Positions 1 through 64,000 of a DNA stretch of 64,000 nucleotides are shown here, one piece after another. The notes beneath the pieces are model-generated. The model was not told where the DNA came from. It was given only the letters and a program-made list of their open reading frames with translations, and searched no databases. Both the position numbers and the translations under genes were made by a program. Each line of letters opens with the position of its first letter. Position 1 is the first letter of the stretch. Origin of the DNA: Nitrosococcus halophilus Nc 4 (lineage in GTDB: Bacteria; Pseudomonadota; Gammaproteobacteria; Nitrosococcales; Nitrosococcaceae); NCBI RefSeq assembly GCF_000024725.1, contig NC_013960.1, forward strand, positions 3,396,001-3,460,000, written 5' to 3'.

Positions 1-100
1 CATTGGAGTCTTCCACTACCCTTCCCTCTCCGTCTGGATTAAAAATTATCGACTTACTACCATAGCTTTATAGCAGACCACTTATAACTTATGTGCTAAC

Positions 101-126
101 GCCGATCAAGAATGTACTTGATCGGC
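101..126 (-). terminator. Stem-loop downstream of the 156-1280 gene
   Basis: A perfect 10-bp inverted repeat (GCCGATCAAG / CTTGATCGGC) with a 6-nt loop lies 30 nt past the stop codon of the minus-strand gene. No T-run follows on either strand, so it is not a textbook rho-independent terminator. It may be an mRNA 3' end structure or a short repeat. Confidence 0.4.
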
Positions 127-155
127 GCTCCTAAATAGAAAGGAAATGTAAGTAT

Positions 156-1280
156 TTAATCGCTAGTTACGAAAGAGCCTTCAATTGTTCCCCAGTTATC
201 GCTTCCAGGCCCAGTATACACCATTACAAAACGGTTTCCTTTACTCCATTTTGTGGAAAATCCCCAAAATACGGTTTTATGGCCACTCTGCAAGTTTCCA
301 TTTGAACCGATATCCCATGGATTTCCAAAGAGCACTGTAGTCCAGGGTCCCCATGGTTCTGGGGCATCATAAATTCCGATATGTCCATTATTTTTCCTGT
401 GCCTGGAGACTTGCTGCGCAATTAAAATATACCTATCGATTCCTTGTATATAGGCCACGCTTGGTCTTAAAACACCGTTTTTAACATCTTCAAACACAGG
501 TTTTCTCTTGGCAACATTAGACGTCCACTGTGGATTTCCATTGTTATCAAACCCCGCAAAAAATTCATAACTCATCCAATCTTCAATTTTAGATTTTGGA
601 ACTCTTATTAAGGTAATTTCCCCAGGAATCTGCACATCCCAATCAGCCCCCCCCTTATTCTCGGTAGCATACATGTAAATGTAATTATCCCTTGCTCCTT
701 GATAATCCTTCCCGAACTGTAAAAACGTGGGACAAAAAAAGCCTTCAGTATTCGGAAAATCTCTTGGAGTCAACTCCCACCCCAGGCCATCCCAACTCGC
801 GGCATGATTCATGGACTTGAATAGTTGTTGGCTTTTAAAAACACCCGCATTCGAACCCGGACCGCATCTCCACATATACATAACGCCGTCAATCGATATC
901 AAACCATAAGACTTCCCGCCAAATTTAGCTGAGTTCTTAGAACCCTTGCCACCCCACACATTAAATCCCTGATAATGGTCTTTTGTTCCTTCAATACGGG
1001 CAAACCCCATGCTGACCCTGCCTTCCCGGTTAGTCCCTCCGAAACCGCCGCCGTCCCCCCAACTAGTGTACTGATGATTATCATCAGCCCACGTAATAGG
1101 CCAATTATCACTGCCAGGTGCAGCCGTCTGCACTGTAGACATATCAAAAACCATGTCTAAAATTTTTGCGCTGGGCGGGTACGGCGCAGCCCGATCTGTC
1201 CGATCTGGAACCAAAAAAGGAAAAACTATCAGCAGAAGACAAACCAATACAGCCATTATTGCGAGTTTCCTAATTTTCAT
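156..1280 (-). CDS. DUF4185-like secreted or membrane-anchored protein
   Basis: The 374-residue product starts with a short basic N-terminus and one hydrophobic segment (about residues 7-25), either a signal peptide or a signal anchor, so the rest should be periplasmic or extracellular. The body is rich in Gly, Trp and aromatic residues. It contains a stretch near residues 64-90 (PITWADDNHQYTSWGDGGG) that resembles DUF4185 proteins, which are predicted beta-propeller, glycosidase-like proteins of unknown activity. It is the last intact gene at the left edge of the EPS locus and lies near a polysaccharide lyase and a broken SGNH hydrolase, so action on surface glycans is a reasonable inference. 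The family call rests on motif memory only. Confidence 0.6.
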   Translation of the reverse strand: MKIRKLAIMAVLVCLLLIVFPFLVPDRTDRAAPYPPSAKILDMVFDMSTVQTAAPGSDNWPITWADDNHQYTSWGDGGGFGGTNREGRVSMGFARIEGTKDHYQGFNVWGGKGSKNSAKFGGKSYGLISIDGVMYMWRCGPGSNAGVFKSQQLFKSMNHAASWDGLGWELTPRDFPNTEGFFCPTFLQFGKDYQGARDNYIYMYATENKGGADWDVQIPGEITLIRVPKSKIEDWMSYEFFAGFDNNGNPQWTSNVAKRKPVFEDVKNGVLRPSVAYIQGIDRYILIAQQVSRHRKNNGHIGIYDAPEPWGPWTTVLFGNPWDIGSNGNLQSGHKTVFWGFSTKWSKGNRFVMVYTGPGSDNWGTIEGSFVTSD

Positions 1281-1324
1281 GCTCTACACTTATGCTAATT
1301 TATTTCTAAGCACATGGACAGTAA

Positions 1325-1339
1325 GTACTATTATAGTAC
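1325..1339. promoter_or_regulatory. Perfect 15-nt palindrome upstream of the 156-1280 gene
   Basis: GTACTAT-T-ATAGTAC is a perfect palindrome with a 1-nt centre, about 45 nt upstream of the minus-strand start codon at 1280. Position and symmetry would suit a dimeric repressor site, but no regulator is known and it could be chance in AT-rich DNA. Confidence 0.2.
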
Positions 1340-1357
1340 AGCAGGATCATGCTTTAA

Positions 1358-1809
1358 TTAATTAACATTAATTGTAAAGTCCTGTATATCAGAGCCCTCT
1401 GAGTTTTCTACTTGTATCGTGACATCGAATGCACCCACTACACTTGGGGTCCATGCTATACGGCCGGTATCAGGATGGAGACTCATATCAGGTGGGCCCT
1501 CTACTAAGGTATAATGGGGTAGGAGCCATCCAATGGCTTCAACTTCATCGGTATAAGGAATACCCACTGAGGCATCCGTCATCGGTTCAGACGTCACTTT
1601 AGGCATTACTGGCACATAGGCCGGTGCAAGCGATTGCAGCGCCTCAAACCATACCGTGGCCATCTTGGCAGAGCCAGAACTACTTGGATGAAGTTCATCC
1701 ACCATATCCTCTGGATATACAAGCGCATTTTCATGATTTGCAATAAGCATTTGATCACCATTGCTCACTCTAGCCTGAGCTATTGCTTCTATATTGCTAT
1801 TAAATTCTG
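1358..1809 (-). pseudogene. SGNH/GDSL hydrolase, C-terminal half plus Ig-like domain (cut by IS1)
   Basis: This segment encodes the end of an SGNH-type esterase. The block V motif with catalytic Asp and His is visible as DELHPSSSGSAKMA. A linker follows, then an approximately 80-residue Ig-like (He_PIG-type) domain with the pattern HPDTGRIAWTP. The upstream half lies beyond the IS1 element at 1810-2626. If the IS and one copy of its 8-bp duplication are removed, the reading frame joins exactly (TTEF-NSNIEAIAQARV), so this was one gene. The intact enzyme probably removed acyl groups from a glycan. It is now inactive as an SGNH enzyme. Confidence 0.8.
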
Positions 1810-1882
1810 GGTAGTGCTGCATATTGAGTGATTATGCGCTATATTTATATTATGTATGTATAGATTTCTCAAGGAGATAGCC

Positions 1883-2179
1883 ATGAACTGTCCCCGATGC
1901 CGTGGTACTCATATTGTCAAAAATGGGAGTAATGGGGTCGGGACACCCAAATTTTTATGCAAAGTCTGCGGTCGGCAATTCGTGGAGGACCCCAAGAATT
2001 GCTCCATTACTCAAGAGACGAAAGAGCTGATTGATAAATTGCTCTTAGAGAGAATTCCGCTGGCAGGGATTGTCCGAGTCACGGGCGTTTCAGAGCGCTG
2101 GTTGCAATATTATGTGAACGATAAATATGCGCATACACCGCGGCGAGTGGAGATAAAAAAAAGTCCAGAGCTCGTTTAA
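1883..2179 (+). CDS. insA: IS1-family InsA
   Basis: This is the DNA-binding regulator and N-terminal part of the IS1 transposase. It has an N-terminal zinc-finger-like set of cysteines (MNCPRC near residues 1-6 and CKVCGRQFVED near 30-40) and a helix-turn-helix region around residues 60-80. The start at 1883 follows AAGGAGATAGCC, a good ribosome binding site; an upstream ATG at 1856 lacks one. The frame ends just after an A8 tract (2155-2162), where a -1 shift would enter insB to make the InsAB' transposase, as known for IS1. Confidence 0.85.
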   Translation: MNCPRCRGTHIVKNGSNGVGTPKFLCKVCGRQFVEDPKNCSITQETKELIDKLLLERIPLAGIVRVTGVSERWLQYYVNDKYAHTPRRVEIKKSPELV

Positions 2180-2601
2180 CCCTTGAGTGCGATGAGCTTT
2201 GGTCGTTTGTCGCCAGAAAGGGCAATAAACAATGGGTGTGGTTAGCGTTCGATAGGGACACCCAAGAAGTTGTGGGGGTTTATATCGGCGATCGGAGTCA
2301 AACAGGGGCACAAGGATTATGGCAGTCCTTACCCGCCGTTTATCGGCAGCGGGCCGTAAGTTACACCGATTTTTGGGAAGCCTATGAGGCTATCTTCCCA
2401 GGGCCACGCCATCGCAGCGTGGGCAAAGAAACGGGACAAACAAGCCACATTGAACGCTTTAATTGTACGCTCAGACAGCGTGTTTCGCGTTTAGTCAGAA
2501 AAGCACTCTCTTTCTCCAAGAAATTAGAAAACCATGTCGGCGCTATTTGGTATTTTGTCCACCATTATAATGCGACCCTTTGCCCAACAACCCGATCCTG
2601 A
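2161..2601 (+). CDS. insB: IS1-family InsB (transposase catalytic part)
   Basis: This is the catalytic DDE part of the IS1 transposase, reached by a -1 frameshift at the A8 tract ending at 2162. The reading frame runs from the tract through the first catalytic Asp region (ECDELWSF), a second Asp near VSYTDFWEAY, and the HIERFNCTLRQRVSRLVRK segment holding the catalytic Glu. The frame is intact to the stop, so this copy could be active. A GTG at 2236 is the only start-like codon early in the frame, but independent initiation is not expected. Confidence 0.85.
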   Translation, partial: KSRARLTLECDELWSFVARKGNKQWVWLAFDRDTQEVVGVYIGDRSQTGAQGLWQSLPAVYRQRAVSYTDFWEAYEAIFPGPRHRSVGKETGQTSHIERFNCTLRQRVSRLVRKALSFSKKLENHVGAIWYFVHHYNATLCPTTRS

Positions 2602-2626
2602 TTATCACTCATAATGCAGGACTACC

Positions 2627-2874
2627 AAATTCTGTAGTCTCCGGATGGTAAGTCGCTCGATTAAGAATGCGAGCCAAAACGACTGTGATATCCGTATTAA
2701 ATGAATCAATAATATTAAGAAGGATATTATACCCAAAGTATCCAACTCGTTAGTTCCAATGTGTAACAGCACCACATCAGGCGGGTTTGCTTCAAGCCAA
2801 TCAGATAATGAGAGCGCAATATCCACAGGTGTCCACCCGCTATGCCCGTTGTGATGAAATGGCTAGACTATCCC
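2627..2874 (-). pseudogene. SGNH/GDSL hydrolase, central fragment (cut by IS1, frameshifted)
   Basis: This is the part of the SGNH hydrolase upstream of the IS1. It reads HNGHSGWTPVDIALSL followed by DVVLLHIGTNEL, the latter being SGNH block III. A second frame then continues with IIDSFNTDITVVLARI and runs into the IS1 boundary. The change of frame falls near 2725-2745. An in-frame TAG lies at 2863-2865, and no block I (GDS) motif is found upstream, where transposase-like debris begins. The gene was therefore damaged at least three ways: N-terminal loss, frameshift and IS1 insertion. Confidence 0.75.
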
Positions 2875-3040
2875 CGACAAGCAACTTCAAGTAATCTTAA
2901 AGGTAAAGAAGAGAGTATGTACCAAAGAATTAACAAGAAGAAAGCGAGTCAGTATACAGTGGAACTTAAAGAGTGAATGGTGAAATCAGTATTGGTCATC
3001 AGTTTTCTTCTTCTTGTTATTGCAGATCACCAGTTACATA

Positions 3041-3199
3041 GTTATTTATACACCCCCGCTGCAAGAATCCTTGCTACGTGGGCAAGACAGGCACCGACTT
3101 CTCGACCTCCTGACCATTGCTCTCTGTGCCGTATTCGCCTACGCTGACTTTTTTCGCCAGATAAAGAATCGAGCCGACTATAGCGGCTCGAGAAAGTAA
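3041..3199 (+). pseudogene. Probable ISAs1-family transposase fragment
   Basis: The plus-strand frame through this stretch reads DRHRLLDLLTIALCAVFAYAD, matching the N-terminal signature of ISAs1/H-repeat transposases (HxLLDILTIALCAVxxGAD). It stops soon after, and nothing further of the transposase is recognisable. The segment directly before it (2880-3000) also looks degraded and gives no clear product. Assignment is by motif resemblance only. Confidence 0.5.
3169..3191 (-). terminator. Likely terminator of the polysaccharide lyase gene
   Basis: An 8-bp perfect stem TCGAGCCG / CGGCTCGA with a 7-nt loop lies about 40 nt beyond the stop of the minus-strand lyase gene. Read on the minus strand it is followed by TTCTTTAT, a short T-rich tail, so rho-independent termination is plausible. 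Confidence 0.55.
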
Positions 3200-3228
3200 T
3201 CTCTATATTTAGAGTTCATTATATTATT

Positions 3229-4059
3229 TTAAGGAACCACATTCGTTACCACTAAATTAGTCGGCGGCATTAATATCTTATCTGAATTCCCTGGCACAAC
3301 AAATGCATAGGCACCAGAGCCTTGGGCTATTTTTATAGAGTCGAAATTAAGAGTGTAATCGTCGCTCCTGTTTCCTCCGAAATAAATTCCTAATTTAGCA
3401 ACCGGAGGAGTTGAGTAGTCTGTACCCACTATCACCCCAGTTGTCTCGCCAACTAACTTTCCATCCATCCAAGCTCTTAGAACACCATTGCCCTTTATCG
3501 GCGAACGCCTTAGCTCCAGCACAAAGTCCGTCCATCGGCCAGTATCGGCTTTCCCCTCAAAAATCCGGCTGTGCTTTACACTGCTCCCATCATACCATCT
3601 GTTGTCAATCTGCCACTTGCCATCTCTTAAATACATCGCGGGCTCACCTGGCTGGCTTCCAGAAGTTGAGCCATATACAAAAATACCGTCATTTCTATGT
3701 ATTGGGTAATCTTTGGGCACGTAAACGCTGAACCCAATCCAATACGTTGTATCCCGCGAATAACGCACATCCCCTAAGACGAATTTTGTTCGTTTTCTTT
3801 CCACTCCATTAGGTTGGACACAACCTTGGTCGCCTCTTTGAAAAGTGCGCAACGAATAACTGCCTTCCCGGCTTACATTGGTTACCCTGTTATATTGTTC
3901 ATCTCGGCATTCATATTTAAATGAAATATCTCCAAACCCCGATTCAAAATCATTGGAGTACTCTACTGTTGCTGCCGGTGCCGATGCCGAGTAGACAAAT
4001 AGAACAACAGGGGATAATAAAAATTTAAACAAAAGGCTTTTAAATCTTAGTCTTATCAT
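3229..4059 (-). CDS. Secreted polysaccharide lyase (heparin-lyase-like jelly roll)
   Basis: The product of about 276 residues has a cleavable signal peptide (basic MIRLRFK, then a hydrophobic run ending near APA). The beta-rich body resembles polysaccharide lyases of the heparin lyase I / glucuronan lyase type (Pfam Polysacc_lyase). Features include YWIGFSVYVPKDY, the GRWTDFVLELRRSP strand and WMDGKLV. The start at 4059 is preceded by AGGAG about 11 nt away; a longer reading from 4107 would bury the signal peptide. Such enzymes cleave uronic-acid-containing glycans by beta-elimination. In an EPS locus this fits trimming or release of the polymer. Substrate is unknown. Confidence 0.75.
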   Translation of the reverse strand: MIRLRFKSLLFKFLLSPVVLFVYSASAPAATVEYSNDFESGFGDISFKYECRDEQYNRVTNVSREGSYSLRTFQRGDQGCVQPNGVERKRTKFVLGDVRYSRDTTYWIGFSVYVPKDYPIHRNDGIFVYGSTSGSQPGEPAMYLRDGKWQIDNRWYDGSSVKHSRIFEGKADTGRWTDFVLELRRSPIKGNGVLRAWMDGKLVGETTGVIVGTDYSTPPVAKLGIYFGGNRSDDYTLNFDSIKIAQGSGAYAFVVPGNSDKILMPPTNLVVTNVVP

Positions 4060-4107
4060 GGCTCTAAAGTCTCCTATTGTTATATTAACATTATTTATAG
4101 GTCGCAC

Positions 4108-4500
4108 TTTTAGAAAATGGTCCTAAAAGGCACACCATTGCAATGCTGCTCTTTTCTTATTCGACCATTATGGCTTTAGCTTTAGAGCACTTTTAAGCAT
4201 TCAATAGCCCGAAGTCTACTTATGCGGTATTGTTGCATAGTTCGAATAAAACGCTGCAAGGGATTTACGTCCAGCAGGTGTGCTCAGAGTTTCAAGAAAT
4301 GAGCCAACGGGCAATACACGCTGTGGTGTTTGAAGTGGGCTGAGACAGTGAGGGGTTACTGAGGCGACGCCGAGCGGTAATAGCTAGAACGCATCGGGAA
4401 CGGGAATTCGAATCCATTAAAAATTGGATATTGTTGACAAACAACCCCAACAGCCGGAACTCCTTGATCCGCATCCACCGTTTTTCGGCGGGTTGAAGGA
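4108..4500. other. Gap with unrecognised degenerate coding debris
   Basis: There is no intact gene here. From about 4290 both strands show short open stretches, such as a minus-strand 85-codon frame containing LLQPAEKRWMRIKEFRLLG. That looks like eroded transposase C-terminal sequence but could not be assigned to a family. It directly abuts the IS1595 remnant at 4501-4605. Confidence 0.4.
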
Positions 4501-4605
4501 GCTTATAGGCACATCCGCAAACGGCGGCCTTGCGAGGCCCAACTTCCAAACCATTTACTTAACCTCTGCGCCGACTACGCCCCCATAACATTGTCCTTGG
4601 CTTAA
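4501..4605 (+). pseudogene. IS1595-family transposase, C-terminal remnant
   Basis: The plus-strand frame ends with EAQLPNHLLNLCADYAPITL. This lines up with the end of the longer IS1595-type pseudogene at 32105-32940, which reads EPQFPTRLLNLCVDHAPITL. The preceding KRRPC matches NRRFW there. Only about 35 codons remain. The end overlaps the stop codon of the TupA-like gene on the other strand by 4 nt. Confidence 0.65.
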
Positions 4606-5522
4606 AATTTGTGAAAGACATTTAAATCAATCAGGTCCCCAAGCTTATAATTCCACTCATAAGGTTCAAATTCACCTAGGCCACCAAATGGGAAGAAGGT
4701 TAATTCTCCAAAATATACCTTGTCTTGCAAAGAATACAAATCCACCCTGACAAATGCAAAATCTCGAGAAAGTTTTTCAGCGATATCGAGCATATACTCA
4801 TATTTTTCGGGCTTGGATAAAGGGCAACTAAAATGAGGGGATGATTTGCCAGGCAAATGCGAACCCGTGAATGGCATTAAACTCCAATCCCTGTCATAAA
4901 AGTCAACAACCTTACCTTTATGCCTGTCTCCAATTACTTGGCAATATAAAGGTCTTCCATGGAAACAGTAGAATTTGAAATCTCTCAAATATTCATTTTC
5001 ACCATCACTTAGGTATTTTTCACACACTATTCGTGGTTTAATGTCCCTGTACACCCATTCACGAGCATGATTGTAATAGCTACTATTTAACCATAGCTTG
5101 ATTTTTTTAACCGTTTCTTCTACGTCGATCTTTGATTTATCTTGGCATACAATATTCCATCCTGAACCATGAGTTGCCTTCAACACAAAAGAGTCAGGCA
5201 TTACTGAAAAATCTATATCTTCTGCTTTATCGTAAATTCCATACAACTCATTCAATATTTCACCACAGCCTCGCAAACGAACAAATTCCCGAACACCGAC
5301 TTTATCAGCACACATGACGGCCACTGGATCATGCCAATTCAACTTAATCCATTGTAACTTCTCATTAAATTTCATTGGATTTTTAAGATTCGGTATCTGT
5401 TTTAGTGTGATAGCATACCTCATAGTAATAAATAATCTGTCAGGTATAACAGACAGTACCAAAAATACATACTGACTAATTAATGGGAATCGTACTTTCG
5501 TGATTTTTTTAATACTTCTCAT
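4602..5522 (-). CDS. TupA-like ATP-grasp protein of the EPS locus
   Basis: The 306-residue protein resembles the ATPgrasp_TupA family (Pfam), common in capsule and teichuronic-acid loci and often loosely called glycosyltransferase. Visible signatures are the N-terminal FNEKLQWIKLNWHDP, ADKVGVREFVRLRG, the central VLKATHGSGWNI, and the C-terminal VDLYSLQDKVYFGELTFFP with its metal-binding acidic residues. ATP-grasp enzymes ligate a carboxylate to an amine, so attaching an amino acid to a uronic acid is a possible role. This is inference from the family. The gene stands alone between two stretches of transposon debris. Confidence 0.75.
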   Translation of the reverse strand: MRSIKKITKVRFPLISQYVFLVLSVIPDRLFITMRYAITLKQIPNLKNPMKFNEKLQWIKLNWHDPVAVMCADKVGVREFVRLRGCGEILNELYGIYDKAEDIDFSVMPDSFVLKATHGSGWNIVCQDKSKIDVEETVKKIKLWLNSSYYNHAREWVYRDIKPRIVCEKYLSDGENEYLRDFKFYCFHGRPLYCQVIGDRHKGKVVDFYDRDWSLMPFTGSHLPGKSSPHFSCPLSKPEKYEYMLDIAEKLSRDFAFVRVDLYSLQDKVYFGELTFFPFGGLGEFEPYEWNYKLGDLIDLNVFHKF

Positions 5523-5969
5523 TTAGGCATACTCCTTAAATTACGATACTGCTACTAGCAGAGCTTTACTCCGTACTAAACAAAGAGCTTGCCTTCATTG
5601 ATTCGGGATAAATTGAAGTATAGAAGCAATAGTCCTGCATAGAGATATTTTCCACGATATCACAAAGACTACTTCATCTTTTTAGAGTTCGAGTAATTGC
5701 TTTTCTCCAGTTGTGCTATCGCTACAAACAGTTACCACTGGAAAGGAATGCAGAAAGAACAACCGGAATGATGCTGCTTTGCCAGACTTTCGAATTCATG
5801 ATCTCGGCACAACAAGTTTTAGTATTTTCGATAAAATCGCCTTACATGCGCCAGGGCCTAATTCTCATGGTTGGTTCAAAAAATTAGGAAAATTTTCCCA
5901 ATTTTAGAGGTAAGATATGTCTCTTTTTACCTGTTAGCATAACAATAATAATAAGCGTATTCATTTCTG
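5523..5969. other. Intergenic gap, possible recombinase trace
   Basis: There is no convincing gene in this 447-bp gap. A short plus-strand frame at 5713-5907 contains ALPDFRIHDLGTTS, which resembles the HDLRHT box of tyrosine recombinases, but the flanking sequence does not continue the match. It is at most a relic of an integrase. Confidence 0.3.
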
Positions 5970-6911
5970 CTACAGCTTACACCCTAATAGGGACTCAAGG
6001 GCATCGATATCTGGCCGGAAAAGTTGTTCCAACCGTTCACGCATTTCCGGGGAAAGCGGCTCTTTCTGGCAGGCATTCCACGCTTTCAGCCGCCTACGCA
6101 TAGCAAAGATAAGGCCGCCTAATCTCCGCAGCCGTGTCCTGCGCATTTTATTTGCTAACGCATATAACGGACCAGGAGCAACAAAGTAACGCGCCACCCA
6201 TTTCGACCGCGGAGCACTAGAACGGTTGTAAACTGTACTCAAGTTACTGCTTTCCAAGTGTAAGATATCTAAAAACTCACATACCTCCTGCAAAAATTGT
6301 TTTGGATCACGTTGCATATCTTCCAGAAGGCAAATGAATATTTGCTCCCTTGGAAATACGCTCAAAAAACGCTCCACCTGCGGAGCATAAAAAGTGCTTT
6401 GTGTATAGAGCCATATATCCAACCACTTCTTCGACTTACGTTGGGCTTCCTGCTCAATCGCTGCGTCAAAAGAAAGAGTCTCCCTCCCTTCAGCTACCAA
6501 GTGCATATATTGTGAATAAGCCTTTTCTATCGGATGCCGTAGAAGAATAATAATTCGTGTTTTCGCCCCTAGTTCCTTGTAAATGCGTTCGGCACAGCCT
6601 TCATGATAGAGGTAAAAGGGGGAAATATCTCCAATTGCGTTCGGAGAACCGACAGCCTCATAATAAGCTGCATAGGCATCCAGCGTCTTACAAATGCTTT
6701 CTACCACATACCGGTCGGATGGCCCCTGAGTTAATTGTATAAGCCGGTGAGATGAAAAATAATGCAATTCTTTCTTCACTGGCAAATAAATATCGGAGTG
6801 CTGGGATAGATAGTGGTAAAGCGAAGTGGTACCAGATTTTGGTGCACCAACGACCACAAAATTTGGTAGTTTGCCTAGAAGTTTCAGGCGGTCAAAAGTC
6901 TTATCTATCAT
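5970..6911 (-). CDS. PAPS-dependent sulfotransferase (EPS sulfotransferase 1)
   Basis: This 313-residue cytosolic enzyme should transfer sulfate from PAPS to a hydroxyl of a sugar. The 5'-phosphosulfate loop is seen near residues 18-34 (FVVVGAPKSGTTSLYHYL) and is followed by KKELHYFS, typical of heparan-type bacterial and animal sulfotransferases. The 3'-phosphate site is near residues 118-136 (RIIILLRHPIEKAYSQY). Length is normal for the Sulfotransfer family. It is transcribed with the GMC oxidoreductase upstream (42-nt gap), suggesting one operon. It is one of five sulfotransferases in the locus. Confidence 0.9.
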   Translation of the reverse strand: MIDKTFDRLKLLGKLPNFVVVGAPKSGTTSLYHYLSQHSDIYLPVKKELHYFSSHRLIQLTQGPSDRYVVESICKTLDAYAAYYEAVGSPNAIGDISPFYLYHEGCAERIYKELGAKTRIIILLRHPIEKAYSQYMHLVAEGRETLSFDAAIEQEAQRKSKKWLDIWLYTQSTFYAPQVERFLSVFPREQIFICLLEDMQRDPKQFLQEVCEFLDILHLESSNLSTVYNRSSAPRSKWVARYFVAPGPLYALANKMRRTRLRRLGGLIFAMRRRLKAWNACQKEPLSPEMRERLEQLFRPDIDALESLLGCKL

Positions 6912-6953
6912 GCCATCTAATTAATCCTTATTTATTAATTAGCCAAATACCGA

Positions 6954-8465
6954 TTAAATTTTTTGAAGTGAACTACTAATTAGATGATCACCTAGACGAT
7001 GCGCAAGGGCGGTAATGGTGAGCACGGGAGGGGCTGGCGATCCAGTAACAAAAGTTTCAGATCCACACAAATATAAATTTGGACAATCATGCACCTTAAG
7101 ATTGCGATCAACAACGCTAGTCTTGGGATTATCACCCATACGACAAGTTCCGATATGATGGCGGGACCAGGTTACTTCAATTTCTTCTAAATCAGTTGCA
7201 TTCATTTTTTCAAATAATGAATATAAGAGCTGTCGGGTTCGTTCTAACAAATGCAAATCTTTATCAGTATAATTAAATATTAAGTGCGGTAGGGGATTGC
7301 CAAAGATATCTTCCCTTGTATTCGACAAGCTCACTCGATTTTCATCCACTGGCTGCATTTCGATCGTTGCACCCATATAGAGGGTCGGCTGCATGGCGCG
7401 CTTCATAATCTTTACCGCATGTCTGGGAATATCCTGCAGCCTGTATCTGAGGAGATGATGGGGAAATACCCAGGACTGTATGAATACAGGGAATACCCCT
7501 CCCAGTCCGTCGACCCAAAATTTTTCATAAAACTGGTGCGTTCGGCCCACTTTGTGGCGTAAATCTAGGGTGTTCCGGTTATGACGAATTTTCCCATAGA
7601 TATTTGGTGCAGCATGCTCGTTAAAGCCTCGACCGACACGATCATATTGATTTCCAATTCCTTTAGGGAAGCGTTCAGAACGCGATAAAAGAAGCAAACG
7701 GGGTGTCTGTATTCCACCACAGGCAACAACATAGGTGTGTGCTCTAATCATTTTCGTAATCCCATCGAGCGTTTTTGCTTCCGCCCCCATAATACGGGAT
7801 TCATTATCGTGGATTAGGCGTGTCACCGTCACACCCGATACAAGTATCCCGCACCGAGACCCTAGAAATCGCGGTAGAATTTCTTTATTAAATCGAAAGA
7901 AGCGAATACCTCTTGCGGGTGTCGCTGTTGGCGAATCATCGACTACCACGCCTGCTTTGATCATAAGCTTTTTCAAAGCAGTAATATTAGGACTTGGAGG
8001 AAGCGGCAGCTCCTCGCTACGTGGTGGCATATATTTCGAGAGCTTACCGCCACGCACACGAAGCATTTTCTCAGCTTGCAGATAATAGGAATCTAAATCC
8101 TTATACTTAATTGGCCAAGGATTACCCTTGGGAGTATAGGGATTTGTTTCAAAATCAGATGGCTGAAACCGCTCGCAGCGGCCCGTCCAAAAATTTGAAT
8201 TGCCCCCTACTAGACGTCCTGTTGTTCGGGTCAGTGGATAATTAGTATCCCCCGTGTATTCGTATTCTGCAAGCTTTTTAAGACGCGGATCAGCAAGCCA
8301 ATTAAGCAAGCTGTTACCAGATTCAAGAATAACTGTGCGGATTCCATGTTCTGCCAGTAGGGTTCCAAGCGTAGTACCGGCAGGGCCCGAACCGATAATA
8401 CATACATCGAAAGGTTCCGAACCCTCTAGAGCGTCCAGGTTTCGTACCAGGTTTCGAACTACCAT
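6954..8465 (-). CDS. GMC-family FAD oxidoreductase
   Basis: The 503-residue flavoprotein begins with a Rossmann FAD site near residues 20-48 (VCIIGSGPAGTTLGTLL ending in VILESG). It also has the GMC signature region with TGRLVGGNSNFWTG near 80-95. The C-terminus has HHIGTCRMGDNP and SETFVTGSPAPPVLTITALA, the active-site His segment and FAD-closing motif of GMC oxidoreductases. Family members oxidise alcohols, including sugars and polyols. Its place between a methyltransferase and a sulfotransferase suggests oxidation of a sugar precursor or of the polymer. No signal peptide is seen, so it is cytosolic. Confidence 0.88.
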   Translation of the reverse strand: MVVRNLVRNLDALEGSEPFDVCIIGSGPAGTTLGTLLAEHGIRTVILESGNSLLNWLADPRLKKLAEYEYTGDTNYPLTRTTGRLVGGNSNFWTGRCERFQPSDFETNPYTPKGNPWPIKYKDLDSYYLQAEKMLRVRGGKLSKYMPPRSEELPLPPSPNITALKKLMIKAGVVVDDSPTATPARGIRFFRFNKEILPRFLGSRCGILVSGVTVTRLIHDNESRIMGAEAKTLDGITKMIRAHTYVVACGGIQTPRLLLLSRSERFPKGIGNQYDRVGRGFNEHAAPNIYGKIRHNRNTLDLRHKVGRTHQFYEKFWVDGLGGVFPVFIQSWVFPHHLLRYRLQDIPRHAVKIMKRAMQPTLYMGATIEMQPVDENRVSLSNTREDIFGNPLPHLIFNYTDKDLHLLERTRQLLYSLFEKMNATDLEEIEVTWSRHHIGTCRMGDNPKTSVVDRNLKVHDCPNLYLCGSETFVTGSPAPPVLTITALAHRLGDHLISSSLQKI

Positions 8466-8588
8466 TATAAAAGTCTCCTAAAGAAGAACAAATATTGTCT
8501 CTAACTACGCCAATTCTATTAATCGTTACTAGCATCGTGGAGACTTAAATTAACAAGTTAAAGGACAATTTTTAATAGGATTAAAAAC

Positions 8589-9263
8589 CTAGCTTTCTTT
8601 CCTTGCGTACCAAACCTGAATAGAAGCAAACAGCTTTCCATACTTCATGAACTCATTTCTCAGCACCCTGAGTTGCGGATTCTCAAACCCCGCCTGTTTG
8701 AACAACTTTCCTAGTGCATGTGACGTATAGTATCGAACATGACCTTTTTCAATAATCCTGAGTAGGCGATCCCAAGCCCACGTATACAGGGAAAGATCCG
8801 GTGCATTTTCAAATATCACCAACTCGCCGCCTGGCGTTAGGACTCTGCGCATCTCTTGCAATGCTTCTATTGGATGTGGATAATGGTGAAATGAATTTGT
8901 ACACAATACGTGGCCAAACGACCCACTAGGATAAGGAATGCAGTCTGCCGCCGCCTGCCGAAATTCAACCTTCTGCTTTATCTCGCCTAACACTTTCTCC
9001 TGTGCTTTTGCTACCATTTTATCCGATATATCAATTCCACAGGCTTTCTCCACTCCTAGTACTGAGGCTAGATAGGTTACGGCAAAGCCCGTTCCACAGC
9101 CTATATCAAGGACCCTTGAAGTGGCACCAAGAGTAAATTGCTCAATAGCTAGTTTCTGTGTATATTGAAACCAAGGTGATATTTTGAAGCCATCATATTT
9201 AGTCGCCCAGTTATCAAAAAATTCCTGGTTTTTCTGATCAGTATACGACTTATCTGCCATCAC
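8589..9263 (-). CDS. Class I SAM-dependent methyltransferase (UbiE-like fold)
   Basis: The 224-residue protein has a SAM-binding motif I near residues 45-55 (VLDIGCGTGFAV), an acidic motif II (ACGIDIS) and the post-motif HVLCTNSFHHYPHP, all of the Methyltransf_11 type. It could methylate a sugar hydroxyl of the EPS or a lipid; nothing in the sequence fixes the substrate. Two methionines begin the frame; either could be the start. It lies 123 nt upstream of the GMC oxidoreductase gene on the same strand. Confidence 0.85.
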   Translation of the reverse strand: MMADKSYTDQKNQEFFDNWATKYDGFKISPWFQYTQKLAIEQFTLGATSRVLDIGCGTGFAVTYLASVLGVEKACGIDISDKMVAKAQEKVLGEIKQKVEFRQAAADCIPYPSGSFGHVLCTNSFHHYPHPIEALQEMRRVLTPGGELVIFENAPDLSLYTWAWDRLLRIIEKGHVRYYTSHALGKLFKQAGFENPQLRVLRNEFMKYGKLFASIQVWYARKES

Positions 9264-9456
9264 ATTTACCTTCCTTCTTTATCACTCAATTTTGCTCTCC
9301 CTTTATGCTATCCAGTTACAAATCGTAGAAAAGTCAAGTAATGGATACCTCCTAACCTTTCCATCCGCGCCACCATACCTCACAAGCACAAAAAGCAGTA
9401 GGCTCTTTTTCCCAACTCATATAGAGGGAGAACATCCCCCCTCCACTCTTCTCTAC

Positions 9457-10203
9457 TTAGTCTAGAAATTGTTCAAACTCAGTTCCACGCAGTGCGCTAG
9501 CAAGCTCATCATAGTTTTTTACCATTAACTCAAGTTCATTTGGATTGATCTTGACAAAATCACAATGCATTGGTGCAGGATTTAATTGAAACAATTCGCA
9601 AATTTTTTCTGCCGCTTCATTGGAGAGCGACTGCCCATTAATCATAGTCTCATACACTAATTCTATTCTATGATGATGCGAAAGCAATTGCTCGAACTCT
9701 AGAAACTGATTACGAACTCGCTGCATTTCTTTAATTGCTGCTGTTGGTGATATATGGATAGATACACCCGGTACTTTTTTTGTGGTATGAGGTTGCCACC
9801 GGCGCTCCCGCTTAGCACCGAGCAACATTTTAGATACATATTGTTTAAGTAGATTCTCACGACGTAAATGTATCACTCGAATATCCGTATGGTGCGTTAG
9901 AAAGTTGCACACTTTATTATTTAATTGATTATACATTGACTTAAACACGAGCACCGGTGCATCATTTCGTGCGCAAAAGTTTTCTAATATTCTTACGGGT
10001 CTCCAAGCACCGGCTGCTATATACAAATAGATCTTTGTAGATAACCGTCGATCGGCTAGGAACCGCGGCGGTTCAATAAAACCTCCTATTAGTAATTCGC
10101 CATCACATCTCACTTGAGGATGAGAATTCAAACAGTGGCGAAGAAAATTCGATCCTGACCGCTGCGACGTGATTATGATCCCTTTCATAAGCGTGAAATC
10201 CAA
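9457..10203 (-). CDS. Sulfotransferase, Stf0/LPS type (EPS sulfotransferase 2)
   Basis: The 248-residue protein has a 5'-PAPS loop at the N-terminus (GIIITSQRSGSNFLRHCL) with the basic SQRSGSN form found in Stf0-like and lipopolysaccharide sulfotransferases. A 3'-PAPS motif lies near residue 130 (IRVIHLRRENLLKQYVS). It is clearly diverged from the other four sulfotransferases of the window, so it probably acts on a different position or acceptor. The start may be Met1 or Met6 (MKGIIIT), which lies directly before the loop. Just upstream lies the 210-bp IS1 derivative. Confidence 0.82.
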   Translation of the reverse strand: MDFTLMKGIIITSQRSGSNFLRHCLNSHPQVRCDGELLIGGFIEPPRFLADRRLSTKIYLYIAAGAWRPVRILENFCARNDAPVLVFKSMYNQLNNKVCNFLTHHTDIRVIHLRRENLLKQYVSKMLLGAKRERRWQPHTTKKVPGVSIHISPTAAIKEMQRVRNQFLEFEQLLSHHHRIELVYETMINGQSLSNEAAEKICELFQLNPAPMHCDFVKINPNELELMVKNYDELASALRGTEFEQFLD

Positions 10204-10290
10204 AACAAAAAAAGAAAATGGACTAAATAAATATCAAGACTGTCTATAAATAAAATCCAGTGAAGAAGCAAATAATGAAGAAACTCACTA

Positions 10291-10500
10291 GATAGTGTTG
10301 AAGCGTGAGTGATCATCTGCTACGGTTGTGTCTTTATTCCCTAAGGAGCTGTGATGAACTGCCCTTACTGCCATGGCCACGCGGACCCCAAAAACGGGAG
10401 CAATGAGACGGACAGGCCGAAGTTTCTGTGCCAAGGGTTGTGGTCGAAGTTTGTAGAGCTGAAGCTAGCGTATGATAATCACTCATGATTTAGGACTACC
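10291..10500 (+). mobile_element. 210-bp internally deleted IS1 derivative
   Basis: The left end (GATAGTGTTGAAGCGTGAGT) and right end (ATCACTCAtgatttaGGACTACC) match the ends of the full IS1 copies. In between, only the 5' part of insA survives (a frame beginning MNCPYCHGHADPKNGSN), joined directly to the right end. Perfect 8-bp direct repeats ACTCACTA flank it at 10283-10290 and 10501-10508. The preserved duplication shows that the element inserted here, either as a full copy that was later deleted or as a mini-element moved in trans. Confidence 0.85.
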
Positions 10501-10537
10501 ACTCACTAATATTTCTTCATTACACCCATTCACTAAT

Positions 10538-12052
10538 TTAACCCTTAATTTTTATAATTCTTCCCCATGCCCGATAAAATAATTGGCGCATTATCAACAT
10601 TTCTGCAGCCGAGAAGGCCTTAAATAACAATAGCGCAATAATGTATGCTGTCGCTGTGATTAACAAGAGAATAAACAGATTATATTTTGTCAAAGAAAAA
10701 GAAACTGCTCCTGAAAGTAGCGCGCAAAGAAATGGTTTGTATGCTGCTTGTGCTAAGTCAATCTTAGTGATGTACTTTAAGACAAACGAAGCATCAAGTA
10801 TAAGAACAAACACACTAGCTACGACTATAGCGATTGAAATCCCAAAAAGTCCATACATCTTACCTAAGACGACAGTCAGAGCTATGCTCATTATAGTTCC
10901 TAGGGCTGATCGCCACACCATTGCACGCTCATTATCATTAGCAATCATGCTCTGCTTCATAACCATATCGGCCGCAAAGAAGACCTGCGACCAAATAATA
11001 ACCTGTAGTACCTGCACTGAAGCTTCGTATCCAGGACCATACAATAATAGAATTATCTTGTCGGCGATTGCTGTAACAATAAAGACAAAGGGCAATATCA
11101 CGATAAAAAGAAATTTTAATGTTTGGGAAATTAGCGCTCCAGACTTGCTCTTGAAATTTTTAAAAGATCTAGAAAAAACGGGAAGAATCGACATCATGAC
11201 TACAGGAATAATTGATGCGCTAGTCTGACTCACTCGATCTGCCCCATTAAATATTCCTACCATATCTAAAGCTACTATCATCGGTAAAATGATAATATTA
11301 ATTCGAGCTAACGACTCTGTTAGGAACCTTTGCAATGCAAACGGTACGGCCGTAGACAAAATAGCTTGACAAAAATTAACTTTTGGGCGCCAATCTGGAG
11401 TGGAGCCGACCTGCTTTGATTGTTGGAGGATAACCCAACTTAAAATTAAGAACGAGGTTAGTTGAAATATAATGCGACCGACAAAGGCTGACCAAATCCC
11501 CACCCCCATAACAAGTAAAATCCACAAAATAAATAACCCTAGAACGCGCCCAATAAAGGCAGCAATAACCAAATGCTCCATACGCTCTAGGCCCTGGAGC
11601 ACAGCCTGGGCAATAAGGTAAAGTCCAGCAACTGGCAAACCAATAGCAGCAACATAAACGGCCATTATTATTCTTTCGTCATAGCTCATGAGATGCGCAA
11701 ATGATGCAAGGATAACGCCAAATCCAAGAGCAAATAGAATAGTTGTTACGCTGGCATTCACCCAGTAAGTAAACATTAGCGATTGATCTCTAGCTATTGC
11801 TCGAACAACAACATCTTGCTGCCCAAAAGGTGTTATGATTTCAAATAGCAACGCTAGGGCTAAAACGATACCATAGATACCAAGGGATGATGGATCTAAG
11901 TAACGTGCAACAAGCACGGCAACAATCAAACCACCTCCTTTTGCAAAGAGCGAAGCAGTAAACAGCGCAGCGGAATTTTTAATGACTCTAGCCGCCGTAT
12001 CAACCTTCTTAGACTGAGAGAAACTACGCTCTTTCTCCACTTTACGTACCAT
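10538..12052 (-). CDS. Wzx-type polysaccharide flippase 1
   Basis: The 504-residue integral membrane protein has about 12-14 hydrophobic segments from residue 25 to the C-terminus. It is of the MATE/MOP polysaccharide-transport type (RfbX-like): an N-terminal FTASLFAKGGGLIVAVLVARYLDPSSLGIYG and conserved polar helices. It should flip lipid-linked repeat units across the inner membrane. A second, unrelated-looking flippase is at 29554-31149, so two kinds of unit may be exported or one is a later acquisition. It is followed 24 nt later by no gene of the same direction except the sulfotransferase beyond the IS1 derivative. Confidence 0.87.
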   Translation of the reverse strand: MVRKVEKERSFSQSKKVDTAARVIKNSAALFTASLFAKGGGLIVAVLVARYLDPSSLGIYGIVLALALLFEIITPFGQQDVVVRAIARDQSLMFTYWVNASVTTILFALGFGVILASFAHLMSYDERIIMAVYVAAIGLPVAGLYLIAQAVLQGLERMEHLVIAAFIGRVLGLFILWILLVMGVGIWSAFVGRIIFQLTSFLILSWVILQQSKQVGSTPDWRPKVNFCQAILSTAVPFALQRFLTESLARINIIILPMIVALDMVGIFNGADRVSQTSASIIPVVMMSILPVFSRSFKNFKSKSGALISQTLKFLFIVILPFVFIVTAIADKIILLLYGPGYEASVQVLQVIIWSQVFFAADMVMKQSMIANDNERAMVWRSALGTIMSIALTVVLGKMYGLFGISIAIVVASVFVLILDASFVLKYITKIDLAQAAYKPFLCALLSGAVSFSLTKYNLFILLLITATAYIIALLLFKAFSAAEMLIMRQLFYRAWGRIIKIKG

Positions 12053-12076
12053 GCTAAATATTAATAGAAATGTTCT

Positions 12077-12820
12077 CTAATCCTTCTTAGCCCTGCTCCG
12101 GATAACCCTGGCAGGGACGCCGACCGCAATCACATTTTCCGGGATGTCTCGGGTCACCACCGCCCCTGCGCCGATCACAGCCCCCGTCCCTACAGTCACA
12201 CCATCGAGAAGGATGGCTCCCGTGCCAATCCATACATTGTCACCAATCCTAATTGGGCCCTTTGAATAAGCCCCTTGGTCCATAATGACACGGGAGGTAT
12301 CGCCCATATGGTAGTCACCACCACTCATATAGCAACCACCCGCCACTAAAACGGATTCGCCTAGCTCAATGCCACCTAGGGACGCAAGCACACAGTTACA
12401 GCCAATTGTTGTTCGAGAACCCAAATAAATAGGCCCAGTTTTTGCCAAAAGCATGGAGTTACGATTAATGACAACGCTATCCTCAAGCACAACGCCCTCA
12501 CCCCGCCCCTCTAGCACAGAGTTATCATCGACAGTGACATTGTTGCCGAGCGTGATTTTGTGTGGGTGCCGGATAGTTACATTACGACCCAGGATAAGCC
12601 CATTACCAACGTTCTTGAATAATCGTGGATAAAATTTTTTTCGAACTAAAAAGCCAAAACCACCTGGCATTGAGCCCAAAATAGTTGTCAGAAACTCATA
12701 CACCAAAAAGCGCCTTAGCCCGACATCCCCTACAGTCAGATCCATATATGCTTTTGCGGGTGATGAGCGCGCTTGCAAAAGCCTCTCCCGGATAACTTGG
12801 TTCTTATCAATTTCCTTCAC
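12077..12820 (-). CDS. Hexapeptide-repeat acyltransferase
   Basis: The 247-residue protein has a left-handed beta-helix of hexapeptide repeats covering about residues 80-235 (GNNVTVDDNSVLEGRGEGVV, VLEDSVVINRNSML, IGDNVWIGTGAILLDGVTVG). It ends in the usual GAVVTRDIPENVIAVGVPAR cap. This is the maltose/galactoside O-acetyltransferase type found in EPS loci. It likely acetylates a sugar of the repeat unit with acetyl-CoA in the cytosol. The gene ends 24 nt before the flippase start, so the two are probably cotranscribed. Confidence 0.88.
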   Translation of the reverse strand: MKEIDKNQVIRERLLQARSSPAKAYMDLTVGDVGLRRFLVYEFLTTILGSMPGGFGFLVRKKFYPRLFKNVGNGLILGRNVTIRHPHKITLGNNVTVDDNSVLEGRGEGVVLEDSVVINRNSMLLAKTGPIYLGSRTTIGCNCVLASLGGIELGESVLVAGGCYMSGGDYHMGDTSRVIMDQGAYSKGPIRIGDNVWIGTGAILLDGVTVGTGAVIGAGAVVTRDIPENVIAVGVPARVIRSRAKKD

Positions 12821-12968
12821 GATAGCTATCTAAATATCAATGAGTAATGTTAATATTATGATTGCTCGCTTTTAGGCACGGGCGTACTTCCAGGGACAAA
12901 AGTTATTTGCCTACTTTCAAGTTTTCTTATGCTCAGGCTACCGCAGAGATTGGACTTTAGTACCAGTC

Positions 12969-13511
12969 TTATTTCTTCGATACCTGATACCAAACAATCA
13001 ACATAACAGGAACCAGAGCCAGCTCGACTCCGATTGCATAAAGGTTATGCCATGACAACCCCTGCATCACAAACTCTGTGAGCGAATCTCCGGGCTCTCC
13101 ATGTTTAATCCCCACAAAGATTGGATAGGGTGAACTCCAGTAATGGTCATTAAGTGGCCAGAACAAGGGTATTCCATAAGGAGCTCGTCCGTCATAGGTA
13201 AGATAATCGAGTAATAGATGAGAACCATAACCTAGCGCCCCCACTAAGCCTGTGCGAAAGGCAGATGCTTGTAACCAGCGCGACAAATAGGATGCCAGCA
13301 AACCAAAAATCAACGCAGATATTATCGAATGACTGAAGCCATGATGGTATTTATTGACATCACCGACAAGTAGACCCGGAAGAAAATCGAGATCAGCTGC
13401 AATGCCCGCAAAAATCCCAAAGCAAACCCAACGCCAAAAACCGCCACTTCGGGGAGTACCCGCTAACGCACAAACAATACCAGCAAGGCTATGACCGATG
13501 GGTGAAGCCAA
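12969..13511 (-). CDS. YdjM-like membrane metal-dependent hydrolase
   Basis: The 180-residue protein has four or so hydrophobic helices and conserved motifs of the YdjM/DUF457 family: SPIGHSLAG at the N-terminus, AADLDFLPG near residue 40, HHGFSHSIISAL near 56 and GSHLLLDYLTYDG near 96. The His and Asp residues probably bind a metal. The family is common in exopolysaccharide loci, with unknown substrate. Its start overlaps the end of the upstream GT4 gene by 23 nt, which implies translational coupling. Confidence 0.82.
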   Translation of the reverse strand: MASPIGHSLAGIVCALAGTPRSGGFWRWVCFGIFAGIAADLDFLPGLLVGDVNKYHHGFSHSIISALIFGLLASYLSRWLQASAFRTGLVGALGYGSHLLLDYLTYDGRAPYGIPLFWPLNDHYWSSPYPIFVGIKHGEPGDSLTEFVMQGLSWHNLYAIGVELALVPVMLIVWYQVSKK

Positions 13512-14670
13512 TGACGGACTCCTTTTCTGTAATTACCTCTTTGAAGAGCTCTTCATAACAGGAAGCACAGTGGTCAATATAATAGCTCTCGACCAAACTT
13601 TGATTGCTCTTACCCATAGTCTGCCGATTCGCCGGGTTATCTACCAGACAACGGATAGAAGCTATTAAAGCCGCATGATCATTGAGCCGCACTAGATATC
13701 CAGTCTTACCACTTACAAGAAAATCCGTCTGCCCGCCGTGGTCATAACAAACTACCGGAAGACCGCATGCCATCGCTTCCAAAAAAACGAGCCCAAACCC
13801 TTCATGCTGGCTCGTTGACACAAAAATGTCTGCCATACGAAGAATCCGGAATTTTTCCTGTTCATCCACATGCCCATAAAAATGGACTCGATCTACCACT
13901 GCTTGCTGAGCTGCTAAATTTCTGAGTTCATCATTCAGTGGGCCAGATCCTAGAATGACTAGGTGCACTCGATTATCGTGAAGATTTCCAACCAACTCGA
14001 TAAGCTGATCTACAGCCTTTCTGACCACCAACCTACCCACTGTGACTAGCAGAATATCTTCGTTCTTGAAACCGTACTCATGACGGTTTGCCTGACCTAG
14101 TAGTGGGCGAGGAATACCAAGGGGTATACGCGTAGGCTTAACTTCTGATGTGTAATAAGTCGCTACGTTATTTACCGTATTTAGCGATTGTCCTACGACC
14201 CGGTTGGCTTGTCGCAGCAGCCTCTGTATGGAAATTCGTAACAATACATGACGGTGCGGTGATGTCCATTTACTTGGATCGTAGAGATCACCGCCATGTA
14301 CTGATAAAACGTTGGGGATCCGCCCGAAGCGTGACAAAGCATGTCCAACAGGCCCCGTAGGAATAACAAAATGTGTGTTAATGATATCGAAATGCTCTTG
14401 TTTAAGCAGTTTCCGCCCTTGTAATACACCCATTGGAAGATAAGATAGCATAGAAATCATGCTAGCAGCGGCTTTCTGGCGACGCATTAAAACGGGTACC
14501 CTTATAACCCGTACCCCCTTCTCAACATAATCTTTGGATAGTGCTGGGCCCCGGGATGTCAGCACAACTACATCATGGCGTTTGGCAAGCTCTTCTGCAA
14601 GGTGCGCATTAACTACACCACCGCCGCCACCTAGTGGGGGATATTCATAATTGCAGAATAAAATTCGCAT
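13489..14670 (-). CDS. GT4 glycosyltransferase
   Basis: The 393-residue enzyme has the GT-B fold. The N-terminal acceptor domain shows YEYPPLGGGGGVVNAHLAEELA, and the nucleotide-sugar domain holds VTVGRLVVRKAVDQLI and the E-x7-E region ADIFVSTSQHEGFGLVFLEAMACGLPVV. It is a retaining transferase adding a hexose to the lipid-linked chain in the cytoplasm. The end overlaps the YdjM-like gene. Length is typical and the frame is intact. Confidence 0.9.
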   Translation of the reverse strand: MRILFCNYEYPPLGGGGGVVNAHLAEELAKRHDVVVLTSRGPALSKDYVEKGVRVIRVPVLMRRQKAAASMISMLSYLPMGVLQGRKLLKQEHFDIINTHFVIPTGPVGHALSRFGRIPNVLSVHGGDLYDPSKWTSPHRHVLLRISIQRLLRQANRVVGQSLNTVNNVATYYTSEVKPTRIPLGIPRPLLGQANRHEYGFKNEDILLVTVGRLVVRKAVDQLIELVGNLHDNRVHLVILGSGPLNDELRNLAAQQAVVDRVHFYGHVDEQEKFRILRMADIFVSTSQHEGFGLVFLEAMACGLPVVCYDHGGQTDFLVSGKTGYLVRLNDHAALIASIRCLVDNPANRQTMGKSNQSLVESYYIDHCASCYEELFKEVITEKESVIGFTHRS

Positions 14671-14718
14671 AGCCGTTTTTTTTAGAAGTCTTCTATTGCT
14701 CTACTGACAGATAAAAAT

Positions 14719-15708
14719 TTACAAATAGTTATGCTCCTTATACCACTGAGCCGTCGCTACAATTCCGTCTTCAAAACTAGTTTTAGGCTCAAACTTTAAA
14801 ATGCTGCTAGACTTATCTTGAGAGAAGCAAAAACTCTTTTTAAAAAAATCCATTCTACGCCGATGTAATGGTGGCTGAATGTGAAGCGGCCGTAAAAGAT
14901 TCTCCATTACTACTGCCGTGATTAAAAATGGCCATAAGGGGGCTCGCAACTTTCTCTGGGTAACGCCGAGCACTTTAGCAATAGTTGCTACCATTTGATT
15001 GGTGGTTAAAATTTCTTTTCCCGCCAACACAAAAACCTGACCTAAAGCTTCATCATTTTTTGCAGCAAGCCAAAGCCCTTCTATTAAATCGTCTACAAAT
15101 ATGAGTTGATGCCTATTATCTCCCTTTCCAATCATAAAGAACATTTTTTTGTCGATGGCTTTGAGCAGCTTTAATAAACGGCGATCGCCTGGTCCATATG
15201 TCTCAGAAATCCGAATAATAACTACAGGCAGTCTATCTTTATAAGATAACACCAACTTTTCTCCTTCCCGCTTGGTAATCCCATAGATATTATCCGGTTG
15301 CAGAGGGGTGTCTTCATCAATCTCCCCCTCCATCGCAGCGCCATAGACACCAATTGTGCTCCCATGAACAAAACGCTTGACGTTGTCTTTCCTACTAGCC
15401 TCAAGAAGATTTCTCGTACCTGCTACATTTACCTCCCAGAAATGCTGGTCCGGCACATTGGCTTCATGTTGTGCAGCAGCGAGATGATAAACGATTTCTA
15501 CTCCCTCGATTGCTTTATCGATAACGTCTTTATCCGTCACCGATCCAATGACAATTTCTCCTCCCTGACGCTCTACGAGATCACGGTTGCCCTCTTCGGC
15601 TGCGTTGTTCACTTGACCTAAGAGCCTGACTTTATCTCCTTTCTCCAAGCATTTAAGCGCTAATCGCGTGCCAATGAAGCCAGTACCTCCCGTAATCAAT
15701 ACTTTCAT
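14719..15708 (-). CDS. NAD-dependent epimerase/dehydratase (extended SDR)
   Basis: The enzyme of about 329 residues starts with the NAD(P) loop VLITGGTGFIGTRLALKC. It has the SDR catalytic set with STIGVYGAA and Y-x3-K (NIYGITKREGE) and the RISETYGPGDRRLLKL segment of the sugar-nucleotide epimerase group. The start at 15708 is chosen because AGGGGA lies 6 nt before it, and an extension to 15732 adds an unlikely MDCSRGSR. It probably makes or modifies an activated sugar for the EPS. It lies 49 nt upstream of the GT4 gene. Confidence 0.85.
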   Translation of the reverse strand: MKVLITGGTGFIGTRLALKCLEKGDKVRLLGQVNNAAEEGNRDLVERQGGEIVIGSVTDKDVIDKAIEGVEIVYHLAAAQHEANVPDQHFWEVNVAGTRNLLEASRKDNVKRFVHGSTIGVYGAAMEGEIDEDTPLQPDNIYGITKREGEKLVLSYKDRLPVVIIRISETYGPGDRRLLKLLKAIDKKMFFMIGKGDNRHQLIFVDDLIEGLWLAAKNDEALGQVFVLAGKEILTTNQMVATIAKVLGVTQRKLRAPLWPFLITAVVMENLLRPLHIQPPLHRRRMDFFKKSFCFSQDKSSSILKFEPKTSFEDGIVATAQWYKEHNYL

Positions 15709-15755
15709 CCTACTTCCCCTAGAACAATCCAAAGATCTACACCAAACTATTTATC

Positions 15756-17474
15756 TTATATAGCGACGCCTACTTGGGCAGACGAATCTTCCCTGACTAC
15801 TTGCCCAAAAATTGGAAAGATTCGCTTAACTTCCTCAATCTCCTGATGCTGATGCTTAGCTGTCCAACCCAACTCTGCAGCCATCAACTGTGCGCAGGTT
15901 TGTAGTGCTTCATTACCGGGATATTCTCCAGTAGCGAGATCAGTTCGGCGGAAGATAATATCTGAAAGCTTCAAAGCCATTTCTTCGCGCACAGCCTGGA
16001 GAACTTCGGCTTTAATTACGGTTGAATCAGCGATGGTTTCAACCCAAGCAGAATTCTCCTCACCATAACGCAGGATGCGATCATATTCCGAACCATGGTT
16101 ATGTAATAAGGCACGCAGCGCTTTAATAGGCAGGGGCGCTTCACTTCGCTGAGTAACCTGTTGGACGAATGCTTCAAAGTGTTCGATCCGTCCACCGTAG
16201 ATAGGGATTTTAGCAGTGGCTGGCCTGGGCACACGGCGGTTTAATTTTCTTGCTACAAGATCAATCGCCTTCGCCGCCTCCCCTCGAGCCATGGTATAGC
16301 GAACCCCTAGGAGGGTCACCAGCCCTTCAACCTGATGCTGCCTGGCATGATCAACGATCAAGGAACGCTTCCCATAGCTTAAATTGGTCGCGTTGTCTTG
16401 GTTTTCCCCAAAAGGCAATAGGCCGGCATTCCACATGGAGATTTCTTCCACACTTAAATCCAAAGCTGGATAAGCTGCGTTGATCTCCTCTACAAAGGCT
16501 TTTAACTCTTGCTCCGTAACGGCAAACCCATCCGGATTGCCATCGTAAACCACATGCCAGACACCAATGAGGGAATAATCCCGCCAAGGCACAATAAACA
16601 AGTGGCGCGCGTTTCTGCTTAGGAGAGCATCCGGATCACGTGTACGTCCCAGTACGGCTAAGGCATGCCGGCTATCAAGTTGACGCGGTATAACAAAACA
16701 AGCATCTCTCGAGTAAGTCCCTTTGCGCTCTAGCTTGAATCCTAGTTGTTTATTGAGCAGGTGCTCCGCCCATGGGCCAGTGGCGTTGAGCACCACTTTA
16801 CCTCGAATCTGGAATTGCTCGCCAGTAAGCTTATCTTGTGCTTCAATACCTGTAACCCGCCCCTTAGAACGAATAAAATTAATAGCTTCTACATAATTTG
16901 CTATCTCCGCCCCAGCAGCAGCGGAAGAAAGTAAAAATGACAACACTAAACGGGTTGGATTATACATCTGCCCATCGGAAAACATGGCTGCGCCAGTCAA
17001 ACCATTCCGTTCCAACCCTGGGAATAATTCAACTACTTCGCCACGCGACAATAAGCGTCCCCTGGGAATGCGTCTATCAGGATCTTTGATATGCAGATTC
17101 CGATCAGAAGTGAGTAGGTCATAGCCCAGCAGTCCAGCTGCCAACAAAAATTTTCCGTTTTTGCCATGGCCATAGGTAGGGATCACCGTTGGTAACGGTT
17201 GTACTAAATGGGGTGCCACCCGCAGTAGGGCGCTGCGCTCACGGCAAGACTCGCGAATTCGCATGATGTCCCCATGCTGTATATAACGAATGCCGCCATG
17301 AACTATTTTGAAAGAATTTGCTGAAGTTCCGCTAGAGAAATCTCCTCTCTCGACTAAGGCTACGGAAAATCCACGCAGTACCGCATCCCATGCAGCACAG
17401 GCACCGAAAATACCGCCACCAATGATAACTAAATCGTATTCTTTTCCTGTCAATTCCGAAAGATTTCTTTTCAT
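15756..17474 (-). CDS. GlpD-like FAD-dependent glycerol-3-phosphate dehydrogenase/oxidase
   Basis: The 572-residue flavoprotein begins with an FAD-binding Rossmann site (YDLVIIGGGIFGACAAWDAV). It carries the GlpD signature SGTSANSFKIVHGGIRYIQ near residues 48-65 and a C-terminal helical domain after about residue 400. Aerobic GlpD oxidises glycerol-3-phosphate to DHAP at the inner membrane. Here the gene sits inside the EPS locus between a methyltransferase and an SDR, so it may act on a related phosphorylated or polyol precursor. The sequence alone cannot distinguish this from ordinary glycerol metabolism. Confidence 0.82.
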   Translation of the reverse strand: MKRNLSELTGKEYDLVIIGGGIFGACAAWDAVLRGFSVALVERGDFSSGTSANSFKIVHGGIRYIQHGDIMRIRESCRERSALLRVAPHLVQPLPTVIPTYGHGKNGKFLLAAGLLGYDLLTSDRNLHIKDPDRRIPRGRLLSRGEVVELFPGLERNGLTGAAMFSDGQMYNPTRLVLSFLLSSAAAGAEIANYVEAINFIRSKGRVTGIEAQDKLTGEQFQIRGKVVLNATGPWAEHLLNKQLGFKLERKGTYSRDACFVIPRQLDSRHALAVLGRTRDPDALLSRNARHLFIVPWRDYSLIGVWHVVYDGNPDGFAVTEQELKAFVEEINAAYPALDLSVEEISMWNAGLLPFGENQDNATNLSYGKRSLIVDHARQHQVEGLVTLLGVRYTMARGEAAKAIDLVARKLNRRVPRPATAKIPIYGGRIEHFEAFVQQVTQRSEAPLPIKALRALLHNHGSEYDRILRYGEENSAWVETIADSTVIKAEVLQAVREEMALKLSDIIFRRTDLATGEYPGNEALQTCAQLMAAELGWTAKHQHQEIEEVKRIFPIFGQVVREDSSAQVGVAI

Positions 17475-17545
17475 TATTTAATCCCTAGTACGACTTGGAA
17501 TTAAAATAGGATACTATTGACTTCATAACAATTTACATAAGTATA

Positions 17546-18334
17546 TTATTTTAGCTTTTGACAGGTGGCCGCAATTTTCTTTGTAAAAAGCTTGTTAGAC
17601 TTTCCGTAGAGGATAAAGCATACTCTGAAAAATAAGCTGAGCAAGGTTGACGCTCCCCATGCCACATAGTTAAAGGGATTTTTGTAAAATACATACAGGT
17701 GAAGCGGAAACACATGGATATGTTCAAACCCCGAATGTTGCAATACCTGTCGTAAGGTATATTCGGTAAAAGTATTGTAATGGTCAAAGTTCTGTGCAAG
17801 AGCTTCAGACCCTGTGATCGGATTAGCTCCATTCAGCCCATGAACAATTAATGTACCTCCTGAAATTAGGCTCTCCCAAACCAGACGTAGAAATATAAGT
17901 ATCTCCTTCTTAGTGAGATGGTTTAACTCCTGTTCGCAGAAGATAACATTGAAGGTGTTCTTGTGAGAGGCTAAAAAGGGAAAAGCCCGCTCTGCTCGGC
18001 AGTCGAGGCTATGCTGTTGACCATACTTTACCTTACTCTCAAAGGAATCGATGCCTATTGCGTTCTTGTAGCCCTGCTTGTTCAATGTATTAACAAAGTA
18101 ACCCGGCCCACAACTAATCACCAAGATGCGGGCATTATGGTCAGCAGGTAAATGCTTGAGATAATTATGGCGATAGAATTGATAGAATTTTCCATAGCCC
18201 TTTTCCACCTCCTCGGGCTCCTCAGGCCCTTCCCAAAAAGAGTCAAAAGGCTCCATTTGAGCTGTAAGCTCCATGTCGCTTGCTGAATCGACGGGGCCTT
18301 GCAAGTTATCAGTCTGAGGATGAGGCAATGACAT
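17546..18334 (-). CDS. Class I SAM-dependent methyltransferase with C-terminal hydrophobic segment
   Basis: The 262-residue protein has a SAM site near residues 70-82 (ILVISCGPGYFVNTL), the acidic IGIDSFESK segment and the VIFCEQELNHLTK motif. A hydrophobic helix near residues 222-242 (YVAWGASTLLSLFFRVCFIL) suggests membrane association. The nearest types are methyltransferases that act on lipid-linked or capsule sugars. It is the first gene of a leftward run and follows about 1 kb without genes, so a promoter probably lies just upstream of 18334. Confidence 0.78.
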   Translation of the reverse strand: MSLPHPQTDNLQGPVDSASDMELTAQMEPFDSFWEGPEEPEEVEKGYGKFYQFYRHNYLKHLPADHNARILVISCGPGYFVNTLNKQGYKNAIGIDSFESKVKYGQQHSLDCRAERAFPFLASHKNTFNVIFCEQELNHLTKKEILIFLRLVWESLISGGTLIVHGLNGANPITGSEALAQNFDHYNTFTEYTLRQVLQHSGFEHIHVFPLHLYVFYKNPFNYVAWGASTLLSLFFRVCFILYGKSNKLFTKKIAATCQKLK

Positions 18335-19362
18335 TAATTTATCCCCTTAGGTAAATTTGCAGATTCCTGATTATTCATAGACTTACATAATAGACTGGTT
18401 TTGCAATCCACTGAACCGTTGAAACTCTTCTTCCAGCTGCCCAACTCCTAATTCTATATAGTATGAAACTTTTACCTGTATAGCAGTAAGAATAGTTGTA
18501 TGCCATATATTTTTCTCAGGAAAACATAAACACTAGTCTTTCATACCCCTCTTACTCCAGCGCTGAATAAGCATTTAATTCTGCTAGAACAATTACATGG
18601 GCACAAATACGTTAGCTTGTTGGTTTTATTAGGCAGCAGGGGGAAGATGAGTCGCAGTACTCCAAAAGGGGCTACAGCTACCTTATTCAGAGAACCAAGA
18701 GTTTAAAAAACTTACAGATTATTAGTAATAGCTAACTATTCGCGTTGCAAGATTCAAAATCTTATGGAGCAGACTAACTTCGAAAGGAAAGGGGATCGCA
18801 ACATTATCCCTGTAGGTAACCTCCAGCAGCAACACCGTGCGTTCTCTACTTGCGTATTATATAGGCATAATTATACTAAGATGGTAGACAAAACGTCCTG
18901 AGAAACAGTATCGTAACCCCTCGTGCTAGTAACTGCCGATGGGGCTCATATGCCTTTTACCCACTCCTGCTTCGTCAAGTTCCCCGTTATTAGCGTGAAA
19001 CCAGGAGCTTTCATCTTTATATTAAAATAATTAATACTCACTCAAAGGCACATCACAGTTTCTTAGTCCCTGGATGGTAAGATACTTATATCGTTACAAA
19101 GGCGATATCCTGTGCCGAACCTAGGGTTACTCGGTGAGGGCATAGCGTACCCTGGAAAACGACCAGGGACAGAATATTATCACCACTACGTTGCGGTTAT
19201 ACGAACAGGCTTTAGGTGCACCTGTAACAGGTTATAGGCTTTACTCTGGCTTTATCCTCAATACCAATATCAACCCCACGCTTTTCGGGTAGACCACGAT
19301 TTCCGGACGTGCGAGGGGGCCTTATTAGATTCCAGAGTTTTGTTCTTTTGTTCTTGTTTACT
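18335..19362. other. 1.0-kb gap without recognisable genes
   Basis: All frames are short and none gave a recognisable protein. An 8-bp inverted pair (GTCCCTGG near 19066 and CCAGGGAC near 19162) is the only symmetric element noticed. The region may be an eroded gene or transposon. It separates two leftward gene runs of the EPS locus. Confidence 0.4.
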
Positions 19363-20223
19363 CTATCTATATTCTAGATGAACATAATTAAGGAAAGCAG
19401 TTAATTGACCCAGGTGGGCAAACGATTTCCGTACCTGCCGCCAAAACCAAAGCGGCGAGACAACCGCCATTACAGGCATTATCGGAATGTATATTAAATC
19501 GATGAATAGTTTGATTAATAGCATCCAAAATAAAATTAATTGTTTTTTCCAATTACTGTTCTTTCTATGAAGCCGAATAAAGGAATTACCTCCCCGAAAG
19601 GACCTGGCTAATACCCATCGAATAGTCATTCGGTGTGGAGGAACTATTTCTGTTACCATAGCATCTGGCGCCCATACAAAGTTGAATTTAGCTTCCCGAG
19701 CACGATAGAAAAAATCAGAATCTTCTCCACCAGATATTCCAAAGGACGGGTCAAATTGCAATTCCTGAAAAACTCTAGTTCGGATCAGACAGTTGCCTGA
19801 ACCTTTATGCCGATCATACTGGCGGCGGCTGAAAAAAACTCTAAAGAAAGGTGTTTCCGGAACATTCCGACAGACTGGCCCATGGACAATATCCATGCCC
19901 TGTATAGCTTTATAAAGGTTGAATAGCCAATCAGGTATTGGTACCTGGTCATCATCAATAATTGCAATGAAATCACCACCCAACGCTATCGCTTCAGTAG
20001 CAGCCCGGTTCCGGGCTAATGCAATATTCTGTTCGGGTACAACAAAGTAATAGTTAGTATACTTTTTGGCAATTTCTTGTGCAGAAGCCTTGGCATCATT
20101 GTCCACTACAATTACTGATATTAGGAATCTTTTTCCAGTCACCTGATTTGCTATCGCATTCAGGAGATTCTCCAAGAGCTGAGGACGTTTGAACGTCGCG
20201 ATACAAACAGCAATATGCTCCAT
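19363..20223 (-). CDS. GT2 glycosyltransferase
   Basis: The 286-residue GT-A enzyme begins with IAVCIATFKRPQLLENLL and carries the DxD-type metal site FIAIIDDDQVP near residue 92. It also has GGEDSDFFYRAREA, the acidic catalytic-base region of family 2. A hydrophobic stretch at about 225-255 suggests membrane attachment. It should add one sugar of the repeat unit on the cytoplasmic face. Frame and length are normal. Confidence 0.88.
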   Translation of the reverse strand: MEHIAVCIATFKRPQLLENLLNAIANQVTGKRFLISVIVVDNDAKASAQEIAKKYTNYYFVVPEQNIALARNRAATEAIALGGDFIAIIDDDQVPIPDWLFNLYKAIQGMDIVHGPVCRNVPETPFFRVFFSRRQYDRHKGSGNCLIRTRVFQELQFDPSFGISGGEDSDFFYRAREAKFNFVWAPDAMVTEIVPPHRMTIRWVLARSFRGGNSFIRLHRKNSNWKKQLILFWMLLIKLFIDLIYIPIMPVMAVVSPLWFWRQVRKSFAHLGQLTAFLNYVHLEYR

Positions 20224-20259
20224 ATCTAACCCTCCAACACACAGCTTGCTAATTAACTA

Positions 20260-20351
20260 ATACCAATTTAACCAAAGAATGCAATCTATTAAGGCTTCAA
20301 GTGGTTGTTTAGACTGAATCCATACAATGCAAAATCACATGAAATTGGTAT
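20260..20351. repeat. 92-bp foldback element with ATACCAATTT ends
   Basis: The ends are perfect 10-bp inverted repeats (ATACCAATTT / AAATTGGTAT), and partial symmetry continues inwards around TGCA (GAATGCAATC against ACAATGCAAA). It is non-coding and lies between two GT2 genes. Size and structure suit a small MITE or palindromic repeat. No second copy was found in the window. Confidence 0.45.
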
Positions 20352-20580
20352 AAAAAGGATATTTATAGCTCGACGGCTTAGAACTCAAATAGATCTACTG
20401 TCGGGTATAGATTAAGCAAATGCAGAATTTAGAATAATGCAATATAAATAAACCATTCCCTTTTTACCATCTAACCATACCCCTTGTATTTCCATATTTG
20501 GCAGAAGAATAATTCTCACGCTGCTGAGTTGTTACCTATAAAAATAACCTTTGAACCTAGCATGACTCCCCTTCATTACT

Positions 20581-21465
20581 TTATTTTTTATAATCACGCA
20601 TAATCTGGATCACCTGATCATGTTTCTGCCGTTGAGGATAAGATAAATACAATTTTTTAAACTGAATTAATTTAATAAGAGCCCAGCGAAATGATTTTAC
20701 TTTCCAGGAAGGATAATATTTGTAAAAAAAGGATAATTTGCTTTCCCAGAAATACCGGCTAGCTTGAATCGGCTCTTGCTCGCTTGACTTGCCTTTTAAA
20801 TGAACGACTTCAGCAGGGGGGTAATACACCACTCGATAACCAGCCTTATGAGCGCGGAGACATAGATCCTCTTCTTCAGAATAAACAAAATACCGTTCAT
20901 CAAAATAGCCAATCTTATCTAGAATACGTCGAGGCATCATGAATGCGGCACCTGCTAGCCAATCTACATCTTGAATCTGCTCTCTCTGAATAATATAATA
21001 ATGATAGAAATAGAGGATCCAGCGGGAAAATGGTAAACATGACAGAATAACCAAAATCGGTTGCGAAAATGTTCTAATGGATGGATGATGCTCACGGGCG
21101 TAATTTTTATAGAGTCGCGGACCTACTACTGCAATACGGCTATCAGATTGGCAGAATGCAAATAGTTGTGCCAAAGCACCATTTAGCACGATAGTATCAG
21201 GATTTAGAAAGAATATATATTCCCCTTTCGCGACAGCTAAAGCCTGGTTGTTAGCTTTAGCAAAACCTTGGTTAGCAGTATTAGCAATAAGATAAATGTT
21301 TGGAAATTTGGAACGAATCATATCTATACTGCCATCAGCAGATTGGTTATCAATAACAATAATTTCGCAGTCAAGATCTTTGGTATTACGGATTACTGAT
21401 TTAAGACATTCCTGAAGCAGATTCCGTGTATTATAATTTACAATTATGATTGATATGGATATCAT
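20581..21465 (-). CDS. GT2 glycosyltransferase (rhamnosyltransferase-like)
   Basis: The 294-residue enzyme reads ISIIIVNYNTRNLLQECLKS at the start. It has IDNQSADGSIDMI, FLNPDTIVLNGAL in place of a plain DxD, and the YFDERYFVYSEEEDLCLRAHKAGYR region. These are marks of the WbbL-like inverting rhamnosyltransferase group. It acts at the cytoplasmic face on a lipid-linked acceptor. Donor identity is inferred from subfamily resemblance only. A 72-nt gap separates its start from the WecG-like gene upstream. Confidence 0.88.
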   Translation of the reverse strand: MISISIIIVNYNTRNLLQECLKSVIRNTKDLDCEIIVIDNQSADGSIDMIRSKFPNIYLIANTANQGFAKANNQALAVAKGEYIFFLNPDTIVLNGALAQLFAFCQSDSRIAVVGPRLYKNYAREHHPSIRTFSQPILVILSCLPFSRWILYFYHYYIIQREQIQDVDWLAGAAFMMPRRILDKIGYFDERYFVYSEEEDLCLRAHKAGYRVVYYPPAEVVHLKGKSSEQEPIQASRYFWESKLSFFYKYYPSWKVKSFRWALIKLIQFKKLYLSYPQRQKHDQVIQIMRDYKK

Positions 21466-21536
21466 AATATCCTTGCGTCCTTACTCTACCTTAGTTTCTT
21501 TCTGACTGTTTTTGTAAAGAATAAAAATAACATGAG

Positions 21537-22289
21537 TTATACTTTTCCCATTATACGCCGCCATATAACAAATACGATAAATCCGAATCCATCAATTAAA
21601 TAACGTTTAACCATACGTTTAGGATCAACCAAAATTCTCCATATCCATTCGATCCACAGTTGTCGCATCCATAGGGGTGCGCGAGGAATCTGGCCAGAAA
21701 GATAATCTAACAACGCCCCTACACCCAAACACACACGGGGCTCTAACCATTCTCGGTTATGGCTAATCCATTTTTCTTGAAGAGGAACCCCCATAGCAAC
21801 AAAGAGAATTTCTGCTCCAGAAGTATTTATCCTTTCTATTACATCTTTATCTGAATCAAAATATCCAGAGTATGAACCTGTAATTTTAATCCCCGGAATA
21901 CGGCGACGCATATTCTCTGCCGCTTGATCTGCGATGCCATTCCGCCCCCCTAAAAAATAAATCTTATAGCCTTTCTTAGCTGCTATCTTCATAAGGACAG
22001 GACTCAGATCTGTGCCATTGCAATTATCCCGCATTCGGCTGCCAAAAATCCGGGTCGCTAACCTGAGACCAACACCGTCCGGTAAAAGTAAGCTAGCTTG
22101 ATTGAGAATATCACGATATTCCTTATCTTTCCGTGACTTCCACAGGCAATCGGCATTTAAGAAAAAAATATTACTTTTTCCAGAAGATTCCATAAGAGCA
22201 AGGAATCTCTGAACAGCTGCATTTCCATCAATATTGTCATAAGAGACACCTAGAATTTTTGTTTTCAAAAAACAATCTTTTGGTTGCAT
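21537..22289 (-). CDS. WecG/TagA/CpsF-type glycosyltransferase (GT26)
   Basis: The 250-residue protein has the GT26 signatures ILGVSYDNIDGNAAV, FLNADCLWKSRKDKEY, LLPDGVGLRLATRIFG with the conserved Asp, FLGGRNGIADQAAENM and LFVAMGVPLQEKWI. Such enzymes add N-acetylmannosamine-type sugars to the second position of an undecaprenyl-linked unit, as in enterobacterial common antigen and teichoic acid linkage units. The basic C-terminus would hold it at the membrane. This suggests an early assembly step of the repeat unit. Confidence 0.92.
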   Translation of the reverse strand: MQPKDCFLKTKILGVSYDNIDGNAAVQRFLALMESSGKSNIFFLNADCLWKSRKDKEYRDILNQASLLLPDGVGLRLATRIFGSRMRDNCNGTDLSPVLMKIAAKKGYKIYFLGGRNGIADQAAENMRRRIPGIKITGSYSGYFDSDKDVIERINTSGAEILFVAMGVPLQEKWISHNREWLEPRVCLGVGALLDYLSGQIPRAPLWMRQLWIEWIWRILVDPKRMVKRYLIDGFGFIVFVIWRRIMGKV

Positions 22290-22321
22290 ATATTTAACGA
22301 ATTAAAGCAGACTATACTTTC

Positions 22322-23233
22322 TTAACGATTTTGACTAACTCCCTTATTTCTGAACAGGGCAGAATAAAATCCTCCCATCCATATACTTCCACACAAATAC
22401 AGCACAGGTATTAAGAAAAAAACACGTGCTTTATTTGGAAAGCCCATAAAATATAGATTTCGTAAGATAATTCGTGTAATTTTAAAAAAAGCAAGGCCTG
22501 GGAGCATAAAAAACAATGTAGCCTTCTTGAAATAATTTAAATGAGGAGCATATCGTATAAAATAAAGATTATTCCCGGTAATCCAAATTTTAAAAAACAA
22601 TTTCTTTAAGGTCGTATTTTGAATTTGGTATGCAACTATATAGGGAATAAAATATAGCTTAATACCTTCGTGATTCAGGCGCTCGGTCATTTCTGTATCC
22701 TGCATCCGGGGAATATCTCGAAACCCTTTGTTCTGGCAAAAAACAGCTCGGTCTACTACCATTAATGCTGAACTAAGATTTTTACGCCTCCCTATACAAC
22801 GGTGCTTCTGAGATTCATGATTAAAATAAGCATGCTCTAATAAAGGCATCCACTGCCCATTGGAGCAACCTGAAAGTTCCAGAGCTCCGCTGAACACCTG
22901 ATATCCCATATTATAGTAATGGCTAATCTTCTCTAGAGCGTCATCCTTCAATAATACATCTGCATCAACAAAGACAAGAATCACCCCTTGGGCATGTGCT
23001 GCACCAATATTCCGACCAATGCCAGGGGTAAACTTATGCTGCTTTTTAATAAAGAAAACGGAGGCATACTGGCGACATAGATATTCCTCTTTATCCGTAT
23101 CAGAGCAATCCACAACAATTATTTCATATGGGTGCCGTGTCTTTTGCTTAGTTACAGCTTCTATGCATAATTCTAGTGTTTCACTAGAATTATATGACGG
23201 AATAATTACAGATATAAGAGGTTTATTCATCAA
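22322..23233 (-). CDS. GT2 glycosyltransferase
   Basis: The 303-residue GT-A enzyme has SVIIPSYNSSETLELCIEAV, VVDCSDTDKEE, GIGRNIGAAHAQGVILVFVD with DxD (VDADV), and QDTEMTERLNHEGIK as the acidic acceptor site. Hydrophobic helices near residues 235-285 anchor it to the inner membrane. It lies 32 nt upstream of the WecG-like gene and is probably cotranscribed with it. Confidence 0.88.
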   Translation of the reverse strand: MMNKPLISVIIPSYNSSETLELCIEAVTKQKTRHPYEIIVVDCSDTDKEEYLCRQYASVFFIKKQHKFTPGIGRNIGAAHAQGVILVFVDADVLLKDDALEKISHYYNMGYQVFSGALELSGCSNGQWMPLLEHAYFNHESQKHRCIGRRKNLSSALMVVDRAVFCQNKGFRDIPRMQDTEMTERLNHEGIKLYFIPYIVAYQIQNTTLKKLFFKIWITGNNLYFIRYAPHLNYFKKATLFFMLPGLAFFKITRIILRNLYFMGFPNKARVFFLIPVLYLCGSIWMGGFYSALFRNKGVSQNR

Positions 23234-23327
23234 ATGGTTACTTCAAATTAACTAGGATTTTAAACTTTTTGTGTTCATGGAGAAGTGAGAAGAGTATTTA
23301 CTAATTATCTTTACGAATATGTACGCT

Positions 23328-23972
23328 TTATTGGACAGCGCAGATTACTGTAAAAGTCATAGGTATTCCTAAAGTACGATTCTTTCTTATTTCATAACCA
23401 ATAGCCTTAGAGCGACGGACTAATTTTTCTAGCCTACTATAGGAAAACAGGTAGAGATTTTCTTTTTTAATCCCACTTCTATGTTTTTCACACCATTTAT
23501 AAAATACTCTATTGTTCCAATGTATAAATAGTACATCTGTATGAGATTCAATAGGAAAATACTTATTTGGTGTAGTAAAAAATACATTTCTTGCTACTCG
23601 CAACATTTCGTTTAAAAAATATAGTTGTGCCTTATCATCTCCAACATGTTCAATAACTGCATTACAAAATATCCAATCAAACTCATTATTTCCAAATGGA
23701 AATTTGCCACCCTCATATTGAATAAACTTCTTTTCTGGAAAGAGAGAATTCATATAACTTAGATCCTGAATTCCCAATCCAGTATAGTATTTTGAATCAA
23801 ATCTGAAATTTTTTAAGAAATAATTTCGTGCTGGCAATCCCTTTGCTGTCTCTGATGAAACACCTACATCAAGTACAGTCATCCCTTCTTTAAAAAGGGA
23901 ATAAAAATGGGATAGTTTCTGTTCCCTAGAAATTTGCATAATCTTAGATTTGAATTCTTTAATAAGGAACAT
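23328..23972 (-). CDS. Class I SAM-dependent methyltransferase-like protein
   Basis: The 214-residue protein has a diverged SAM site (VLDVGVSSETAKGLPARN) and a clear motif IV, FPFGNNEFDWIFCNAVIEHV, followed by LNEMLRVARNVFFTTPN. These are of the Methyltransf_11 type. The glycine-rich loop is atypical, so cofactor use is likely but not certain. The start could also be Met12 (MQISREQK). It begins the leftward run that includes the GT2 and WecG-like genes. Confidence 0.75.
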   Translation of the reverse strand: MFLIKEFKSKIMQISREQKLSHFYSLFKEGMTVLDVGVSSETAKGLPARNYFLKNFRFDSKYYTGLGIQDLSYMNSLFPEKKFIQYEGGKFPFGNNEFDWIFCNAVIEHVGDDKAQLYFLNEMLRVARNVFFTTPNKYFPIESHTDVLFIHWNNRVFYKWCEKHRSGIKKENLYLFSYSRLEKLVRRSKAIGYEIRKNRTLGIPMTFTVICAVQ

Positions 23973-24212
23973 AGTCTGGTACCTATTTATAACTTCTAAT
24001 ACTCCAATCCATAATTAGATATATTAATACTTTACCTAATTGGTTAGGCATGAGGATACGGTAGCTAGTCTATTCTTTTTCAGCTAGCAGGAACTTAGTC
24101 CTTCGTAATCCATAGATTGAATATTCTCATTTTTAAATTATATTTTAATTTATAATATTTACCTAATAGAAATATAAAGCAAACTTTTATTCAATATTCA
24201 TAGGAAAATACT

Positions 24213-25208
24213 ATGGTTAAAATAGACAAATATTACGTAGCTAATAAAAAAACTTCTCATACTCATTTACCAAATTTCTTTATTGTTGGGGCGGCTAAGG
24301 GAGGAACAACATCTCTACATCAATATCTTTCTAAACACCCTGAAGTTTATATGTCCCCAATAAAGGAAACTAACTTCTTTTCTCAAGCCGACATAAAAAA
24401 AGAGTTTTTCAACAAAGAATATAAACTTGATATAAACTTTGATCTGGAAAAGTACTTATCTAAGCAGGAAAGAGAAAACATTCATATAGCTAATATAGAA
24501 AAATGGGATGATTACATTAGGTTATTTAAAAATGTATCAAATGAAAAAGCAATAGGGGAATCAAGCAACTCTTATCTTTTCTGCCCTTCTGCAGCAAAGG
24601 CAATAAAAGAAAAAATTCCTAACCCAAAGATAATTATTATTCTTAGAAACCCTATTGATCGGGCATTTTCCCATTATCTAATGAATCGAAGGCTTGGAAA
24701 AACACTTAATGAAGATTTTATTAGAGAATTAGAATATGACTACTATAAAAAAACAAAGGGATGGGGAGTAAGCCGATTATACCTTGAACTAGGATTATAT
24801 CACCAACAAGTAAAAAGATTTATTGATACATTCTCTAATAAACAAATAAAGATAATCATTTATGATGATTATAAAACAAATTCAAGAGAAACACTTAATC
24901 AACTTTGTTATTTTTTAAAAATAACAACTAATATAATCGATATTAATTTATCAAAAGAACACAACAAAGCAAGTTTGCCAAGATTTAAATATATTAATTA
25001 TATCTTAACCCAAATGGGTATAATAAATTTTTTAAAGAAAAATCTTTCTCATAATATAAAAAACAATCTTCAGAAAGCATTATATTCAAATAAAAAATTG
25101 CCAAAGTTAAACCAATATGAAAAAGAATTTTTGACAGATTTTTATAAAAAAGATATAGAAAAACTTTCTAATTTATTAAACAAAGATCTTTCTTTTTGGC
25201 TTAAATAA
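24213..25208 (+). CDS. Sulfotransferase on the opposite strand (EPS sulfotransferase 3)
   Basis: The 331-residue PAPS-dependent sulfotransferase has a 5'-PAPS loop FFIVGAAKGGTTSLHQYL near residue 22, then SPIKETNFFS, and a 3'-PAPS site IIIILRNPIDRAFSHYL near 150. AGGAAA sits 6 nt before the ATG. It is the only plus-strand gene of the EPS locus and is strikingly AT-rich (many Lys, Asn, Ile codons ending in A or T), unlike the glycosyltransferases further right. That suggests separate acquisition. Its own promoter must lie in the AT-rich 23973-24212 gap. Confidence 0.9.
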   Translation: MVKIDKYYVANKKTSHTHLPNFFIVGAAKGGTTSLHQYLSKHPEVYMSPIKETNFFSQADIKKEFFNKEYKLDINFDLEKYLSKQERENIHIANIEKWDDYIRLFKNVSNEKAIGESSNSYLFCPSAAKAIKEKIPNPKIIIILRNPIDRAFSHYLMNRRLGKTLNEDFIRELEYDYYKKTKGWGVSRLYLELGLYHQQVKRFIDTFSNKQIKIIIYDDYKTNSRETLNQLCYFLKITTNIIDINLSKEHNKASLPRFKYINYILTQMGIINFLKKNLSHNIKNNLQKALYSNKKLPKLNQYEKEFLTDFYKKDIEKLSNLLNKDLSFWLK

Positions 25209-25284
25209 TTTTAACTAAGAGCAATAAACATTAATAGCAATTCAATTTATCGGAGTTACTAAAACGCCTAATTAAGTTATAAAT

Positions 25285-26100
25285 TTATAGTGACCAGCTT
25301 GAAAAGCTAAGGCCGGAATATGCCCTTAATTTTTCAATATCTGGACTCAAGTGCTCTATAAGTATATTTCTATTTTCTGTAGAAATAACGGGTGGTTCAA
25401 TTAATCCTTTTTTTTTAGGCAACAGGGGTAAAAGAAAGGTTAACACTTTTCTTGCTTTGGCATTCTTAATATACCTGCTTGCATACAAAACAATCGAAGG
25501 TCTTCGCAATTTTTCACTAGATTGATGAAAATGTTTTTCAAAAAAATGGCTATGAAAACATAAATCAGCACCAATAAACTCTAAAATAATGTTGATGACT
25601 TTATCCGTATTTTTCCTTAATTCTTCTGATTCAATCAGAAGAATATTTTCACTTGAAAAACGCTCAATAAAAACCTGAAGTTGATAAAAGTACTTGCTAG
25701 TTAATATATAATTATTATTAGGTTTAGTTATAGCCTCTATAAATGAACTACGTTCCCTCCGGTGAGAATAACTATGAATATAATGTGATACTATTCTTTC
25801 AATCGGATCACGCAGAAGATATATTAATTTAACCCTAGGCAGAACAGCATACATCCGCTCTGGAACTCCTGGAAAGAGATGTCGTTTTGTATAATTAGGA
25901 GAGGCTTCACCAAGTATTTTGGCTTTTTTATCAAATAAATTCTTATACCATTCAATTCCTTTTGCATAATCTTCATTTGTCCTAAAAAAGTCAGTTTCTT
26001 TAATAGAAGACATCCCTATATCTGGGTGTTTATCGAGGTAATGATATAAACTGCTCGTTCCTCCTTTCATAGTGCCAATAATAATAAAGGCTGGCAGCAT
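25285..26100 (-). CDS. PAPS-dependent sulfotransferase (EPS sulfotransferase 4)
   Basis: The 271-residue enzyme starts directly with its 5'-PAPS loop (FIIIGTMKGGTSSLYHYL) followed by SSIKETDFFRT. The 3'-PAPS site KLIYLLRDPIERIVSHYIHS is near residue 95. The ATG follows the stop codon of the polymerase gene without any gap (TAG-ATG), with GGATAGG as a possible ribosome binding site inside the upstream gene. Polymerase and sulfotransferase are therefore translationally coupled. This ties sulfation closely to polymer assembly. Confidence 0.9.
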   Translation of the reverse strand: MLPAFIIIGTMKGGTSSLYHYLDKHPDIGMSSIKETDFFRTNEDYAKGIEWYKNLFDKKAKILGEASPNYTKRHLFPGVPERMYAVLPRVKLIYLLRDPIERIVSHYIHSYSHRRERSSFIEAITKPNNNYILTSKYFYQLQVFIERFSSENILLIESEELRKNTDKVINIILEFIGADLCFHSHFFEKHFHQSSEKLRRPSIVLYASRYIKNAKARKVLTFLLPLLPKKKGLIEPPVISTENRNILIEHLSPDIEKLRAYSGLSFSSWSL

Positions 26101-27381
26101 CTACCTATCCTCCTTATTGCTAGCAACCGGTAGTTCCTTAGAATCATATTTTGTGCTCTGGACCTGTACTTCACCTTGTGTAGCATTAACCAAAGATGCC
26201 CAAATTATACACAACAATACGATTCCCCGTGTAATTGTAAGAGTACCAATAGTAACCATGATAAGTAAAACATAGGTAAAATAATACCAGGCAAAATTTA
26301 TAATTTGAGGATCTCCTCCTAAGTTTTTAATCTTCCAAGCATATAAATAAAACCCTATAATTAATATAGTTATTAATACTATGCCAGGAAATCCAAAAAA
26401 TTTAACCCAAGTCCAATAACCTAAATCTGTATTTAAAGCAACATCTAGCAGAGAACCTAGCGATGCCCACCCTGGTATATGACTTCCGCGTATTACAAGA
26501 CCCCCACTACCTGTCCAAAAGTTTTCTAATACTATATCAAATGATGCTCTAATCTGTTGTAAACGCCCTTCCCAGGTACCTTCTTCTTGAGCTATATCTA
26601 TATAAGCCGTATAAAATACATTAAGCAATAAATTCTGATCAGTTGTAAATTCAAGTAATATAATTAAAATTAGAGAAAACAAACCAAAACCAACCAAAAC
26701 TTTAAAATGTCTTCTAGCTATAAGAATTAAAACAAGTGTTACAGTAACCCCTAAAATAAAAATACGACTTTGACGAAATAAAATACCACTAAATATTATC
26801 AAAAACATTAATAGCGAATGCGTAAATATTTTTTTTTCATCGAGATATTTTATAAATTCCCAAATAGCACCAAAAGGCAAAATTACCATAGCAGGGATAT
26901 AGGCCCGAACAATTCCAGAACGAACACCATGTCCATCAGCCCAACGATGATAAAATAAAGTTGGGCCAAAATAATTAACTATAGAAATAAAGATTAATAT
27001 TACTGATACTATAGATAAAATATTTAGAAATTTTTTAATCTTTCTAACATCATTAAGAGCAAATAAAGATAAAGGAAATAATAAATAATAAAATTGATCT
27101 CTGGCAGCAATAAGACCATCAAAAATTGATTGAGAATAATTGAAAGACGCAACTGAGACTTGTACTAACAAAAGGACCAAATAAAGAAAAATATACCAGG
27201 TAAAAAAATTAGATAAGCGACTAAAATCTTTTACCTTAAAAATATAAAATAAAATACCTAAACCGATCAGAGCAATACCTACATCTGATACATTGAATAC
27301 GCCGGGAATATGTGTCCAAGGCACTAAATCAAAGAGATCATTTGCCATTGCAATAATTAATAATAAATAAGCATATCTCAT
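26101..27381 (-). CDS. Wzy/O-antigen-ligase-like polymerase
   Basis: The 426-residue membrane protein has about 10-11 hydrophobic helices and a large periplasmic loop near residues 250-320 (FWTGSGGLVIRGSHIPGW). It resembles the Wzy_C/O-antigen ligase family. It should polymerise flipped repeat units in the periplasm. It is the only polymerase-like gene seen in the window. DNA is AT-rich, as usual for Wzy. It is directly coupled to the following sulfotransferase gene. Confidence 0.82.
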   Translation of the reverse strand: MRYAYLLLIIAMANDLFDLVPWTHIPGVFNVSDVGIALIGLGILFYIFKVKDFSRLSNFFTWYIFLYLVLLLVQVSVASFNYSQSIFDGLIAARDQFYYLLFPLSLFALNDVRKIKKFLNILSIVSVILIFISIVNYFGPTLFYHRWADGHGVRSGIVRAYIPAMVILPFGAIWEFIKYLDEKKIFTHSLLMFLIIFSGILFRQSRIFILGVTVTLVLILIARRHFKVLVGFGLFSLILIILLEFTTDQNLLLNVFYTAYIDIAQEEGTWEGRLQQIRASFDIVLENFWTGSGGLVIRGSHIPGWASLGSLLDVALNTDLGYWTWVKFFGFPGIVLITILIIGFYLYAWKIKNLGGDPQIINFAWYYFTYVLLIMVTIGTLTITRGIVLLCIIWASLVNATQGEVQVQSTKYDSKELPVASNKEDR

Positions 27382-27539
27382 TGTTTTTAACTAAGTTAGT
27401 GCCGTCACAAAATAATTTGTAATATTAAGATGAAAATAGAGTGGCAAAGGATAAGAGATTATTTGTCAATACAGTAATTCTAGATCTCGCGCACCGGTAC
27501 TCCATAACACAATTTGCCCACCATCTATATGACTGGAAG

Positions 27540-27804
27540 AACACGCACTGCCGGTTCTGGCGCTGCACGATGCGAGCAACATGGGAGTGTTACTGGAACA
27601 GCTAGTCAATGATCCGGGCTTTGAGTAGCTGATGATCGATGCTAGCGACATCAAGCTGCATCTCCATGCGATAGGCACAAAAGGAGGAAAAGTCAAGGAC
27701 ATGAGTTGCTCAAAAGAGGATTCAACACGAAACTACATCTAGCCGTGGATGTATAGGTATGCCGATCCGAATTGTTGTTACACAAGGTACCGCACTCAGC
27801 TTAA
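27540..27804 (+). pseudogene. IS5-family transposase relic, left part
   Basis: The plus-strand frames read EQLVNDPGFE then a stop, LMIDASDIKLHLHAIGTKGG, and in other frames TKLHLAVDV and MPIRIVVTQGT. These are the central DDE blocks of an IS5-group (IS427/IS1031-like) transposase, broken by stops and frameshifts. The sequence stops at the left end of the IS630 element and resumes at 28855. Confidence 0.8.
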
Positions 27805-27824
27805 TATAGCTGTTCTCATTTAAG

Positions 27825-28325
27825 TTAGGGACAGAGTCCACAATGCTTAAAGTAGGCTTGACAGTTTTGGGGTGAAATCAGCGTGAGCGCTTCGCTGAGG
27901 GCCTCATAAAGCTGCTCTTTTGTCCGGGCCGCTTTTTTCTTTAGGACCTGTTTTAGCTTAGACCAGGCGTACTCAATGGGATTGAGTTCAGGGTGATAGG
28001 GCGGTAAAAAGACCACTTTGGCGCCGGTCTGCTCGATCTTCTCGATCGCCTCTTCATATCGGTGCGCAGCGGCATTGTCTAAAATGACTACTTTCCCTTC
28101 CTGGAGGTGAGACCAGAGGAAATGTTCGACATAATAGAGGAAAACCGGGCCATTGAGCGTGCCCTCAAAGCACATCGCGGGAAGCGCACCCGTCAGGGAT
28201 AGGGCGCCGATGGTGCTGATGCGTTCGCCTTGGGTGGTCAATTTTTCCCCGTAGGCTCTTTGCCCTTGAGGCGCCCGTCCATAGGTGGGGGTCAGATTCA
28301 ATACCGCCCCGGTTTCATCGAGCAC
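27825..28325 (-). CDS. IS630-family transposase, catalytic half (orfB)
   Basis: This frame holds the DDE domain: first Asp in VLDETGAVLNLTPTYGRAP, second Asp in KVVILDNAAAHRYEEA, and Glu in PPYHPELNPIEYAWSKLK. It continues in the frame upstream of its first ATG to 28420. There the DNA-binding half ends out of frame because of a nine-base A tract (on the minus strand). Removing one A would fuse both halves, so this copy is either a broken gene or depends on slippage. Confidence 0.85.
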   Translation of the reverse strand: MLDETGAVLNLTPTYGRAPQGQRAYGEKLTTQGERISTIGALSLTGALPAMCFEGTLNGPVFLYYVEHFLWSHLQEGKVVILDNAAAHRYEEAIEKIEQTGAKVVFLPPYHPELNPIEYAWSKLKQVLKKKAARTKEQLYEALSEALTLISPQNCQAYFKHCGLCP

Positions 28326-28368
28326 AATGAAGTCTTCGGGGGAACACAGGCTTACTTTGATCCAATAC

Positions 28369-28791
28369 TCAAGCCAGCGTTGTTGGACCCGGGGGGTGTG
28401 TTTTTGGGGATCGTAGAACGTTTTTTTTTCGCGTGATCCGGTGCTTTTTCAGCCCTCGGTCCATGGCCGAGGTGCTTATCGTTTCGCCAAAGCGCACTTC
28501 AAATCGCTGACACAATTCCTGGAGCGTTAAATCGGGTTCGCACTGCAACACCTCGGTCAAATACTGGGCCCTCGGCTCATCAATCTTTGCCGGATGTCCC
28601 ACTCCTTCCCCGCGCTTGGGATGGACCGTCCCCGTCTCCCGAAGGCGCTTCAGAAAACCACTGACCGTGTTCTTCGACAGTTTAAATCGTGTCGCCAACT
28701 GACGAATCGAACCCTCTTTGTTCGCATAGGCTTCAATGACTTTTTGGCGTAGGTCCAATGAGTAAGGCGCAGGCATAACATTTAAACCCAT
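28369..28791 (-). CDS. IS630-family transposase, DNA-binding half (orfA)
   Basis: This frame has paired helix-turn-helix motifs (YSLDLRQKVIEAY, SIRQLATRFKLSKNTVSGFL) and a second winged region, LTLQELCQRFEVRFGETIS. They are the N-terminal domains of IS630 transposases. It ends shortly after the A9 tract at 28421-28429 (T9 on the plus strand). The start is probably Met6 (MPAPYSLDL). It does not include any catalytic residue. Confidence 0.85.
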   Translation of the reverse strand: MGLNVMPAPYSLDLRQKVIEAYANKEGSIRQLATRFKLSKNTVSGFLKRLRETGTVHPKRGEGVGHPAKIDEPRAQYLTEVLQCEPDLTLQELCQRFEVRFGETISTSAMDRGLKKHRITRKKNVLRSPKTHPPGPTTLA

Positions 28792-28854
28792 CTAATCTGG
28801 TTGAAAAAATAGATAACTCTAATATTGTGCCTAATAAAAACGGGAATTGCTATA

Positions 28855-29191
28855 ATGGGGATAACCGCAGAGCATTTGCTGGCAGATCGCAGATAGGATA
28901 GCGCCTCCTTGTCGAACAGACTAAAGACAAGCCATGGCGCTGGTCATTCTTCTGCGAAAAACCCGTAAGATACAACGAGTGTATAACTCAGATCCCTATC
29001 GGTGGGGATACTTCATTGAAAACGATTTTCTGCACATCAAGCAATGCCATGGTATTGCCACTCGCCATGGCAAAAATAGTGTTTCATTCCTCGCCGCCAT
29101 CCAAATTTTCTGTTTTGCAATCTGGTCTAATATCATACATGATAACACTATCTATAAAGCCCTAAATTTGAAATTAAAAATAGTAGATTAA
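28855..29191 (+). pseudogene. IS5-family transposase relic, right part
   Basis: Beyond the IS630 element the plus strand resumes with eroded AEHLLADR and then a readable frame VILLRKTRKIQRVYNSDPY, RWGYFIENDFLHIKQCHGI, ATRHGKNSVSFLAAIQIFC. This is the typical C-terminus of IS5-group transposases, including the catalytic Glu in IEN. Together with 27540-27804 it makes one ancient IS5 element split by IS630. Confidence 0.85.
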
Positions 29192-29553
29192 TTAAAAAAT
29201 TTCAATTGAGCCTATAGGCCACTTTGAATTTGCTTTAGCCTACCCACGGCTGAAGGACGCATGATGTTTTCCCGCCCGTTCATCTTTCTCTAACGATCCA
29301 CGCTGACCTCTATTCTCCTGATTGAAAAATTAATTCTTTTAAATAAGCCTCTTGTCATCATGGCGTAATGCGCCTAACTCCTACTCCTGCTTAACTGCTT
29401 CCAGATGTTTGCGTAGCGAGTGCCTATTAAAACCGCCAATAACATAAAACTTCTAGGCATAATAGGACGGTAAACAAATACCATTTTAAAAAATAGTAAA
29501 TGAAGTTAATGATAATCAAATTGCAAACTATTAGTATTCAATACTAGCATTAG
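29192..29553. other. Non-coding gap
   Basis: No gene, repeat or hairpin was recognised in these 360 bases between the IS5 relic and the second flippase gene. The end of the IS5 element probably lies within the first part. Confidence 0.4.
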
Positions 29554-31149
29554 TTAATCACTTCCAGATTTAAGAGATGCTTTCAAGATTGATGTATCTT
29601 TTTGACATGACCAAACACTTATGCGGTTTACGATATGAGTTTTTCCCCACAAACGATTTTCAACTGATCGAAGAATTTCCAAATCATTTGAACTCATACT
29701 TCTGGTTACTATTGGAGATAACAATGCTAAAAGCCCTATCAAGAAAAACAATAATAAATGTAAAAGTTCATTCATTATTACATAAGACAATTTTAAAATC
29801 ATAACACACAATATGCTAGCAAAAATTGTGAAAATCACAGGTTTTACATACTCTGCCCTAAAAGGATGAATACCAAATAATTTATATAAGTAAAAAGAAA
29901 CAAATATATTTGTAACTAAACGAGCAGCAGCAGTTCCCAATGCAGCTCCTAAAGCCCCATAGTATGGAACTAATACTAAGCAAAGGGTCATTATAGATAT
30001 CGCACCTAAAATAGTTGCAATAAATACGATACGGGTATTTCCGTAACTAATTAGTGTCATACCATTAGGGCCAAGCAAGCTATGGATAGCAAACCCAATT
30101 GTTAATACCCTTAATACATTTGCTGTATCATGGTATTTCTCACCAAAAAGGTATCCTACAATGAATTCTGCATCAGTCAAGAAATATAACAATAATGGCA
30201 GGGTAACAATAAAAGCCCATTTAGTTGTAGCTATATACAATAATTCTAGGGTATTACGATCTCCAAGAGACTTTCCTTCAACTATCTTGGTAGCTATCGG
30301 AAGGTATAAGAAAACCAATGCCGCTAGAGGAATGGGAATTATACTGACTAAACGCAATGGCGCATTAAAAAATGCCACTTCTTCTGCAGAAGCCAAATAC
30401 CCCAGAGTTAATGTCCCTCCCCATCCCATCAAGTTTGACATGAGGCTAGTACCTAACAGTGGCATAGAAAAAGATAAGAGTTGTAGGGAAAGTACTCCAC
30501 TAACTACAAGACGAAATCGGCTGATAAAATTATAACTCATATATAGAAGATATAGGCTTAAAACAACCCATATGGATCCAACATAGGCCCATAAAATCCA
30601 TTTAAATTCTAAGCTTAAAAAAATTATTGGCACCAGAAGTAGCATTCGGATTAAATTAGCGCCGATATCTGTAAATAAAACTTTTGCTTTTGGATTTTCT
30701 ATTCCGCGAAATATAGCTGTAAAAACCTCTACTAAAACGGTGGCTGGAATCATTAAAGAAAATATTTCTAATACTTGCTTTAATCCCGGCTTTTGAAAGT
30801 AATCTGCTAAATATGGTGCACAAAAATATAAAAAGGTTGCACATGAAAGACTTATCCAAAGAGAAATAAAAAGAGATGTACCTGCCACTGCACCTACCAA
30901 CTCGTTATTCTTTTTTCCATGATGCCTGGCAATAAATTGAGGTATACCCGTGCCAAGCCCAAGAATAGAAAAGAGTGCCAAAAGTGCTACTGATGTAAAC
31001 CCAAGGGATACTAATCCATATTCTTCTGGTGATAAAAAACGGATAATAATAATACCAGTAGCAAGGTGTAATAATTTAGCAAGGAGAGTACCTATTGAAA
31101 ACAGCACACCTCCTCGTACTACTCTTTTGAAACTATTCTCGGCGTTCAT
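29554..31149 (-). CDS. Wzx-type polysaccharide flippase 2
   Basis: The 531-residue protein has about 14 hydrophobic helices and N-terminal motifs of MOP-type flippases (GGVLFSIGTLLAKLLHLA, IIIRFLSPEEYGLVSLGF). A soluble C-terminal tail of about 50 residues follows the last helix. It should translocate lipid-linked repeat units. The ATG overlaps the stop of the sulfotransferase upstream (ATGA), so the two are translationally coupled. It differs clearly from flippase 1 at 10538-12052. Confidence 0.88.
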   Translation of the reverse strand: MNAENSFKRVVRGGVLFSIGTLLAKLLHLATGIIIIRFLSPEEYGLVSLGFTSVALLALFSILGLGTGIPQFIARHHGKKNNELVGAVAGTSLFISLWISLSCATFLYFCAPYLADYFQKPGLKQVLEIFSLMIPATVLVEVFTAIFRGIENPKAKVLFTDIGANLIRMLLLVPIIFLSLEFKWILWAYVGSIWVVLSLYLLYMSYNFISRFRLVVSGVLSLQLLSFSMPLLGTSLMSNLMGWGGTLTLGYLASAEEVAFFNAPLRLVSIIPIPLAALVFLYLPIATKIVEGKSLGDRNTLELLYIATTKWAFIVTLPLLLYFLTDAEFIVGYLFGEKYHDTANVLRVLTIGFAIHSLLGPNGMTLISYGNTRIVFIATILGAISIMTLCLVLVPYYGALGAALGTAAARLVTNIFVSFYLYKLFGIHPFRAEYVKPVIFTIFASILCVMILKLSYVIMNELLHLLLFFLIGLLALLSPIVTRSMSSNDLEILRSVENRLWGKTHIVNRISVWSCQKDTSILKASLKSGSD

Positions 31150-32051
31150 CCGTTTTCTTTTCCATCTTTTATTATATAGTTCCAGTGGCTTAAATCACGG
31201 TTTATAAACCTTGAAAGTCGGTTGTTCTCTTCTAAAAATAGCTCAGAAAGATGCTGATACATATAATCACTCAAACTCATTTTATGCTGATTTTTTTGAT
31301 TAAATCCAAGTAGCTTTTTACGTAGTTTATGGCGTAATTTTTTTTTAGGAATCAATAACCGTATAATTTTTTTTTCAGGACCATTCCCTTTTATGCGACG
31401 CAACAAAGTCATACTACGTGGTGCTGTCGCTTTATGAAATTGTTTATTTATATTTTGAGGTAAAAAATCCTGAGAAACTTCCAAAAAATTAAAAATTATT
31501 TTTAAACAGTCTAAAGTATTCTCTCTGAGATCTTCAGTTAACAAAAATAGCATTTTTGATCTATCAACATACATAAGAAATTTTTCAACTTGTCGCAAAT
31601 AGAATCCGCGATTTGTATAGCTATAATGTATGTTAGACATGATTCCTTGAGAAATACGACTTGGCTCTGCTGATATAGCCTCTTCAAACGTGAGCGGCTC
31701 CAGCCCACGCCTATAAGTCATTAAGTAGTGAGAAAATGCACGCTCAACAGGATTTCTAAATATAAAAATAAGCTTTAAACTACTAGGGTTAAAATGTTTT
31801 ATTATGCGCTCCAGAGCTTGTTCAATATACATATACTCTGGATCGACTTCTCCTACAGCTAGCTCATGATCCCAACCAGAGAAGTATTCTGCTTCATAGT
31901 AATGAATTCCCCTATTATAAAATCTTTCATGCACAAAAAATTTACTCTCTTTTTGAAATGGCAAGTAAATTTCTGGGTGTGCACGAAGATAATGATGTAG
32001 GGATGTAGTGCCTGATTTTTGTGCTCCGACAACAAAGAAATTTGGTAGCAT
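31146..32051 (-). CDS. PAPS-dependent sulfotransferase (EPS sulfotransferase 5)
   Basis: The 301-residue enzyme has a 5'-PAPS loop at the extreme N-terminus (FFVVGAQKSGTTSLHHYL) followed by PFQKESKFF. The 3'-PAPS site LIFIFRNPVERAFSHYL is near residue 98, and the C-terminal half is basic. Its last codons overlap the flippase start by 4 nt. It belongs to the same subgroup as the enzymes at 5970, 24213 and 25285, but with distinct sequence, so duplication would be old. Confidence 0.9.
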   Translation of the reverse strand: MLPNFFVVGAQKSGTTSLHHYLRAHPEIYLPFQKESKFFVHERFYNRGIHYYEAEYFSGWDHELAVGEVDPEYMYIEQALERIIKHFNPSSLKLIFIFRNPVERAFSHYLMTYRRGLEPLTFEEAISAEPSRISQGIMSNIHYSYTNRGFYLRQVEKFLMYVDRSKMLFLLTEDLRENTLDCLKIIFNFLEVSQDFLPQNINKQFHKATAPRSMTLLRRIKGNGPEKKIIRLLIPKKKLRHKLRKKLLGFNQKNQHKMSLSDYMYQHLSELFLEENNRLSRFINRDLSHWNYIIKDGKENG

Positions 32052-32104
32052 CTCTATTTCAATTCTCTAAAAATTATTTAAATATAATTTGATACAATCA
32101 CAGC

Positions 32105-32940
32105 ATGCATACAATTTTTTGTCCGAACGGCGATGGCCGAACGGGTTTATTCGCCTGCCGTTTGCGGTGCGGCCATGATAAGGCGCACCTGATAACGACC
32201 CGCCCTTTGTATCAATGTGCCAGCTGCCGCCACCAAGTCTCGGTGAGCGCCGGAACGATTTTTCATTCCACGAAGGTTCCCTTGAGGAAAGGGTTCTGGA
32301 CCATTAACTGGGTGGCCTCGGACAAAGGGGGGATTTCGCTCTTGCGTTTGTCCAAGTGATTCACTATCTCCTGGCCCACGGCCTACCGAATGCTACGCAA
32401 GTTGCGTACCGCCATGGGGCATCGCGATAGCCTCTATCAGTTGGGTGAGTGGTTGGAAACTTGATGAGGCCCTGGTCGGGGCCAATGTTCAGGAAAGCGG
32501 GGCCGGGGGGCCGAAGGACCCCCCCCATTTTCGTGGCTTATGAAGACCGGGGCGAGCGAGCGGGCTTTCTGGCCATGGAGGCAGTGAACCAGGTAGACCA
32601 CCCCCACGTGGCTGATTTGCCCAACGTCGACTGATGCCGCAGCACACTGTCTTTACCAATTCCTTGCCGGCCCTAGGCAGCTTGCAGGACTGCCAAATTC
32701 ACTGCCCACGGGTCACCCCGCCCGAGCAGGTCAGCCATTGGCTGCCCTGGGTCCATGTGGCTATCGCCAACCTCAAGCGATTTATCCTCGGAGCTGCCCA
32801 TAGGGTCTCCAAAGCTTATTTACAAAATAAATTTTGCTACCGCTTTAACCGCCGGTTTTGGGAACCCCAATTTCCCACCCGACTGCTCAATCTCTGTGTC
32901 GATCACGCCCCGATAACATTATCCTGTGCTGAAAATCCGC
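32105..32940 (+). pseudogene. IS1595-family transposase pseudogene
   Basis: Fragments in several plus-strand frames read as one IS1595 (ISXO2-like) transposase. They are a zinc ribbon (CRLRCGHDKAHLI...YQCASCRHQ), FHSTKVPLRKGFW, AYRMLRKLRTAMGHRDSLY, AGFLAMEAVNQVDHP and the C-terminal FNRRFWEPQFPTRLLNLC. Frameshifts and stops near 32360 and 32465 break it. Its C-terminus matches the small remnant at 4501-4605. It lies between the sulfotransferase 5 gene and a GT2 gene and splits what was probably one operon. Confidence 0.82.
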
Positions 32941-32954
32941 GAGAGGCGTTTTAT

Positions 32955-33893
32955 TTAATTAATAATTTCATAGACCGTATATTCCTTGAGTTCTTTAGCA
33001 TGGGTAAAAATTATTATTTCTCCAATAAGCCCAATTGCCATTACCTGTATACTAAAAACAATTAGTAGAGAAGAAAGAAGTAATGCTGGACGGTTGGCAA
33101 GACTCACTCCTAAAAAAAGGCGCTCTCCAACAATATAAAGGGTAGCAATTAATCCTATAAAAAATATCCCAAGCCCTAAAAGACCAAAAAATCGTAGAGG
33201 TTTTTTTGTAAATTTAATTAAGAAGAAAATGGTAAGGATATCTAGCAAAGTACGCAAATACGCGCTAGTGCTATAAATACGCCGGGAAATATCCCTATCT
33301 GACTGTGCTACATTTAACTCTACTACCTTAAAACCATATCTATCGGCTATAATAGGAAAAAAACGATGCAAATCCCCATATACATGAACTTCATTAATTA
33401 CATCTCTCTTAAAAGCCCTGACATTACATCCCGCATCATGAATCTGCAAATCAGACACGCCCTTTAAAAGTAGGTTAAACAACTTAGAGCGAATGCGATT
33501 AAACCCAGAATCTTTCCGCGGCCACCTTCTTCCTACTACCATGTCATGGCTATCCAGCGCTTTTATTAAATAAGGTATCTCACTAGCCTGAACTTGTTGG
33601 TATGCAGGTAAAGTCAGGATTATATCTCCCGAGGAATTATCAAATCCGATATTTAAAGCAGTAGTTTCGCTAAAGGATTTAGCAAGCTTAATTATTTTAA
33701 TTCTCTCGCCTTTTTTATTTAACTTTTTCAGATTTTCTAATACTTCATCAAAATGGCTATCTACTATATAAACAATCTCAAAGGCCATATTAGTAGCCTT
33801 TATATTTTGTTTGTAGTCGTAATAGATTTCTTCAATATTATCATATCTGTCTGTCACAGGAATTATTACCGATAACTCAATACGACTACTCAC
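32955..33893 (-). CDS. GT2 glycosyltransferase, membrane-anchored
   Basis: The 312-residue protein has a family 2 catalytic domain (LSVIIPVTDRYDNIEEIYYD, NIGFDNSSGDIILTL) and two C-terminal transmembrane helices near residues 235-258 and 270-300, as in DPM1/ArnC/GtrB-type transferases. In place of the DxD motif it reads LTLPAYQQ, so catalytic competence is doubtful. The start is a GTG sharing one base with the stop of the upstream GT2 gene (TAGTG), so the two paralogues are coupled. It may work as a partner subunit of its neighbour. Confidence 0.8.
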   Translation of the reverse strand: MSSRIELSVIIPVTDRYDNIEEIYYDYKQNIKATNMAFEIVYIVDSHFDEVLENLKKLNKKGERIKIIKLAKSFSETTALNIGFDNSSGDIILTLPAYQQVQASEIPYLIKALDSHDMVVGRRWPRKDSGFNRIRSKLFNLLLKGVSDLQIHDAGCNVRAFKRDVINEVHVYGDLHRFFPIIADRYGFKVVELNVAQSDRDISRRIYSTSAYLRTLLDILTIFFLIKFTKKPLRFFGLLGLGIFFIGLIATLYIVGERLFLGVSLANRPALLLSSLLIVFSIQVMAIGLIGEIIIFTHAKELKEYTVYEIIN

Positions 33894-34852
33894 TATCTTT
33901 TCTCCATTTCACTATTTCGTGACATTTCGTTGTCGGCATTTAAATTAGCAAATATTTCTATTTTTAGGTTACCTGTTCTATATACCAACTCCGCAAGAAC
34001 ACCCCAAAACAAAAGCACAATAGCAAGACCACCATACAAAATAGTCAAGCCCCAGAAGACAATGCTCTCTTGACCAAATTGTAAGGTATGAAATATTCCT
34101 GAAATAAAAGAAAAAAAGCTAACCAATGCTGCAACTGCAGCTATTAAGGAAAATGGAACTAATGGGCGTGGAAAAAAAGAAATTATTGTTTTTATGGTAA
34201 TTAAGTCAATTAATACTTTATATATTCGTGACAGTCCATATTTAGAAATCCCATATTGTCGTGCATGGTGATTTACTTTAATTTCAGCAACACTAACTCC
34301 AGCTAAAGAGGCTATGGCTGGTATAAACCGATGCATTTCTGAATAAAGAGGAATATTTTTTATTATATCCCCCCGATAAGCCTTAAGTGAACAACCGTTA
34401 TCTTTAATCCGAACTCCTGTAATCTTTCCTATAAGCCAATTCGCAACCTTAGAAGGTATTTTTCTTGTTAACAATTTATCTTGCCTTTTGTAGCGCCAAC
34501 CTACAACAATGTCATACCCTTCCTTGATCTTGCCTATAAAGTTGGGGATATCTGCAGGATCATTTTGTAAATCACCATCCATAGTAATCAATATTGTACC
34601 CTTGGCATGCTCAATCCCCGCAACCATGGCAGGTGTCTGACCATAATTTCGGCGGAATTTAATTACTCTCAAAAGCTGATTATTTTTTGCGAGTTCTTTT
34701 GCTAAAGAGTAAGTTTTATCACGACTACCATCGTCAATGAATAATATTTCATAATTTAAATTAAGAGGGTTTAGAGTGTTAACAAGTGCTTTATATAGAG
34801 GTATTACGCTATCCTCTTCGTTATAGAGGGGCACTATAACAGAAAGATCCAT
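33893..34852 (-). CDS. GT2 glycosyltransferase, polyprenyl-phosphate sugar synthase type
   Basis: The 319-residue enzyme has LSVIVPLYNEEDSVIPLYKA, the donor site LFIDDGSRDKT, MDGDLQNDPADI as the metal motif and RYKRQDKLLTRKIPS. Two C-terminal transmembrane helices follow. This is the GtrB/ArnC-like layout, which makes undecaprenyl-phosphate-linked monosaccharides. The GT39 protein encoded just upstream would be the natural user of such a donor. The downstream GT2 gene overlaps by one base. Confidence 0.88.
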   Translation of the reverse strand: MDLSVIVPLYNEEDSVIPLYKALVNTLNPLNLNYEILFIDDGSRDKTYSLAKELAKNNQLLRVIKFRRNYGQTPAMVAGIEHAKGTILITMDGDLQNDPADIPNFIGKIKEGYDIVVGWRYKRQDKLLTRKIPSKVANWLIGKITGVRIKDNGCSLKAYRGDIIKNIPLYSEMHRFIPAIASLAGVSVAEIKVNHHARQYGISKYGLSRIYKVLIDLITIKTIISFFPRPLVPFSLIAAVAALVSFFSFISGIFHTLQFGQESIVFWGLTILYGGLAIVLLFWGVLAELVYRTGNLKIEIFANLNADNEMSRNSEMEKR

Positions 34853-34952
34853 AAGTAGCTCTCCAACAAGAAAAGCTTTTATAAGAAAATAACCCTTATT
34901 TGGTCTCGATTCGTATATTCAAGAAGCATGCTAGTAGCTTAATTTTTAGCTC

Positions 34953-36386
34953 TCAGGGTATAGAAGAGATCTTTTTCGAGGAGTTCACCAGATATATTTC
35001 ATATCCTCTAACTGCATAGTCAATTCTTTGTTCATATTTACGCCACACTAATAAGGCATTATGCATTAGCCAGGATTCCAGTTCTTTAGTATAGGGAGCA
35101 CGAAAGGTTTCCAGAATAATCCACATGCGCTCTGCCTTCTCTGTATACAGTTGGAGCTCTTCTTTCCATGCCACTTTGCTAACGCGTGGACTGCCGGGCC
35201 TAGGTACCATATAGAATTTGCCTTCCGCATAATGTGTAAATTCCCAGGGAAAAGCCAAGACTATATCATTAGGGCGATAGGTTTTCTCCACAAATTCGAC
35301 TGCCTCCCGGACATCTAAGCTTTTCCTACCTGTATAGTGAGAAATCGTTTCAGGGAGTAAAAGAATAATTAGCATAATGGCAAATGCATAAGATGCTACT
35401 CCGTAATTTGATAGAGCTTGCCTTGCTTGCTCACACAAGTAGGCAGCAAGTATTAACAGTAAAGGAAAAGAATAAAACATATAAACAGATCGAGAGTTCA
35501 AGAAATTTGCACAGACAAGCACAAAGATGATAGGTATACCAATGCCCATCATAAAAAACAGTCCTTTAAACATGTCCTTTCGTAATAGAAAAAACATACC
35601 AAAGAACGCACTAACAGCAATAGGTAACTGTATATGCCTCGTAATCTGCAGGATCATTTCTCCCGCTCCATCACCCCAGGTTGCACCACCTGCACGTTCC
35701 ATACGGCTTACGGCAATCTGCCATAGAAATGACAACGAAATTAAGCCGGCTAGCGAACAAATTGCGATATGAGTGGCCGCAATTCGTCTTGAATAGCCGG
35801 CCTTTATCCCCTTTCTAGAAAACATAATAAGAAGAGAGAAGAGCGCACATGAGGCAGGCACCATAACCGAGGTCAGATGAAATGAAATAGCGGCTATATT
35901 AGCCAGTATTGCCCATACTAGATATCGCAGACTATCCGATCGTATCGCCTGATAGTAAAAATAATAAGAGAGAGAGCCAAATAAAAAAGCGCCTGTATAG
36001 AAACGGCTAAATTGTGAGTACCACAAATGCCAACTGCTAAAAATGATGAATAATGCCCCGAGCAGGGCCACATTACGGCCCAGTACATTCCGCCAGGTTA
36101 GATAGAAAATAGGAACACTCAATACGCCAAGCAACATAGCAGGTAAGCGGGCCGACCATTCGCTAACACCGAATAGATTAAAGCTACCTACCACCAAGGT
36201 ATAATAGGCTGGATTGATTAATGAAGTATACCGCTCATTTGCCGCGTGCACCGTAGAATACTCATCATGAACAAGAGGCCACTCTGATAAGCCATAGCTT
36301 CTAGTAACCAACGCAAAAAATGTTAGGGCTAGGAGTACTATCCAATCAAAGTTCTTTATCCTAACATCTTCCAATGTATTCCACAT
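34953..36386 (-). CDS. GT39-family (ArnT/PMT-like) membrane glycosyltransferase
   Basis: The 477-residue protein has about 11-12 transmembrane helices. The first periplasmic loop carries the acidic catalytic motif of this fold (WPLVHDEYSTVHAANERY). The segment FIIFSSWHLWYSQFSRFYT is also typical of the dolichyl-phosphate-mannose and ArnT-type transferases. These enzymes take sugars from a polyprenyl-phosphate donor in the periplasm. Pairing with the GtrB-like GT2 genes downstream suggests a module decorating the EPS or a lipid with a side-chain sugar. Confidence 0.85.
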   Translation of the reverse strand: MWNTLEDVRIKNFDWIVLLALTFFALVTRSYGLSEWPLVHDEYSTVHAANERYTSLINPAYYTLVVGSFNLFGVSEWSARLPAMLLGVLSVPIFYLTWRNVLGRNVALLGALFIIFSSWHLWYSQFSRFYTGAFLFGSLSYYFYYQAIRSDSLRYLVWAILANIAAISFHLTSVMVPASCALFSLLIMFSRKGIKAGYSRRIAATHIAICSLAGLISLSFLWQIAVSRMERAGGATWGDGAGEMILQITRHIQLPIAVSAFFGMFFLLRKDMFKGLFFMMGIGIPIIFVLVCANFLNSRSVYMFYSFPLLLILAAYLCEQARQALSNYGVASYAFAIMLIILLLPETISHYTGRKSLDVREAVEFVEKTYRPNDIVLAFPWEFTHYAEGKFYMVPRPGSPRVSKVAWKEELQLYTEKAERMWIILETFRAPYTKELESWLMHNALLVWRKYEQRIDYAVRGYEIYLVNSSKKISSIP

Positions 36387-36477
36387 GATGTATCCTCGAT
36401 GCTGTATCTTATATAATAAAAAGAAAACGTAGCCAAAATAGGATGGAATAAAAATGGTAGTTATTTATAGAAAAGCA

Positions 36478-37239
36478 TTAACTAGTCAAACGAAGCTCTT
36501 GGTAAATTTTATCTACATGCCTAATAAAACGACACCAGTTAAACGCATCAGCCGCATAAACACGTGCGGCTCTTCCTATCCGAATTGCGAGATTATCGTC
36601 CAGTAATACACGTGTAATGCCAGACGTGAACCCTTCTATAGTGGGATCAACTAATACAGCTCTTGTATCATCCAAAATTGTACGGTGAGCAGCAATATCA
36701 CTAGCAACAATTGGCCTACCCGATGCCATGTATTCCATAATTTTTAAGGGGGTATTGCTTCCATAAAGCCTAGGAGAAACCAATACATCAGCAAGTGCTA
36801 ATAAACAATTTACCTCTTCCCTTGGCAATCTGGGCATAATTCGGATCTGTGGACTTAGATCTTTTCTGGTGCACTGTCGAAAAGACCACTGTTCTTCTTC
36901 AGTTATGCCAATCAGGAAGAAAACAAGCTGAGGAAATTTTGATGTAATCCGCTGAGCGGCTTCAATAAGGTTATTGACACCTTGATACTTTGCAAATGAT
37001 CCAATATACATAACCACGCGGTTGGCATCGGATAGCTGCAACTTGCGCCGCATTTCTTTTATATATTCTAGAGCCGGTGTTTGTAAGGATATTGGAAAAA
37101 ACCATTCTGTGGTTCGTGCGCTAGGACATGATTTTTTTATATAAGTAGATAATCCAGCACTACATGCTATGTAATCTACATAAGAAAAAAGCTGTTTTTC
37201 TAAATATCTAAGTATTTTTTGACAAATCTTATTGCTAAA
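36478..37239 (-). pseudogene. GT4 glycosyltransferase, C-terminal part (frameshifted)
   Basis: This frame holds the nucleotide-sugar-binding domain: VMYIGSFAKYQGVNNLIEA, DVLVSPRLYGSNTPLKIMEYMASGRPIVASDI with the E-x7-type region, and a C-terminal helix. Open reading extends upstream of the first ATG (37053) to about 37239 with sensible sequence (QKILRYLEKQLFSYVDYIAC). That sequence continues the N-terminal half at 37200-37694 in the other frame. One missing base at the nine-base homopolymer 37237-37245 explains the break. Confidence 0.8.
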
Positions 37240-37694
37240 AAAAAAGAATGGGACAATTGCTCAGGCAATGAAGATGCCATATCGTAAACAACAAATACTT
37301 TTTTTCGCCTTGCAAGTAGAGCAACTGGAAAAGCCATTTCTTCCAGTACGTGAATGCACAAGTAATGATTATTGCGAAACTGTTTATAGAACAAAACAGT
37401 AAGCATTACATCAAGAAATATTTTTTTAAATGAGAAACCAATTGGTATAGATTTAAATCCAAATGGATTTGGAATTCTTAAAATTTTAACGGAAGGAAGT
37501 TCAATTTTTTCTCCGATTGGATATGTAATTAAATCTACTTTATAGCCTAACTGGCCGAGCGCAACTAAAATATGACGTACAGCTATCGGCGTTCCCCTTT
37601 CTTCATAGAATGGTTGGGGTGAAACGAGAAGTACTCGCTTATGTTGAGTTATATAAGTTGCATGATTAGTTTTTTGAATAGGGGGTTTTTTCAT
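37200..37694 (-). pseudogene. GT4 glycosyltransferase, N-terminal part (frameshifted)
   Basis: This frame encodes the N-terminal acceptor domain of the GT4 enzyme: VLLVSPQPFYEERGTPIAVR, then GYKVDLITYPIGE, HYLCIHVLEEMAFPVALL and FVVYDMASSLPEQL. It reaches a stop shortly after the T9 tract (minus strand). Its beginning overlaps the end of the nucleotidyltransferase gene by 29 nt. Adding one T restores a single frame of about 405 codons with the 36478-37239 part, a normal GT4 length. Confidence 0.8.
37237..37245. repeat. A9/T9 homopolymer at the frameshift of the GT4 gene
   Basis: Nine consecutive A on the plus strand (T9 in the mRNA sense) lie exactly where the GT4 frame breaks. Ten T would read SFFFSNKICQKIL and join both halves. 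Such tracts are prone to slippage, so this may be a phase-variable switch, a mutation or a sequencing error. Confidence 0.6.
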
Positions 37695-38766
37695 AAATTT
37701 TTTTACGTTCCCATTTCAGCCTTGTTAACAACATACCTGCTTGAGAAGCTTTCCCAAGAAAACTTTCTTGTAGAAAAAAATGCAGCTGCATTCTATAGAA
37801 AAAACCATTTTTTTTTCCATTTTTTATAGCTGCAACACGATATACTGTTTGTAATACACTTTTTTCTATCCAGCTCTGCTCGCGCAACTCTTTGAAAATA
37901 AGAGCTGGGAGTTTTATATTTAGAAAGGCTTTTGTAAGAGCAAGCCCAAAATAAAGTATCCGACTGAGCCTACATAAAGCAGCTTCATGTAAAATATAGG
38001 ACCAGTTAAATTGCTGATGGGAAATACTAAGTAAGGCCGCAATATCGCATAGCTTGTTTAACGTCAAGCGATCTTCCCAAGCATCTTTGGAAACTTGAAC
38101 ACATAAAACCATGAGGTTATGCTCAGGACAAAAAGTAACAATCTCTTCATCGGCTATTCGCACTCGGTGAGCATGCTCCCATAGATAATCAAAAAAAAGT
38201 GAAACGGGAAAAGTCCAAGGTGATAAGCTATAATGTAGATCTAATTCTTTTTTATCCTCTTTAGAAAACGTAATTTCCCAACCATATCGACTCGTAATTC
38301 GGTAATCTTTAGCAGCAATAATGTCCACTGTTTTTTTAATATCGCGTTTATCTATAAGAAGATCAAGATCTCCAAATTCGCGAAGGGAAAGGTTACCGTA
38401 GACACTCATAGCCAATAGTGGCCCTTTATAGGAAATAACCCGTATATTTTGCTTTCTGAATTCTTTATGCAGAAGAAGCAAATCGTGAGTACATTGAAGA
38501 TTATGGTAAGCAATTACCCTGCGCCGTTCTGCTAGAGCCTTCAAGATATTGATCGGAACTACAGACTGATATTGACTAGCTATAACTTCATGCACCAATG
38601 GTGTTAAGGCATGAACTTGAGCATAATACAATAGCTTATCCCAATTTAGGCTTGATAAAAAAATGTCAGGGAGCCGGTATGAGAGAGCTTCCTGAAATTT
38701 TATTTTTACGCACCAAAGGACAGCTTGTAGTTCAGGACAGAGATATTGCGAATGGATATCTAGCAC
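37666..38766 (-). CDS. Nucleotidyltransferase-fold protein (NTP_transf_5 type)
   Basis: The 366-residue protein matches the uncharacterised nucleotidyltransferase family PF14907. It has an N-terminal helical part with WDKLLYYAQVHALTPLV, then VISYKGPLLAMSVYGNLSLREFGDLDLLID, where the G-D-L-D-L carries the two metal-binding Asp residues, and a later Asp-containing strand (ELDLHYSL). Members sit in EPS and peptide-natural-product loci next to PqqD-like proteins, as here. Reaction and substrate are unknown. It precedes the GT4 gene with a 29-nt overlap. Confidence 0.82.
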   Translation of the reverse strand: MLDIHSQYLCPELQAVLWCVKIKFQEALSYRLPDIFLSSLNWDKLLYYAQVHALTPLVHEVIASQYQSVVPINILKALAERRRVIAYHNLQCTHDLLLLHKEFRKQNIRVISYKGPLLAMSVYGNLSLREFGDLDLLIDKRDIKKTVDIIAAKDYRITSRYGWEITFSKEDKKELDLHYSLSPWTFPVSLFFDYLWEHAHRVRIADEEIVTFCPEHNLMVLCVQVSKDAWEDRLTLNKLCDIAALLSISHQQFNWSYILHEAALCRLSRILYFGLALTKAFLNIKLPALIFKELREQSWIEKSVLQTVYRVAAIKNGKKNGFFYRMQLHFFLQESFLGKASQAGMLLTRLKWERKKIYEKTPYSKN

Positions 38767-38820
38767 CCTTAATTTAGGTATAGTAAAATGAGTAGTATTT
38801 TACTAATAAAATAGTGATTA

Positions 38821-39078
38821 CTAGAAAACTTGCTCTACTTCTAGAAGGCCTTGATCCCATAAGCTTATGATCATCTGCATGACGTCCTCTTCCGGTTGCC
38901 CCAAACACCTTATAATTTCGGCAATACTCCGCTGACCATTACAAGCATTCCATATTTCCGTAGCTGTTGGATTAAGTAGAAAGCACCTTTCACTCCTAAG
39001 GCAGTACACTAGCATCTCATCTAATATTCTGCATTCTAAAGTGCGCTTATTTCTTTGTGGTATTCTCCAAACAAGCAC
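38821..39078 (-). CDS. PqqD-like small protein
   Basis: The 85-residue protein has the PqqD fold pattern: strands at MLVWRIPQRN and RILDEMLVYCL, FLLNPTATEIWNACNGQRSI with the conserved Asn/Trp, then the winged helix IAEIIRCLGQPEEDVMQMI. PqqD-like proteins bind leader peptides of RiPP precursors, but stand-alone versions also occur in EPS loci with NTP_transf_5 proteins. No precursor peptide or radical SAM gene is seen nearby. It lies 54 nt upstream of the nucleotidyltransferase gene. Confidence 0.8.
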   Translation of the reverse strand: MLVWRIPQRNKRTLECRILDEMLVYCLRSERCFLLNPTATEIWNACNGQRSIAEIIRCLGQPEEDVMQMIISLWDQGLLEVEQVF

Positions 39079-39228
39079 TGTAATTAATCGTCCTAGTTTA
39101 AATCTTTAAGCTTAAAAGGATACAGGCAGACAATTGATGCAAGTAAGTATAAAGAAGTCTAAAATATATTATGCAGTACGGGGCTGCGTGCTTAGCTCAG
39201 AATAATTAAGATATGCCATCAACGTCAC

Positions 39229-40035
39229 TTAATAATAACTGGGTCCATATCCCATTATTTTCTCCTTAGATTTATTAAGCACGGTTCCAAGTAGATTTGT
39301 ATCTTTTAGCAATTCAGCTGAGCGGGCAAGCTCTTCATGAGTTACAGCCCCATCCTCAATAACCAGCAAAATTGAATCTAAAAGAGGAGAAAAAGCTATA
39401 ACGTCATCAGTGGAAAGTAACGGTGGTAAGTCAAACACAACAATCCTCGAAGAATAGCGAGTTTTAGCTTCTTCTACTAAAGTTGCCATCTTTGGCGAAC
39501 GTAAATACCCTGAGGAATTTTGGAGTGGCTTTCTCACTGGTAAAGTGACTAAGTTTCCAATTGCCACATGGATAAGGGTATCTTTGATTGGGGTATCACC
39601 TACCAAGTAATCGTTCAACCCCTTCTCTAGTGCATAACCAAAGTATTTATGAATAGCCGGCCGTTGTAGATCAGCATCGACAAGCAATACTGTGTGATTA
39701 CCCTCCATCGCCAAGCTAATACTTAGATTAATCGCTGTACGCGTTTTCCCTTCTCCAGCTATAGAACTAGTCACACCAAAAGTGTTCCAACCATTTTTTT
39801 GCAGGCGCTGCAAAACTGCGGTACGCAACATCTTATAGCTATTAACTTGCTCGGTATCACACAGTCCGGAAATAATTCGACGCTCATGAAGATGCTGCTC
39901 TGAAACAGTTTCTGTTCGGATCTGATCGTAGTTAACTTCTATCCGCTTAATAGCAGTTACTTTTGCTTTATGCGCATCTATATTCCTTTCTTGTTGGGCT
40001 TGTTGAACAGCCTTGGTAATATAATCAAGAGACAT
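39229..40035 (-). CDS. CpsD/CapB-family tyrosine kinase (BY-kinase)
   Basis: The 268-residue P-loop protein has Walker A (FGVTSSIAGEGKTRTAINLS), Walker A' (VLLVDADLQRP) and Walker B (IVVFDLPPLLSTDD), the set that defines bacterial tyrosine autokinases. The C-terminus has only a short Tyr cluster (GYGPSYY). It would work with the co-polymerase encoded 37 nt upstream, which provides the membrane part, to control polymer length and export through phosphorylation cycles. As in many Gram-negative EPS loci, kinase and Wzz domain are separate proteins. Confidence 0.9.
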   Translation of the reverse strand: MSLDYITKAVQQAQQERNIDAHKAKVTAIKRIEVNYDQIRTETVSEQHLHERRIISGLCDTEQVNSYKMLRTAVLQRLQKNGWNTFGVTSSIAGEGKTRTAINLSISLAMEGNHTVLLVDADLQRPAIHKYFGYALEKGLNDYLVGDTPIKDTLIHVAIGNLVTLPVRKPLQNSSGYLRSPKMATLVEEAKTRYSSRIVVFDLPPLLSTDDVIAFSPLLDSILLVIEDGAVTHEELARSAELLKDTNLLGTVLNKSKEKIMGYGPSYY

Positions 40036-40071
40036 AATGATTTTCCTCTTAATTGTCCTAATATTTTTTAC

Positions 40072-41745
40072 CTACATATGGCGCACAAAATAGATAAAAG
40101 TGAACATCAGACCTATTCCAAGTAAAGCTATAAGCAAATAATAAATTCTAACCCTCCTCTGACGGCGGCGATCTTGGCTATTTTCGGTATAGGGAATGAT
40201 TCCTAAAGGAGGTGAGGTAAAAATTGTTTTTACTCCTCTAATACCGCGCACTTTTTGATCTAGATACTCAGTAAGGGCAACAAGTCCAACTCCGCTAGAG
40301 AACGAAAGCACTATTCCCAAAAAAAGAATTGCCGGACGATTGGGGCTAGAAGGCTCTTCTGCAAGTTGAGGTGGTGCAATCAAAACAAAGTGCTCTCCTT
40401 TACCTTCTTCTTCCATTTGGGTAGCTATTTGTGCATTCAGTTGCTTATCCTTAATTTCTTGATATTTTTTTACTGCATTCTCATAATTCCTCTTCAACTC
40501 CAGTGCTTTTTGCTCAACTTGCGGCATTTGTTGAATACGACGCTCTAGTTCATTTAGTTTCTTTTGAACTCTTACACGTTTACTTTTTTCAGATGCTAGC
40601 TGGATATCCACTGCATCAAGTTGAGCCTTGATGGAAATATATGCAGGATTATCTGGTTTTATTTGGCTTGTTTGTTCTGCCCCTTCTGGTATTTCTCTTA
40701 AAGCATCTTCAAGTGTAGCTACTTCATTTTTTAACCTAATAACATCTGGGTGCTGCTCAGAATATCTAGTACGTGCTTTTGCCAGCTCGTCTCGGGTAAA
40801 TACTAATTTTTCTATAAGTTTACTTTCTCCTTTCTCATTACCAATTTCATCTTTTAGTATTGCTATTTCTCGTTCTAGCCGAGCTATATCAGGGTGATTT
40901 GGGCTATACTTTGACGATGCATTAAATAACTCCATTTGTAATGTCTTTAAATGAGCCACAGGGCTCTCTCCACTATGTGGCTGTGTTTGTGACAACTGCG
41001 CAGCTAATGCAGTCCTCTGTTCTTTCAATTCTCGAATTGTTTTTTCTATCTCCTCGTACTGGTCCTCTACCCGTTCAAGTAGGCTCATGTTCAAACCCAT
41101 CATTTCTGGTAATCGGGCTACATTTTTTTCCTTAAATCTTGCATATTCAGCTTCTAACTTTGAAATCAAACTACTTAATCTTTGGGCTTCCTCTTCGAAG
41201 AATTTAGCAGATGAGTTTGCTTGTTGAATACGAAACTTTTTGTTGAGGTTCAAATAGAGTTCAACTAATTCCTTACCAATTATTTGCGCGCTCTTAGGAG
41301 AGCCGCTACTAACAAAAATATCAAAAGCAATAGTAACTGTACGGGACCTTCCCGTTCTTGGATCGGTTACCTCTGCATATACAGGCTCAACCCGGGTATT
41401 ATTTTTAATCCTCTTTACTACCTCTACTTCTTCATTGTAGCTACTATTTTTACTTAATAAATTGGCTTCCCGTGCTAATGCCTTTAACTGCTCAAAAGAC
41501 ATGATGTGCTGCTTGAGAGTAGCAATGCGCTCCGCTGCATAAGTTTGAACCGTAGACGATAAAAGTTCCTCCGGAATTTCCTGTTGTTCAACAAGTATTC
41601 TTGCTTTTGATTGATAAAGCGGCGGTAAGCCAAAAGCGATCCCTATGCTAATAAAAAAGACAACAGCACCTGGTATCAAAAATTGCATCTTGCGCCGGCG
41701 CAAGATCACAATAAGATCATTTAATTTGAAAGCGCTTTGATTCAT
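40072..41745 (-). CDS. Wzz/GumC-type polysaccharide co-polymerase
   Basis: The 557-residue protein has a Wzz domain with transmembrane helices near residues 23-43 and 530-552. A long periplasmic part between them is dominated by coiled coils (about 180-440, with repeated ARxRYSEQHPDVIRLKNE-type units) and a GNVR-like segment before the second helix. It sets chain length and links the inner-membrane polymerase with the outer-membrane exporter. No kinase domain follows the second helix; the separate BY-kinase gene downstream supplies it. Confidence 0.9.
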   Translation of the reverse strand: MNQSAFKLNDLIVILRRRKMQFLIPGAVVFFISIGIAFGLPPLYQSKARILVEQQEIPEELLSSTVQTYAAERIATLKQHIMSFEQLKALAREANLLSKNSSYNEEVEVVKRIKNNTRVEPVYAEVTDPRTGRSRTVTIAFDIFVSSGSPKSAQIIGKELVELYLNLNKKFRIQQANSSAKFFEEEAQRLSSLISKLEAEYARFKEKNVARLPEMMGLNMSLLERVEDQYEEIEKTIRELKEQRTALAAQLSQTQPHSGESPVAHLKTLQMELFNASSKYSPNHPDIARLEREIAILKDEIGNEKGESKLIEKLVFTRDELAKARTRYSEQHPDVIRLKNEVATLEDALREIPEGAEQTSQIKPDNPAYISIKAQLDAVDIQLASEKSKRVRVQKKLNELERRIQQMPQVEQKALELKRNYENAVKKYQEIKDKQLNAQIATQMEEEGKGEHFVLIAPPQLAEEPSSPNRPAILFLGIVLSFSSGVGLVALTEYLDQKVRGIRGVKTIFTSPPLGIIPYTENSQDRRRQRRVRIYYLLIALLGIGLMFTFIYFVRHM

Positions 41746-41804
41746 GCTTGGTTTTTACAAAGGAGTGATAACGCAATACTTCTAGTAGCTGGTTCTAAGA
41801 CATG

Positions 41805-41962
41805 GATTTAAGAGCATCGCAATTATCATCACGACGGCAGGAAGTTGCACAAGATGACATACTGGTTGCGGTTCGTCTTCGTGGCGCTCGATCAGCTGTC
41901 CAGTCGCGCCAGCCTACGCGATGTGGTCAGCAGCCTATCGGCTCAAGTAACCAGACTCTAGG
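41805..41962 (+). pseudogene. IS4-family transposase fragment, N-terminal
   Basis: A plus-strand frame reads HHDGRKLHKMTYWLRFVFV then LDQLSSRASLRDVVSSLSAQ. It matches the N-terminal domain of IS4-group transposases of the type with QLSSRASLRDVVSSL. Only about 50 codons remain. The fragment lies between the barrel and co-polymerase genes of the export operon and is antisense to them, so it is a scar that did not break the operon's genes. Confidence 0.75.
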
Positions 41963-41984
41963 ATGTTCTATTAAAGTGAGTCTT

Positions 41985-43202
41985 TTATCTTTCTATCAAC
42001 GGCGTATAGGTGATAGCAACAAATACGGCATTACTATTAGCAAATTCTGAAGGGCTTTCATTTTCTCTTCTGCGATAATGATATCCGACCTCCACAGCCC
42101 ACCACCGCGTCCAATTCCAAAGCAACCGTGGCTCCACGTCAAAATAGCGTCTTTCACCCTGAGAAAAGTCATCTTCAACGGATTCCGTGCGGAAAGCATC
42201 AGCTCTCAGAACAAAGCTGAGTCGGGGCATGATTGTTTGTGTATATTGAATACGAATTCGGTCAGTTTGGTTTGACCGACCATTTCCGCTAGGGGTAACT
42301 GTTCGACTAATGCTCCCCCTCAAAAGGCCTAACTCTGTAGAATATCGTATAACGAGTTTACCCACAAATCCGCTTGAAATTTCCTCCTCATCATTACTAC
42401 TAGCTGAGGTGATACGATAGCCAGCTCTCGCTTCACTCTGAAAAGTCTCCGAGAACAAATGGTTCCAACCCACTAAGGCTTCTAGGTTATCAGTTTCACT
42501 CTCATCTTCTGATGTTCTTCGCGTGGCATTTACATTCAAGCTCAGCGTGCTTATTGGTGTAAGCTCATAAAATCCTTTACCTGATAGAAGATGCTGCTGA
42601 GTATTAATAAGGTTAATCTCTTCACTTTCTGCGTATGATAGATCTGTAAAGCCATATCCTAATTGCACTGAAGTTCGTTCCGTCAATGCATACCGCCACG
42701 AAGGATTTATCTGGACTCGATTACGCCTTGTGCTAACATCTACAAGTCCAATATCAATATCCTCAATCGGCTCAAGGAAATCTTCATCTATTTCTATAAA
42801 TACTCTTCTCAAGAGAGTATCGCGCACATAGCTACCATTTAATTGAAAAAAAGATCTTTCAGTAAAATGAAGATGTGAGCGCAATCTTATCCGTTCTGAG
42901 TCTCTATCAGGAACATCAACGCCATTATAAATCTCATAATTTAATTTAGCGCCAAGGTTAACTTCCCATCGCTCCTCGCGCCGACCAATGAGCAGCCCTG
43001 GACTGACAGTAGTAATGAAACCAGCATCTTTTTGTTCAAATGATAACCTAGGATTATCGTTAAACTCCTCATTTAGTGAAAAGATCGGATCCAACCTCCA
43101 GCCGAAATATGTCCACTCAATCCCATATACCACTTCAGGAAAAAATAGGATTAATAACCATAGCAGAACCACATTAGTGTCCACCTGCCAAAACAGTCTC
43201 AT
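41985..43202 (-). CDS. Outer-membrane beta-barrel protein of the EPS export system
   Basis: The 405-residue protein has a signal peptide (hydrophobic LLWLLILFFPEVVYG ending near residue 27). About 16 amphipathic beta strands follow with alternating polar and aromatic residues, such as RWEVNLGAKLNYEIYNG and TSVQLGYGFTDLSYAESEE. It resembles the outer-membrane barrels found beside Wza-type and GumC-type genes in EPS loci, which may form the secretion pore where the export protein lacks one. It follows the export gene by 32 nt. No enzymatic motif was seen. Confidence 0.8.
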   Translation of the reverse strand: MRLFWQVDTNVVLLWLLILFFPEVVYGIEWTYFGWRLDPIFSLNEEFNDNPRLSFEQKDAGFITTVSPGLLIGRREERWEVNLGAKLNYEIYNGVDVPDRDSERIRLRSHLHFTERSFFQLNGSYVRDTLLRRVFIEIDEDFLEPIEDIDIGLVDVSTRRNRVQINPSWRYALTERTSVQLGYGFTDLSYAESEEINLINTQQHLLSGKGFYELTPISTLSLNVNATRRTSEDESETDNLEALVGWNHLFSETFQSEARAGYRITSASSNDEEEISSGFVGKLVIRYSTELGLLRGSISRTVTPSGNGRSNQTDRIRIQYTQTIMPRLSFVLRADAFRTESVEDDFSQGERRYFDVEPRLLWNWTRWWAVEVGYHYRRRENESPSEFANSNAVFVAITYTPLIER

Positions 43203-43234
43203 GAATACCTTTTGTTTTTATATATAGACCACCT

Positions 43235-43852
43235 TTATGGCACAACAACCACATCGCCACTTCTTAATATAATGTTCTGATCTAAGTCTTCGCCGTCTTC
43301 CACCTCTCCATACTTAAAAGGCAATGCTTTTTGCCGGCCATTTTCACGCCGTAATATTTTTATTCCATTTTTAGAAGCATAAGGATTTAACCCGCCAGCC
43401 AATGTCAATGCCTGCAGAACATCTATATACCGGCCAATGGTAAATTCACCCGGATTATTTACCTTACCTAGCACATAAATCTTGTAGCCCGATACCATCT
43501 TTACCGAAACAGTGGCTACCGGCTCGGGGATGTACTTCTTGAGACGTTCAGTAATTTCCCGTTGGACTTCCTCCGTAGTCCGCCCCGCAACTTGTATATT
43601 ACCTATTAGGGGAAATGAAATTTTTCCATCAGGTCGTACTACGACTTCACGATCGAGTTCTTCTTCTTTCCAGACTGAGATATGGAGAACATCTTCTGGA
43701 CCAATGAGGTATTTCTCGCTCATACTGTGACCGGGCCTAGCGGCAAACAGGCTACTCGAGAGGCTTAAGAAAATCATTAGGATAACTAAATTAGGAACTT
43801 GTACTTTTCTTAGTAAGGTCAATAGTAACTTAGCGATTGTCTGCATCCCCAT
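43235..43852 (-). CDS. Wza-like polysaccharide export protein
   Basis: The 205-residue protein has an N-terminal hydrophobic signal (about residues 19-37), then the Poly_export domain (YLIGPEDVLHISVWKEEELD, VRPDGKISFPLIGNIQVAG). An SLBB domain follows (YKIYVLGKVNNPGEFTIGR, VLQALTLAGGLNPYA). It is much shorter than E. coli Wza (about 380 residues) and lacks a lipobox cysteine and the C-terminal outer-membrane helix. It is therefore probably a periplasmic ring that works with the barrel protein. It is the first gene of the export operon. Confidence 0.9.
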   Translation of the reverse strand: MGMQTIAKLLLTLLRKVQVPNLVILMIFLSLSSSLFAARPGHSMSEKYLIGPEDVLHISVWKEEELDREVVVRPDGKISFPLIGNIQVAGRTTEEVQREITERLKKYIPEPVATVSVKMVSGYKIYVLGKVNNPGEFTIGRYIDVLQALTLAGGLNPYASKNGIKILRRENGRQKALPFKYGEVEDGEDLDQNIILRSGDVVVVP

Positions 43853-44181
43853 AATTTTTATTTTTCTCTATATAAATCAGTGTTGTTTATTTAACCTATA
43901 CCATAATCCTTCAAAGACTACTTTTAGCTAGCGGCCTAGGAGCCACCATACGGCACATGAGCAAGTAAACATATCATGAGAATTCAGATACATAAGCCAA
44001 CTTCAATTACAGTTAATTATAGTTATATAAGGTAAGCCCCCGCACTATACGCATATAAGTAGAAATACCTATTCGAGCCGTTTTCAGAATATCTAATGCA
44101 CGGTGTCTTATTTTGCTCCACTGATAGACCCAATCATAAGAAGCATTAAAATATTTGGTAGTCCTGCAATATGAGTGATGG

Positions 44182-44622
44182 TCAGGATTTGGTTGTTGGG
44201 CAAAGGGTCGCATTATAATGGTGGACAAAATACCAAATAGCGCCGACATGGTTTTCTAATTTCTTAGAGAAAGACAGCGCTTTTCTGACTAAACGAGAAA
44301 CACGCTGTCTGAGCGTACAATTAAAGCGTTCAATGCGGCTTGTTTGCCCCGTTGCTTTCCCCACGGTCCGATGGCGTGGCCCTGGAAATATAGCCTCATA
44401 CGCTTCCCAAAAATCGGTGTAACTTACGGCCCGCTGCCGATAGACGGCGGGTAAGGACTGCCATAATCCTTGTGCCCCTTTTTGACTCCGATCGCCGATA
44501 TACACCCCCACAATTTCTTGGGTATCCCTATCGAACGCTAACCATACCCATTGTTTATTGCCCTTTTTGACGACAAATGACCAAAGCTCATCGCACTCAA
44601 TAGTTAAACGGCCTCTGGACTT
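44182..44622 (-). CDS. insB: IS1-family InsB, copy 2
   Basis: This catalytic half is nearly identical to copy 1: ECDELWSFVVKKGNKQW, VSYTDFWEAYEAIFPGP, TSRIERFNCTLRQRVSRLVR. The tract joining it to insA has seven A instead of eight. From insA a simple -1 shift therefore no longer reaches this frame; a +1 or -2 shift would be needed. This copy may therefore be unable to make transposase itself, though it could be moved in trans. Confidence 0.8.
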   Translation of the reverse strand, partial: KSRGRLTIECDELWSFVVKKGNKQWVWLAFDRDTQEIVGVYIGDRSQKGAQGLWQSLPAVYRQRAVSYTDFWEAYEAIFPGPRHRTVGKATGQTSRIERFNCTLRQRVSRLVRKALSFSKKLENHVGAIWYFVHHYNATLCPTTKS

Positions 44623-44899
44623 TTTTTATCTCCACTTGCCGTGGTGTGCGCGCATATTTATCGTTCACATAATACTGCAACCAGCGTTCTGAGACGCCCG
44701 TTACTCGGGCAATACCTGCCAGCGGAATTCTTTCTAGGAGCAATTTATCAATCAGCTCTTTCGTCTCTTGAGCAATGGAGCAATTCTTGGGGTCTTCCAC
44801 GAATTGCCGACCGCAGGCTTTGCATAAAAATTTTGATGTCCCTACCCCATTACTACCATTTTTAACAATATGAGTACTACCGCATCGGGGACAGTCCAT
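44597..44899 (-). CDS. insA: IS1-family InsA, copy 2
   Basis: This DNA-binding half begins MDCPRCGSTHIVKNGSNG and has CKACGRQFVED and the helix-turn-helix region ERIPLAGIARVTGVSERWLQ. The ATG at 44899 is preceded by AAAGGAGATAGCG, the same site as in copy 1; longer upstream reading lacks a ribosome site. Because of the A7 tract the C-terminus differs from copy 1 (ending VQRPFNY). Confidence 0.82.
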   Translation of the reverse strand: MDCPRCGSTHIVKNGSNGVGTSKFLCKACGRQFVEDPKNCSIAQETKELIDKLLLERIPLAGIARVTGVSERWLQYYVNDKYARTPRQVEIKKVQRPFNY

Positions 44900-44976
44900 C
44901 GCTATCTCCTTTAAAAATCTATCCATTACATGGATATAGCCCATAATCACTCAATTTGCATCACTACCAAATATTT

Positions 44977-45916
44977 TTCAAATCAAATAGATATAGCTAT
45001 TGCATACTCTAAATTATTTATATCTAAAACCTACGCTACCGCCATACCTTGTACTACAAGCACAAAGCATTAAACCTATCTTTAAAGATGTCTGTAAGCT
45101 TCAACTTACTACCATCTGTGCTGGGATATAGAAACCTTGCTAATCCCCACGCGCAAGAAAAATAGCTTTGCTTTGCAAAGGCAGAATTAATTCCTTTATC
45201 GAAATAACTAATAAGGTGCCTTCACAATTTAATAAACAAACATAAAGATAGACTCCTCTTTGTGTTTACCTAATTTATTATGGGTAACCTATTAATCGAA
45301 TTAGAAAAATCACATCCCACATATGTAAAGAAATATGCTTACCCAAAATGTTTCATCTCGTATATTAGTAAATTTAGAAGGACAATCAATAAAAATCATC
45401 ATTTTTAATTCAGAACTATATAGAGCTTGTAACTACCATCTAACTAGCGAAGGTTGACAGTAAGCCATAATAGAAACACCTTTCACAAACTACCCCTAGA
45501 CGCCTTAATACAAAGAAATATAGACAGCAAATATCTTGGTTTCACCATTAAATATTTAAAATTTACCCAGGCATGGAAATATCGAGCTTTAATGCGGGAA
45601 GGAGAAGCCCATGGGAGGAAGCTATGGGTTATCGTTACTTCCCGGATCTAGACTTGCTGCTGTTGGTGCTAAACAATAGAGATAGCTTTATCGGAGGGGG
45701 TAAAAAAATTATTGGAGCTTTAGAACGACAAGTGCAAGCGGTTCATGGCAGAGTATAACCCCTCTACCTATGACCCCTATCTGCTGACGGCTAGCCGGAA
45801 ATTGGCTGATTACCTGGCTTTTTTGTCAGTCAAGTAATAAAAGCTTTTAAGAGTAAGGCTAATCCTTAGCAAATCAATGAATTACTGAAAATTAATCTGA
45901 GTAGTGGGTGACGCAC
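44977..45916. other. 0.9-kb gap with only weak, broken coding traces
   Basis: No intact gene is recognised between IS1 copy 2 and the roadblock-like gene. On the plus strand at 45590-45838 two overlapping frames read MGYRYFPDLDLLLLVLNNRD to ALERQVQAVHG and, one frame over, YDPYLLTASRKLADYLAFL. They could be a small frameshifted gene, but no family is assigned. The rest is AT-rich and featureless. Confidence 0.35.
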
Positions 45917-46552
45917 CTACTGGGAATAACGTCGCGCCAATAGCCAAACAAGCTCGGTAAATGCCGTCTGGTTAAAATGGGGGCGGCCGCTGACAACTAG
46001 CATAAAGCGCTGTTTTTTCATGTAGAGGGGCCAAAATCCTATCTGACTCGTACCTGCAGCGCCCACTAACCCCCAGCCCCCTGAACGTAGCTTTAAGTTA
46101 CCTTGCAGCAATCCCCTATGCCGCTGATGTAAGGCACTTAGATCAGCACTTAGGGCCGATAGCTCTTCAGCACTCTCATGGGTATAACCATGAGCCGCAA
46201 GATAAAACCCCTGATCATCAGAAAGCAGGGCCTTCCCTGTGCCCGATAATTTGGCCAGCAAACTAGGCAAGGCGTCTTCTAAAGATCCCGCTGGGGCTTC
46301 ACGGGAAAGGGGTATTCCCTGCAACCAAGCCAAGGACTGCATCCGGAAAATTAGCTCTAAAGTCACTTTCTCCTCTTCCCCCCAGGCTTGTACCTGCTCG
46401 GCAGTCAATCGGGGCGTGTGATCTTCTTGAAATAATCGAAATAATAGCTCCCGCGCAGGCTCTACCATGGGGCTTGAGACGGCATAATAGGCGCCCCCTG
46501 GCGTGGGTAACACATATTGATTGGGAACAATTTGATAGTTAACCATTTGCAC
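45917..46552 (-). CDS. Roadblock/LC7-like regulatory protein
   Basis: The 211-residue protein has a C-terminal region with the roadblock/LC7 pattern: ALLSDDQGFYLAAHGYTHE, a helix LSALSADLSALHQRHRG, and beta strands RFMLVVSG. The N-terminal 90 residues are an unrecognised helical part. Roadblock proteins bind small GTPases and regulate their cycle (MglB for MglA). It overlaps the GTPase gene by 14 nt, so they are translationally coupled and very likely partners. Family resemblance is moderate. Confidence 0.65.
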   Translation of the reverse strand: MQMVNYQIVPNQYVLPTPGGAYYAVSSPMVEPARELLFRLFQEDHTPRLTAEQVQAWGEEEKVTLELIFRMQSLAWLQGIPLSREAPAGSLEDALPSLLAKLSGTGKALLSDDQGFYLAAHGYTHESAEELSALSADLSALHQRHRGLLQGNLKLRSGGWGLVGAAGTSQIGFWPLYMKKQRFMLVVSGRPHFNQTAFTELVWLLARRYSQ

Positions 46553-47084
46553 CGGCTAACTCTGGGTCCAGAGAATAAAGCAATGCCTGTACCAGCAAAG
46601 ATATATCCCTGCGGTTACGGGCATCCACTTCAAAAACAGGGGGTTTTTTAGCAAAACCCTCCAGTTCCTGATAATAGTCAGTGATTTTTGGTTGGGGATC
46701 CACGTCCATCCGTGATATCCCGATCACCACGCCCGTACGAACAATAAACTCCCGAAAAGCATCAAGGAAAAAATGCATATCTTGGAAAGGGTTAGCGCGG
46801 CTGTTATCGATCAGCAACACCAGACCAATGCCCCCCTCAGTCAAAATATCCCACATAAAGTCGAACCGCTCCTGGCCCGGGGTACCATAGAGGTGTATCC
46901 GCTCCGTTGCCGATAAATTCATCAATCCGTAGTCCATTGCTACAGTGGTCTTGGGCTTTTTCTGCTGCGTCATATCGCTCGCCACCTCGTCGGTACTGAC
47001 CAGAGGGATATCGCTCAGCACACTGATCGCGGTTGTTTTACCAGCACCTACCGGACCAGCAAAAATAAGCTTATGATTTGCCAT
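46539..47084 (-). CDS. Small Ras-like GTPase (COG2229/MglA-like)
   Basis: The 181-residue protein has G1 GPVGAGKTT at residues 10-18, a switch Thr in KPKTTVAMDYG, and G3 YGTPGQERFDFMW, in which the usual Asp of DxxG is replaced as in COG2229 GTPases. The G4 position reads SRMD instead of NKxD, so nucleotide specificity may be relaxed. This group pairs with roadblock proteins, as in actinobacterial conservons and MglA-MglB. It probably acts as a molecular switch next to the Pil-Chp system, for example in pole selection. Confidence 0.82.
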   Translation of the reverse strand: MANHKLIFAGPVGAGKTTAISVLSDIPLVSTDEVASDMTQQKKPKTTVAMDYGLMNLSATERIHLYGTPGQERFDFMWDILTEGGIGLVLLIDNSRANPFQDMHFFLDAFREFIVRTGVVIGISRMDVDPQPKITDYYQELEGFAKKPPVFEVDARNRRDISLLVQALLYSLDPELAGANG

Positions 47085-47123
47085 TATATTTTTTATAATT
47101 TTTAGAGTTTAATTCTGGAATCA

Positions 47124-48323
47124 TCACAGAGACTGGCTAACCCTGCGCAATCGACTCAAAATTCTCCCCAGAATACTTTTCTGTCGAGATTTGAGATTCG
47201 ATGGCATTCTCTCCCTGATTGGCGTTGGAGTCTGCTTTAGCTCTACTAGCCCCAAACTATACACGGCACTAAAGAAAGCAAAGACATAGCGCTGGGGTAT
47301 TTGCAGGATAGCCACAGTGTCTAATAAGGAGTGAGGTTGCGTCGTCCAGAGTGCGGCAATACGCATTGCATGGGGTGTCAGCAATAACCGGGTGACATTC
47401 GGCCAATGTTTGAGGTATACAGGACAATCTAGAGGCACCCCTCTAGGAATTCGTCCCCGCGAAGTCCACAAAGCCACCTTCCATAGTAAAGGTTGCAGAA
47501 GCTGCCAGGAAGTCAAACTAGGAAGCTGGGCGCGTTGCCTCTCCACCTCTTGTGGGTTAAGGATGTTGATCTCAACATCAGCCTCAACCAGGGGCACAAC
47601 ACATAATGGTCGGAGCTGCTTATCACTTAGCTTAAGCATGGCCTGGCTCGACCCAGGTAAGAGCGTGATCTCGCCCCAACCACTTTTAATACAAACTCCA
47701 CTTGTGGCTTGGGTCTTAGCCAGGGCCCTGTGGAGATGCCCTTGGAGATAACGGCCAGGATCATAATAGACTTTTTCCAACTGGAGCGGATCAGTAACAT
47801 CACGATCAGGGGCATCACCACAATATTCATGGGCTGTGCGTTTTTCCATCGCCTCAGCAGCGTCTAAAGTAAAACGCTGAGGCACCGCGTTGCCCGGCAT
47901 GACGGAAGGGCTCTCTTGCAAAGACTTTGAGCCGCCGACCCCAGGTGGCGGGTTTGCCGGTTGCTGTGGGGGGGACATTGACGCTTCTCCCCTATGCCGA
48001 CAACTTGCTCTAAGTTTCTCTAGGGTCGCTAATAAAGCATCCAACTTGACTGGTTTAGGAATAACCCAAGCATCCGCAAAAGCATGAGTACGTATGGATA
48101 TAATAAGCGTTGGGCGCCTAGGAAATCGAGACTTATAATCTTTCCATAGCTTCTCCCAGCCAGGGCCATCCAGATCAAGAATGCCTGCTTCAGCAGTCAC
48201 TTCATCTACAAGGATATAGCTTCCCTTGCCAGGCCCTGCAAACGCCATTTCTAGCAACTTCCTTGCATGTTGGCCCATGCCGAAAGTAGCTATACGCAAA
48301 GGGGGAGTGCTTGAGTTTGCCAT
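47124..48323 (-). CDS. Receiver-like domain protein with C-terminal winged-helix-like region
   Basis: The product of about 399 residues begins with a domain that reads like a response-regulator receiver: strand LRIATFGM, YILVDEVTAEAGILDLDGPG, strand PTLIISIRT, and DAWVIPKPVKLDALLATLEK with the conserved Lys-Pro. A proline-rich linker (about 110-165) and a long C-terminal region follow, ending in LLDTVAILQIPQRYVFAFFSAVYSLGLVEL, which has winged-helix-like spacing. The start at 48323 (MANSSTPPL) is preferred because upstream codons overlap the previous gene. Function is unknown. It is encoded between a TPR-like protein and the GTPase. Confidence 0.65.
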   Translation of the reverse strand: MANSSTPPLRIATFGMGQHARKLLEMAFAGPGKGSYILVDEVTAEAGILDLDGPGWEKLWKDYKSRFPRRPTLIISIRTHAFADAWVIPKPVKLDALLATLEKLRASCRHRGEASMSPPQQPANPPPGVGGSKSLQESPSVMPGNAVPQRFTLDAAEAMEKRTAHEYCGDAPDRDVTDPLQLEKVYYDPGRYLQGHLHRALAKTQATSGVCIKSGWGEITLLPGSSQAMLKLSDKQLRPLCVVPLVEADVEINILNPQEVERQRAQLPSLTSWQLLQPLLWKVALWTSRGRIPRGVPLDCPVYLKHWPNVTRLLLTPHAMRIAALWTTQPHSLLDTVAILQIPQRYVFAFFSAVYSLGLVELKQTPTPIRERMPSNLKSRQKSILGRILSRLRRVSQSL

Positions 48324-48343
48324 ATGTACGTTAAAATTATTCC

Positions 48344-49081
48344 TTAAGCGTCTTGTTCTAACTGCTCTGCCAACACTTCCCACTGGGGTGGCAATAGGAA
48401 ACCTCGCTCCTCAAGACACTTAGTCATTCTGCTCAGTGCCTGTTGATCGCGACCATGCTTATAAATAGCTAGTAATTCCCCTGTCACTTCAGTATCCATA
48501 GGGTCACGTAGGCACAATTGCTCCAATAAGTCTTGGGCTTCCTGCACTTGCCCATAGACTAAATACTCTTTTGCTTCCGCAAGGAGATCATCTTTATTAT
48601 TACTGAGGACATTTTTTCGATGTACTAAATCTGTACTCCCTATCACTGCTTCAGTTAATATTGATTCCACCGATTCCGGCATACTATCAATACGACTTAC
48701 CCCTTGTTCTAGCTTTTCCCGCAGCATCTTATTTTGTTCCGCTGTCAGCATATGGCTGGCTAGAAGCAACATACGCTGCCGCAGCTGGCGACCCTTCTCA
48801 CCCAAGGCAATATAGAGATCCAACAAGGCCCCATAAGACTGTGCCCCATCCCTACAAGAGATGCTTAGCAATATGCGCCGTACATGGGCCTGTAAGTCGT
48901 TAGGCCGCCATGTTACCTCATAGGCCATCATTTCTATTAACTGCTTATTTTGGCTAAGAAAAATGAGTTTTTCAGAAGGCAAGAACGCAGTGTCGTTCTC
49001 TGCTAGGAACCCGCTAATAGACATATCCAAGGGGATATTCCTACCTGCCTCAGTAATTAGACTTCTATTTATAGCTATCAT
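48344..49081 (-). CDS. Helical protein with FimV-like C-terminal TPR region
   Basis: The 245-residue protein is all-helical. Its C-terminal part (DDLLAEAKEYLVYGQVQEAQ, DLLEQLCLRDPMDTEVTGEL, LAIYKHGRDQQAL) follows the pattern of the FimV cytoplasmic TPR region, which in Pseudomonas recruits Pil-Chp signalling proteins to the pole. There is no LysM or transmembrane part, so this is a soluble stand-alone version. It is the first gene of the minus-strand run and is divergent from pilG across a 504-bp gap. The family link is suggestive, not certain. Confidence 0.6.
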   Translation of the reverse strand: MIAINRSLITEAGRNIPLDMSISGFLAENDTAFLPSEKLIFLSQNKQLIEMMAYEVTWRPNDLQAHVRRILLSISCRDGAQSYGALLDLYIALGEKGRQLRQRMLLLASHMLTAEQNKMLREKLEQGVSRIDSMPESVESILTEAVIGSTDLVHRKNVLSNNKDDLLAEAKEYLVYGQVQEAQDLLEQLCLRDPMDTEVTGELLAIYKHGRDQQALSRMTKCLEERGFLLPPQWEVLAEQLEQDA

Positions 49082-49273
49082 ATGAGAGGTGATGTGTACG
49101 CAAAACCAAATTTGTCACATATTTAGTTAACGGAAATAATTAACAAAACTTAAACGCCCAAACCTGAACTGGCTCACACATCTCTACTCCATTCATTTAC
49201 AAACAGGGAAATCAGCACTCAGCACTAAAGGATAAGGGCTAACTGTCGATTAGTGTTTCTAGTAAGCTTTATA

Positions 49274-49415
49274 TATAGCGGTTTCCATTTAGATGGAACT
49301 TCATCGGGCTTGGGGTCAACATGACCAGACCGTCGGCGACAGGGACGGATTGACAGCCTGTCTGGTCACGCCTGTCCCAAGCGCCTTAGGTCTCATTTAA
49401 ACGAGAAATGCTATA
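49274..49415. mobile_element. 142-bp foldback MITE with IS630-like ends
   Basis: The left end reads TATAGCGGTTTCCATTTA and the right end, on the other strand, TATAGCATTTCTCGTTTA. These are close to the ends of the IS630 element at 27805-28854. Inside are further perfect inverted pairs: GCTTGGG / CCCAAGC and TGACCAGAC (49322-49330) / GTCTGGTCA (49360-49368). The whole element can therefore fold into one long hairpin. There is no coding capacity. It lies between the divergent TPR-protein and pilG promoters. Confidence 0.75.
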
Positions 49416-49460
49416 AAAACAGGGGCAACATCACCTAAGGCCCAAGCGATACGCCTAACA

Positions 49461-49500
49461 TTTCGCTTTACAGATAAACATTTCGCTTTACAGATAAACA
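49461..49500. repeat. Perfect 20-bp tandem duplication upstream of pilG
   Basis: The unit TTTCGCTTTACAGATAAACA occurs twice in direct succession, ending 85 bp before the pilG start. It could alter promoter spacing or double a binding site, or be a replication-slippage scar. Confidence 0.85.
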
Positions 49501-49585
49501 ATCTTATGGATATAAGAAGAAATTATTTTATAATCAATTACTTATTGATAATAAAGCCTACGGCTAAGCACAGGAGATATCCGCT

Positions 49586-49981
49586 GTGAGCGACATGGAA
49601 AAGCTCGAATTTAATGGTCTTAAAGTCATGATTATCGATGATAGTAAGACTATTCGAAAAACAGCGGAAACCTTACTTAAAAAAGTTGGCTGCGAGGTAG
49701 TCACCGCAGAAGACGGCTTCGAAGCTCTTCCTAAAATCAACCAATACCATCCAGATATCATATTCATAGACATTATGATGCCGAGATTAGATGGGTATCA
49801 AACCTGTACCTTGATAAAACACAACACTGCATTCAAGAAAACTCCAGTGATTATGCTCTCCAGCAAAGATGGTTTGTTTGACCGAGCCCGTGGACGAATC
49901 GTTGGCTGCGATCAGTATTTAACAAAACCCTTTACTCGTGAAGAGCTCTTAGGTGCCATTTCAAGCCACTGCAATCATTAA
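49586..49981 (+). CDS. pilG: Twitching motility response regulator PilG
   Basis: The 131-residue single-domain receiver has the acidic pair D18-D19 (VMIIDDSKTIRK), the phospho-acceptor D62 (IIFIDIMMPRLDG) and the conserved Lys in QYLTKPFTREELL. In Pseudomonas PilG is phosphorylated by ChpA and promotes pilus extension and cAMP signalling. The start is GTG, with AGGAG 9 nt upstream. It opens the eight-gene Pil-Chp operon. Confidence 0.92.
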   Translation: MSDMEKLEFNGLKVMIIDDSKTIRKTAETLLKKVGCEVVTAEDGFEALPKINQYHPDIIFIDIMMPRLDGYQTCTLIKHNTAFKKTPVIMLSSKDGLFDRARGRIVGCDQYLTKPFTREELLGAISSHCNH

Positions 49982-50067
49982 CGATATACTTTTCCCCTTA
50001 GCTACCGATATTAGCTAGAACCAAAAAATGAGTAGTAACTAAGATTTCCTAAATGCAGGAGCACCCA

Positions 50068-50433
50068 ATGGCACATATCTTGGTGGTTGATGATTCTGCG
50101 ACAGAAACCTATGCATTCAAAATAATGCTAGAAGCAAAGGGTTTTACTGTTTCATTTGCTAATGATGGTTTAGAAGGCATAACCAAGGCTAAGGCATTAA
50201 AACCTGATTTGATCTTGATGGATGTCGTCATGCCACAGGTTAACGGCTTCCAAGCCACAAGAAAGATAACCCGCGATCCAGAAACGGCTGAGATACCCGT
50301 CATCATTATATCGGCAAAAAATCAGGAAACAGATCGGGTTTGGGGTCTACGACAAGGTGCTAAAGACTACTTAGCAAAGCCTGTCAATAAAACAGAATTA
50401 TTTAATAAAATCAAAGCATTGATAAAAATCTAA
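50068..50433 (+). CDS. pilH: Twitching motility response regulator PilH
   Basis: The 121-residue single-domain receiver has ILVVDDSATE with D8-D9, phospho-acceptor D52 (LILMDVVMPQVNG) and Lys in DYLAKPVNKTELF. PilH is the second output of the Pil-Chp system, linked to pilus retraction or acting as a phosphate sink. The start at 50068 is chosen because AGGAG lies 6 nt before it; an ATG at 50053 precedes that ribosome site. Confidence 0.9.
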   Translation: MAHILVVDDSATETYAFKIMLEAKGFTVSFANDGLEGITKAKALKPDLILMDVVMPQVNGFQATRKITRDPETAEIPVIIISAKNQETDRVWGLRQGAKDYLAKPVNKTELFNKIKALIKI

Positions 50434-50445
50434 CGCGGCCAATGC

Positions 50446-50994
50446 ATGGACACCAATCGGCTCTCAATTGATCCTTTTTCCATACTCCGCGATCTCGAGG
50501 TTCATAACCGCCAACATGCTGTTAGCTTGCCGCAGAAAACCGCTGTCCGCCAAGTATGGACAAACCTTGGTTTTTTACTTGGTAACCAAAAGCTGGCTGC
50601 TCTACTTACCCAAGTATGTGAAGTTCTCCCCTGCCCCTTAATAACGAGAGTTCCTGGCGCTAAACCTTGGGTACTAGGAGTTGCTAATGTTCGCGGCTAT
50701 ATATTGCCTCTGATGGATCTGCACGCCTATATCTACGGCACTCCATCAAGACAGACTCATCAAAGCCGTATCTTGGTTGTCACCAAGCAAAAACTACTGA
50801 CAGGGCTGCTAGTAGAGGAAGTTTTCGGACTCAAATATTTTTTAGATGAAGAATGGGTTGGACAACATCTTACACCGAATGATCCGCTCCATCACTATAT
50901 TCAAAGAGGGTTTGCACAAAACAATGAAATCTGGCTGGAATTTAATTTCCACCTATTGATGGAACAAGAAGGCTTTTTCCAAGCAACTATCTAG
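50446..50994 (+). CDS. pilI: CheW-like adaptor PilI
   Basis: The 182-residue CheW-domain protein has VLPCPLITRVPGAKPWVLGV, ANVRGYILPLMDLHAYIYG with the NxRGxxLPxxDL motif, and RILVVTKQKLLTGLLVEEVF. It couples the receptor PilJ to the kinase ChpA at the membrane. The start is 12 nt after the pilH stop, so translation is likely coupled. Confidence 0.9.
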   Translation: MDTNRLSIDPFSILRDLEVHNRQHAVSLPQKTAVRQVWTNLGFLLGNQKLAALLTQVCEVLPCPLITRVPGAKPWVLGVANVRGYILPLMDLHAYIYGTPSRQTHQSRILVVTKQKLLTGLLVEEVFGLKYFLDEEWVGQHLTPNDPLHHYIQRGFAQNNEIWLEFNFHLLMEQEGFFQATI

Positions 50995-51077
50995 AATAAA
51001 TACCCCTGAGCATTCAATAAAATAGTAAATACTGCTAGCAGAATTAGGCTGGCCTCACTACCCTGGAGATAAAGTAA

Positions 51078-52691
51078 ATGAATACTCCTAATCAAAATTT
51101 CTTTGCCATGCTAACTGCAAGAAGGTATTTATTGCTGCTCGTTACTGCATCAGTATTAGCCCTTACCACAATTGGTGTTATCAGTTATACCACATGGCAA
51201 ATAAACAAGCTTAATAGAAATATAGAATTAAGTACCGAGCTACAAGTATTAACTCAACGATTCCCTACGCTTACCTTGCTAATGGCAGCAAACAATAAAA
51301 TAAAGCAAGAAAGAGTGAGCGAAGCTATTTCTGACTTTGATAGAAAACTAAAACAAATCTATAGTAGTGAATTGCGTATACCTTTCATAGGAAACACCAT
51401 AAAAAATTCACAAAAAGAGATCCAACCCATTTGGGAGCAACTAAGAAAGAATCTTGTCGAAGTCCTGAATACTCCAAGTAGAGCAGTTATCTCCTCTTTA
51501 CTTGAACAAAGTGATAACCTCTTGCAGATAACAACGAATTTGGTCAAATCTTACCAGGAGGGACGCCATCAGTTACAAATTATCCTGGTGGCTGGCTACG
51601 TTAGCGGCTTGGCGGCACTGATTATTTTATTAATTTTATTTACCCGTCCTGCAAACATATTGCGTCAAAAAGTTGATGATTTAGAGATAAAAAACGCCCA
51701 TAACCAAGATGCAATTTTAAAATTACTAGATGAAATGGGTGATTTAGCGGATGGTGATCTGACTGTCAGCGCGACAGTGACTGAAGATATTACAGGAGCT
51801 ATCGCCGACTCTATTAATTACACCATTGATGCCTTACGCACCCTCGTTCAAGACATTAACGATACTGCCGTACAAGTATCAACATCGGCGCAAGAAACAC
51901 AAGCCACAGTCATGCATTTGGCTGACTCGAGCGAGCACCAAGCCCAACAAATCACCACAGTAGGTGCTGCAATTAATGAGATGGCCGTTTCTATCGAACA
52001 AGTTTCAGATAATGCCTCTAAATCAACGGAAGTGGCCAAGCAATCAGTGGAGATTGCAAGTAAGGGCGCTGACACAGTAAAGAATGCCATCGAAGGGATG
52101 GACAATATTCGTGAGCAGATTCAGGAAACCTCTAAACGGATTAAACGGCTTGGTGAAAGTTCTCAACAAATTGGAGAAATTGTCGAACTCATCAACGATA
52201 TTGCTGAACAAACCAATATTCTATCCCTTAACGCAGCCATCCAAGCCGCTATGGCTGGAGAAGCCGGCCGAGGCTTCGCCGTCGTAGCCGATGAAGTTCA
52301 GCGACTAGCAGAACGTTCTAGTAGTGCGACTAAACAGATTGATGCTCTTGTGAAAACTATTCAAAGTGATACCCATGAAGCCATTATCTCAATGGAAGAA
52401 AGCACTTCTGGGGTGGTTTCTGGCGCGAAGTTATCTCAAGATGCAGGGGGCGCACTGGGTCAAATCGAGAGTGTGTCCCATCACTTGGCAGAGCTTATCC
52501 AAAATATCTCTGGCGCAGCAAAACAACAGGCCGCAGCAGCAGCAGGAATTTCCGATACCATGAATGTTATTCAAGAAATTACTGACCAAACTTCCAAGGG
52601 AACCAACGAAACTGCCGCCGCTATTGGTCGCCTGTCTGAATATGCTAATGAGATGCGTGAATCAGTGGCGGGTTTTAAACTTCCAAAATAG
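51078..52691 (+). CDS. pilJ: Methyl-accepting chemotaxis protein PilJ
   Basis: The 537-residue receptor has a first transmembrane helix near residues 17-36, a short periplasmic helical domain, and a second helix near 165-188. A HAMP-like linker and the cytoplasmic signalling domain follow, with the hairpin tip [19 protein letters not shown] and [19 protein letters not shown]. The NAAIQA form (Gln in place of the usual Glu) agrees with PilJ. It probably senses pilin or surface contact. It is shorter than Pseudomonas PilJ (about 680 residues) because the periplasmic part is smaller. GGAG precedes the ATG by 8 nt. Confidence 0.92.
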
Positions 52692-52710
52692 CCATTGATA
52701 AAAACAAAAA

Positions 52711-53565
52711 ATGAACCTTAATCCACAAACAAAAATCAGCGCTGAAAATTATCTAAAGTGGACGGAAATTCTGGAAGAATTTGGTATTTGCACGGATACA
52801 ATTCCACGCTCCCTTCTAGAAACCCGTCTCCGTATGCGGATGAATGCTCTTGGATTCGAAAACTTTTACCATTACCACGATTATTTAAAAACCTTAGGTA
52901 GAGATAATCTAGAATGGAGAGTGCTGATTGATAATTTAACAGTCCAAGAAACCCGCTTCTTTCGGCATCCGGAATCCCTATCTCTGATTGAAAAATTCCT
53001 GCACTCAAATCAACAACCACTTCATGGGAAAACACCACCCAGCATCCATGCTTGGAGTGTCGCCTGTGCTACTGGTGAAGAGGCTTATTCCCTCGCCATG
53101 GTCATTAATAAAAGCCTACAAAAAATTACCAGCAATGCATTTTTTGGGATCACAGCTACCGATATTAGTCACTCTGCACTGACTACAGCTAAGCGTGGTA
53201 TATATCATAGGAATAAATTAACCAACATCCCATATCACCTACGTGACGAGTATTTTATTCCTTTAAACGATGACAATTATCAAATCAAACTGGCGTTGCG
53301 CAACCGGGTATGTTTCTCTAAGCTAAATGTGCTGCAGGCAAGAAATGCTCCTTTGGGACAAATGGATATTATTGTATGTCAGAATTTGCTTATCTACTTT
53401 GGTCCCGACAAACACCCTTTAATTTTAGATGCCTTAGTCACCCACCTAGCACCTGGCGGCTTGTTAATTCTAAGCATTAGTGATGCATTTAATTGTTCAC
53501 ACCCAGCGCTAGAGCGGATAAATCACGAGGATACGCTTGCCTATCGGCGTAAAGCTGATCTATAG
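52711..53565 (+). CDS. pilK: CheR-type methyltransferase PilK
   Basis: The 284-residue enzyme has the N-terminal helical CheR domain and the SAM domain with IDNLTVQETRFFRHPESL. It also has HAWSVACATGEEAYSLAMVI, ITATDISHSALTTAKRGIY and MDIIVCQNLLIYFGPDKH. It should methylate glutamates of PilJ, opposing ChpB. Spacing to pilJ is 19 nt and to chpA 18 nt. Confidence 0.92.
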   Translation: MNLNPQTKISAENYLKWTEILEEFGICTDTIPRSLLETRLRMRMNALGFENFYHYHDYLKTLGRDNLEWRVLIDNLTVQETRFFRHPESLSLIEKFLHSNQQPLHGKTPPSIHAWSVACATGEEAYSLAMVINKSLQKITSNAFFGITATDISHSALTTAKRGIYHRNKLTNIPYHLRDEYFIPLNDDNYQIKLALRNRVCFSKLNVLQARNAPLGQMDIIVCQNLLIYFGPDKHPLILDALVTHLAPGGLLILSISDAFNCSHPALERINHEDTLAYRRKADL

Positions 53566-53583
53566 GCTCCAGGAGTACAGCTT

Positions 53584-56500
53584 ATGAGCATAAATCATGA
53601 GTTTAATCAAAACGCTCTTAGTTGGGTCAAGAATGAACTTGACGAGTCTCTACGCGAGGCTAGTTTGGCCTTAGAAGCTTTTTCTGAAAGCACGGATGAT
53701 ATTACTCAGCTACGCTTCTGCCTGAATCATCTATATCAGGTAGAAGGTGTCCTGCAGATGGTGGAACTATCAGGGGCAAATTTGCTTGCTGTAGAAACAA
53801 AAGCGCTAGCCCTGAGCATTCTTGATCAAAAAACAGATCTCAATGGCCAAGCGCTAGAAGCGCTAATGCAAGGCACGCTCTTGCTACAGGATTATCTCAA
53901 TCGACTAGAAGCAGGAAAAAAAGATCATCCTTTGAGCGTCTTGCCTATGGTCAATGAACTCCGCCTCGCCCATAGTAAGACCCCGCTAAAAAAAACCGAG
54001 TTTTTTGAACCAGACCTGAATACCCCACTCCCGGAGACCTTAACCGCTCATCTGAAATCAGATAGCCGTGAACTCCCTTTAGTTGCAGCCAAAATACGTC
54101 CACAATATGAATCCGCTCTTCTCTCTTGGTTCCGAAACCCTATGGGCGATGGTCTTTTTCGGCTGGCTAAAATAATCACTGAATTACGACAATATTCCCA
54201 TGATATTACCGTCTTTCGTCTATGGTGGTTATCCCAAGGTGTAATTGAAGCATTACAAGAGGGCGGACTCCAAGCAACACAAGAAATAAAGCTCTTATTG
54301 GGAACCCTAAACAAACAAATCAAAACTTTGGCTCAGGAAGGCGAGCCTGCATTGGCGGCGAGTGTCACTGAGGATCTACTTAAGTCATTATTATTTCAAA
54401 TTGCCAATGCTCCCTCTTCCGGGAAGGAAGTTATTGCTATTAAAGAAACCTATCAACTAGAAAATTGTTTACCTTCTGATCGGGTCTTGCTAACCGATCT
54501 AGGAACTGAAATCGTTGATACGGTGCTTAATGCTTTCCAAGAAGATCTTGCCCAGGCCAAAGATCTTTTGGATATTTTTGAGCGCACTAGCGAACAACCA
54601 CAGCAAGGATTAGAAACTTTATGTAATCTGTTTCAGAAAATGGCTGACACCCTCGCTATTCTCGGCTTTGTGTCGCCTATCGCTATTCTTCGTGAAGCAA
54701 TCAGCCAGCTAGAGGAAAAGAGGCAACAGGGAGCGGGTCTTGATGGTACCCAACACCTGGAATTGGCTAACACCCTACTACAGATCGAGGCATCCCTAAA
54801 AAGAGAAATCGCCCAATCCCGAAATTCTCCCACAACCTCCCCTGCTAACGACACCCATTCTGATACTAAAGAATCACCTTCAGACTCCGCTGCCGGAGGA
54901 GATATCCAAACGGCACAAAACACGGCAACCAAGGAATGTCTCAGCGAACTTGCCGTAGTAGGACAAGCCCTAACCAACTATAGCAAAAATCCAGCCGACT
55001 CAAGCGCCCTGAACCCCATTCCCCATCAATTACAACGGACTGCCGGGGCCTTATCGGTGTTAGGCTTAAGTCGTATTGCTGCTTTAATAGCCGACTGCAC
55101 TCGCTTTATCAACGGAGCTCTAATTGGGAAGACCTATAAAACCGCCCCCCCTAGCTTGGAGGAGTTGGCGGAAGCCATCGCGGCAATAGAACTCTATCTG
55201 GAAATGTTAACAGAAGGTGCCCTAGCCAGCGGTTCACTCTTAGACACTGCAGCCGACCGCCTAGCTCGCCTACTAGAATCACTGGAGCATCTTCCCCCTG
55301 ATCAGCAAGAAACCGCTGAAACAGCAAGCACTCCAGCAGCCTCAGAGTCAAAGGAGGCCACGGCAGAGAACACTGAACTATCTGCTAACACTACAACCAA
55401 CATCGACTTGATATCTTCTGAGCCAACCCATTGGGAAGCCCCTGAGGCACCTGTTTACCCAGAAGGAGTCGATGGGGAAATTGCCACCTATTTCATCGAA
55501 GAGGCCCAAGAAGAAATGGCCTCCATTGCTGAAAATTTTTCTCAATGGAAGCAGGATCTTAATCAACAAGAAGCCCTTAAGACCGTACGCCGTTCCTTCC
55601 ATACCCTCAAGGGCAGCGGTCGCCTAGCCGGCGCAACGGATCTAGGCGAATTAGCTTGGGCCATTGAAAACATGTTTAATCGCATTATAGATGGAACCCT
55701 GGCAGCAAATCCTGCAGTATTTGAGACCATTGAAGCAGCCCAGCGAGCCTTACCACAACTTCTTACCCTGTTCACCCACGGGGGAGGAACACCACCTAAG
55801 GATATTTTGATATTAACGCAAAGAGCGCATACCCTAGCTGACGGTGCAGCCAACGCTACACTGGATAAAGGCCCCAGTGAAACAGAAGTCGTATATTCCC
55901 CCCCTCCTGAAACCGATACCCCATCTGCTGAGGCAAAAGTCCCTGCTGATGATTCAAAATCGACTCAGGAAGAGTCCCAGCCCCAACGGGCAAAACAGGA
56001 AGCGGCAACCTCAACCCAGCATTCTTCAGCCTCCAAGCCCGTTTCAGATCCAGAGTTATTAGCGGCCTTTCTCGATGAAGCAGAGGACATTTTACAAGCC
56101 GCTGAGACCGCACTGGCTGACTGGCGTGCTGCTCCCCATGAAAGGGGCCCGGTACAGCAACTCCAACGGGAACTTCATACCCTCAAAGGCGGCGCACGTT
56201 TAGCCAATCTTACTGCGTTAGGCGATCTCAGCCATGATCTGGAATCCCTTATTATCACTGTCATTGATGAAGGCCTAACAGGTGGTAAGGAACTCTTCGA
56301 TCTCCTGCAGGAAGGGCATGATCGTCTCGCAGAAATGTGCGATGCCATTCATCATGGGGTGGCCTTACTGGCCGCCAATGATTTATCTTCTCGTATCCGC
56401 AAGGTGCTTGACTCCTCACTCCAGGCAGAAAAAACTTCAACGGTACCTGCTGAACCCTCGCAGGATTACGCGCCTCCCTCTACCCCGGCGGCGGAAGCAA

Positions 56501-58872
56501 CTGTTGTTACCGTCGATCCTGATAACGAGCTGGTTGCGGCCTTCTTGGAAGAAGCCGATGAGTTACTACAAACCAGTCAGACGAGTCTTTCGAACTGGCA
56601 AGAAGCCCCCTCTGAACGGACTTCCGTTGAAGGCTTCCAACGAGAATTACATACCCTAAAAGGGGGCGCGCGCCTGGCAGGCATTACCCCCCTGGCGGAT
56701 TTAGCTCATCAGATGGAAACGGTAGTGAGTTCCCTCGTAGAGGGAAAACACAATGCGGAACCAGCACTATTTGAGCTTCTGCAACGGGGCCTTGATCGAT
56801 TATGCACTCTACGCGACCTTGCCCAGCAGGCGACTCCCCTCCCCTCCGTAGCAGACTTATTAGCCGAAATGAGCCGTTACAGTTCAAAATCCCTGCTTTC
56901 CTACCAGGAGGATTCTCCAATAGGGGACGTTCCCTCCACAAATGTTCAGGAGTTATCGGCAACTCCCCTCGTTCCCCCCTCCGAGCAGGAGCTACACAAA
57001 ACTGCCCCGCCCCTTTCAGAAAATCGAAACACTTCGGTAGAACAAGTACGGGTACGGGCCGATTTACTGGATCATTTGGTCAATAATGCTGCTGAAGTCA
57101 ATATCTTCTGTACCCGGGTTGAGCAGCAGATTGGAACCATGCGTTTGAATCTCGGCGAGATGGAACAAACTATCGCCCGCCTAGGGGGGCAACTCCGCAG
57201 ATTGGAGATCGAAACCGAGGCCCAAATCCTTTATCGCCATGAAGAAAAAGAGAGTCACCACCTAGAAGATTTCGATCCCTTGGAAATGGATCGCTACTCC
57301 CAATTACATCAGTTATCCCGGGGTCTCATAGAAAGTATTAGCGATCTCACCAATATAAAAGAAACGCTGGATGAATCGGCGCGGGAAGCCGATACCCTCT
57401 TACTCCAACAATCGCGCATTGGAACCGACCTTCAGCAAGGGTTAATGAATACGCGGATGTTACCATTCACTGGGGTAACACCGCGCTTGCAACGCATCGT
57501 TCGCCAAACAGCGCAAGAACTCAACAAGAAAGTCCAGCTCCAAATAGCCGATGGCGGCCTTGAATTGGACCGGACGGTACTAAACCGCATTATTGCTCCC
57601 CTCGAGCATATGCTGCGAAACAGCATTGCCCATGGTATTGAAGCCCCATCCGCCCGCATCGAAGTCGGTAAGGAGGCAATAGGCACTATTCACCTCTCCC
57701 TGACCCGGGAAGGTTCAGAAATCGTCATCCAAGTGCGTGATGATGGCCAAGGCATTGATCTGGAAAAAGTACGTACCAAAGCACTCGCTCAAGGGCTGGT
57801 ACGAGAAGAATCCATGCCTCCCGATGACGAATTGATCCAACTCATTTTGGAATCAGGCTTTAGCACCGCGGATAAAGTTTCCCAAATTGCAGGGCGTGGA
57901 GTCGGCATGGATGTCGTCAACAGCGAAATCCGAGCGCTCAATGGAACCTTAAATATCGCTTCTCAAAAGGGTAGCGGAACGACCTTCACCGCCCGCCTTC
58001 CCCTAACCCTGACCATTGTCCAGGCCCTGCTGGTAGAAACCGGCAATGAACTTTTCGCTTTGCCCATCATTAGCGTACACAGCGTTATCCGCCTTGATCA
58101 AAAAACCGTTGCCTCCTTACTTTCAAACGAGCAAGGCCTATACTGCCATGGAGGCGTCAATTATCAATTTATTCATCTTGGCGCCGCCTTGGGCCAGGAA
58201 CATCCTGAGCTCCCTGCCTCGAGCACCCATTATCCTGTGTTACTGGTGCGCTCCGGTGAACTTCAGGCCGCCGTATTAGTGGACACCCTGATAGGGAGCC
58301 GTGAAATCGTCATCAAATCAGTGGGCCCCCAACTCAACACCATTAAAGAGATAACGGGGGCCACCATCCTCGGAGATGGAAGGGTGGTACTTATCCTGGA
58401 TCTGCCAGCCCTCATCCGCAAAGCCATCCAAAAACCAGAAACCATCGTGACCATAGGGCAGGAAACCGACGCTCAGGCATCGCAAAAGAATGTGGTCATG
58501 GTGGTCGATGATTCTATTACCATTCGCAAAGCCACTCAGAAACTTTTGGAGCGTCATGGTATGGCAGTATTAACAGCCAGGGATGGGGTGGACGCGGTAG
58601 AACATCTGCAGGAGCATATCCCCGATATTTTTCTGCTGGATATAGAAATGCCGCGGATGGATGGGTTTGAGCTTGCCACTTTCATCCGCAAGGATACGCG
58701 ATTGCAGGATATCCCCATCATCATGATTACTTCCCGGAGTGGGAAAAAACACCGAGATCGGGCCGAACAGATTGGCGTCAACAGCTATCTGGTCAAACCC
58801 TATCAAGAAGATGAATTACTGCAACATATTCAGCTTCTTTTGAGCCCAGCTGAAGCCGATGTTACCGTCTAA
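53584..58872 (+). CDS. chpA: ChpA (PilL) hybrid chemotaxis histidine kinase with multiple Hpt domains
   Basis: The 1762-residue cytoplasmic kinase has an N-terminal FimL-like helical region, then three canonical Hpt domains with phospho-acceptor His at about H673 (FHTLKGSGR), H865 (LHTLKGGAR) and H1023 (LHTLKGGAR). A dimerisation region follows. The CheA-type ATPase has N box LEHMLRNSIAHGIE (1340-1353), G1 VRDDGQG (1384-1390) and G2 GRGVGMDVV from 1437. Next come a CheW domain (about 1480-1620) and a C-terminal receiver with D1642, D1643, D1686 and K1738. Pseudomonas ChpA is larger, with more Hpt domains. Linkers are Pro/Glu-rich. AGGAG precedes the start by 8 nt. Confidence 0.94.
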   Translation: MSINHEFNQNALSWVKNELDESLREASLALEAFSESTDDITQLRFCLNHLYQVEGVLQMVELSGANLLAVETKALALSILDQKTDLNGQALEALMQGTLLLQDYLNRLEAGKKDHPLSVLPMVNELRLAHSKTPLKKTEFFEPDLNTPLPETLTAHLKSDSRELPLVAAKIRPQYESALLSWFRNPMGDGLFRLAKIITELRQYSHDITVFRLWWLSQGVIEALQEGGLQATQEIKLLLGTLNKQIKTLAQEGEPALAASVTEDLLKSLLFQIANAPSSGKEVIAIKETYQLENCLPSDRVLLTDLGTEIVDTVLNAFQEDLAQAKDLLDIFERTSEQPQQGLETLCNLFQKMADTLAILGFVSPIAILREAISQLEEKRQQGAGLDGTQHLELANTLLQIEASLKREIAQSRNSPTTSPANDTHSDTKESPSDSAAGGDIQTAQNTATKECLSELAVVGQALTNYSKNPADSSALNPIPHQLQRTAGALSVLGLSRIAALIADCTRFINGALIGKTYKTAPPSLEELAEAIAAIELYLEMLTEGALASGSLLDTAADRLARLLESLEHLPPDQQETAETASTPAASESKEATAENTELSANTTTNIDLISSEPTHWEAPEAPVYPEGVDGEIATYFIEEAQEEMASIAENFSQWKQDLNQQEALKTVRRSFHTLKGSGRLAGATDLGELAWAIENMFNRIIDGTLAANPAVFETIEAAQRALPQLLTLFTHGGGTPPKDILILTQRAHTLADGAANATLDKGPSETEVVYSPPPETDTPSAEAKVPADDSKSTQEESQPQRAKQEAATSTQHSSASKPVSDPELLAAFLDEAEDILQAAETALADWRAAPHERGPVQQLQRELHTLKGGARLANLTALGDLSHDLESLIITVIDEGLTGGKELFDLLQEGHDRLAEMCDAIHHGVALLAANDLSSRIRKVLDSSLQAEKTSTVPAEPSQDYAPPSTPAAEATVVTVDPDNELVAAFLEEADELLQTSQTSLSNWQEAPSERTSVEGFQRELHTLKGGARLAGITPLADLAHQMETVVSSLVEGKHNAEPALFELLQRGLDRLCTLRDLAQQATPLPSVADLLAEMSRYSSKSLLSYQEDSPIGDVPSTNVQELSATPLVPPSEQELHKTAPPLSENRNTSVEQVRVRADLLDHLVNNAAEVNIFCTRVEQQIGTMRLNLGEMEQTIARLGGQLRRLEIETEAQILYRHEEKESHHLEDFDPLEMDRYSQLHQLSRGLIESISDLTNIKETLDESAREADTLLLQQSRIGTDLQQGLMNTRMLPFTGVTPRLQRIVRQTAQELNKKVQLQIADGGLELDRTVLNRIIAPLEHMLRNSIAHGIEAPSARIEVGKEAIGTIHLSLTREGSEIVIQVRDDGQGIDLEKVRTKALAQGLVREESMPPDDELIQLILESGFSTADKVSQIAGRGVGMDVVNSEIRALNGTLNIASQKGSGTTFTARLPLTLTIVQALLVETGNELFALPIISVHSVIRLDQKTVASLLSNEQGLYCHGGVNYQFIHLGAALGQEHPELPASSTHYPVLLVRSGELQAAVLVDTLIGSREIVIKSVGPQLNTIKEITGATILGDGRVVLILDLPALIRKAIQKPETIVTIGQETDAQASQKNVVMVVDDSITIRKATQKLLERHGMAVLTARDGVDAVEHLQEHIPDIFLLDIEMPRMDGFELATFIRKDTRLQDIPIIMITSRSGKKHRDRAEQIGVNSYLVKPYQEDELLQHIQLLLSPAEADVTV

Positions 58873-59887
58873 GAAAGCGCTCGTCCGGGTCGCCATTGCC
58901 TGTAACAGCAAGGAGATGAGGCTCCGGACCCGCCGCATTCTAGAACAACAGGGTCTTATTGTAGTCGCCGATGGCCCCCTAGAGCTCCCTTTTCTGACCA
59001 CCGCCGAAAGCTATCACGCCAATGTACTTTTTGTCGAGTTAGACGAAGCTTATGAAGAACAAGCCCAAGTGCTTGAAAAACTCTTAGAACAGGCTTCACT
59101 TCCCATGTTGTTTAATGAGGGGATTTTTCAGGATAAAAAAAAGCGCACCACACTAGCTAAATGGGGACAACGGGTCAGCGAAAAACTAACCAAACTTGCA
59201 ACCTCCACCCCACCGAGGATAACCGCAACAGGAGAAACAGCGACACCGATTAACTCAGTTGGCTTTTCAGTAGAAGAAGAAAAAGCCCCGCAAAGGGTTT
59301 GGGTACTGGGCGCATCCACTGGCGGACCCCAAGCTCTGCGCCGCTTTCTCAGCGCTATTCCCGGCACTTTACCTATCGCATTTATAGTCGCCCAGCATAT
59401 TGGCAGCAATTTTCTAGAACTGTTTACAAAACAATTATCCAAATATACCCGCTTTTCCGTAGAAGTACCGAAATCGGGACACTTGCTTCAACATCAACAG
59501 ATTTTGATTGCTCCAGAAAAACATGACCTCAGCTTTGACGATAACTGCTGCCTGACATTATTACCTACTGTTCGGGATTACCGATACAGCCCCTCGATTG
59601 ATTTGCTCATGTGCAAGGTATCCAAACGTTTTGGTCCTATGGCCGGTGCCATTATTTTTAGTGGTATGGGTGATGATGGCGCCCAAGGCTGCCGTTACCT
59701 TTTTGCAAATGGGGGTACGGTCTGGGCCCAAGATGCTGCCAGCTGCGAAATCAGCAGTATGCCTGATTATGCCCGCGCTACGGGGGCCGTCAGTTTCAGC
59801 GCCCCTCCGGAAGAACTCGCTAGAAATCTTGTCAAGCTACTGGGAAAGGCCAAGGATGGCGCAAGTCAGCAGGGAGCAATCAATTAA
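58859..59887 (+). CDS. chpB: Chemotaxis methylesterase ChpB (CheB type)
   Basis: The 342-residue protein has a degenerate receiver-like N-terminus (about 1-110, VRVAIACNSKEMRLRTRRIL). The CheB catalytic domain follows, with Ser in WVLGASTGGPQALRRFL, His in FIVAQHIGSNFLE and Asp in IIFSGMGDDGAQG. It should demethylate PilJ. Its start overlaps the end of chpA by 14 nt. The missing acceptor Asp in the N-terminal part suggests no control by phosphorylation, as in Pseudomonas ChpB. Confidence 0.9.
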   Translation: MLPSKKALVRVAIACNSKEMRLRTRRILEQQGLIVVADGPLELPFLTTAESYHANVLFVELDEAYEEQAQVLEKLLEQASLPMLFNEGIFQDKKKRTTLAKWGQRVSEKLTKLATSTPPRITATGETATPINSVGFSVEEEKAPQRVWVLGASTGGPQALRRFLSAIPGTLPIAFIVAQHIGSNFLELFTKQLSKYTRFSVEVPKSGHLLQHQQILIAPEKHDLSFDDNCCLTLLPTVRDYRYSPSIDLLMCKVSKRFGPMAGAIIFSGMGDDGAQGCRYLFANGGTVWAQDAASCEISSMPDYARATGAVSFSAPPEELARNLVKLLGKAKDGASQQGAIN

Positions 59888-59914
59888 ATTCAACCGTTTA
59901 TCTTTTCACTACAA

Positions 59915-60448
59915 ATGACTAAAAGCCAACTGTCCATCTCCAATACAACGGTAAAGTCATGCCCACATGACGACCAGGCCAGCAGTAAGCCACAATCCGG
60001 CAATCTAGTCCCCAGTATCCTGATACCCTTGCAGGATCAAACCCTGCTTTTACCGAGGACCGCGATTGCCGAGGTCATCCCCTATAGAGCGCCTGATCCC
60101 CTGCAAGGCGCGCCTCAATGGCTGTACGGTACCTTACGCTGGCGGGAACAACTTCTCCTATTAATCAGTTTTGAGGCGCTCCAAAGAAAACCCACGCCGT
60201 CACTTTCAAAACAAACTCGTATCGTTGTCTTCAATACTGTCACCAGTCTTTCCAAGCGGAAATTTTATGCCCTTATTATTCAAGGCATCCCCCAGTTGAT
60301 CCTGGCTCGTGCCGATAACCTTTCAGCTTCTCCCAAGCCCCCCAATAGTCCCTTGCTGTACTGTTGTGCAGAAATCAACCAGTGTCCAGTGGTGATTCCC
60401 AACCTAGGCTACTTAGAAGAAACGTTGCAAAGGTGTGTGACAGGATAA
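59915..60448 (+). CDS. chpC: CheW-like protein ChpC
   Basis: The 177-residue protein has a CheW-like domain from about residue 28: SILIPLQDQTLLLPRTAIAE, WLYGTLRWREQLLLLISFEA and KFYALIIQGIPQLILA. ChpC is the second adaptor of the Pil-Chp system. It is the last gene of the operon and faces rsmE with 21 nt between stop codons. No clear terminator was seen in that gap. Confidence 0.85.
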   Translation: MTKSQLSISNTTVKSCPHDDQASSKPQSGNLVPSILIPLQDQTLLLPRTAIAEVIPYRAPDPLQGAPQWLYGTLRWREQLLLLISFEALQRKPTPSLSKQTRIVVFNTVTSLSKRKFYALIIQGIPQLILARADNLSASPKPPNSPLLYCCAEINQCPVVIPNLGYLEETLQRCVTG

Positions 60449-60469
60449 GGAGGAACAACACCTACTCCG

Positions 60470-61201
60470 CTACAAATCTCCCCAGAGCAGTTGCAGGGCG
60501 GTCAGCGCCGCTACAGTAGCGGTCTCAGTTCGCAATACCCGGGGTCCAAGAGAAACGTCAATAAAACCGGCCTGTTGTGCCTCCTTGACTTCTACTTCAC
60601 TCAATCCACCTTCCGGGCCAATCAGCAAAATTAACCGCTTACCCAAAGGCGATGGTAACGTCTTCAAAGGCCGATGACTCCGGGGATCCAATAGCACTGC
60701 AAGCCCCGCATGGCAATCGCCAAGAAAAGCCGCCAACGACCGGGGCGTATCCACCCCCGGAGTGTAGTTGCGGCCACATTGTTCACAAGCACTGATCACC
60801 ACCCCTCGCCAATGGCGCAGCCGTTTTTCCAGGCGCTCCCCGGAGAGATGGACGGCGCTGCGTTCAGTGAATAAGGGAACAATACCGCTCACGCCAAGTT
60901 CCACCGCTTTTTGAAGGGCATAATCCATCCGCTCACCCCGGGAAATGCCCTGACCTAGGATAATGTCCAGGGGCGATTCAACATTACGTTCCATCCGCTC
61001 CAGAATCCGGGCCTCGGCCGACCGCTTTTCCACCGTCTCCAGCACCGCCCGGTACTCAGTCCCCCGGCCATCAAACAACCATAATTCGGCACCGGCCCTC
61101 AGACGCAATACCCGGACCACATGCTGCAAAGCCCGCTCATCTAGGACTACGCTAGAGCCGATTGATAGGGGCAGGGAAGAATAGATACGGGGAACACGCA
61201 T
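60470..61201 (-). CDS. rsmE: 16S rRNA (uracil(1498)-N(3))-methyltransferase RsmE
   Basis: The 243-residue enzyme has an N-terminal PUA-like part (RVLRLRAGAELWLFDGRG) and a C-terminal SPOUT trefoil-knot SAM domain with LIGPEGGLSEVEVKEA and SLGPRVLRTETATVAALTAL. It methylates U1498 of 16S rRNA. Length is as usual. It faces the Pil-Chp operon tail to tail. Confidence 0.95.
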   Translation of the reverse strand: MRVPRIYSSLPLSIGSSVVLDERALQHVVRVLRLRAGAELWLFDGRGTEYRAVLETVEKRSAEARILERMERNVESPLDIILGQGISRGERMDYALQKAVELGVSGIVPLFTERSAVHLSGERLEKRLRHWRGVVISACEQCGRNYTPGVDTPRSLAAFLGDCHAGLAVLLDPRSHRPLKTLPSPLGKRLILLIGPEGGLSEVEVKEAQQAGFIDVSLGPRVLRTETATVAALTALQLLWGDL

Positions 61202-61224
61202 AACCTAATCTAGATTCGGCTTTC

Positions 61225-61341
61225 AGCCGCAAATGCACGCGAATAAACGCCCATAAAACAATGCCGATTGCCTAGTGGATGAACGCTTGCCCGTCTCTAA
61301 GCCATTAAAATATTTGCGTTCATGGACGTTAATTCGCGGCT
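61225..61341. repeat. 117-bp imperfect palindromic interspersed repeat
   Basis: The outer arms AGCCGCAAATGCACGCGAAT and, on the other strand, AGCCGCGAATTAACGTCCAT match over about 35 bases, with AACGC further in. It lies in the gap between rsmE and bioA and has no coding content. It resembles the common AACGC/GAAT-rich palindromic repeats of some Proteobacteria. No other copy was found in the window. Confidence 0.6.
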
Positions 61342-61389
61342 AAGTGTTTTATCTTAGGAGCATTATGGGCTTTAGGGTAAGTTCCTGGC

Positions 61390-62739
61390 TTAATCCCGGG
61401 TCGCAAGCCCGATTCCTTCCCATGCAACCTCGGCCAGGTCGGTGATCTGCTCAGGAGTAATCACATAGGGCGGCATAAAGTAGACCACGTTACCCAATGG
61501 CCGAAGCAACATCCCTTTCTGCAAGCCATGTTGATAGACCCGCAATCCGCGCCGCTCCTGCCAAGGATAGGGCTCGCGGGAAGCCTTATCCTTCACCATT
61601 TCTATGGCCAGAATCATGCCATGCTGTCGCACCTCCGCAACATGGGGATGATCAACAAAGTGGTCTGTGACTTCCTGCATCTTTTTCGCCAATAGCCGGT
61701 TATTTTCCAGGACCCGGTCTTCTTTGAAGATATCGAGAGTCGCCAAGGCGGCACTACAACCCACAGGATTGGCGGTAAAACTATGGGAATGGAGAAAAGC
61801 CCGCAAGGTAGAATAGTCATCATAAAAGGCCTGATATACCGGTTCAGTAGTGAGCACTACCGCCAAAGGAAGGTAGCCCCCCGTCAAGCCCTTGGACAAA
61901 CAAAGAAAATCCGGCGTAATCTCCGCCTGCTCGCAGGCAAAGAATGTCCCCGTGCGACCAAAACCCACCGCAATCTCATCGGCAATCAAATGGACACCAA
62001 ATCGATCGCAGGCTTCTCTTAGTAGAGACAAATAAACCGGATCGTACATCCGCATATTGCCGGCACATTGAACCAGCGGCTCCACAATAACGGCGCAGGT
62101 CTCCTCAGCATAGCGCTCTAGCGCCCTTTCCATATGAACAAACTGGCGCCGACAATAATCGGCTTCGCTCTCCCCTTTCTCCCGGGAAAAACAATCCGGG
62201 GAGGGCACCGTAATCACATCCATCAAAAGGGGGCAATAGGTCTCTTTATACAAGGCCACATCCCCTACCGCCAAGGCGCCAAGGGTTTCGCCATGGTAAC
62301 TATTGGTAAGAGAAATAAAGCGGGTTTTGCGGGGCTTTCCAACATTACGCCAGTAATGGAAACTCATCTTAAGCGCCACTTCTATCGCCGAGGAACCATT
62401 ATCAGCGTAAAAACAACGACTCAATCCCGGCGGAGTAATCTCCACCAATTGCTCGGAGAGGCGAATCACCGCCTCGTGGGAAAACCCGGCCAAAAGCACA
62501 TGCTCAATTTCATTCAACTGCTTTCCAATCGCCGCGTTGATCCGAGGATTGGCATGGCCAAAGAGGTTCACCCACCAAGAGCTGATAGCATCCAGGTAAC
62601 GCCGTCCTTCGAAATCCTCCAACCATATCCCCTCCCCCCGGCGAATGGGGATAAGAGGCAACTGCTCATGGTCTTTCATTTGGGTGCAGGGATGCCAAAC
62701 CACCCCCAGATCCCGCTGGGTCCATTGTTGATTATTCAT
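61390..62739 (-). CDS. bioA: Adenosylmethionine-8-amino-7-oxononanoate aminotransferase BioA
   Basis: The 449-residue PLP-dependent class III aminotransferase makes 7,8-diaminopelargonate in biotin synthesis using S-adenosylmethionine as amino donor. Seen are the N-terminal WHPCTQMKDHEQLPLIPI typical of BioA and the cofactor region FYADNGSSAIEVALKMSFHYW. Also present are LIADEIAVGFGRTGTFFA with the conserved Asp, the PLP Lys in FLCLSKGLTGGYLPLAVV, and the C-terminal PLGNVVYFMPPYVIT. Other bio genes are not in the window. Confidence 0.95.
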   Translation of the reverse strand: MNNQQWTQRDLGVVWHPCTQMKDHEQLPLIPIRRGEGIWLEDFEGRRYLDAISSWWVNLFGHANPRINAAIGKQLNEIEHVLLAGFSHEAVIRLSEQLVEITPPGLSRCFYADNGSSAIEVALKMSFHYWRNVGKPRKTRFISLTNSYHGETLGALAVGDVALYKETYCPLLMDVITVPSPDCFSREKGESEADYCRRQFVHMERALERYAEETCAVIVEPLVQCAGNMRMYDPVYLSLLREACDRFGVHLIADEIAVGFGRTGTFFACEQAEITPDFLCLSKGLTGGYLPLAVVLTTEPVYQAFYDDYSTLRAFLHSHSFTANPVGCSAALATLDIFKEDRVLENNRLLAKKMQEVTDHFVDHPHVAEVRQHGMILAIEMVKDKASREPYPWQERRGLRVYQHGLQKGMLLRPLGNVVYFMPPYVITPEQITDLAEVAWEGIGLATRD

Positions 62740-62919
62740 ATTGCTCGTTTATCTCTGTCTCTAGTGCAGCCGAAAATTTTAACAGCTTACCGAGGGAGAG
62801 CGTGAATGGGCAGTGGAATGACGAAGAAGTCGCTCAATATTGGAGTCGTGGATCTTTGCTCCCACCTGTAGTCCCCCTTAAGCTAAGCACTTCAGGAACT
62901 TAATTAATTACACATAACA

Positions 62920-64000
62920 TTGAGTCGACGTCTGATAGGTTTACTTTTGGTTCTCACCGGGATCAGTTTCCTGGTCTGGTATCTCAACCGGCCAGAGCCA
63001 ATCCCCGTTGCCTTGTCTACTGTTGAGCGGGGATTAGTGGAGGCGACGGTGGTCAATACCCGTGCGGGGACCATCAAGGCTTGCCGGCGGGCCGGGCTCT
63101 CTCCCCCGGCAGGAGGTCAGGTGGATCAGCTTACGGTCAAAGAGGGTGATCAGGTCAAGGCAGGGCAACTCTTGCTAGAATTATGGAATAATGACTTGGA
63201 GGCTGAAGTCCAGCTTGCTGAAAAACAGGCCAAAGCCAGTACCGCCCAAGCCGAAGAAGCCTGTGTCCGAGCCCGGGTGGCGGAAAAAGAAGCTCAACGA
63301 CTGTTGCAACTGCAAAAGCGCTCCCTGATTTCCGAGGAGCTGGTCGATCGGGCCGTAGGCGATGCCCAAGCCCGTCGCGCAGCCTGCCACGCCGCCCAAG
63401 CTCGGGCTGAAGTCAGCGAGGCTCAAATGGCCGTCAACCGCGCCGTCTTAGCCCGAACCCTCTTATATGCCCCTTTTGATGGCATCGTTGCCGAAGTCAA
63501 TGCAGAACTGGGCGCCTTTGTGACTCCTTCCCCTACGGGCGTGCCGACCCTCCCCGCCATTGATCTTATCGACCGCTCCTGTCTCTATGTCAGTGCCCCC
63601 ATTGACGAAGTCGATGCCCCCACTATCCGCCCCGGAATGCCCACCCGCATTACCCTGGATGCCTTCCGAGACCGAGTCTTTCCAGGGGTGGTGCGGCGAG
63701 TGGCCCCCTATGTACTGGATATAGAGAAACAGGCCCGCACGGTGGATGTGGAAGCAGAATTTAGCCGCCCCCAGGATACCGAACGGCTACTTCCCGGCTA
63801 TAGCGCTGATGTGGAGGTGATTTTAGAGCGCCACGAGGATGTACTCCGGGTCCCCACCCACGCCCTGCGGGTAGGACATCGGGTTTTGCTTTATCAACCG
63901 GAGACCGGCCGCTTGGAAGAGCGGCAAATCGAGCCTGGCCTTGCCAACTGGGAATTTACGGAAATCCAATCCGGCCTCAAGGCGGGGGATTCCATTGTCC
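62920..64000 (+). CDS. Periplasmic adaptor (HlyD/RND membrane-fusion protein), 3' truncated by the window
   Basis: The open frame starts at a TTG (62920, MSRRLIGLLLVLTGISFLVW), the first start-like codon after an in-frame stop at 62905-62907, and runs off the right edge (360 codons). It has an N-terminal membrane helix, a lipoyl-like half (QLTVKEGDQVKAGQLLLELW), a coiled-coil hairpin (about residues 90-165) and the return half TLLYAPFDGIVAEVNAELGA. The beta-barrel and MP domains follow. It should link an inner-membrane exporter (ABC or RND) to an outer-membrane channel. The exporter gene is presumably beyond the edge. Confidence 0.85.
   Translation, partial: MSRRLIGLLLVLTGISFLVWYLNRPEPIPVALSTVERGLVEATVVNTRAGTIKACRRAGLSPPAGGQVDQLTVKEGDQVKAGQLLLELWNNDLEAEVQLAEKQAKASTAQAEEACVRARVAEKEAQRLLQLQKRSLISEELVDRAVGDAQARRAACHAAQARAEVSEAQMAVNRAVLARTLLYAPFDGIVAEVNAELGAFVTPSPTGVPTLPAIDLIDRSCLYVSAPIDEVDAPTIRPGMPTRITLDAFRDRVFPGVVRRVAPYVLDIEKQARTVDVEAEFSRPQDTERLLPGYSADVEVILERHEDVLRVPTHALRVGHRVLLYQPETGRLEERQIEPGLANWEFTEIQSGLKAGDSIV

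Follow-up and report, generated by a model that had tools for sequence, protein, structure and literature searches.

What would a stand-alone PqqD-like protein and a nucleotidyltransferase be doing together in an EPS operon? The question is raised by a 64-kb window, by which we mean the whole stretch of DNA analyzed (C2:3396001-3460000), from a host genome of 4.15 Mb in two contigs. Here, the open reading frame (ORF) of an 85-aa PqqD/RRE protein with a GTG start (38821..39078, minus strand; PF05402, 33.1 bits against a cut-off of 23.4) is followed, after a gap of 54 bases and on the same strand, by that of a 366-aa PF14907 (NTP_transf_5) protein (37666..38766; 213.5 bits, cut-off 31.2), whose match spans positions 2-249 of the 249-position profile. 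A sequence-only reading had set this pair in an EPS operon, with a BY-kinase on one side and glycosyltransferases on the other, and we found the placement to be exact, with both Pfam matches over their cut-offs.

The genes around the pair, all on the minus strand, are those of polysaccharide synthesis and export. Directly upstream lies a BY-kinase-type tyrosine autokinase (39229..40035), which matches two NCBIfam models, both under cut-off (TIGR03018, 167.7 bits against 230.65; TIGR01007, 95.3 against 108.05). Beyond it are a polysaccharide chain-length determinant of the Wzz/XrtA type (40072..41745; PF02706, 29.2 bits, cut-off 25.5; TIGR03007, 242.8 bits, below its cut-off of 278.85), an outer-membrane barrel protein (BBP2_2, TIGR03016-like; 41985..43202; PF10082, 30.1 bits, cut-off 23.7; TIGR03016, 74.7 bits, below 90.85), and a polysaccharide export protein (43235..43852; PF02563, 96.5 bits; TIGR03027, 150.6 bits, below 180). 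These four genes resemble those of XrtA/PEP-CTERM-type EPS operons; however, all of them score below the curated NCBIfam cut-offs, and the exosortase gene is located ~103 kb away. Downstream of the pair is a GT4 glycosyltransferase gene (36478-37694) divided by a frameshift into an N-terminal ORF (37200..37694; PF13439/PF13579 below cut-off), which shares 29 bases with the 3' end of the PF14907 gene, and a C-terminal ORF (36478..37053; PF00534, 86.1 bits); the copy in a congener is intact, encodes 405 aa, and matches the two frames by tblastn. The operon continues with a PMT_2-type membrane glycosyltransferase (34953..36386; PF13231, 38.1 bits), two GT2 glycosyltransferases (33893..34852 and 32955..33893; PF00535, 116.9 and 58.6 bits), a sulfotransferase (31146..32051; PF00685, 52.8 bits), a Wzx-type flippase (29554..31149; PF01943, 88.2 bits), and a Wzy-type polymerase/ligase (26101..27381; PF04932, 35.2 bits, cut-off 31.7). 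Sulfotransferase-like ORFs number four across the window (5970-6911, 24213-25208, 25285-26100, and 31146-32051; three detected by Pfam and 5970-6911 by a custom profile only), suggesting that the polysaccharide may be sulfated. A scan for promoter-like sites found none in the gap between the BY-kinase and PqqD genes, and it says little because its total of 8 sites was lower than the 26.4 obtained in shuffled sequences. We also considered whether the PF14907 protein primes EPS synthesis, given that an initiating sugar transferase is missing from the operon. This hint is weak, as PF02397 genes are present elsewhere in all four genus genomes, in the host ~44 kb from the pair.

The predicted structure of the PqqD protein points to peptide recognition. 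Its AlphaFold2 model (pLDDT 93) has an RRE fold, and the nearest solved folds are leader-peptide complexes of the lasso B1 proteins TbiB1 and TfuB1 (TM ~0.75). A profile built from the window PqqD and 24 relatives matches TbiB1 at 4e-25, a value that is mostly the relatives' signal. The window protein departs from these relatives at two near-invariant columns (C32, where they have Y, and A39, where they have G) and has a shorter stretch between its last helices; a plasmid search with it returned no match. The modeling supports a peptide-binding fold of the RRE type, with lasso B1 proteins as the nearest matches, and the role of the protein is likely recognition of a peptide or protein, in keeping with the protein carrier that the sequence-only reading had envisaged. 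The PqqD of PQQ biosynthesis has this fold in common, but a true PQQ role was rejected: the window protein scores 28.1 bits with TIGR03859, below the cut-off of 46, and a better PqqD is encoded elsewhere in the host. The host's third PqqD is a typical one (C2:3615926-3616114, L008 4927-5115; 70.3 bits) that probably belongs to a PQQ operon.

We then asked whether the two families occur together in other genomes. PF14907 is found in 86 genomes of a class sample of 369, and PqqD in at least 127. A Pfam PqqD lies within 10 kb of at least 34 of the 101 over-cut-off PF14907 places in this sample (three of the paired places are the host's own, and 12 under-cut-off PF14907 rows were kept out of the 101), whereas a rough estimate, which takes PqqD matches to occur approximately once per 7 Mb, puts the number expected by chance at about one at most. 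The co-occurrence is thus beyond chance. We also scored retrieved loci with custom profiles, which additionally detect weak PqqD proteins, and found both PqqD and HprK within 8 kb of PF14907 in 97 of 131 (45/54 from the class, 21/30 from contigs, and 31/47 from the phylum). Of 188 loci, 57 were dropped for flanks shorter than 5 kb on one side or both, which left the 131. The class loci were drawn from 80 of the 101 places over cut-off, the phylum loci are 60 among the matches listed, and the 48 contig loci, retrieved with a 4-row alignment, are biased towards two short patterns; the window PF14907 protein as a single query found no relative in the contig collection. PqqD without HprK within 8 kb was observed at only two of the 131 loci, L144 and, by our reading, L208, and in L208 an HprK gene is located just past the 8-kb limit. 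L144 (7706-13047, from a Chloroflexi MAG) is kinase-less and encodes a radical SAM enzyme, a signal-peptidase-like protein, PqqD, PF14907, and an ABC transporter, the peptidase and transporter being named by eye from sequence. An EPS export, chain-length, or BY-kinase profile match occurs within 8 kb at 19 of the 131 loci (5 class, 2 contigs, 12 phylum), a count in which the single-label BY-kinase rows L069, L082, and L117 may be ParA-like, as a match in L229, outside the 19, looked to be. A preference of PF14907 loci for EPS settings is suggested by these matches. The BY-kinase, AsnB, B2, and other profiles each started from a single seed and were iterated over the retrieved loci, and the AsnB profile also picks up ordinary asparagine synthases.

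The pairing takes several recurring forms. In one, PqqD, HprK, and PF14907 occur as a set, as in the congener locus L125, which passes the cut-offs of TIGR04352 and TIGR04353, the families designated HPr-rel-A. In another, homologs of all three accompany B2 and cyclase genes in lasso-type sets such as L151, in which the latter two pass NF033537 and NF033535. A further form includes a radical SAM enzyme, for example in L135, in L161, and in 9 of 47 phylum loci. Many of the gammaproteobacterial modules have beside them a gene whose product begins in a Tat-like manner, with RRxxLK and then a hydrophobic stretch. Among six-frame ORFs of the class, contig, and genus loci, this motif turned up in 56 of the 3951 that lie no more than 2 kb from a module and in 12 of the 3496 that lie beyond 4 kb; it had been picked with three peptides in view that count among the 56, and several of the 56 are plain noise. 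Modules such as those of L125 (6503-9900), L047, L056, L063, L068, L109, and L115 are flanked by genes for secreted-looking proteins that start RRxLLKGA..APVIMT or RRxFLKKAGKFAVYTPPA. Five flanking proteins (L125, L007, L061, L109, and L068) have no NCBIfam match, and those of L125 and L007 have no Pfam match either; we regard the secreted-looking proteins as candidate undescribed substrate families.

Experimental precedent for such a pairing comes from lasso peptides. PsmN, an enzyme of pseudomycoidin tailoring, is one that we take to be a member of PF14907. As described in two reviews (among PMC8498205, PMC7533575, and PMC9266682), the HprK-like kinase PsmK phosphorylates the C-terminal Ser of pseudomycoidin, and PsmN, annotated as a nucleotidyltransferase, is needed for the addition of one to two hexoses to that phosphate; in these reviews, the link between PsmN and the hexoses is an in vivo one, the direct chemistry of PsmN is left open, and an RRE, an HprK kinase, and a nucleotidyltransferase are enzymes of paeninodin-type lasso peptides. 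A 2026 study of linear polyphosphorylated peptides (LPP) describes clusters encoding an RRE, an HprK, an NTP transferase, a SipW-like peptidase, and a transporter, which in Bacilli are often co-localized with capsular polysaccharide loci, and reports that deletion of the NTP transferase gene in a test host led to no detectable product change (PMC13381572). Literature searches, mainly outside subscription journals, for PF14907, NTP_transf_5, HPr-rel-A, and HprK-related kinase found no paper, and neither did one for PqqD, a nucleotidyltransferase, and an exosortase together. Because published work describes RRE/HprK/nucleotidyltransferase systems, some in capsule loci, the pairing as such is already known. 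The sequence-only reading, which proposed an unknown modification step in EPS assembly or control, is partly supported: the pairing is real and non-random, and recognition of a peptide or protein is likely, but the pairing has precedent, and PqqD with PF14907 mostly occurs alongside an HprK-like kinase.

The window differs from each of these systems. With paeninodin-type lasso clusters (PsmK/PsmN) it has in common the RRE (B1) and the nucleotidyltransferase, but it is without the B2 protease, cyclase, and kinase, and a precursor was not found; lasso cluster membership was rejected on the absence of a B2 protease or lasso cyclase in the window with custom profiles. The adjacent PqqD and PF14907 genes are arranged as in HPr-rel-A sets, but the window PqqD has no TIGR04353 match up to E = 1, whereas the L125 PqqD scores 55.9 (cut-off 35), and a Tat-like substrate gene is absent beside the pair. 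Without a TIGR04353 match or an HprK-related kinase A in the locus, membership of HPr-rel-A was rejected as well. LPP clusters are like the window in having a discrete RRE and NTP transferase in or near polysaccharide loci; they also have an HprK kinase, a SipW-like peptidase, a transporter, and a precursor, and are mostly from Bacillota (PMC13381572). Custom profiles detected no HprK, lasso B2, lasso cyclase, radical SAM, or lasso-type ABC transporter among window ORFs of at least 55 aa, which bears out the earlier statement that a radical SAM enzyme is missing. No RiPP precursor was found in the window either. The Tat-like substrate motif has two matches across the whole window, one inside the PMT gene (35582) and one in a frame opposite another gene (46270), neither of which is a likely substrate. 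The precursor motif [YW]xxPx[LVIFA], searched between 38600 and 46000 with only frames that have a Shine-Dalgarno-like match listed, occurs in two nested plus-strand frames (38601-38777 and 38679-38777), both nearly all opposite the PF14907 gene. What is unusual in this EPS operon is the kinase-less form of the pair.

Where, then, might the kinase be? Two of four genus genomes contain the pair, and the congener copies lie in the same EPS operon with 92% (PqqD) and 90% (PF14907) identity. Matches to PF14907 and to TIGR04352 go together across the four genomes: the two that hold the EPS pair have both, and the other two have neither. The best match to the BY-kinase in the two genomes without the pair is 36%. 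Because no close BY-kinase is found there, the EPS operon as a whole is probably absent from these genomes, and the match between pair and HprK across the genus therefore says little and may reflect shared ancestry. At E ≤ 0.001, TIGR04352 matches a single place in the host, a PqqD-HprK fusion (kinase part, C2:1655752-1656306; 101.7 bits, below cut-off). It lies in a distant locus (L007 9215-12979, C2:1653214-1656978) in which the fusion is intact, a 109-aa Tat-like protein is encoded, and the PF14907 gene is split into two oppositely oriented parts beside two inverted IS copies that are 99.8-100% identical. This gene looks as if it was split by rearrangement between the inverted IS copies, and, as it is the sole other copy, the EPS operon holds the host's only intact PF14907. 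In the congener, the fusion gene (L246 1495-3555) comes straight after one for a PF02397 sugar-phosphate transferase and is ~58 kb distant from the EPS pair; by gene content this is an EPS-type setting, and no PF14907 gene lies beside the fusion. The congener's only other PF14907 gene is part of the full HPr-rel-A set (L125), and so the EPS copy is the only one left unassigned.

Based on these observations, we tentatively propose, as a reading that we hold to be possible and somewhat short of probable, that the pair supplies recognition and transfer in a phospho-glyco peptide-tailoring module of the paeninodin/HPr-rel-A kind, this half having been recruited into the EPS operon and the kinase left elsewhere. 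The PqqD (RRE) protein would hold a substrate, a peptide or protein, by a leader-like segment and present it to the PF14907 enzyme. An HprK-like kinase encoded in trans, for which the PqqD-HprK fusion is the host candidate, would phosphorylate the substrate, and the PF14907 enzyme would add to it a group that contains a sugar, taken from an activated donor, with the phosphate placed by the kinase as the most likely acceptor. Since the genes of the pair sit among EPS genes, the tagged product might be a secreted peptide or protein made with the polysaccharide, such as a matrix component, a primer, or a regulator. We infer the partnership in trans, the sugar transfer, the identity of the substrate, and the EPS link from these comparisons, and the distant-kinase pattern, seen in two related genomes only, fits a split module. 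Against it, the fusion kinase has a PqqD domain of its own and may be independent of the window PqqD. A quick tree with long branches places the window PF14907 outside the clade of the fusion-associated PF14907 proteins. Also counting against the proposal are the lack of a substrate among the matches in the window, the departures of the window PqqD from its relatives, the unchanged products after NTP transferase deletion in the LPP system, the unsettled chemistry of PsmN, and the stronger constraint on two non-EPS neighbors of the pair. The lack of a close BY-kinase in the pair-less genomes also lowers our confidence in the split-module reading.

An alternative that dispenses with the distant kinase is kinase-independent tailoring of a protein of the EPS machine, which would tune polymer length or export. 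The RRE would bind a segment of one of three neighbors, the export protein, the chain-length protein, or the BY-kinase, to which the PF14907 enzyme would attach a nucleotidyl or sugar-phosphate group. The gene order is suggestive: the operon reads kinase, RRE, PF14907, with the BY-kinase in the place that HprK takes in a Nitrospirae locus (L148), and a similar order with a radical SAM gene in between is seen in L135 and L161. The absence of HprK from the ORFs of the window and the existence of L144 as a second kinase-less RRE-PF14907 locus are also consistent with this alternative. However, lasso-type RREs bind leader peptides, and the sibling systems appear to use small secreted substrates, and we consider it unlikely.

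The structure of the PF14907 protein bears on a second alternative. Its model (pLDDT 89) has a nucleotidyltransferase fold with helical additions, and the best Foldseek match is LnuA (E, 5e-5). LnuA, ANT(2''), and MenT proteins are the best structural matches overall, with Z ~11-14 by VIA-align for the antibiotic nucleotidyltransferases and MenT versus 6.7-7.5 for FKRP; a search of solved structures with the PF14907 sequence profile gave no credible relative (one match, E 0.13). KG 114-115 and D133/D135 (DxD) of the nucleotidyltransferase site are invariant in a 35-row alignment, and D176 is shared by 90% or more of the rows in a 12-row alignment, the consensus of the 35-row alignment being E at that column. 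Given this fold and the retained active-site residues, the PF14907 enzyme is probably active. Might it then act on the glycan itself, putting on a phosphate-linked group as FKRP or LicD does, with PqqD only a partner or scaffold? The matches to FKRP agree with such a role, as do a few PF14907 loci beside EPS- or sugar-nucleotide-like genes in which PqqD is missing out to 8 kb (L098 and, on short contigs, L043 and L167). In L043 and L098, the genes beside PF14907 resemble, by eye, those of heptose/sugar-nucleotide synthesis, and in L098 the closest PqqD match is ~9 kb from the PF14907 gene. But Z values of ~7 are in the range of common folds and below those of the antibiotic nucleotidyltransferases and MenT, and the co-occurrence with PqqD points to a peptide step, which makes glycan modification distinctly unlikely.

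Finally, the pair could be a remnant of a peptide module whose kinase and substrate were lost, its genes carried along in the operon. The missing kinase, protease, and precursor would be expected of a remnant, and IS elements lie near the pair, next to which the GT4 gene is frameshifted. However, neither gene has internal stops, catalytic residues are kept, and the pair is intact in two species. Comparison with the congener gives omega values of 0.18 for PqqD and 0.22 for PF14907, in the range of six EPS neighbors (0.14-0.25), although two non-EPS neighbors are more constrained (0.04 and 0.08). With omega values like those of the EPS neighbors, both genes look to be kept by selection, which lowers the standing of the remnant reading; we consider it very doubtful. 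Least probable of all is that the BY-kinase replaces HprK, such that a phosphotyrosine on the EPS kinase, the chain-length protein, or a peptide phosphorylated by that kinase would be the acceptor for a phosphate-linked sugar built by RRE-guided PF14907; if this were true, the EPS machine would be controlled or primed by RiPP-style glycosylation.

The reading of the pair as the transfer half of a split module suggests that a peptide or protein may be sugar-tagged as part of polysaccharide making or control. As a kinase-less RRE and transferase kept in an EPS operon of two species, the pair would represent a reduced case in which to study a link between peptide tailoring and polysaccharide.
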